This document shows positions 1-28,969 of a stretch of DNA of 28,969 bases, piece by piece. The position numbers were made by a program, and so were the translations under genes. Below the pieces are notes generated by a model. The model was not told where the DNA came from. It searched no databases and saw only the letters and a program-made list of their open reading frames with translations. How positions within the stretch are numbered: position 1 is the stretch's first letter; each line of letters begins with the position of its first letter. The stretch is from the IMG/VR virus record IMGVR_UViG_3300037189_030060, positions 1 to 28,969 of that record; one strand, written 5' to 3'. The DNA comes from a virus.

Positions 1-1932
1 CCAGTATCATATAAAGTAATTGAGCATCGTGATAATAAATTTATTGTTATTGTGATCGAAGTAGTCCTAGGTGATGTTGATGATTTAAGTATTGACCCTT
101 ATTGGAAGAGCGGTTCAAATGCTATACTTGATACTACTAATTTTAATGATACTGCATTATTTACTCCAATCAATCCGGCCGTAACTCAACCGTTTGCTAC
201 AATTAATGGAGACTATCGAATTACGTTTGATGCAAATTCCGTATCTAATGTGACTCACACGTTACTATATTCACTTAAGAATAAAAAATACAATAACTTA
301 TCTGGTGCCTATTCAAATACTAAAATGGCGTCTAAATTAGATTTAGCAAGTGGAGTTGATCCAGCTGATAATACTATAAAACGACTACCGAATATTAGTA
401 TTCCAGATTATCCTGCAATATTACCGGAGGATATTATTAAACCTACTGCAAAAACACCAATCTTTATTAAAGATACCTCTACTGGATTTGACCTATTTTT
501 AATTGAAGTAAACAGTTTTGTTCCTAGCGATCCGATAGTTAACACAATAGACTATTCACTAGATCAATTTGTTCACTACGATGGAACCTATCAAACAGGT
601 TTAGTTATTCCAACTACGCCTACATTAACGCTATATAGTATTCTACCTGCGAGTTTGACCTCAATTATTAGTAATTATTATACTTTTAAAGTTTTAACCG
701 GTGGCGAAAACTACTATGAAAGACTTCTTGAAAAAATATCTTTTGCAAAGTTTAAAAAGTATGTAAATGATTTAAGTCCAATTGTTCAATATTATTCGTA
801 TACTGATGCTGGTATTCTCGCAGCTGACCCTAATTTCTATATTGAAATACCTGATGTTTCACAAATTGAAAAAGCAAATCAGGTAATAACTAGAAATACT
901 GAAAGTATTCCGATCCAATTTGCAGGACAGATTGATATTGGTACTGCATATGAAGTTGCAGATCTTTCTGTAAAATATGAGCTTAATCGATATAAGGGAG
1001 AGTATGAACCTGTGACTCAAAATTACTCAATATACCAATCTAATTACAAATTCAAGAATAATCTTATTAATGATCTTTCACTAAGTAATACTCGACTAAA
1101 TTCAGACGTCTCTGGTCTATTAACTATTCAAAACTTTAATCACATTAAAGTAGCAGACAGTCAAATATTAGTACTTGAATCAGATGAATCCTATTTACCG
1201 ATCTATCCTAAAATTAATGAAGTAGCGATTGGTAAGAAAGACTATTTTCTACTTCGAGGAAACTGGGATTGGGGATTCCATCATCGATACACAAATAAAG
1301 AGACTAGTGTACCTGTGTCTGGCGCATTACGAGTAGAGGAGGATGACTCTTTCTTAGCCAAGTTAATTACCCTGCCTGAAGCGATTGAGCTTGAGGATTT
1401 TAACATTGAATATATTGATGCTACCCAGGAGTTTAACACAGTAGATATATCAAAAATTGAGATTGTTGCCAAGGAAACTCCATTAACCGTTGAAGGAGTA
1501 ATTAATGTAAATAATGTCTTGACTCGATACCTAATTGAGGACGGAATCGATGCTAAGTTTAATGAGTACTTAATAAATTCAAATCAATTTATTGGAAACT
1601 TTAATAGCATCTCTGATCCTGATATACTCATTTCATCATATGTTAGAGAATACATAAAACTTAATATTTTAAAGTTGTATGATATTGATACTAATGAGTT
1701 TTATTCAAAGCAAAATACTGCTCTTATTTCAACAAGTCAGCAAGCTGGATCAAATCCAAACTCGATTGAGTTTGTTTTCCTAAACGACCAGCAACGCTTT
1801 ACACAAGGTTACAATATACTAAAGTCATTACAAATAAATAAAAAAGATAAGTTGATACTTAAATTTAGTTTTGCTAAGAAACAGGGTTCAGGATTATCGA
1901 TAAGTCCAAAGATAAAAATTAAATTCATCTAA
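1..1932 (+). CDS. Large virion structural protein, 5' end outside window
   Basis: The frame is open from base 1 with no stop, so this is most likely the C-terminal 643 residues of a longer protein. A GTG at base 52 could serve as a start, but nothing around it marks a true start. I do not recognise the family. The visible part is rich in beta-type sequence, Asn, Thr, Ile and Tyr, with no signal peptide or membrane segment, as expected of a phage tail or baseplate surface protein. An aromatic stretch (GNWDWGFHHRY, around base 1260) stands out. The stop is one base before the ATG of a collagen-containing fibre, so the two are probably co-transcribed. A role in the tail-fibre or baseplate network is inferred from position only. 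Confidence 0.6.
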   Translation, partial: PVSYKVIEHRDNKFIVIVIEVVLGDVDDLSIDPYWKSGSNAILDTTNFNDTALFTPINPAVTQPFATINGDYRITFDANSVSNVTHTLLYSLKNKKYNNLSGAYSNTKMASKLDLASGVDPADNTIKRLPNISIPDYPAILPEDIIKPTAKTPIFIKDTSTGFDLFLIEVNSFVPSDPIVNTIDYSLDQFVHYDGTYQTGLVIPTTPTLTLYSILPASLTSIISNYYTFKVLTGGENYYERLLEKISFAKFKKYVNDLSPIVQYYSYTDAGILAADPNFYIEIPDVSQIEKANQVITRNTESIPIQFAGQIDIGTAYEVADLSVKYELNRYKGEYEPVTQNYSIYQSNYKFKNNLINDLSLSNTRLNSDVSGLLTIQNFNHIKVADSQILVLESDESYLPIYPKINEVAIGKKDYFLLRGNWDWGFHHRYTNKETSVPVSGALRVEEDDSFLAKLITLPEAIELEDFNIEYIDATQEFNTVDISKIEIVAKETPLTVEGVINVNNVLTRYLIEDGIDAKFNEYLINSNQFIGNFNSISDPDILISSYVREYIKLNILKLYDIDTNEFYSKQNTALISTSQQAGSNPNSIEFVFLNDQQRFTQGYNILKSLQINKKDKLILKFSFAKKQGSGLSISPKIKIKFI

Positions 1933-1933
1933 G

Positions 1934-4900
1934 ATGCCAATTAGAGTAAACCTAAAGGAAATATTTCCATCAGATCCACAAGAGATCAACGTTGATAAAG
2001 TAAACTTCAACTTTAATAAGCTTCTTGAACTAGGAGTAGGTTCGCCTGGACCAATCGGATTAACTGGACCTCAGGGACCAGCTGGACCAATTGGATTAGT
2101 TGGTCCCCAAGGAGATAGAGGAGCCACATGGTGGGTAGATTCAGGTGATCCAAATACTTTAACTTTTACTGGTCTTATTGATGGTGATCTATATCTTGAT
2201 CAAACTTCTACTACTTTTGAAGTATATCAATATGATGATGCTACAGGTATATGGACATCAGTCGTAAGTATTGCAGCAATTGTAAATGCTTATCTTGCAA
2301 CCGCTTCGCCTTCACCATTTACTACTGGACCTACTGGAATTCCTGCAAGTAGTACAAAATTTGTGATCTTTGATACTACTAGTCAAGTAGATCCAAATCT
2401 TGATTACATAAATGATTTTACTCGTGGAACTTTTAATACTTCAAATAATAAATCTCTACTCCTAGCTAATTTTAATGAAACTGCTATTACAACGCCGCCT
2501 CTTCCTTTACTTTGGCCAGCTAATCAAAATAGCTTATACACTTCTCTATTTAAAGTTGTTGCTGCGCATGATGATGCACAAACATCAGTCAAGGCAGATC
2601 TTGGAAGGTATCATATTGAATTAGGCTCTTTATATAATGATTCAACTAATGTTTTATTAAGTGACCTTAAACATAACCTAAAAGGAAAATTCTATAAGCG
2701 ATATATTGGTCTTGGATCCGGTGCTCTTCCTTTAACTAATGAATGGATCAATACTGCAAAGTTTTCTCTCTCTACACCTGAACCTTTTACACTAGTTGAT
2801 GTTGATCAAAATGGTGAATTTGAATTTGTTGTACCTAAATATAACAGTGAAGGCCCTTTAGTAAGAGAAGAAGTTTATGTTCGAATCGGATCAGCTGAAG
2901 CTTTTGCTGAACGTACAAACAAAGCTACCATTCTAGCTGATGGTATTTCTATCACAAATGATCAAGTAGGTCGGTCAATGGTAGTTGGACTTCGAGAAGA
3001 CCTTGGCGCAGTATTAGATTTGCCGTATTCTTCTACTAATTTTGCTCTATTTGATGTTTCAGATGATGTAGATGGACTATTCTTTAATACGACCCTAATT
3101 CAAACTGGTGGAAATTTTAATCAGATCATAACTACTGCTCCTGTACAAATTGATGTTGATAATTTTTATACTAGTGCAACAACTGGACACTTTATGAGTC
3201 AGGGAATCTGGATAGGATCAAATACTATTTGGGTAATAAGCGGTGCAGGTAATACGACTACTAGGACTTCTACTGGTATTATACAAAGTTATGATATAAG
3301 TAATCCTACTGTTCCAGTTAGAGTCACCTTTAGCACTGGCGCCAAACAGACTGGACTGGCCCCAACCACTGATTTTTTAGACCAGCATGGACATAACCGA
3401 GATAACCAGAGTGCTTTAGCAATTGGGCTCGGCAAGGACATTGCAGAATACGGGAAGTATATAATTACTCTACATCATAGAGGGTCTACTCTAAGTGGAG
3501 ATAAGAAAGATTTATACATTCATGAAACTGACTCTTTAATAAATAGCACATTTTCAGTAGGTAATCTTAGCACTAGTTCTACCCAAGATGCATATAGAGT
3601 TCAGGTACATGGCAAATACGCATGGGTCATAACAAATAGAACATATTCAACTGGCCCTCAAAAAGAATCAGTCGCTAGTTTAGTTGCTGGCCAGATTGCT
3701 TCTATCGATTTAACTGACCCTACTACACCAGTAGTAACAGATACGTATATTGATACAGCAGATGCTATATTATCTGGTTGGGGTTCAAAATATCTAGATT
3801 TTGATATCTACGACAACAAAGCATTTGTTCTTCGATATACTAATTATGTCGATGACGTTTTATTTATTGGACCGGATGCTCATCAATTAGATATATTAAT
3901 GTTTGATATAACTGACCCTACCAGTTTTAGTAGCTTGACTACATATACTAATAATGGATTCTCTCCTCCATCGACTAATCAATATTCACCACAGGACAGC
4001 CTTAATTTAGAAACCCTTACTACCAATACTACTCGAACAGAATTTGGAAGTATTTGTACAAACGGTCGACTTGTATATGTAGTTTGGGAAGACTCATTAT
4101 ACATATCTGAAGTAACTACTAATAATATTGCATTGAGAAGCACAACTGCTCTTTCTGCTGAATCCATGAATGCTTGTGATATAACAGTCAAAGGAAACTA
4201 TGCATATATTTTAGTAAATTATGCTAATTCTACTGGTGCAGTACAAGTTTGGGATATTAGTGATAAGACTTCACCGTTTATTGTAAGTGAGGTAAGAAAT
4301 GCAAATCTTGCAAATTCAAGTAGATTAAATGTATCTGGGAAATATATCTATGTTGTTTCAAATACAAATACTGTTGCTGAACTTATAACGTTAGATATTA
4401 CTGGAATTAACTCACCAGCCGCTCAAATAGGTGCAATTAAAACAAATGATCTTCAAGTAGACGGTAATGCTCATATTAAAAATAATATGATTGTTAAAAA
4501 TTCTCTAAACGTTGGTCCTGGCGGAATTTATGTTGATGAAGGTCAAGGGGTCACGGTAGATGGTAATATAACTGGAAAAAGCATTATTGCTACTGGTCAT
4601 ACTGCAATTAAAGTCAGTGCTAGTGACACTCTACAAACAATTTCACCTAGCTTATCATTTGTGAATGCTCAATTAGATACTATTGAGTATGATGTACTTG
4701 ATGAATTTAATACGGCAACCTATAAATTCACTGCTTCTGAGTCTGGTTATTATATATTTAATTTTCATGGCTGGCTTCAAAATGCTGCAACCAGTTGGTT
4801 TTCATTAATTGGTCAAGTAACACTGTTTGATTCAAACTCTCAATACACTAAATTAAGTACTGTTTTTGCTGCTTCGCTAACTAACCAGGGAACCACTGAA

Positions 4901-5068
4901 TATGTTTTAAATGGAACCAAGCCCAATATGTCAGGGAGTGCTACTTTATATGTTGAAAAAGGAGATTGGGTGCAGGTAAAATATCAGAGCTTTGCACAAA
5001 ACGGTGCATTAACAAATATATCTATGGACATGGGATATGGAGAATTAACAATAAATAAAATAGTATAA
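1934..5068 (+). CDS. Tail fibre: collagen-like stalk, LVIVD-like propeller, C1q-like C-terminus
   Basis: This 1044-residue protein has three recognisable parts. Residues about 36-65 are ten uninterrupted Gly-X-Y triplets (GPIGLTGPQGPAGPIG and onward), a collagen-like trimer stalk common in phage fibres, followed by a GDLYLD...GIW motif seen after such stalks. Residues about 400-830 carry spaced repeats such as YAWVIT...IDLTDPTTPVV and YAYILV...WDISDKTSPF, matching LVIVD-type beta-propeller repeats. Residues about 890-1040 (YKFTASESGYYIFNFHGWL ... KGDWVQVKYQS) resemble a C1q/TNF-like jelly roll, usually a trimeric binding head. The start ATG is one base after the upstream stop, without a Shine-Dalgarno sequence. 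A virion adhesin or receptor-binding fibre is inferred; the sugar or protein target cannot be seen. Confidence 0.8.
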   Translation: MPIRVNLKEIFPSDPQEINVDKVNFNFNKLLELGVGSPGPIGLTGPQGPAGPIGLVGPQGDRGATWWVDSGDPNTLTFTGLIDGDLYLDQTSTTFEVYQYDDATGIWTSVVSIAAIVNAYLATASPSPFTTGPTGIPASSTKFVIFDTTSQVDPNLDYINDFTRGTFNTSNNKSLLLANFNETAITTPPLPLLWPANQNSLYTSLFKVVAAHDDAQTSVKADLGRYHIELGSLYNDSTNVLLSDLKHNLKGKFYKRYIGLGSGALPLTNEWINTAKFSLSTPEPFTLVDVDQNGEFEFVVPKYNSEGPLVREEVYVRIGSAEAFAERTNKATILADGISITNDQVGRSMVVGLREDLGAVLDLPYSSTNFALFDVSDDVDGLFFNTTLIQTGGNFNQIITTAPVQIDVDNFYTSATTGHFMSQGIWIGSNTIWVISGAGNTTTRTSTGIIQSYDISNPTVPVRVTFSTGAKQTGLAPTTDFLDQHGHNRDNQSALAIGLGKDIAEYGKYIITLHHRGSTLSGDKKDLYIHETDSLINSTFSVGNLSTSSTQDAYRVQVHGKYAWVITNRTYSTGPQKESVASLVAGQIASIDLTDPTTPVVTDTYIDTADAILSGWGSKYLDFDIYDNKAFVLRYTNYVDDVLFIGPDAHQLDILMFDITDPTSFSSLTTYTNNGFSPPSTNQYSPQDSLNLETLTTNTTRTEFGSICTNGRLVYVVWEDSLYISEVTTNNIALRSTTALSAESMNACDITVKGNYAYILVNYANSTGAVQVWDISDKTSPFIVSEVRNANLANSSRLNVSGKYIYVVSNTNTVAELITLDITGINSPAAQIGAIKTNDLQVDGNAHIKNNMIVKNSLNVGPGGIYVDEGQGVTVDGNITGKSIIATGHTAIKVSASDTLQTISPSLSFVNAQLDTIEYDVLDEFNTATYKFTASESGYYIFNFHGWLQNAATSWFSLIGQVTLFDSNSQYTKLSTVFAASLTNQGTTEYVLNGTKPNMSGSATLYVEKGDWVQVKYQSFAQNGALTNISMDMGYGELTINKIV

Positions 5069-5069
5069 C

Positions 5070-5381
5070 ATGAATATCTATAAGAAACTATGCCCGTCTG
5101 CTATAATATTAGAAGACGTAATCATTGAAAGAGGAGAATCAACTTACATTATAATCAAATGGGATGAAGATAAACTTGGTCCTGAACCAAGCGAACAAGT
5201 TTTGCTCGACCTATTTAATGAGGCAACTCTATACTATTCGGAGTATGCTATAAATCGAAGAAGAGAGTATCCGCCGATCGCTGACTATCTTGATGGTATT
5301 GTTAAGGGTGATCAAGCTCAAGTGCAAGCGTACATTGATGCATGCCTAGCAGTTAAAGCACAATACCCTAAACCGTTCTAA
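5070..5381 (+). CDS. Small fibre-associated protein with YPPIxDYLD motif
   Basis: A 103-residue protein one base downstream of the fibre gene. The C-terminal half, RRREYPPIADYLDGIVKGD followed by an amphipathic helix ending VKAQYPKPF, matches a motif (R-x3-YP-x-I-x2-x-LD-x2-x-KGD) that is widespread in short phage proteins and fibre C-termini encoded next to tail-fibre genes. Its molecular role is not established; a fibre chaperone or assembly factor is a reasonable guess from position. The stop codon overlaps the stop of the convergent minus-strand gene. Confidence 0.6.
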   Translation: MNIYKKLCPSAIILEDVIIERGESTYIIIKWDEDKLGPEPSEQVLLDLFNEATLYYSEYAINRRREYPPIADYLDGIVKGDQAQVQAYIDACLAVKAQYPKPF

Positions 5382-6178
5382 TCAATCCACTGATTAAGAG
5401 TAAAAGGCATAAGTCTCTCCATAACTAGGAGACCATGTAGCTCATTAATAATCGTGGGCTCAAACCTAATACCTTTCGCAATTCCTTTATTTAGGAGAAT
5501 AGTATCTTTAAGTACATTAGCTACCATTTTTTCAGGAGGTCCCTCTAGGACAGCGAAGCAAACATTCTTATGTTCCTTCATATTTACTAGGTCAGGTTCC
5601 TGTAGCTTATCGAGTTCTTCTCGAAGAGCATTCTCTTTCACTTCTGGAATATTTATAGATTTTACCTTTTTAAAGGAGTGACCAAAATCTTTTTTCTTGT
5701 CAATGGTAATTTTCCAAATAGAATATTTTTTACTGCCAATCGAGTTAATTACTAGAAAGATCTCAGACTGTTCATGAATCATATCATTCATATAGAAGAA
5801 ATCAACATTATCTAACACATCTAATTGAATATCCATATAATCTAGGATTAGATTTAGGAAGACATAATTTGCATTTCTAAATATTTCAACTACTTCTGCC
5901 TTTTTTGCATAAATCTGTTTAAGGTCAGTTGTGATCTGCTTAATTCGATCGCTTTTCCAGACCTGTTGCATCTTAAAATCACGAAGATTTCCTTCTACTG
6001 CAAGCGTATTTAAGTTTAAGCTATGAAAAAAGATTTCATAGAAATAGTCTAGTGTGCCTTCTTCTAGGTCGTGACGATACTTTTGGCTTGCAGCCAAGAG
6101 AACATAGTCAAAATATTCAGGATCTAGATAAGATCCCTTAGTTATCCATAAAGGATCAAGTATTTGTTTCTTTTTCAA
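5378..6178 (-). CDS. Unrecognised 266-residue protein, TTG start
   Basis: The frame begins at TTG (6178). No ATG or GTG lies between that codon and the upstream in-frame stop, so TTG is the only sensible start for this length. I do not recognise the family. The protein is soluble-looking, mostly alpha/beta, Lys- and Glu-rich, with no signal or membrane segment. Residues about 80-100 could form a helix (IKQITTDLKQIYAKKAEV). It is the only minus-strand gene between two plus-strand structural blocks and has its own divergent AT-rich upstream region shared with the 6274 gene. Its 3' end overlaps the stop codon of the convergent fibre-associated gene, leaving no room for a terminator between them. 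Confidence 0.6.
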   Translation of the reverse strand: MKKKQILDPLWITKGSYLDPEYFDYVLLAASQKYRHDLEEGTLDYFYEIFFHSLNLNTLAVEGNLRDFKMQQVWKSDRIKQITTDLKQIYAKKAEVVEIFRNANYVFLNLILDYMDIQLDVLDNVDFFYMNDMIHEQSEIFLVINSIGSKKYSIWKITIDKKKDFGHSFKKVKSINIPEVKENALREELDKLQEPDLVNMKEHKNVCFAVLEGPPEKMVANVLKDTILLNKGIAKGIRFEPTIINELHGLLVMERLMPFTLNQWID

Positions 6179-6273
6179 GAGGTCTACTCTTTTTATTATT
6201 TATTTTACTCAAATGAAGATACTAGTTTAGCTCGAAAATTAAAATAAATAAACTAAATAAAGCATTTGCTTCA
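6179..6273. promoter_or_regulatory. Divergent AT-rich promoter region
   Basis: This 95-base spacer separates divergent genes. The word AAAATAAATAA occurs on both strands: on the plus strand from 6241, about 20 bases before the ATG at 6274, and on the minus strand (complement of roughly 6195-6206), about 17 bases before the TTG start. The word resembles the T4 late promoter box TATAAATA. Function is inferred from placement and recurrence at other gene-block starts; A/T bias is the main alternative explanation. Confidence 0.4.
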
Positions 6274-8418
6274 ATGGTTAAAACAACTGTAAAATTAATA
6301 ATTGATCCCCAGAATAATTCTTTGACTTTTAGTAAAAATTTTAGAATATTCTCAACCAGCGAACCTGTCACTGGGATCATTGAGTTTACTGATTTTATTG
6401 AAGATCTAATAATCGCTGTTCCCAATACTCTAAACTTAGCTAATCTTACCCGAAAGTTTAGGTATTCTAGAAATAGATTAGACTGGTCCCTATGGTATGT
6501 TGTTGCTCCTGGAAATCTAGGAGCGGCTGCTGGTATATTTCTAGATGAACATGATGAGTTCTATTTTGAGGTACAGTATGAATATGATGACGGTACGTCA
6601 AATGAACTCACAACACCCATTGAGATTAATGAAATTAAACTAAGATTTGAACAGGCTGCTCAAGTAGCAAACACATATACTCCGCAAACAATATGCGGCG
6701 ATGAGATGTGCACTTCCATCATACAGAATAGGGACCCTAGTTTTAGACCCTATAATGTGGATAGCGCAATTGGAATGTTCCAAGAGCTCTCATTCTTTAC
6801 AAACCAATTATATGGTCACCAAGTAGTATACTTTAGGACTCTTCCGGAATCAAACAGTGGTGACTATGTTTTTAAAGAATGGACTCTTTATAAAAATATC
6901 GATCGTAAATGTATTAAGGTGATGGTAAAGGACAATGCCTTTCCAGATAATATGCCAAAATTTACTGACTTTGGAATAGATTTCCAGTTACCCTTTGAAG
7001 TAGAGGTAGACCACAAATACTATCAATCTATTTTTGGAGTAAATTCTGAACCTAGAAAAAGGGACTTTTTATACTTTCCTCTACTCAACAGAATGTTTGA
7101 GATTCAGGGGTCTTATCTACATCGTGGATTTATGATGTCGCCTACCTTTTGGAAGATTCAACTTAAGAAATACAATCCAAATATTGATATGCTTCTTACT
7201 GATGATTCCCGAACTTTCTTGGATAACGTTATTACTGATGCCGACCAATTATTTGGAGAAGAGGTTAAAAAAGATATTAAGGATGCTACTATGCCAGCAC
7301 AGTATCAAAAGATTACAACTACTTTTGACTCTTCCCGAAAGGCACTCCATCCAGACTTGATACAGCGCCCTCTAAAATATACTTATAATTTTGCTCCGCT
7401 TATTGAAAACTATTATGATCTTGGCGCAATTCCACCAAGTGATTTAACCATTAATTTAACGAGCGATTCACCTGTGATCTCAACAACTCAACAGGTCTTT
7501 ACTCTTCCAAGTCTAGATAAAGTACCAGCTACGGCAAATGAAGTTATCCTAGCCTATCAAGATAGCGAGCTATACCTTACTTGGAAAAATGGAGGACTTG
7601 TTACCAATGATAAAAACGTCAAAGCTCTTAATACTCGATATGTTAGAGTAAGAGGGCCATTTGACTCTATTGAAAACCATGTTGGGACTAGTGATGAGGG
7701 TCGATACATTAGAGTTGAGGCATATCGTGATATTAGCCTAACGGATCAAAAGGGAGTACTGTACGATATATCTGGGCCAATTGATACTGCACAATTTAAA
7801 GTTAGAGACACAGCAGTTGTTTATACTGCTCAGCCTAAGTTTAATGTAACGACTGATAAAAATTTATCATTTACCTGTCTATTTAATGTACCGAGTTCAG
7901 CTGATACTATAAATTTCATAGATGGATATGATGACCTCACTTCAAGTGGAATTAGGGTGACCGCTGTATTTAATAGATATACGTCGACTCTACCTGAAGG
8001 AGATTTTACCCTAACAGTAAAGGTAAATAGTCTAGTTAAGACCTATATTATCAATAATTTTGTAAGTGAAGTATGGCATGCAATGGTGGTCTCAATGTCA
8101 AATGAGTTCCTACAATTTGGTGCATACGTATATAAAATAAAAGACGATCCGAGCGATATAATCAATCATAATGATTTTATTCGTATACTATCAAATACTT
8201 CTTCTTTTGTTCAGCAAACCTTTGATATTACTCAAAATTATACCCTGCCTAATTCTAAATTATTAATAACAAATATTCGATTATTTAATACTATGTTGAG
8301 GGAAGAGGAACATGATTTTATCCTAAGCCAGCAGTACTTAAAAGATGAGTCTATGCTAGTCCTAATTGATAATTGTAGACCTCAAACGAACCTTCCATAC
8401 ATCGCTAAAAACAGATAA
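6274..8418 (+). CDS. Virion structural (baseplate/tail) protein with LamG-like C-terminal domain
   Basis: A 714-residue protein at the head of the second plus-strand structural block. Residues about 130-300 form a compact region containing CGDEMC, an aromatic stretch, and RKRDFLYFPLLNRMFEIQG followed by FWKIQLKKYNPN, which looks like a virion protein core I cannot assign to a named T4 gene. Residues about 520-705 read as a beta-sandwich of the LamG/concanavalin-like type, ending with LLITNIRLFNTMLREEEHD, the usual last-strand pattern of such domains. No signal peptide or transmembrane segment is present. The start is the first ATG after the divergent spacer. A baseplate or tail role is inferred from neighbours (gp15-like and tube-like genes downstream). 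Confidence 0.65.
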   Translation: MVKTTVKLIIDPQNNSLTFSKNFRIFSTSEPVTGIIEFTDFIEDLIIAVPNTLNLANLTRKFRYSRNRLDWSLWYVVAPGNLGAAAGIFLDEHDEFYFEVQYEYDDGTSNELTTPIEINEIKLRFEQAAQVANTYTPQTICGDEMCTSIIQNRDPSFRPYNVDSAIGMFQELSFFTNQLYGHQVVYFRTLPESNSGDYVFKEWTLYKNIDRKCIKVMVKDNAFPDNMPKFTDFGIDFQLPFEVEVDHKYYQSIFGVNSEPRKRDFLYFPLLNRMFEIQGSYLHRGFMMSPTFWKIQLKKYNPNIDMLLTDDSRTFLDNVITDADQLFGEEVKKDIKDATMPAQYQKITTTFDSSRKALHPDLIQRPLKYTYNFAPLIENYYDLGAIPPSDLTINLTSDSPVISTTQQVFTLPSLDKVPATANEVILAYQDSELYLTWKNGGLVTNDKNVKALNTRYVRVRGPFDSIENHVGTSDEGRYIRVEAYRDISLTDQKGVLYDISGPIDTAQFKVRDTAVVYTAQPKFNVTTDKNLSFTCLFNVPSSADTINFIDGYDDLTSSGIRVTAVFNRYTSTLPEGDFTLTVKVNSLVKTYIINNFVSEVWHAMVVSMSNEFLQFGAYVYKIKDDPSDIINHNDFIRILSNTSSFVQQTFDITQNYTLPNSKLLITNIRLFNTMLREEEHDFILSQQYLKDESMLVLIDNCRPQTNLPYIAKNR

Positions 8419-8422
8419 TAAT

Positions 8423-9208
8423 ATGCAAGTAACACATACTGAAAACATAAGAAACGAAAACGTCCAAGATATATTTCTTAGGAATGCAACGCTCTCTATG
8501 CTAGACCTATTAAATCGTCAAGTAATTATTCAATTAAAACGAAATGACAAGATAGAGGATCATGAAATACCCTTCTTCTATAACTTTGGTGGAGACGAAG
8601 GATTTATGAAAGATTTTTTTCTTGAATTACCGACAGATTGTCACTATCCTAACCATGCTGAGGGTAATTATGAGCAGCTACCTAGAGGAATCTTGACTCT
8701 TTCATCATTTACAATTAAACCTAGCGATAACACTAATAAGTTTGTTAGAGGTAGTTTTAATGAGGAGACTCGAGATGAAAACGATCAAAAGTCAATAAAA
8801 GCTTTTTCGGCTCGACTATTTACCTTACCTATGGTCTTGTCATATAATATAAAGATTGAAAGTGATAATATTAATAAGACGTTTAAAATAATGGAGAAGA
8901 TCTTTGATTTTTACTATAAGAATCAGGTTAGATATTTTCAATTTAGAGGAGTTAGAATACCTGCACAGGTAACTTTTCCAGATACTGCACAATTTACTAA
9001 AAGTTATAGTTTTGTATATAGTGATGCAAATACTGTTTCAATCTCACTTGACATAAATATGGAGACCTATTTCCCTAGTTTTGACGATCACTCTAAAATG
9101 TACAAAGGAAATACGATTAAACAGTTTAATATTAAAGAGGTTACGGGTAATGATAATACAACTCTTAATGATAGCTGGGTCGATCAAGATTATCCACCAG
9201 CTGAATAA
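8423..9208 (+). CDS. Candidate gp15-like tail completion / sheath stabiliser protein
   Basis: I place the start at ATG 8423 (MQVTHTENIRNE), four bases after the upstream stop, rather than the in-frame start at 8366, which would overlap the previous gene by 53 bases. The 261-residue protein has an N-terminal region with FFYNFGGDEGFMKDFF and a second half (LPMVLSYNIKIES followed by INKTFKIMEKIFDFYYKN, then RIPAQVTFPD). This follows the pattern of the T4 gp15 family: a strand introducing a helix of the type 'LQIVEQILPYF', then a further strand. The match is by pattern only, so the T4-gene assignment is tentative. Any tail role would place the protein at the tail-head end or on the sheath. Confidence 0.45.
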   Translation: MQVTHTENIRNENVQDIFLRNATLSMLDLLNRQVIIQLKRNDKIEDHEIPFFYNFGGDEGFMKDFFLELPTDCHYPNHAEGNYEQLPRGILTLSSFTIKPSDNTNKFVRGSFNEETRDENDQKSIKAFSARLFTLPMVLSYNIKIESDNINKTFKIMEKIFDFYYKNQVRYFQFRGVRIPAQVTFPDTAQFTKSYSFVYSDANTVSISLDINMETYFPSFDDHSKMYKGNTIKQFNIKEVTGNDNTTLNDSWVDQDYPPAE

Positions 9209-9217
9209 ATAATAAAT

Positions 9218-9790
9218 ATGGAAACCAGAATAAAAAGTTTTAGTCAGTTTATTGGAGAAGGCGAGATTTCAGAAAATCTTAAGTACCATATTGACCATGA
9301 GCACAGTATCGCAGAGTCAGTATTTAGGCCCGGATCACAAGCGCATGTTACAATGTTATGTGAAGCAAGGGAAAGATTCTATGATGGTCTTCTTGAACTT
9401 GGGCAACTAGATAAACACCTATTTGAGAACACTGATCTTGGACTTACTGGAATATTTAATGGGGTAGAAGTTCCACTAGACCTTCCACTAGAAGTTTTAG
9501 ATCTTAATGAAGAAAAGAATCCTAAATTAAATTATCCTAAGCGTGGAGGAGCTAAGAAGTATCATGTATACGTAAGGAATCCTAAAACTAGAAGAATCAT
9601 GAAAATTGCATTTGGTGATGTTCATGGTGGACTTACTGCAAAGGTATCAAATCCTAAAGCTAGAAAGTCATTCGCTGCTCGACATAATTGTGCTGAGAAG
9701 AAGGACCGAACTAAAGCTGGTTACTGGGCTTGTAGAATCAATCGATATGCTCACCTTTGGGGCGGAAAAACTTATCCTGGATTTTGGTAA
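9218..9790 (+). CDS. Probable head-internal protein with capsid-targeting-like N-terminus
   Basis: The 190-residue product begins METRIKSFSQFIGEGEIS. Residues 5-14 resemble the capsid-targeting sequence of T4 internal proteins (MKTYQEFIAE), and IGE|G at 12-15 fits the T4 gp21 prohead protease consensus (I/L)-x-E before Gly or Ala. The C-terminal third (FGDVHGGL, ARHNCAEKKDRTKAGYWACRI, LWGGKTYPGFW) matches a Cys- and aromatic-rich motif of the RHNC...ARYWSC type that I know from many phage proteins of undefined function; two Cys and a His could bind metal. It ends in TAATG, coupling it to the next gene. Delivery into the capsid is inferred from the N-terminal motif. Confidence 0.6.
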   Translation: METRIKSFSQFIGEGEISENLKYHIDHEHSIAESVFRPGSQAHVTMLCEARERFYDGLLELGQLDKHLFENTDLGLTGIFNGVEVPLDLPLEVLDLNEEKNPKLNYPKRGGAKKYHVYVRNPKTRRIMKIAFGDVHGGLTAKVSNPKARKSFAARHNCAEKKDRTKAGYWACRINRYAHLWGGKTYPGFW

Positions 9791-10062
9791 TGATTTATAA
9801 AGACTCTGACATATCACAAGATACTCTTGTCCGAAATTTTACTGAATCAATTGATCCAATTGAATTAAAGTGGCATAGAGATGATGAAGATCGAACAATA
9901 GTTTCAATTAATGAAACTGATTGGATGATTCAGTTAGAAAATAGATTACCGCAAAACTTAAATTCACCAGTGTTTATTGCTTGTGGAGAATGGCATAGAG
10001 TAATAAAAGGAACTGGTGAATTAAATGTTAAAATAGTTAAGAGTGATGGATTCTATAAATGA
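9790..10062 (+). CDS. Small cupin-like protein
   Basis: The likely start is ATG 9790 within TAATG, giving 90 residues; a longer in-frame version from 9757 would run 34 bases into the previous gene. The core WHRDDEDRTI ... WMIQLENRLP ... IACGEWHRVIKGTGEL follows the spacing of small phage cupin-type proteins (HRDxxDR near the first barrel motif, QxxxxLP, then xHRxIKG). A single-domain cupin fold is likely; the two conserved His (WHRD and WHRV) could hold a metal, but no substrate can be inferred. It sits in a tight run of structural and head genes. Confidence 0.5.
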   Translation: MIYKDSDISQDTLVRNFTESIDPIELKWHRDDEDRTIVSINETDWMIQLENRLPQNLNSPVFIACGEWHRVIKGTGELNVKIVKSDGFYK

Positions 10063-10063
10063 G

Positions 10064-10663
10064 ATGATAGAAAAACATGGAAAAGTATGGAAAGTTTACT
10101 CCAAGAAGAAGGTAAACGGTAAGAGAAAACTTTTAGGGACTCATCCTACTCGTGAAAAAGCAGTGAATCAATTACAAGCTATTGAAATATCAAAACATGA
10201 GTCTATAGTATTGACATTTTCGCAATTTGTAAATGAAAGAAAAAAAGAATCCTTGAATCCTGTTCAATATAAAGCACCGGAAGGAAGCTCTCGAGATAAG
10301 AAACTAGATAAAGCAAAAGAACTACTTAAATCTGGAAATAAAGAAGAGGCATATCGACTTAGAGATGATATGGAGAAAGCTGAAAGAGAAAAGAGTAATT
10401 GGAAAAATACTCCACGCACGGACTCCAAAGTCAATGAAGCTAAATCGCATAACCTAAGTAAAGAGACTCTTGCTAAGATTAGAAAGGTTGCGACTAAAAA
10501 AGGATATTCATTTGCTGACTTAAAACGTGAATATATCAAAGGATTAGGCGCTTTCTACTCGTCAGGTTCTAGACCGGGAATGAGTGCACACCAATGGGCC
10601 ATGGCCAGAGTAAACTCAGCAGGTCCTAGTAAATCTTGGGCAAATGTTAAAAAAGTAAAATAA
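10064..10663 (+). CDS. Phage protein with internal FSQF motif and DUF5824-like C-terminus
   Basis: I choose ATG 10064, one base after the upstream TGA; ATG 10046 and GTG 10043 are in-frame alternatives that would overlap by about 20 bases. The 199 residues hold three parts. Residues 1-45 are a basic mini-domain (KVWKVYSKKKVNGKRKLLG, then REKAVNQLQAIE) common in phage proteins. Residues 51-58, TFSQFVNE, repeat the capsid-targeting-like motif of the 9218 gene. Residues about 130-199 (LGAFYSSGSRPGMSAHQWAM) match the pattern I know as DUF5824 in phages. The middle is Lys/Glu-rich, probably helical. The arrangement suggests a fusion of two small phage genes. Function unknown; a packaged, DNA-associated head protein is possible. 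Confidence 0.6.
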   Translation: MIEKHGKVWKVYSKKKVNGKRKLLGTHPTREKAVNQLQAIEISKHESIVLTFSQFVNERKKESLNPVQYKAPEGSSRDKKLDKAKELLKSGNKEEAYRLRDDMEKAEREKSNWKNTPRTDSKVNEAKSHNLSKETLAKIRKVATKKGYSFADLKREYIKGLGAFYSSGSRPGMSAHQWAMARVNSAGPSKSWANVKKVK

Positions 10664-10666
10664 TAT

Positions 10667-11215
10667 ATGTTACTTAACGTAAGACAGAATGGATTTATAT
10701 TTAATTTTCCACCTGATTTCTTTGCACCTGAAATCAAGGAAAAATACAAGAAATATTATCAAAGTTTAATACTTCCATATGATACTATTGATGAGTTTAT
10801 GTCAGCAACCGTACAATCGATTGATTTTCCAGGATGGACAATGGATCCAGTTACACAGACTCGCCTGTTTGGTAAGAAACAAGAATATAAAGACTCTACT
10901 CAAGTAGTCGACCTATTTACTAGAGAGTTTACTATAACTTTTAAATTGACTGATGCTTACCTCAATTATTTTATCTTTTTAGAAAACTCTTTAAAGTACT
11001 TAGATTTTTCAAATAAGCAACAGACCTTCTCTCCAATGAGGCTCTCTCTATTAGATAATGAAGGATATTTAGTATCTTCAATTATCTTTAAACGTCCTAT
11101 TCTTAAGGCTCAAGACGGATTTAAACTTTCATATAGTTCAGCAACTCCTGAATTTGCAACATTTACTGCAAAATTCGTCTACTTTGATTTTGATATTGAA
11201 TTAGACTTTAATTAA
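10667..11215 (+). CDS. Tail-tube-fold protein (gp19/gp54-type)
   Basis: A 182-residue protein starting three bases after the previous stop. The sequence IDFPGWTMDPVTQTRLFGKKQEY and the later FTREFTITFKLTDAYLNYF, then SIIFKRPILKAQDGFKLSYS, follows the strand-helix-strand plan of the T4 tail-tube superfamily (gp19 and the tube-initiating gp54/gp48). The C-terminal strand (FTAKFVYFDFDIELDFN) closes the barrel. Length is close to T4 gp19 (163 residues). It could be the main tube or a tube-initiator; the 49-base gap that follows ends the structural run. Family-level confidence is moderate, and assignment to a specific T4 gene is weak. Confidence 0.5.
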   Translation: MLLNVRQNGFIFNFPPDFFAPEIKEKYKKYYQSLILPYDTIDEFMSATVQSIDFPGWTMDPVTQTRLFGKKQEYKDSTQVVDLFTREFTITFKLTDAYLNYFIFLENSLKYLDFSNKQQTFSPMRLSLLDNEGYLVSSIIFKRPILKAQDGFKLSYSSATPEFATFTAKFVYFDFDIELDFN

Positions 11216-11264
11216 AAACCTACAGATAACTTTAGAGTATATTATATCAAAATAATCAAGTATT
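11216..11264 (+). promoter_or_regulatory. Spacer before the sulfation/glycosylation cassette
   Basis: This 49-base A/T-rich spacer separates the tube-like gene from the first gene of the cassette and is the only gap of any size near it. It contains TATATTATATCAAAATAATC, which could host a promoter, but no element stands out as clearly as those at 6179-6273 or 23218-23333. No Shine-Dalgarno sequence precedes the TTG start. Confidence 0.2.
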
Positions 11265-11708
11265 TTGATCATTAATATTACAGGCCAGGCAGGATCTGGT
11301 AAAACGACTCTCTCTAATGAGATAGCTAAACTCGTAAAGAATCCCATCCTTATTGATGGAGACGAACTCAGAGAAATATTCGTAAATAAGGATTATAGCG
11401 AAGAGGGCAGGCGTAAAAATATTACAAATGCATATAATATTGCTCGGTTCCTCGACAAGAAAGGATTTACTCCAATTATTGCCCTAATCAGCCCATATCT
11501 AGATTTACGCGAAGAGCTTAAAGCACAAGCAAAGGTCGCAGAAATCTATTTAACTACTTCTCAAATCCGAGGTAGAGAAAAATTCTTTGCACCAAACTAT
11601 GTTGCACCACTTGAAGATTTCCTATCTGTAAATACTGATCAAGAGTTAGATACATGTATCGATTCTATTCTATTATACATAATCAAGACACATGGGAAAA
11701 AAGGTTAA
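11265..11708 (+). CDS. cysC: Short adenylylsulfate (APS) kinase-like protein
   Basis: A 147-residue P-loop kinase with a TTG start and no nearby Met alternative. Visible motifs match APS kinase: Walker A GQAGSGKTT (7-15), IDGDELR (30-36) for the conserved LDGDxxR, EGRRKNI (47-53) for the DRxENI motif, and ISPY (75-78) before LRE. APS kinase phosphorylates APS with ATP to make PAPS, the sulfate donor. The protein is shorter than bacterial CysC (about 200 residues): the KGLYKKARAGEI lid region is replaced by RGREKFFAPNYVAPLEDF. Similar short forms occur in marine phages as I recall. It overlaps the next gene by 17 bases. The sulfotransferase in the same operon supports PAPS synthesis; a different small-molecule kinase remains possible. 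Confidence 0.7.
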   Translation: MIINITGQAGSGKTTLSNEIAKLVKNPILIDGDELREIFVNKDYSEEGRRKNITNAYNIARFLDKKGFTPIIALISPYLDLREELKAQAKVAEIYLTTSQIRGREKFFAPNYVAPLEDFLSVNTDQELDTCIDSILLYIIKTHGKKG

Positions 11709-12144
11709 GATTAGATATAATCACAATGCGGGTGAAAGCCAGTTAAAGTGGAGAGTTGTAATTGATGGGCACGAACACCTTGCAGCAAATATTGATGTTC
11801 TTGTTCCAAGCGTGACAACTGACGATTTTATTGAAGGAGTTGGAAAAAAGTTCCATATTAGTTGTGAACCTGACCTAATTGTTTGGGAGGGGGATAAAGT
11901 TATCCTACGTGATAGTGCTAAGTGGATAAGTCATAAGCGACACCTTTTAAAGTCACTGACTTATAGGATTTACTCATCATGTATCACAGCACTAATTGCA
12001 TCCCTTATTTTAGGAGATAATCGGATCGGCTTCTCAATTGGGGTTGCTGATTTCTTAATTAAGATATTTACATACTATATTCACGAAAGAATCTGGTACC
12101 ATATTCCTTTTGGAATTCAAAAAGTAAAAAAAGAGAGACTATGA
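11692..12144 (+). CDS. DUF2061-type membrane protein with N-terminal accessory domain
   Basis: A 150-residue protein. Residues 1-80 form a soluble beta-rich domain (KVKIRYNHNAGESQLKWRV, then FIEGVGKKFHISCEPDLIVW) that I have seen beside phage CysC and nucleotidyltransferase genes but cannot name. Residues about 85-145 (KSLTYRIYSSCITALIASLI, then FSIGVADFLIKIFTYYIHER and IWYHIPFGI) match DUF2061, with two hydrophobic membrane spans and the characteristic YYxHERxW ending. DUF2061 proteins often neighbour sulfate-activation genes in bacteria. The start overlaps the kinase by 17 bases and the stop overlaps the next ATG (ATGA), implying translational coupling. A membrane anchor or partner for the sulfur enzymes is inferred. 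Confidence 0.65.
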   Translation: MGKKVKIRYNHNAGESQLKWRVVIDGHEHLAANIDVLVPSVTTDDFIEGVGKKFHISCEPDLIVWEGDKVILRDSAKWISHKRHLLKSLTYRIYSSCITALIASLILGDNRIGFSIGVADFLIKIFTYYIHERIWYHIPFGIQKVKKERL

Positions 12145-12569
12145 CGTATAATATGTTTATCGGTCGCTATCAAGCACCACACAAAGGTCACATGACCATC
12201 TTTAATGAATACTTAGAAAAGGGTTTACCTGTGCTAATTGCAATTAGAGACGTTGAACCCGATGCAAACAATCCATTTACTGCAAATGAAGTTTTACAAG
12301 TATGGGCACAAATCTATGCAAATAATCCTCTCGTTAAAATCATTATCATACCAGATATTGCTAGTGTAAACTATGGAAGAGGTGTTGGTTATGAAGTAAC
12401 TGAGATAAAGGTTAGCACGGCAATCGCTAATGTATCTGCAACTGAAATTAGACGACAAATAGTTTCTGGTGAAACAGATTGGAAATGGTTAGTCGATCCA
12501 AAAGCACATGATCTTCTTGAAAAATTATTAAAAAATAAACAAACCAATGGCAAAGAAACAAACAAGTAA
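12141..12569 (+). CDS. HxGH-type nucleotidyltransferase (cytidylyl/adenylyltransferase-like)
   Basis: A 142-residue protein with GRYQAPHKGH at 8-17, the HxGH nucleotide-binding signature, and VSATEIRR at about 98-105, the ISSTxIR motif that contacts the triphosphate. PDIASVNYGRGVGYEV lies between them. Such single-domain enzymes transfer AMP or CMP from a nucleoside triphosphate to a phosphate or acid group. The GRxQPFHxGH form is shared with NMN adenylyltransferases, so NAD metabolism is one option. The coupling with an APS-kinase-like gene raises the possibility that it activates a cassette substrate, perhaps sulfate or a sugar phosphate. The substrate cannot be read from the sequence. Starts in ATGA overlap with the DUF2061 gene. 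Confidence 0.65.
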   Translation: MTYNMFIGRYQAPHKGHMTIFNEYLEKGLPVLIAIRDVEPDANNPFTANEVLQVWAQIYANNPLVKIIIIPDIASVNYGRGVGYEVTEIKVSTAIANVSATEIRRQIVSGETDWKWLVDPKAHDLLEKLLKNKQTNGKETNK

Positions 12570-13437
12570 ATTTTCAGTATTCCACCTAGAGGGTGGTCTT
12601 GGAAAACATATCGCAGCAACGGCAGTTGCTAAGTGTATTAAAAATAATCATCCTGATCGCGAACTAATTATTGTTTGTGCATATCCTGAAATCTTCTTAA
12701 ACTTACCTTTTGTGGATAGAGTTTATAGAATCGGCGGAACGCCATACTTCTATAAAGATTTTATTGATGGAAAGGACAGCTTAATCTTTAAGCATGAACC
12801 TTATTTTACAAGCGAACATATCCATAAAGAGTTGCCTCTAATTGAAAACTGGTGTAAGTTATATAATTTAGAATTTTCAGGAGAATCTCCTGAATTAATA
12901 TTTAATATTCGTCAACAACAATATGGATTCAAGAAATGGAAGAGAGATCGACCGATTGCTGTAATCCAGACGAATGGCGGGCCTCTAACTGAACAGCCAT
13001 ATCTTTATTCATGGACTAGAGATATCCCTTCTCATATTTCAAATGAGGTAGTAGCATATCTTAATCAAAACTATCACGTTATTCAAATATGTAGAGCACC
13101 AGAGCAGGCTATTCCTGGAGCAGAGGCTATTTTTGAACCGATGTCAAACATGGAGTTATTATCACTGCTTCTTTTATCAGAAAAGAGGGTCCTAATCGAT
13201 TCAAGTATCCAACATGCAGCGGCTGCTCTAAACCTAAAATCCACAGTATTATGGGTAGGCACATCGCCTAAGATATTTGGATATGAATTACATAATAATA
13301 TTGTAGCTCAGCTTCCAAGCGAAGTTAAATTACCAGATAGTTATCTATTTGACTATAACTTTCATGGTGCAAATCATGAGTGCCCACTACTTGACCTAAA
13401 TATCTTTGACTCAGCTGAAATCTTAAATTCAATATAA
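12547..13437 (+). CDS. GT9-like (heptosyltransferase-type) glycosyltransferase
   Basis: A 296-residue protein with an N-terminal HLEGGLGKH loop (13-21), the glycine-rich start of GT-B folds, followed by a LIIVCAYPEIF strand and VDRVYRIG. The C-terminal half contains LIDSSIQHAAAAL (about 216-228) and VLWVGTSPKIFGYELHNN, matching the nucleotide-sugar site of GT9 (ADP-heptose:LPS heptosyltransferase-like) enzymes. It is shorter than typical cellular GT9 members (about 330-350), chiefly in the linker. The start overlaps the previous gene by 23 bases, and the stop shares a base with the next ATG (TAATG). Acceptor unknown: host surface glycan or a virion protein. Confidence 0.65.
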   Translation: MAKKQTSKFSVFHLEGGLGKHIAATAVAKCIKNNHPDRELIIVCAYPEIFLNLPFVDRVYRIGGTPYFYKDFIDGKDSLIFKHEPYFTSEHIHKELPLIENWCKLYNLEFSGESPELIFNIRQQQYGFKKWKRDRPIAVIQTNGGPLTEQPYLYSWTRDIPSHISNEVVAYLNQNYHVIQICRAPEQAIPGAEAIFEPMSNMELLSLLLLSEKRVLIDSSIQHAAAALNLKSTVLWVGTSPKIFGYELHNNIVAQLPSEVKLPDSYLFDYNFHGANHECPLLDLNIFDSAEILNSI

Positions 13438-14072
13438 TGGATTTTACGTATCGTCCAGTAAACATCAACGAGTATTTTGACAAGATCTTATACATTAACA
13501 TGGATAAGGATGTCTCCCGTAATCTAGGTATGATTCAGCAGTTTGAAAAGTTTGGAATTACTAATTTTCAAAGGATTGCAGGCAGCGACTTAATCGATTT
13601 GTCTGAGCCGATCACCTATCGTAACTTTATAAAGAACGATGAAAAGTATGTTAAGGGTCAGCTCGGTTGTAGAAGAGCACACCTTAATGCAGTCAAGTAT
13701 GCTAAGGTTCATGGATACAGCAGAGTCCTGATTCTAGAGGATGATATTGAATTCTTAGTAGATCCAAACGAACTTCTTACTATCAATCAAGAGATACTTA
13801 ATGATTGGGACATGCTCTACTTTGGTGGACTTGTTGAACCATTTTTTAGAAACCAAATAGTGTGTGCCCATGCATATGGAGTCTCTGCAAACCTATATGA
13901 TGATATTTTAGAGATGGGAGAACACTCTGGTATGGAAATCGACAACTTCTATGCTAAAGTAATTCAACACATGAGTTACAATCATACCTCAATAGGAAAG
14001 TATCGTATTCGAATAGTTCAGCCATTTAATCAAATAGTGCAAAATAAAAATTACGAATCCAACATATTATGA
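13437..14072 (+). CDS. GT25-like glycosyltransferase
   Basis: A 211-residue protein of the GT25 (LPS beta-galactosyltransferase) family. It has the N-terminal KILYINMDKDVSRNLGM strand-loop, with the later FQRIAGSDL, GQLGCRRAHLNAVKYA (about 74-89), and VLILEDDIEF with EDD at 101-103, the metal-binding acidic motif of the family. The C-terminus is short. GT25 members add a hexose to LPS or capsule, and related enzymes glycosylate collagen Hyl residues in eukaryotes. It is coupled to its neighbours by TAATG and ATGA overlaps. A role in sugar addition within this cassette is well supported; donor and acceptor are not visible. Confidence 0.7.
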   Translation: MDFTYRPVNINEYFDKILYINMDKDVSRNLGMIQQFEKFGITNFQRIAGSDLIDLSEPITYRNFIKNDEKYVKGQLGCRRAHLNAVKYAKVHGYSRVLILEDDIEFLVDPNELLTINQEILNDWDMLYFGGLVEPFFRNQIVCAHAYGVSANLYDDILEMGEHSGMEIDNFYAKVIQHMSYNHTSIGKYRIRIVQPFNQIVQNKNYESNIL

Positions 14073-14884
14073 AACAGTTATTCTTTCAATCCTCTCTACC
14101 TAGAGCCGGCTCAACTCTCCTACAAAACATTATTGGTCAGAATCCAGACTTCTATGTTACTCCTACTTCAGGTGTCCTAGAATTAGTCTATGCTGCCAGA
14201 AACAATTACACTAACTCTCCTGAGTTTAAAGCACAGGACTCATCCCTAATGCGATCTGGTTTTACTCAGTTCTGTCATGATGGAGTATTAGGATTCTTTA
14301 ATGGCGTAACTGATAAGCAGTATGTCCTAGATAAGAGCAGAGGTTGGGGAGTACACCATGGCTTCCTAAATTCGTTCTATCCTGAGCCTAAGATTATCTG
14401 TATGGTTAGGGATCTTAGAGGAATCTTTGCATCAATGGAGAAAAACTTTCGTAAGAATCAACACTTGGATTCAGGAATTGTAAATCATGCAAACATGACA
14501 GGTACTAGTACTGAAAAAAGAATAGATATTTGGGCTGCAGGTCAACCAGTAGGATTAGCTATTGAGCGACTACAACAAGTATTTAAGGAAGGAGTCGATA
14601 AAAAGATGCTCTTTATTAAATATGAAGACTTGGCAAAGAATCCTATACCAGAAATGAAGAAGATTTACGAGTATCTTAGTCTACCTTATTTTGATCATGA
14701 TTTTGATAATATAGAACAGATCACACAAGAAGACGATGCGGTGTATGGAATGTATGGAGATCACCAAATTCGTAAAAAGCTTGAACCTTTAAAAACTGAC
14801 TATAAAGAAGTATTGGGTCAAGGTGCCTGCAATTGGATTAAGACTAACTACAAGTGGTTCTATGACGAGTTTAAGTATTATTGA
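14069..14884 (+). CDS. PAPS-dependent sulfotransferase
   Basis: A 271-residue P-loop-like sulfotransferase. The 5'-phosphosulfate loop is LPRAGST (10-16), and the 3'-phosphate site is CMVRDLRGIFASMEKNF (about 112-128), with Arg and Ser in the expected positions. LFIKYEDLAKNP (about 190) is the third conserved strand, followed by a helix before the C-terminal acidic segment. Length is normal for the family. The enzyme would move sulfate from PAPS to a hydroxyl on a glycan or protein, using PAPS made by the APS-kinase-like gene upstream. It is the last gene of the cassette, and its stop overlaps the 3' end of the convergent gene by seven bases. Confidence 0.8.
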   Translation: MKQLFFQSSLPRAGSTLLQNIIGQNPDFYVTPTSGVLELVYAARNNYTNSPEFKAQDSSLMRSGFTQFCHDGVLGFFNGVTDKQYVLDKSRGWGVHHGFLNSFYPEPKIICMVRDLRGIFASMEKNFRKNQHLDSGIVNHANMTGTSTEKRIDIWAAGQPVGLAIERLQQVFKEGVDKKMLFIKYEDLAKNPIPEMKKIYEYLSLPYFDHDFDNIEQITQEDDAVYGMYGDHQIRKKLEPLKTDYKEVLGQGACNWIKTNYKWFYDEFKYY

Positions 14885-15357
14885 CGAGGACCTGGCTCGA
14901 TCTCTGTTCTAGCTTGAGTGTCAATATTTCCAACAAATGTAATCATCAAGTTTTCAAACTCTCCACTAATTTCTGAAAATGGAACCTTTACTAGTTTAGA
15001 ATTAGCTCGTCTAAGACTTGGTGGAGAGGCAAGTGCGTTTTTTTGATTGCCTAATCTAACAGTTACTGTAGTTGGAGTAAAATAGATTGATCCAAGGGTA
15101 GGTGTGCGCTCTTGTCCAATTATAGTTGCTACATATTGCTGAAGAGCTGAATAAACATCTAAGAAACCAAGTCTATCTATCCCTGCGCGTTCAGATATCA
15201 CAACTGATGTTGTATAAGTTACATCCCCTGCAATAACATACTTAAGTCTACCTAAATAGAGTGCTTGAGGTCTATGTGCAGGTCCTCTTTCGGCTAATTG
15301 AGCGGGCACCCTAACTGATATAATATTTAAACTGTCAAAATTTATAATTTCTGTCAT
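14878..15357 (-). CDS. Unrecognised 159-residue protein at the end of the fibre operon
   Basis: I do not recognise this family. The protein is beta-rich, with VRVPAQLAERGPAHRPQALY near the N-terminus and long amphipathic strands (YFTPTTVTVRLGNQ), and a Pro-terminated tail. There is no signal peptide or membrane segment. It is the last gene of the minus-strand fibre block, 17 bases below the 338-residue repeat fibre, so a fibre cap, accessory or assembly factor is plausible. The 17-base spacer includes AAAATAAGG but nothing convincing as a promoter. The 3' end overlaps the sulfotransferase stop by seven bases. Confidence 0.55.
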   Translation of the reverse strand: MTEIINFDSLNIISVRVPAQLAERGPAHRPQALYLGRLKYVIAGDVTYTTSVVISERAGIDRLGFLDVYSALQQYVATIIGQERTPTLGSIYFTPTTVTVRLGNQKNALASPPSLRRANSKLVKVPFSEISGEFENLMITFVGNIDTQARTEIEPGPRQ

Positions 15358-15374
15358 TTCCTAATCCTTATTTT

Positions 15375-16391
15375 TTATACAATACATAGTTTTCCGTGAT
15401 CACTCCATACCATTCCAGCACAGAGTCCAGCTGAAGTAGTTGGAATACACTTAATTGATAAACAGTTAACAAATGTTGTGCATGAAGTATCTGCTGTAAT
15501 GCCAGAACCGATTATAAAAGTACAGCTAAGTGAATTTGTATTATTACTGTCCCCTCCAAGTATTCCAGAATAATGTCCACTTGCTATATTACCATATCCT
15601 CCACTAACACTTGAATAACATCCACTAGTAGTATTACCAGATCCTCCACTAACCGTCGAGTAATTTCCACTTGCAGTATTGTTCCGGCCTCCGCCAACAG
15701 TTGATGGATAATATCCACTTGCAGTATTACTATATCCTCCACTAACAGTTGCATAATAGTATCCGCTTGCTGAGTTACCATATCCTCCACCAACAGTCGC
15801 ACTACAGTATCCGCTTGCTGAGTTACCATATCCTCCACCAACTGTTGCCTGATAACCAGAGGCAGTATTAAGTACTCCGCCAGAAACGGTAGAACCAATT
15901 CCGCTAGCACTATTACTATATCCTCCAGAAACAGTAGTTGAGATATCTATAGCTGAGTTAGTGTATCCTCCACTAACTGTTGAATAGTCAGATAGGGCTG
16001 TGTTATATGCTCCTCCACCAACTACTGAATAGTATCCACTTGAAGTATTTACATATCCTCCAGAAACAGTAGATAAGTCAAAGTTTACAGTATTATTATA
16101 TCCTCCTGAGATATTTGAGCCATATCCGCTAGCTGTGTTTGTGTAACCAAATACTGTTGAATAGTCTCCACTTGCAGTGTTACTTGTACTTATTCTATAT
16201 GTTGAGTATGTTCCTGAACCAGTATCGACTACTCTACTTTCCAGTAGTGTCACAGTTCCGCTTGAGTCCATTTTGGAAAGAGCACCGGCTGTGTCCAAGT
16301 TAAATCCAACAAAGTAACTACCTGCAGCGATTTGACTACAGTCAATTGCGGCAAATGATACTTTAGGCATTTCCATTCCTGATCCGTACAT
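15375..16391 (-). CDS. Tail fibre with YadA-like beta-roll repeats (short paralogue)
   Basis: The 338-residue product opens with VSFAAIDCSQIAAGSYFVGF and SSGTVTLLE, a phage tail-protein N-terminus that probably docks to the baseplate or partner fibre. Residues about 66-278 hold roughly 14 repeats of about 15 residues, of the form STVSGGYxNTASGxY, resembling the YadA-head left-handed beta-roll of trimeric adhesins. The last 60 residues (CTTFVNCLSIKCIPTTSAGL, then GMVWSDHGKLCIV) are shared with the C-terminus of the 1502-residue fibre upstream. Start is the ATG at 16391; Met5 and Met7 are possible alternatives. A trimeric receptor-binding or side fibre is inferred. Confidence 0.75.
   Translation of the reverse strand: MYGSGMEMPKVSFAAIDCSQIAAGSYFVGFNLDTAGALSKMDSSGTVTLLESRVVDTGSGTYSTYRISTSNTASGDYSTVFGYTNTASGYGSNISGGYNNTVNFDLSTVSGGYVNTSSGYYSVVGGGAYNTALSDYSTVSGGYTNSAIDISTTVSGGYSNSASGIGSTVSGGVLNTASGYQATVGGGYGNSASGYCSATVGGGYGNSASGYYYATVSGGYSNTASGYYPSTVGGGRNNTASGNYSTVSGGSGNTTSGCYSSVSGGYGNIASGHYSGILGGDSNNTNSLSCTFIIGSGITADTSCTTFVNCLSIKCIPTTSAGLCAGMVWSDHGKLCIV
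15560..16195 (-). repeat. Tandem 45-48-base coding repeats (about 14 units)
   Basis: In-frame repeats within the short fibre gene, phased with codons. On the plus strand the recurring core is TATCCTCCACCAACAGT joined to CCGCTTGCTGAGTTACC or variants. Each unit codes for one beta-roll turn. Confidence 0.8.
15758..15842 (-). repeat. Perfect 37-base direct repeat, 48-base period
   Basis: Bases 15758-15794 and 15806-15842 are identical over 37 bases (beginning AGTATCCGCTTGCTGAG), 48 bases apart. Other units of the array are far more diverged, so this pair looks like a recent unit duplication. Confidence 0.8.
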
Positions 16392-16415
16392 TTATTGTTC
16401 TTTATTTTTATTTAT
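16392..16415 (-). promoter_or_regulatory. AT-rich spacer with AAATAAATAAA element
   Basis: The 24-base gap between the two repeat fibres reads, on the minus strand, ATAAATAAAAATAAAG followed by AACAATAA and the ATG. It repeats the AAATAAATAAA word seen at other gene starts. It could be a promoter for the short fibre or merely an A-rich translation-initiation region of the Bacteroidota type. Confidence 0.3.
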
Positions 16416-19400
16416 TTAAGGTACGATCGTTAATATACCTAAATTACTCCAAACCATTCCGGAAATTCCAGGATTTGATGTAGGTATATTCATAATTGCT
16501 AGGCAGTTTACGTGGAATGTACATGCAGCAACTGATGTAATACTAACACCAAAAATTCCTGACCAGTCGCAGCTAGCAGTATTAGCATATCCTCCAAGTA
16601 TAGCTGCACTTGTTGCAGTTATTGAGTGATTACTACCTCCTCCAATAAATGAATTATTTCCAGATACAGTATTACGGTATCCTCCGCTGATTGTTGAATA
16701 ACATCCAGATACAGTAGTACACTTACCTCCACTGATTGTTGAATAATGTTGAGTTATACAATTACAACCACCACCACCGATGGAAGACTGTGTACCAAGT
16801 ACCGTATTATTTTCGCCGCCGCCAATGACTGAGCCTTTTCCACTTGTAGAATTATACTGACCTCCACCGATTGTTGATCTATAACAACTTGCTGTGTTAC
16901 CGTATCCTCCACCTATAGTTGAATTAAATGAGCATAGTCCAGTTATTAAATTGCAACAACCGCCTGCAATAGTAGCACCGAGCGAAAAGCTTCCGCATAT
17001 AGCATTGGGACCGCCGCCGCCAATAACTGAACTCGTTGCACTAGATACAATAATATTACCGCCGCCTCCGCCAATCGTTGATGCAACGCCAGTTGCTGTG
17101 TTACCGGTACCGCCACTAATATTTGAATAAGTACCACTGGCGGTGTTGCATTTACCTCCAACGACAGTTGAACAACCCCCACTTGCACTATTTATGTGCC
17201 CAGATAGGACTCCGCTGTATGAACCAGAAGAAGTATTGAGGCATCCGCCGCCAATTGTTGCATACGTATTGCTTGCTAAATTACACCTACCTCCACCGAG
17301 TATTGCATAAGCACCGCTTAGGGTAACAGTATTACACCATCCGCCACTGATTGTTGAATATGTTCCACATGAACAGTTATTAACTCCTCCACCGATAGTT
17401 GATGAATTTGCTCGTGCAAGATTACCAGAACCTCCACCGATGGTTGAAAATGAATCACATGCAATATTACTCTGGCCTCCACTAACTACTGCATATCCGT
17501 TCTTTACACAATTTAAGTTTCCTCCAGTTACAACTGCATAGATTCCACACGAGGTGTTAGTTGAACCAGAAAGTACACTACTTCCGGTAGTCGTTGCACA
17601 ATTGCGACATCCTCCAAGAATAGCTGAATCACAACCAGAAGAAGTATTACAGGCGCCTCCACTAACTATTGAATTTATCCCTGATGCAATATTATTACAC
17701 CCTCCGGAAATAGTTGAATAACTAAAACATGCAGTATTATTACGACCTCCACCGACCGTTGCATAAGTATTACTAGCAATATTACTAAGTCCACCACCGA
17801 CTGTTGCATATATAGCTGATGCAGTATTTGATTTACCACCGCTAATTGTTGAAATAAGTCCTGATGCAGCATTCAAGGTTCCTCCACCAATTGTTGCACA
17901 ATAATATGATGCAGTATTATTACAACCTCCGCCGACTATTGAACTTAGTCCAGATGCAATATTGCCGCGCCCTCCACCAATTGTTGCATACGTACCATTT
18001 GTGCAAATAGTATTTCCTTGACCTCCACTAATTGTTGCACCACTATTGCGTACCGCGTTATTACATCCTCCGCCAATGACAGAGCAGCTTGAATTACATA
18101 TAGTATTTTGATACCCGCCAGATATCGTTGATTTTACTGAACTTGTTGCAATTATATTAGTTTGTCCTCCGCTAATAGTAGACGTATCACTATTACTTGT
18201 TATAGTATTTATAATCCCTCCGCCGATAGTTGAAGCTCGAGTTCCATTTATACCATTACAAAATCCTCCACCTACTACACCTTCACAGCCGGCTGTATAA
18301 TTATAATATCCACCACCGATTGAATTGCATGTTGAGAAACTAATATTGTTAAGTCCTCCTGCAATTGTTGAGCCAGCGGATGAAGCACAAATCTTATTAT
18401 TTTGACCTCCACCAATTGATGAAAAACAGTCTGCTGTAGAGTTACATATGCCTCCAGCAATTACGGTATAGTTTCCACTTGCAGTATTACATTGACCTCC
18501 GCCAACGGTTGAAAAAGAAGTAGTAGCCGAATTTCCTTTTCCTCCACCGACAGTTGCACTACAGAATCCGCTTGCTACGTTACAATATCCTCCACTAACG
18601 GTTGCGAAATATCCGTTAGCAGTATTAAGTACTCCTCCAGAAACAGTTGAATGGTTACAATTCGCTGTGTTTCTTTGACCTCCACCTACTGTTGAAAAAA
18701 CATTAGATGAAATATTACATTGACCTCCACTGACAGTTGAATATTGTCCGCTTGCAGTATTAGTACATCCTCCGCTTATTGTTGAACAATCACCACTTGC
18801 AGTATTACACACACCTCCTCCTATAGTTGAACAATCACCACTTGCAGTATTACAACAACCTCCACTTACAGTTGAATAACCTCTACTTGCAGTATTACAA
18901 TATCCTCCACCGATCGTCGCATCTGTACACGATGCAGTATTATATCTACCTCCACCAATAATTGAATAGCATCCACTTGCAGTATTCAGTTGTCCGCCGC
19001 TAACGATTGATGCAGATCCACTTGCTGAATTTTGAAATCCTCCACTTACAGTTGAACGACATCCAGAAGCCTGATTACCAAGTGCTATACAGCTTCCACC
19101 TCCACCAGCAATAGTTGAATTCAATCCGCTTGCCACATTAAAGCTACCTCCACTGAGTGTTGAACACTGTCCACTCGCCGTGTTAGCATATCCTCCGCCT
19201 ACGGTTGATGTATATCCGCTTGATGTATTAGCATATCCTCCACTTATTGTAGAAAAGGAACATGTAGAATTATTATTTTTACCACCGCCAATCGTTGACA
19301 ACATAGCATTTGCCGTATTTGCACAACCGCCGGTGACTACTGAACAACTGCCTGAAGAATTATTATTTTTACCACTGCCGACAAATGAATAACTTGATGC

Positions 19401-20924
19401 AGTATTATAATAACCACCGCTTACTGTTGAATAATCAGACGCAGTATTATTTTTACCGCCTCCAACTATTGAATGACTAGAAGATGCTGTATTACACTCT
19501 CCTCCACTGACAGTTGAATATTGTCCGCTTGCAGTATTATTACATCCTCCGCTTATTGTTGAATATGCTCCACCTGTTGAATTACCGCCTCCTCCGCCTA
19601 TTGTTGATATATTGCCAATTGTTGAATTAGAAAAACCTCCACCAATCACGCCACCATTATTTGCAGTGTTATCTGCACCTCCAGCAACAGTAGCATGGCA
19701 GCCTTGCGCATTATTACATGTACCACCACTAACTGTTGAATACAAGCAAGTTGCATTATTATAATTACCGATTCTTACAGTCGATCCACTAGCTGATCCG
19801 ACCGCAATGACTCCGCCACCTCCGCCGGATCCACCATATTCTACGATATTAATTGGAGCAGTTCCGATAGTTAAATTAGTTAAAGCTGGACTCGTCGGAG
19901 TAGTAAAGTATAGTTTGCCGGCTTGAGTAGATCCTGTATTTGATACTAGGAAAAATCTAGTGTACCTGCTAAATGCACCGGCCCAGTTTTGAATTCTGCG
20001 TAATACCCAAGGTTGAGTGACCGATCCTTTATTAATGACTTGATAGTCACCATTTTGATATGCGAGAGGTCCGACTTGATCCTTTACTAATACTCTAGTA
20101 AATCCAGTAACGATACTTGCACTAGTCTCTGCGGTTAATCCGCCAATTGTGCCTAGTACTCCTGGAGAATTAGCAGTTAAGGTTGCTCCGTTTCCAGGTA
20201 AAGAAGTCAGGGTTGTTCCTGGAGCATACGTACATGCAGGTAGGGCAGTAGTTGTTGCAGTATCTACGAAAGCAATCTGAGGGGTCTGAATCTGATTTCC
20301 AGATATTATAAATATTAATTTATCTGTGCCTATTACTGGACTAGGGGTCTTCTGTATAAAATATTTACCTAGATAATTTGTTCCATCAGTTATGTTTACT
20401 TGTAATGGAAAAAGCTCACTAGATTCGTCAAATCCTGCAAGTCGAGTTAATACATAATTTGTAGATGGGCTACCAGTATCAGTAATCTCATAGAGTCCAT
20501 GAGTAAATTGTCGGTTGAGTGCTGGGTTAGTTGATGCATTTTCATACCATACTAATATTATACCACCATTAACTGGGGTATAGGTATAATCTATTTTTCC
20601 TGAAGAGGTCCCATCGCTTACTATACCCGGAGAAGTAGCAGTTAAGGTAGCTCCGACTCCATCATTAAGTGGGCCGTTATTGTACACTGGAGTGTATCGA
20701 AGTCCAGCACCAGTTGCAGCTTGAGCAAATGTTACTACTGCTGGCGGTTGATTAATATCTTCGCTTGTGACAAATGAGTGTTCAACACCAGCATCATCTA
20801 AATAATACCAATTGTTATCGTCCTTTGCATATATTTTACTATATCCTAAGTCAGGTTGTCCTGGTATAAAACTCACAGTTTTCTGTTGAGCAATACTATT
20901 ATTTTTCTTTCCTTGATATGCCAT
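16416..20924 (-). CDS. Giant Cys-rich tail fibre with about 70 YadA-like repeats
   Basis: A 1502-residue protein. Residues 1-50 contain a phage tail motif (SKIYAKDDNNWYYLDDAGVE). Residues about 55-365 carry two related phage fibre modules of the 'TALPACTY ... GATLTANSPG ... VLVKDQ ... YQVINKG' type (GATLTATSPG and GATLTANSPG mark the copies), followed by a GGSGGGGG hinge. Residues about 395-1455 comprise roughly 70 units by hand count, mostly 15 residues, consensus STISGGxCNTASGxY, matching YadA-type beta-roll repeats. More than 60 cysteines fall in two recurrent positions (GGxCN and GC/DC before the next S/A). The C-terminus matches the 338-residue paralogue (GMVWSNLGILTIV). A very long trimeric fibre or tail spike is inferred. 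Translation starts without a Shine-Dalgarno sequence. Confidence 0.8.
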   Translation of the reverse strand: MAYQGKKNNSIAQQKTVSFIPGQPDLGYSKIYAKDDNNWYYLDDAGVEHSFVTSEDINQPPAVVTFAQAATGAGLRYTPVYNNGPLNDGVGATLTATSPGIVSDGTSSGKIDYTYTPVNGGIILVWYENASTNPALNRQFTHGLYEITDTGSPSTNYVLTRLAGFDESSELFPLQVNITDGTNYLGKYFIQKTPSPVIGTDKLIFIISGNQIQTPQIAFVDTATTTALPACTYAPGTTLTSLPGNGATLTANSPGVLGTIGGLTAETSASIVTGFTRVLVKDQVGPLAYQNGDYQVINKGSVTQPWVLRRIQNWAGAFSRYTRFFLVSNTGSTQAGKLYFTTPTSPALTNLTIGTAPINIVEYGGSGGGGGVIAVGSASGSTVRIGNYNNATCLYSTVSGGTCNNAQGCHATVAGGADNTANNGGVIGGGFSNSTIGNISTIGGGGGNSTGGAYSTISGGCNNTASGQYSTVSGGECNTASSSHSIVGGGKNNTASDYSTVSGGYYNTASSYSFVGSGKNNNSSGSCSVVTGGCANTANAMLSTIGGGKNNNSTCSFSTISGGYANTSSGYTSTVGGGYANTASGQCSTLSGGSFNVASGLNSTIAGGGGSCIALGNQASGCRSTVSGGFQNSASGSASIVSGGQLNTASGCYSIIGGGRYNTASCTDATIGGGYCNTASRGYSTVSGGCCNTASGDCSTIGGGVCNTASGDCSTISGGCTNTASGQYSTVSGGQCNISSNVFSTVGGGQRNTANCNHSTVSGGVLNTANGYFATVSGGYCNVASGFCSATVGGGKGNSATTSFSTVGGGQCNTASGNYTVIAGGICNSTADCFSSIGGGQNNKICASSAGSTIAGGLNNISFSTCNSIGGGYYNYTAGCEGVVGGGFCNGINGTRASTIGGGIINTITSNSDTSTISGGQTNIIATSSVKSTISGGYQNTICNSSCSVIGGGCNNAVRNSGATISGGQGNTICTNGTYATIGGGRGNIASGLSSIVGGGCNNTASYYCATIGGGTLNAASGLISTISGGKSNTASAIYATVGGGLSNIASNTYATVGGGRNNTACFSYSTISGGCNNIASGINSIVSGGACNTSSGCDSAILGGCRNCATTTGSSVLSGSTNTSCGIYAVVTGGNLNCVKNGYAVVSGGQSNIACDSFSTIGGGSGNLARANSSTIGGGVNNCSCGTYSTISGGWCNTVTLSGAYAILGGGRCNLASNTYATIGGGCLNTSSGSYSGVLSGHINSASGGCSTVVGGKCNTASGTYSNISGGTGNTATGVASTIGGGGGNIIVSSATSSVIGGGGPNAICGSFSLGATIAGGCCNLITGLCSFNSTIGGGYGNTASCYRSTIGGGQYNSTSGKGSVIGGGENNTVLGTQSSIGGGGCNCITQHYSTISGGKCTTVSGCYSTISGGYRNTVSGNNSFIGGGSNHSITATSAAILGGYANTASCDWSGIFGVSITSVAACTFHVNCLAIMNIPTSNPGISGMVWSNLGILTIVP
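16545..19745 (-). repeat. Tandem coding repeat array, about 70 units of about 45 bases
   Basis: The array encodes the beta-roll of the giant fibre. Units are codon-phased, 42 to 54 bases long, most 45. On the plus strand the core is CCTCCACTAACAGTTGAATA plus a CTTGCAGTATTACA segment. Bases 18781-18809 and 18826-18854 are identical over 29 bases, 45 apart; the central units (about 18000-18400) are the most irregular. Such arrays can gain or lose units by recombination. Confidence 0.85.
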
Positions 20925-20930
20925 CTCTTA

Positions 20931-21824
20931 TTATATTTTTGCCTGAATTACGATTGTTCCACTTGTGATTGCACCAATAGAGGTAAGACTTATCGAATTG
21001 TTATCAATAATTAAAATGTCTACTTCAACTAGCGTATTACCTTCTCTAACACTATATACAAAATCTGACGTATTTAGTCCATGAGTAAGGGTTAATGGAA
21101 TTCCAGCAGAAGCAGTAAAGCTTTGAATTATTACCTGTACGCTTGCACCGGTTGCTAGGTTGACTATCTTAATTAGTCCAGCGCCAAGGTTATTAATTTG
21201 GCCAGCACCAGAAATTACTAGTGTACCGTTTGCAATAACTAATTCTCCATAATTATTAACTATTCCTTCAACTGTAAAATTTCCATAAATCCAGTATTGA
21301 TAGTCTGTCGGAATCGATAAAACTTCTCCAACACTGATTATTTTTTTATGTCCACCACTTCCGCCAGCTGACCCGAATCCGCCAGTTAAACTGACCCATC
21401 CTCTATTTTGAAAATATCCAATTAGGTCTTCTCCAAAAATCGGATCTAATCCCGCAACTCCAGTATAGACAATTTCTCCTGGAACTCCTACTGCAGGATA
21501 CGCTGGAAAGTCTGTAAATCGTTGTCGTTGAGTCTCTGCAACTTCAACTAACAGTGCTTTACCTACCGCATTTCCAGAAGAGGCAATCGTAAACGTAGGA
21601 ATACTACTTTGTGAAATTGTAAGTTGATTTGTGATCTCAGCGAGCTCAAAAGTACCTGAATAGAGAGAAATAGAGTTAGTTACTTCATCGTAACCAATAT
21701 TATTTAAGAATTCTAAATTTGCATCCGCTAGGCTTTTAAAATTTAAGTTGGTCACATCAATGAGTGACGTCAAACTTGCATTAGTCAAGCGACGGATTGA
21801 CTCTATGTTTTTATAGACAGCCAT
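20931..21824 (-). CDS. Tail fibre / baseplate-associated adhesin
   Basis: A 297-residue protein with an N-terminal region that may contain a short coiled segment (SIRRLTNASLTSLIDV, then FKSLADANLEFLNNIG). Residues about 105-145 (FPAYPAVGVPGEIVYTG, FQNRGWVSLTG) follow a phage fibre motif around a GEIVY...GW core. A Gly-rich linker (GGFGSAGGSGG) leads to a beta-helix-like stretch (GIVNNYGELVIANGTLVISG). The C-terminal 65 residues (FTASAGIPLTLTHGLNTSDF ... VDNNSI-type strands) resemble a phage receptor-binding tip found at many fibre ends. Six bases separate it from the giant fibre. A hub or connector for the large fibre is inferred from order and motifs. Confidence 0.65.
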   Translation of the reverse strand: MAVYKNIESIRRLTNASLTSLIDVTNLNFKSLADANLEFLNNIGYDEVTNSISLYSGTFELAEITNQLTISQSSIPTFTIASSGNAVGKALLVEVAETQRQRFTDFPAYPAVGVPGEIVYTGVAGLDPIFGEDLIGYFQNRGWVSLTGGFGSAGGSGGHKKIISVGEVLSIPTDYQYWIYGNFTVEGIVNNYGELVIANGTLVISGAGQINNLGAGLIKIVNLATGASVQVIIQSFTASAGIPLTLTHGLNTSDFVYSVREGNTLVEVDILIIDNNSISLTSIGAITSGTIVIQAKI

Positions 21825-21897
21825 CCTATGATTAGTTTATTTTTGTTATTTATCTGTTTGAATAAATAAGAAGACTAATCTTTAAGTATCTTATGAG
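21825..21897 (-). promoter_or_regulatory. 73-base spacer with AGATAAATAA element and inverted repeat
   Basis: On the minus strand this spacer contains CAGATAAATAACAAAAATAA about 8-27 bases above the ATG of the 297-residue fibre, again the AATAAATA-type word. GATTAGT (21830-21836) and ACTAATC (21874-21880) form a 7-bp inverted repeat around an A/T-rich interior of 37 bases. It could be a promoter, a weak hairpin, or both; there is no T-run after the right arm on either strand that would make a clear terminator. Confidence 0.35.
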
Positions 21898-23217
21898 TTA
21901 CTTGTTTATGACTTTAGTAGACTTATCGATCTCTGAATTTAGGCTAAACTTTCCTCTGTTTACCAGACACTCAGTCAAGTTAGCATTAATTGTTTTTGCA
22001 TCAGGATTATCTAAGAAACTAGAAGTAATCTCATTTGATTCACCTAAATAATCACAATCGAGTAATTTAGAAAATTTAACTGAATTATTTGAAAAAATCG
22101 AACAATTTTCAAGTTTAGAATTTCGGATAATACAATTGTCAAATAGACAATTATTAACGTCTCCTTCTATCTCACAATTAAAGAATTCAACACCTTCTAG
22201 GAGAATACTTCTAGTGATTTTAGCATTCTTTATTTGAAGCCTAGCTCTCTTAGTATCATAATTAATAGTAGCTTCAGTTATCCCACCGCCTATAATCAAT
22301 CGAAAGATCTTTTCTCTAATCCGAGGATATACTGATTCTACTAGGTGAGGCATTTGATTTAGGTCAATATATAGGTCAATTTCTGGAAAGGCTGACTTAA
22401 ATCCCAATACTGATCGAGTAGAATCAATTGCTCTTCTAAAATCTTTAACCATACTAGAGATCCTAAGTTTTTCCTGATTGGAATAAGTATAATTTTCAGT
22501 AAGAGTAGTATATAGGTGCTCAATAATAATATTTAGGGTCTCAACGGCCTCCTTCTTTTTTCGGGTATATTCCTTACCTGAAATATAGTTTACATTAAGC
22601 TTACCGCCAGATAGCTGAGAAAAGTCAGTTGCAAAAAAATCAGAATTTGGAAAGTTTAGTTCAATTGAATCTCCACGCTCAACGATTGATTCAGTCAAGA
22701 TCATATCATAAAGTCTCTTAGGCTGAACATATTGAAAATGATTTTGATACATTAATCTATTCTCATTTTCAGGTTGTGGCCAAAGTTCAAATAACTTCTT
22801 TTCATCTAGACTTATTAGATATTTTAAACGATTTAGTTTAGATATGCCAGTTGACAGGTGAAGAGCATTTTCGTTAAGTTTAATAGTTGTCTGAACTCTA
22901 CATCTTTCAGTAGTAAAACCAATAGCCTCAATTATATTGGATACTTTTAAGTACATATGGACTGCCTCTTGATAGGGCATTAAGCCAGTACTAAGTTGCA
23001 TCTCTTTGTAACCATTAGAATAGGTTGGAGCCAATTTAAAAATTTCGTTAGTTGGATTAAAATCGCTCTTTACCTCACTAAACCATTTTATCTTTTTTCC
23101 TAATGCTCTAGAGATCTTTGCCGCTGCATCCATTTTTCTCATGGGTGAAAAGAATTCAAAGCAAAATGAAATTTGGGAGTTATCATATATGCTTTTCTTA
23201 TCTAATGATTTGAACAT
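21898..23217 (-). CDS. Amidoligase-like N-terminus with pentapeptide-like C-terminus
   Basis: A 439-residue protein. Residues 16-120 (ISFCFEFFSP, then FKLAPTYSNGYKEMQLSTGL, MPYQEAVHMYLKVSNIIEAI, GFTTERCRVQTTIKLN) follow the strand plan of amidoligase-type (COOH-NH2 ligase) folds: a first-strand Glu, an E-x-x-T-G segment, a helix, then the strand that usually ends HVHI. Here that strand reads CRVQTTIKL, so the His pair is missing. Residues about 325-405 (FFNCEIEGDVNNCLFDNCII, RNSKLENCSIFSNN) are pentapeptide-like and may form a right-handed beta-helix. No signal or membrane segment. It is the first gene of the minus-strand fibre block, facing the baseplate operon across a divergent spacer. Function unknown; the amidoligase link is tentative. 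Confidence 0.55.
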   Translation of the reverse strand: MFKSLDKKSIYDNSQISFCFEFFSPMRKMDAAAKISRALGKKIKWFSEVKSDFNPTNEIFKLAPTYSNGYKEMQLSTGLMPYQEAVHMYLKVSNIIEAIGFTTERCRVQTTIKLNENALHLSTGISKLNRLKYLISLDEKKLFELWPQPENENRLMYQNHFQYVQPKRLYDMILTESIVERGDSIELNFPNSDFFATDFSQLSGGKLNVNYISGKEYTRKKKEAVETLNIIIEHLYTTLTENYTYSNQEKLRISSMVKDFRRAIDSTRSVLGFKSAFPEIDLYIDLNQMPHLVESVYPRIREKIFRLIIGGGITEATINYDTKRARLQIKNAKITRSILLEGVEFFNCEIEGDVNNCLFDNCIIRNSKLENCSIFSNNSVKFSKLLDCDYLGESNEITSSFLDNPDAKTINANLTECLVNRGKFSLNSEIDKSTKVINK

Positions 23218-23333
23218 TACTCTATTTTTCTTTATTCTATTTATCTTATCGGATCCTTTTAGGAAATGTAAGTATTAAATTAATAGGCTGAATATGGAGA
23301 TAAATGAATAAATAAAATAAATAAGATTGCTAC
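23218..23333. promoter_or_regulatory. Divergent promoter region between fibre and baseplate/terminase operons
   Basis: This 116-base spacer is the largest in the window and separates two long opposing gene blocks. Plus strand: TGAATAAATAAAATAAATAA lies at 23305-23324, ten bases above the ATG at 23334. Minus strand: AGATAAATAGAATAAAG (complement of about 23230-23246) lies about 13-29 bases above the ATG at 23217. Both copies of the A-rich word face their own gene. No Shine-Dalgarno sequence is present on either side. These are the best promoter candidates in the window. Confidence 0.5.
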
Positions 23334-24998
23334 ATGGCAAAAGTCACAGACGATTTTAAAGTATTTACTAAGCTTAGCATATATGTTGAGGATCTATTGT
23401 CACAAACAATAAATTATCTGACCACTAAGTTTAATCAGAGTAGAGCGGTCTTTACATCCGCTTCCCCATTTGGTCAACTCCTACTAGTTGTTGAGAACCT
23501 GACACAGCTTGTATTCTATTATATTGAGGACTCTATTACTGAGTTAAATATTAATGAAGCAACTCGATTGACTTCAGTCTATTCACTAGCTACTCTGGCT
23601 GGACACAATCCAAGTAGAGCAGTATCTGCGTCCGGCGAAATAAGTCTGGCTACCTTGGCTGGCTCAGGTGAACCACCGACTGATTTTGTAATTATCCCTA
23701 ACTTGACTAGAATTCGATGTAAAAATAACGGACTTACCTATGTATTAGACCTTCCCCAAGATGAGATCAAGTTTTCTTTTAATGGAACTAATAATGGTCT
23801 TATGATAGGTATTAGACAGGGGATAATTGAATCTCAAACAGTTACTGCTAAAGGAGAACCAATTGAAAGTTTCGCAATAGGCAGTCCGCAAAACTATTAC
23901 ATTGATAACTTTATGGTTAATGTTCATGTAAACGGGGAAAAATGGACAAAGTACGATTCAATAATTGACATGCCTAGAGGAGAAAAGGCATACCTAATTA
24001 AAACTGGAATAACTAGCGGAGTTGACCTCTTCTTTGGAAATGGAAATTATGGTAGAATACCAAGTAGAGGTGCAGATATCCTAGTTGAATACTTGGTGAC
24101 GGAAGGAGCTAATGGAAATATCCGAAGTAATGACCTAGGTAGTATTAAATTTGAATTCGTTGACACTGGCTTTAGTATCCTAGGGGATGAAATTGACTTG
24201 AATGCATATATTGAAATCTCTACCTCAAATGCACCCTTCTTTGGAACCAATTCTGAGGATTCTAAATTGACTAGACTACTTGCGCCAAGACAGTCTAAAA
24301 GTTTTGCACTAGTCAATGTTGACCACTACGAAAACGTATTACGAAAATTAAAACTCTTCTCTATCATAAATGTTGCACTAGATGAAGTCGACCCTAGAAT
24401 GGTAAATCTGTTCCTTATTCCAGATATTAGAAAGACCTTTAGTGTTGCACAAGACTATTTTAGTGCGAGTTTAGATCGATTTGCAATGAACGACTATCAA
24501 AAGAACCAGTTGTTACAATACATTGAAAAATCTGGAAGTAAACTCATCTCAACTGATGTTCAAATAATTGATCCTATTCCTAGTGAATATGTCATAAATA
24601 CTTCAATTATAGCATTTGATGATGTCTCTACTGATATTATTAAGAGAGATATTCTAAACAACCTTGGTGAATACTTTATTCAAAATACTAGATTCACTAG
24701 AATACCTAAGAGTGATCTAATCAAGATAATTGAGGAGATCAATGGAGTCGATTCAGTCTCAATCAATATTATCTCTAAAAAGAATGAAATTGCAAAAGTT
24801 CAAAATCCATCTGCTCCAGATATAGGCATAGACGAATTTAATGATATTATTGTTTCGTATCAAGAGCTTCCTATAATTAGAGGAGGATTCACTGATCGAT
24901 ATGGACAAGTCTATTCTACTGGAATAACTCCTGATTCACTAGGTCCAGTAAACATTCAAATTAAACAGATTGTTCCTAGACCAAAAAAGATTAATTAA
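23334..24998 (+). CDS. gp6: Baseplate wedge protein, gp6/J family
   Basis: A 554-residue protein. The N-terminal region (FTKLSIYVEDLLSQTINYLT) and the long beta-stretch match T4 gp6 and phage P2 J-type baseplate proteins. The diagnostic core is LFFGNGNYGRIPSRGADILV, then YLVTEGANGNI (about residues 231-260), equal to the FGDG-x-x-G-x-x-P-x-x-G ... GN pattern of the family. The C-terminal half (VNVDHYENVLRKL, IINVALDEVDPRMVNLFLIP) is the repeated domain that joins wedge subunits. Length is close to T4 gp6 (660) and J (about 300). It begins the operon that runs to the terminase. Wedge protein dimers form the ring of the baseplate; that role is from the family. Confidence 0.8.
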   Translation: MAKVTDDFKVFTKLSIYVEDLLSQTINYLTTKFNQSRAVFTSASPFGQLLLVVENLTQLVFYYIEDSITELNINEATRLTSVYSLATLAGHNPSRAVSASGEISLATLAGSGEPPTDFVIIPNLTRIRCKNNGLTYVLDLPQDEIKFSFNGTNNGLMIGIRQGIIESQTVTAKGEPIESFAIGSPQNYYIDNFMVNVHVNGEKWTKYDSIIDMPRGEKAYLIKTGITSGVDLFFGNGNYGRIPSRGADILVEYLVTEGANGNIRSNDLGSIKFEFVDTGFSILGDEIDLNAYIEISTSNAPFFGTNSEDSKLTRLLAPRQSKSFALVNVDHYENVLRKLKLFSIINVALDEVDPRMVNLFLIPDIRKTFSVAQDYFSASLDRFAMNDYQKNQLLQYIEKSGSKLISTDVQIIDPIPSEYVINTSIIAFDDVSTDIIKRDILNNLGEYFIQNTRFTRIPKSDLIKIIEEINGVDSVSINIISKKNEIAKVQNPSAPDIGIDEFNDIIVSYQELPIIRGGFTDRYGQVYSTGITPDSLGPVNIQIKQIVPRPKKIN

Positions 24999-24999
24999 C

Positions 25000-25245
25000 A
25001 TGGTAAAAAATAGCATATATCGTCCAATATTCGATCGTAGAGAAAAAAGAGAAAATACTGGGTTTAATTATAAAGGTCAGATCCTAAAAAAGACCCTCTC
25101 TTCTCAAATGTTTGGTGCTCATCCTCTACTTGATTACCTATTAGAAAGGGTTGAAAGTGTTGTATATGAGTGGGTTGAAGCGGTAAAACAAATAAAGATA
25201 ACTGCGAATCCAGCACTGGATAAGTACGAAAATAAGATTAGATAA
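25000..25245 (+). CDS. Small unrecognised protein between baseplate and terminase genes
   Basis: I place the start at ATG 25000 (MVKNSIYRPIFDRREKRENT), one base after the stop of the wedge gene; an in-frame extension to 24970 would overlap that gene by 29 bases. The 81-residue product is basic at the N-terminus and helical in the second half (LLDYLLERVESVVYEWVEAVKQ). No family is recognised. The stop abuts the ATG of the small terminase gene without any gap, so it is translated in the same operon. Confidence 0.55.
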   Translation: MVKNSIYRPIFDRREKRENTGFNYKGQILKKTLSSQMFGAHPLLDYLLERVESVVYEWVEAVKQIKITANPALDKYENKIR

Positions 25246-25980
25246 ATGGGTAGTAATAAAGCGGGAATGGGCCGAGAGAATCGTGCTCACCTCAGAGACG
25301 AGATCCAATCCCTATTGGGATCTATTGGAACCGATACACATGACGATATGGTAATCGACAATGAAATATCGGAAAAGACTAGACCTGAAAGTCCATATGA
25401 CTTTGAGGAAATGAGTAATCAATTTACAGTAAAGGCTAGAGAGATCACAGATTCCCTATTTAAGAATTTTGTGGATATTGGAATCTTTGAAAAGAACGAC
25501 TATGCTCGTCACAAAAAAGAGCTAGATACGATTAATATTTCCAATCTATTTTTTCAATTAAAGACCATTAAGATCACCATAATTAAGGTGATGGAGGAGA
25601 TAACTTCAGGTAATACTCATCCTCGATTAATTGAGGTAATGGGTCAGTTACAGGATAAGATGGCGTCAATTACTAAGATGCAGGCAAACTATGTGCTTTT
25701 TCTTGAAGACACATATCGCCAGTTAAATTCAGCTGCACCAATAAATCCTGATTCAGAAGTAGTAGGATCAGATTCAAAAGAGGGCCAGTTTTTTATTACG
25801 GTTGGTACTAAAAACCTGATCAATAGCTTACCTGACGAGCCTAAAACTGATGAGATTAGAGTTCCTACTGGAAGTCTAATTGATCCTACTAAAAAATCCG
25901 ATCTAATGCGAGAGAACGACATCCAGATAACGGATGATGACTATGGCGATGATTTTATGGATATCACTGAAATAATTTAA
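25246..25980 (+). CDS. terS: Probable terminase small subunit (gp16-like)
   Basis: A 244-residue protein directly upstream of the large subunit, the T4 gp16-gp17 order. The central helical part (about 55-165: SNQFTVKAREITDSLFKNFV, then VMEEITSGNTHPRLIEVMGQ and LQDKMASITKMQANYVLFLE) keeps the 'A-x-E-S-x-HPRA-x-EV' type pattern of cyanophage and T4 gp16 proteins, which form a ring that recognises packaging sites. The N-terminus is polar and charged, and the C-terminus is acidic (TDDDYGDDFMDITEII), a likely contact for the large subunit. It is longer than T4 gp16 (164). Identification rests on pattern and position. Confidence 0.65.
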   Translation: MGSNKAGMGRENRAHLRDEIQSLLGSIGTDTHDDMVIDNEISEKTRPESPYDFEEMSNQFTVKAREITDSLFKNFVDIGIFEKNDYARHKKELDTINISNLFFQLKTIKITIIKVMEEITSGNTHPRLIEVMGQLQDKMASITKMQANYVLFLEDTYRQLNSAAPINPDSEVVGSDSKEGQFFITVGTKNLINSLPDEPKTDEIRVPTGSLIDPTKKSDLMRENDIQITDDDYGDDFMDITEII

Positions 25981-25984
25981 CCCA

Positions 25985-27964
25985 ATGAGAGACGTCATGA
26001 CAAATGGTGGCGCTTTCAGCCATCGCAAGCTATCTAATCTATCAGGTTCAGCCGAAGATATTAATACTTCAATGTGGACAACTATCCGAATCAATAAATT
26101 ACTTGATGATATTGAAAATGATGGGTTTGATATTAAAGGTTTACATAACTCCCCATTTAAGGACAATGATATTAACCTAAAACGAGGAAATCTACCCTTT
26201 GAGTATACTCCAACTGAGTGGGAAGAGCTTAAGCGATGCAAAGCTGATATACTCTATTTTGCAGTAAATTACTGTAGGATCCAAACAAATGATGGTATTC
26301 AACTAATTCGAGATACTCCAGGACTTAGAGATTACCAAGAAGAGATACTCGAGTCGTTTAAAGGAAACAAGTTTAATATCCTAATGGCAAGTCGCCAAAC
26401 TGGAAAATCCGTAACTTCAGCTATTTTTATCCTATGGTATCTACTATTTAAGTCTGATAAAACTGCCCTAATTGTTGCAGATAACTTTACAACTACTCGA
26501 GAGTTATTAGACAAGTTTAGAATATGTCTAGATGGTCTACCGTTCTTTATGAAACCTGGAATCAAACATATTAATTCAGGAAATATCAAGTTCGATAACG
26601 ATAGTCGTGTCGTTGGTAGAACAACCACTAAAAAATCAGGTATTGGTCTCTCTGTAAACATCTTATACATTGATGAGTTTGCTCATATTGATGAGGCAAA
26701 ATTAGATGAATTTTATCGAGCAATTCTACCGACGATCACAGCCGATCCAAATGCCAAGGTAATTATTACCTCTACGCCAAACGGTAAAAATAAATTTTAT
26801 GAGATCTGGGTGGATGCGATCGCCGGTAAAAGCGATTATGTCCCCCTTAGAGTTGACTGGTGGCAAGTTAAAGGTAGAGACGAGGCATGGAAACAGGCAG
26901 TAATTGCTAACATGGGATCAGTAGAAGATTTTAATCAAGAGTATGGGCTACAATTCTTTTCATCTGATCAATTATTATTAAACTCAAATGAGTTAAAAAG
27001 ACTCTACAATATTAAATCTGATTATCAAAATACTAAGTTTTCTTTAACTGAAGATAAACAATGGATTAATGAGTGCTTTACTGTTCATCCAAACTATGTA
27101 AATCGAACTCCTACTGATTATAAGAATGACCCTGCAAAATATGTATTTTCAATAGATACTGCGGATGGTACCGGTGGTGACTACTCAGTATTAAACATCT
27201 ATAAAGTTGCATGTCTACCAATTGTTGAACTCTTAAAAAAGAAGGAGGCTATCCGTGGAGAGATCGATACTACTTCACTAGTACAGGTGGCAACATTTAG
27301 AACTAATGAATATGATATTAATGAATTTGCAGCCGGTGTAGAATACATAACATATAACCTGTTTAATTCAGAAAATGTTAGGATTGTTCTTGAAATGAAT
27401 CATAAAGGGGAGATAATAAAGAGTAGACTAGAGAGTAATGATAATTATTGGCCATCACAATTAGTTCATACTAAACACACTGAAATGGCGGTTGCCTCAA
27501 AACCAGGTATTCGACTAGGTCCAACGAATAAGATTAGATATTGCGAAAAATTCAAATATTTAGTAGAGGTTAAAAAAATTATACCTAACGATTTTCTAAC
27601 AGTAATGGAGCTAATGGCATTTGGTAAAACTAAGGGCGGATCATATCGTGGACAGAACGGAAATGATGATCTTGCAATGACCTGTGTTAACTTAGCACCA
27701 GCGATTGACTCTAATCAATTATGGGAACTTTCAATAGAGACGTATGAATTAACATCACCTGAATATAGAAAAGACGTTGAGGAGAAGATATTTAATCTTT
27801 TTAGATCTAACTTAAATAAGCCAGCGTATGATTACGATACTTTAAGAGAAGTAAATGCCTCAACAAATAAAGCAGAAAAAGGTCTAGAAAAACGCAACCA
27901 TGTATTTGATATTCAATCGCTAACTCACATGCAAAAAATTAAGACAAAATTTTTTAAAAGCTAA
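25985..27964 (+). CDS. terL: Terminase large subunit (gp17-like)
   Basis: A 659-residue packaging motor. ATPase: Walker A MASRQTGKS (about 134-142), Walker B LYIDEFAHI with DE (about 227-235), and a coupling region VIITSTPNGKNKFYEIW. Nuclease (RNase H fold): FSIDTADGTGGDYSVLNIY (about 388-406) supplies the first Asp, VRIVLEMNHKG (about 470) the Glu, and GNDDLAMTCVN (about 560) the last Asp, matching T4 gp17 D401, E458 and D542. Length is near T4 gp17 (610). ATG 25985 follows the small subunit by four bases; ATG 25997 is a possible alternative. The protein cuts concatemeric DNA and pumps it into the prohead. Confidence 0.95.
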   Translation: MRDVMTNGGAFSHRKLSNLSGSAEDINTSMWTTIRINKLLDDIENDGFDIKGLHNSPFKDNDINLKRGNLPFEYTPTEWEELKRCKADILYFAVNYCRIQTNDGIQLIRDTPGLRDYQEEILESFKGNKFNILMASRQTGKSVTSAIFILWYLLFKSDKTALIVADNFTTTRELLDKFRICLDGLPFFMKPGIKHINSGNIKFDNDSRVVGRTTTKKSGIGLSVNILYIDEFAHIDEAKLDEFYRAILPTITADPNAKVIITSTPNGKNKFYEIWVDAIAGKSDYVPLRVDWWQVKGRDEAWKQAVIANMGSVEDFNQEYGLQFFSSDQLLLNSNELKRLYNIKSDYQNTKFSLTEDKQWINECFTVHPNYVNRTPTDYKNDPAKYVFSIDTADGTGGDYSVLNIYKVACLPIVELLKKKEAIRGEIDTTSLVQVATFRTNEYDINEFAAGVEYITYNLFNSENVRIVLEMNHKGEIIKSRLESNDNYWPSQLVHTKHTEMAVASKPGIRLGPTNKIRYCEKFKYLVEVKKIIPNDFLTVMELMAFGKTKGGSYRGQNGNDDLAMTCVNLAPAIDSNQLWELSIETYELTSPEYRKDVEEKIFNLFRSNLNKPAYDYDTLREVNASTNKAEKGLEKRNHVFDIQSLTHMQKIKTKFFKS

Positions 27965-28012
27965 ACTTTTTTTAGTATCATAGTAATAAATTACTGTGTA
28001 AAATCTAGAAAT
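27965..28012 (+). promoter_or_regulatory. Spacer with near-palindrome before sigma-factor operon
   Basis: The 48-base spacer after terminase contains CATAGTAATAAATTACTGTG (27979-27998), an inverted repeat of nine pairs with one G-T wobble and a two-base centre. It also holds an AATAAAT word. It may be an operator, a weak hairpin or a promoter; no T-run follows, so it is not a convincing intrinsic terminator. Confidence 0.3.
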
Positions 28013-28321
28013 ATGAAGATTCTTAAATTTCAAGGCGATATTGGACTTGACGAAGTGTTCAATCGTCATAAAATAGAGATTTATGATAATCTCCTAACCT
28101 CGATAAAAAATCACTATTTAGATAAAGATAATTTTGAAGTCACTGTGATAAAAATCTCAATAAATGAATCAGAATATACAATTAATTTATCTAGGGATAA
28201 ATTCATAAGCGGATTGGAGGGAGCAATCTCTTTTTATGAGACTTGTGAAGAATACGAAAAATGTGCCGATTGTTTAACAATCATTACTGCACTTAAAAAA
28301 AATAACACAATAGAGGCATAA
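28013..28321 (+). CDS. Unrecognised 102-residue protein upstream of sigma factor
   Basis: A small acidic alpha/beta protein with no family I recognise. It contains a [14 protein letters not shown] segment near the C-terminus with three Cys in a helix-like context, and an amphipathic N-terminal half ([17 protein letters not shown]). It starts at ATG 28013 with no Shine-Dalgarno sequence and ends five bases before the sigma-factor gene, so the two are probably co-expressed. A role as an anti-sigma or sigma-binding partner is possible from position but has no sequence support. Confidence 0.5.
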
Positions 28322-28326
28322 AAATT

Positions 28327-28953
28327 ATGGGGTATGAGTCAACTAACACAAAAATTAACGAACGAATTCAGGAAATATCTGAAAGATTACTTAAAAAACA
28401 AAGCACTGACCGTGAAACAAATGAATTGGCCCAGCTAATTTATCCAAAGCTTAAATATTATATTTGGAAATTTTGTAAAAACGAAGTCGATACTGAAGAG
28501 GCTCTTCAATTTACACTAAAGAAAATATTTAAAAACATTGCAAAGTTTGATTTTGAAAAGGGTCGATTTACTACATGGATCTATACAATTGCTAGAAATG
28601 AGACCCTGTTTTACCTATATCAATTAAAAAAGAATTCTCACTATGATATAGATACAATGTATAGCAAAATTGATAAACCTGATGATTTAACAGATGAGGT
28701 TACTGGGTTTACTGATATTGATGACATCTACAAAACGACAGTTGATGAAATATTTTTAATTGAAGATCCCCTATTGAAAAATATTGCAATTGATAAAATG
28801 ATCAAAAATAAAAAAGTGAAACAGATTGCACTAGATTATGAGATCAATGAAAATACAGTAAAGACTAAACTTCGTAAAATAAGATCAGATATCCGATCTT
28901 CTGTTCTATCGAAAAATCCTCATTATGAGGAAAAAATAAAAATGATACTATGA
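28327..28953 (+). CDS. ECF-type RNA polymerase sigma factor
   Basis: A 208-residue protein with sigma-70 region 2 at about 36-100 ([49 protein letters not shown]), where [14 protein letters not shown] is the hallmark of ECF factors. Region 4 lies at about 150-200 ([20 protein letters not shown], then [18 protein letters not shown]), a helix-turn-helix that reads the -35 element. An acidic linker separates them. T4 uses gp55 as its late sigma; an ECF-type replacement could do this here. It is encoded just after terminase, and its stop overlaps the next ATG (ATGA). Recruitment of host RNA polymerase to phage late promoters is inferred. Confidence 0.85.
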
Positions 28954-28969
28954 TACTTGACTATCTTTC
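28950..28969 (+). CDS. Start of a downstream gene, cut by window end
   Basis: ATG at 28950 overlaps the TGA of the sigma-factor gene (ATGA), and the frame reads MILDYL to the window end. The overlap is the same type used elsewhere in this genome, so a real gene start is likely, but only six codons are visible and no product can be named. Confidence 0.4.

Follow-up and report, generated by a model that had tools for sequence, protein, structure and literature searches.

The window analysed here is an entire virus record of 28,969 bases, in which six overlapping open reading frames (ORFs), K, D, N, G9, G25 and S, lie in the vicinity of baseplate-wedge, terminase and repeat-fibre genes (Table 1). 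From K to S the junctions overlap by 17, 4 (ATGA), 23, 1 (TAATG) and 4 (ATGA) bases in that order, and these overlaps, like the positions and the strand, coincide exactly with a first-pass annotation of this DNA, whose family assignments for K, D, N, G25 and S also agree with Pfam, PHROGs and NCBIfam. The GT9-like assignment that it gave to G9 holds at the level of fold but not of sequence: nothing in Pfam matches at E 0.1, whereas the AlphaFold model (pLDDT 89.7) has the GT-B fold of GT9 and matches GT9 heptosyltransferases in Foldseek, where 3tov (best, E 1.6e-11), 1psw, WaaC and TibC were retrieved. No RNA families were found within the window, and no close named phage relatives were found at the DNA level. 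At the protein level, relatives of S that are 60-99% identical are encoded at 80 viral loci in IMG/VR, and because of this conservation we do not regard the six genes as a chance assembly.

Table 1. Positions of the six overlapping genes and the fibre genes next to them, with the basis of each assignment.
Feature	Position	Strand	Basis
K, APS kinase-like, 147 aa, TTG start	11265-11708	+	PF01583 E 4.5e-13
D, DUF2061 membrane protein	11692-12144	+	PF09834 E 4.5e-14
N, HxGH nucleotidyltransferase, 142 aa	12141-12569	+	CTP_transf_like (PF01467) E 4e-5
G9, GT-B glycosyltransferase, GT9 fold	12547-13437	+	AlphaFold model and Foldseek
G25, GT25-family glycosyltransferase	13437-14072	+	PF01755 E 2.1e-6
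S, PAPS-dependent sulfotransferase	14069-14884	+	PF13469 E 6.4e-19; PF00685 E 7.8e-14
Fibre ORF, 11 GGxxN..S/T repeats, proposed acceptor	15375-16391	-	Repeats; G9/S adjacency
Fibre ORF, 1502 aa, 51 repeats, proposed acceptor	16416-20924	-	Repeats; G9/S adjacency

The sulfotransferase S scores well above the PF13469 cut-off (69.5 against 27 bits), and both of its PAPS-binding motifs, the 5' phosphosulfate loop (~14096-14116; P11, R12, G14, S15, T16) and the 3' phosphate-binding region (~14408-14434; R114, S122), are invariant among 20 viral sequences. G25 passes PF01755 with 28.2 bits (cut-off 24), matches the glucosyltransferase family phrog_2835 (E 4.6e-15) and adjoins S only in the closest relatives (L001-L004, L006 and L007). 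D consists of an N-terminal domain of ~80 residues followed by the DUF2061 membrane domain at residues 85-135, for which it scores 53.1 bits against PF09834 (cut-off 23.1). K passes Pfam PF01583 (49.9 bits, cut-off 21.1) and falls short of the NCBI apsK model (51.6 bits, cut-off 138.7), with an alignment that stops at residue 98; its lid is shortened, and the full lid segment of apsK is absent. The predicted APS-binding residues are nonetheless kept in K, which has the P-loop (~11283-11309), the DGDxxR motif (~11355-11372) and RxxN. Among 21 viral K sequences R36, Y44, R49 and N52 are invariant, positions that we take to be equivalent to R66, F75, R80 and N83 of P. chrysogenum, and a profile of the 21 sequences retrieved solved APS kinases (best E 4e-20).

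N belongs to the HxGH nucleotidyltransferase superfamily: its PF01467 match lies above the cut-off, it carries HxGH and ISxTxIR motifs (GRYQAPHKGH, 12162-12191; VSATEIR, 12432-12452) and Foldseek finds a Rossmann-like fold. Thirteen residues are invariant among 56 sequences (G8, R9, H14, G16, H17, R36, D72, G79, R80, G83, Y84, S99 and R104). The AlphaFold model (pLDDT 92) matches NMNAT and PPAT, archaeal NMNAT being the nearest solved structure and fold, and archaeal NMNAT also supplies the top NCBIfam matches (E 4.5e-11, far under cut-off). N resembles archaeal NadM in its fold and in the motifs GRxQPxHxGH and ISxTxIR, but differs in its shorter chain and its invariant GRxxGY loop, and it reaches the cut-off of neither NMNAT (NadM) family model (38 against 181.2 bits; 42.6 against 127 bits). 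Its predicted strands are confined to the first half of the chain, the remainder being loop and helices that include the conserved GRGVGY loop (12375-12392). N may have a small pocket in which sulfate or a similar anion could be bound by R36 and R80. Direct homology to ATP sulfurylase was considered and rejected: N has no PF01747 match, no ATP sulfurylase appears among the 50 Foldseek matches listed, and NCBIfam gives only a weak match to a fused Sat/kinase (E 0.06). Pfam finds neither a PP-loop CysD nor a GTPase CysN domain in any of the six genes. To our knowledge, the ATP sulfurylases in general use fall into only two families, Sat and CysDN, unrelated to each other, and N belongs to neither.

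The genes had been described as one translational unit whose order suggested the pathway, but the order is not conserved among relatives and so says nothing about the pathway. Just two loci, the nearest relatives L001 and L006, share the arrangement K-D-N-G9-G25-S, or indeed have all six genes together; among viruses the most frequent order is G9-S-K-N-D, seen at 27 of 80 loci. G9, G25 and S are present at L002-L004, where K, D and N are absent; K and N are fused at L039, and a deletion at L007 has left a hybrid that starts as K and ends as N. G9 and S are neighbours in most of the 80 loci, and at the 54 that are well flanked (at least 3.5 kb either side of S), K, N and D occur near S all together in 27, not at all in 25 and in part in 2. 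A fixed six-gene operon was accordingly rejected in favour of two modules, K-N-D and G9-S, that recombine between loci. Scattering of the genes in related phages, named beforehand as grounds for abandoning the cassette, therefore applies to the six-gene order and not to the modules, which are linked.

Searching viruses for N gave at least 435 relatives; among the best 80, K was near 67, D near 52 and S near 15, with a recognised S absent within 6 kb at 65. Conversely, K, N and D are absent nearby at about half of the S loci, and on S contigs of this kind N was found elsewhere on the contig in 6 of 22.

N is also widespread in cells. We found it on 78 cellular contigs, from Flavobacteriales, Chitinophagaceae, Marinimicrobia, Nitrospira, Dadabacteria, Omnitrophota, Woesearchaeota and others, and at 62 of these 78 loci K adjoins N, before or after it, or is fused to it. 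A Flavobacteriales kinase next to N passes the NCBI apsK cut-off (270 against 138.7 bits). Other neighbours include Sulfotransfer_5 in Marinimicrobia, Sulfotransfer_3 in Omnitrophota and a CysQ-like Inositol_P protein in Flavobacteriales, and in each of the four plasmid regions examined from cultured haloarchaea a K-N fusion, annotated cysC, has a sulfotransferase gene immediately upstream. The Nitrospira cluster at L089 runs sulfite reductase, APS reductase, N, the APS reductase passing the TIGR02055 cut-off. Among 50 N-bearing genomes, 49 encode an APS kinase, 42 Sulfotransfer_3 (against 2 of 14 control genomes) and 8 Sat. In six marine Flavobacteriales (G007, G009, G010, G012, G015 and G016), each with 9-12 Sulfotransfer_3 matches and an APS kinase, Sat, CysD and CysH are absent, so that the kinase would have no recognised source of APS except N. 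DUF2061 belongs to sulfate-activation clusters as well: Chitinophagaceae have D fused to K, and on two Mesorhizobium nod plasmids, downstream of nod genes, DUF2061 lies between a sulfotransferase gene and cysD, which is followed by cysN.

The distribution of N was also compared with that of the known ATP sulfurylases. Across 198 Flavobacteriales genomes, N occurs in 6 and CysD in 129 with no overlap (Fisher p=0.0015; in this and the following counts the genomes are related and mostly incomplete MAGs, and the p-values overstate their independence). All 6 N genomes have sulfotransferases, and when only genomes with a sulfotransferase are counted the exclusion of N and CysD has p=0.0001. The cleanest comparison is provided by the 58 genomes of the G025 phylum: N is present in 33, Sat in 8 and CysD in 10, again without overlap (p=1e-9). 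CysD was called there from the length of the frame and the span of the match, with a check by the CysD and CysN models in one genome. Exactly one of N, Sat and CysD is found in 48 of the 50 genomes of this phylum that match PF01507, whether through CysD or a reductase. One subclade has the order permease, Sat, APS reductase, and a genome with N has the permease directly next to APS reductase, Sat being missing between them; the APS reductase assignment was verified in one genome of each kind, and that of Sat in the Sat genome. The pattern in this phylum is that of non-orthologous replacement. The exclusion is not universal, as Sat also occurs in 8 N genomes (four Nitrospira and four others), and G027 and G050 have N plus CysD- and CysN-like genes.

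From gene context and mutual exclusion we predict that N is an ATP sulfurylase, with a probability of about 80%, and not an accessory; the first-pass annotation missed this role. A role in NAD salvage, as an adenylyltransferase of NMN, nicotinate or another cofactor that stands beside the kinase by accident, could account for the HxGH and ISxTxIR motifs, for archaeal NMNAT as the top structure and fold match and for a Stenotrophomonas phage in which a fused K-N gene adjoins a NADAR gene. We nevertheless consider such a function very improbable, given that N falls under both NMNAT cut-offs, that the strands give way after the first half to the GRGVGY loop, and that NAD salvage leaves unexplained the exclusion of Sat and CysD, the cluster with APS reductase and the links to sulfotransferases and DUF2061. 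It is also improbable that K and N activate a substrate other than sulfate, with S drawing on PAPS from the host. The cytidine diphosphoramidate kinase of the Campylobacter capsule, which is akin to CysC, is a precedent, and the shortened lid of K and the many N loci lacking a recognised S would fit; against this, N is partnered in many cells by a canonical APS kinase, occurs in one phylum with APS reductase and without Sat or CysD, and adjoins sulfotransferases in haloarchaea, Omnitrophota and Marinimicrobia.

N and K quite likely make PAPS that serves S. The earlier proposal that one gene set makes and uses PAPS is supported by the neighbourhoods in phages, bacteria and archaea, except that K had been cast as the PAPS maker by itself; K alone would be insufficient for PAPS from sulfate, because an APS-forming enzyme, probably N, is needed. 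We propose that the two modules form a self-contained sulfation system, with K, N and D for PAPS and G9 and S, joined here by G25, for the glycan. N, a reduced NMNAT-like enzyme doing the job of ATP sulfurylase by non-orthologous replacement, would transfer AMP from ATP onto sulfate to give APS, which K would phosphorylate at the 3' position to PAPS. D, a small membrane protein, may assist by supplying sulfate or as a membrane anchor. G9, S and here G25 would build a short glycan and then sulfate it with PAPS, the most likely acceptor being the adjacent repeat-rich tail fibre.

Both the virion fibres and the host surface had been suggested as the target. An ORF with many GGxxN..S/T repeats lies within 2.5 kb of G9/S at 35 of the 49 well-flanked viral loci with G9. 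The corresponding counts are 0 of 6 for loci without G9, 1 of 29 for viral N loci that lack S and 0 of 78 for loci in cells. In the window the repeat ORFs are just 3' of S on the opposite strand, and elsewhere they are 5' on the same strand; we favour the fibre because its adjacency to G9/S survives this rearrangement. As this adjacency is seen among viruses that share descent, we put the fibre as the acceptor at only slightly better than even odds. Sulfation of a glycan on host LPS or capsule, with PAPS and S acting as proposed and the outcome being superinfection exclusion or receptor change, is a rather unlikely alternative that we retain. G9 has the fold of LPS heptosyltransferases, GT25 is an LPS family and other viral N loci lie among sugar-nucleotide genes. 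Yet the repeat-fibre gene stays beside G9/S across rearrangements, and the GT9 fold also includes TibC, which glycosylates a repeat adhesin. The adhesin target of TibC and related autotransporter heptosyltransferases is comparable to the fibre beside G9, although G9 is only ~13-15% identical to these enzymes and is coupled to a sulfotransferase.

The sulfotransferases of cyanophages S-SKS1, S-SRM01 and S-SCSM1 belong to the same family as S (~26-30% identity); in the single cyanophage region examined, that of S-SKS1, K, N and D are unannotated within ~4 kb. PAPS synthases (PAPSS; Sat-APS kinase fusions) similarly lead from ATP through APS to PAPS in neighbouring or fused domains, but the APS-forming part in the phage would be an NMNAT-like protein of 110-150 aa without a PF01747 match. 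Another close parallel is the sulfation of Nod factors by NodP, NodQ and NodH in rhizobia, where a sulfotransferase likewise has a dedicated ATP sulfurylase and APS kinase and where, in Mesorhizobium, DUF2061 sits inside such a cluster. Rhizobia form APS by CysD/CysN, whereas the phage apparently does so by N, and the rhizobial acceptor is a chitooligosaccharide, whereas that of the phage is probably a fibre glycan. The phage cassette would belong with NodPQ/NodH among the systems that both make PAPS and transfer sulfate from it, and its ATP sulfurylase is probably of a type not described before.

More tentatively, at a little under even odds for the whole, N would represent a third, undescribed ATP sulfurylase family (~110-150 aa) with members in phages, many bacterial phyla, DPANN and haloarchaea, this phage would use it to sulfate its own tail-fibre glycan, and DUF2061 would be a sulfation-linked membrane protein. 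Our search, which covered the open-access literature, found no account of a new ATP sulfurylase, of what DUF2061 does or of sulfated phage virions. If true, a third ATP sulfurylase would supply a step that is missing from the sulfate metabolism of uncultured bacteria and archaea, many of which seem unable to activate sulfate, and database names such as 'cytidylyltransferase-like' would need correcting. Phages would make their own PAPS and probably sulfated virions, and DUF2061 would gain a pathway.

A further arrangement occurs in Microvirga lotononidis, where four features follow one another: the terminal part of a Sulfotransfer_3 protein, K fused to N, CysD, and CysN fused to DUF2061. Here R80 and R104 of N, invariant elsewhere, are both changed, and in this single case the loss of N residues beside CysDN is compatible with redundancy.

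Repeat-rich fibre genes lie close to the genes for the GT9-fold glycosyltransferase and the PAPS-dependent sulfotransferase in many relatives, and the repeat-rich fibre proteins of the window itself are likely the acceptor of the cassette's modification. In one virus (L007) the proposed PAPS module has been lost and both glycosyltransferases (GT9-fold and GT25-family) and the sulfotransferase are retained; a 115 aa ORF there joins the start of the APS kinase-like gene (K) to the end of the HxGH nucleotidyltransferase gene (N) through a deletion.

Loci discussed, with coordinates within each
Locus	Position	Strand	Feature
Window	14878-20924	-	Repeat-rich fibre genes (338 aa and 1502 aa; GGxxNTASG-type repeats)
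L261, Microvirga lotononidis	1438-5207		K-N fusion, CysD and CysN-DUF2061 fusion, side by side
L007, virus	6136-6483		ORF joining K and N
L181, viral	5039-5983		Full-length APS kinase (PF01583, 3.5e-66), adjoining N
L082, Stenotrophomonas phage Bhz60	5584-6324		K-N as one fused gene

The Microvirga arrangement offers a natural point of comparison for what N does; R80 and R104, invariant among 56 aligned N sequences, are altered in its fusion. The L181 kinase carries a C-terminal HAD-like hydrolase domain. The Bhz60 fusion has genes for NADAR, cysteine dioxygenase and a DNA methyltransferase in its vicinity, and no annotated sulfotransferase close by. In each of the four plasmid regions of haloarchaea that were read (L167, L168, L169 and L172), the K-N fusion is closely followed by a gene of the YqcI/YcgG family.
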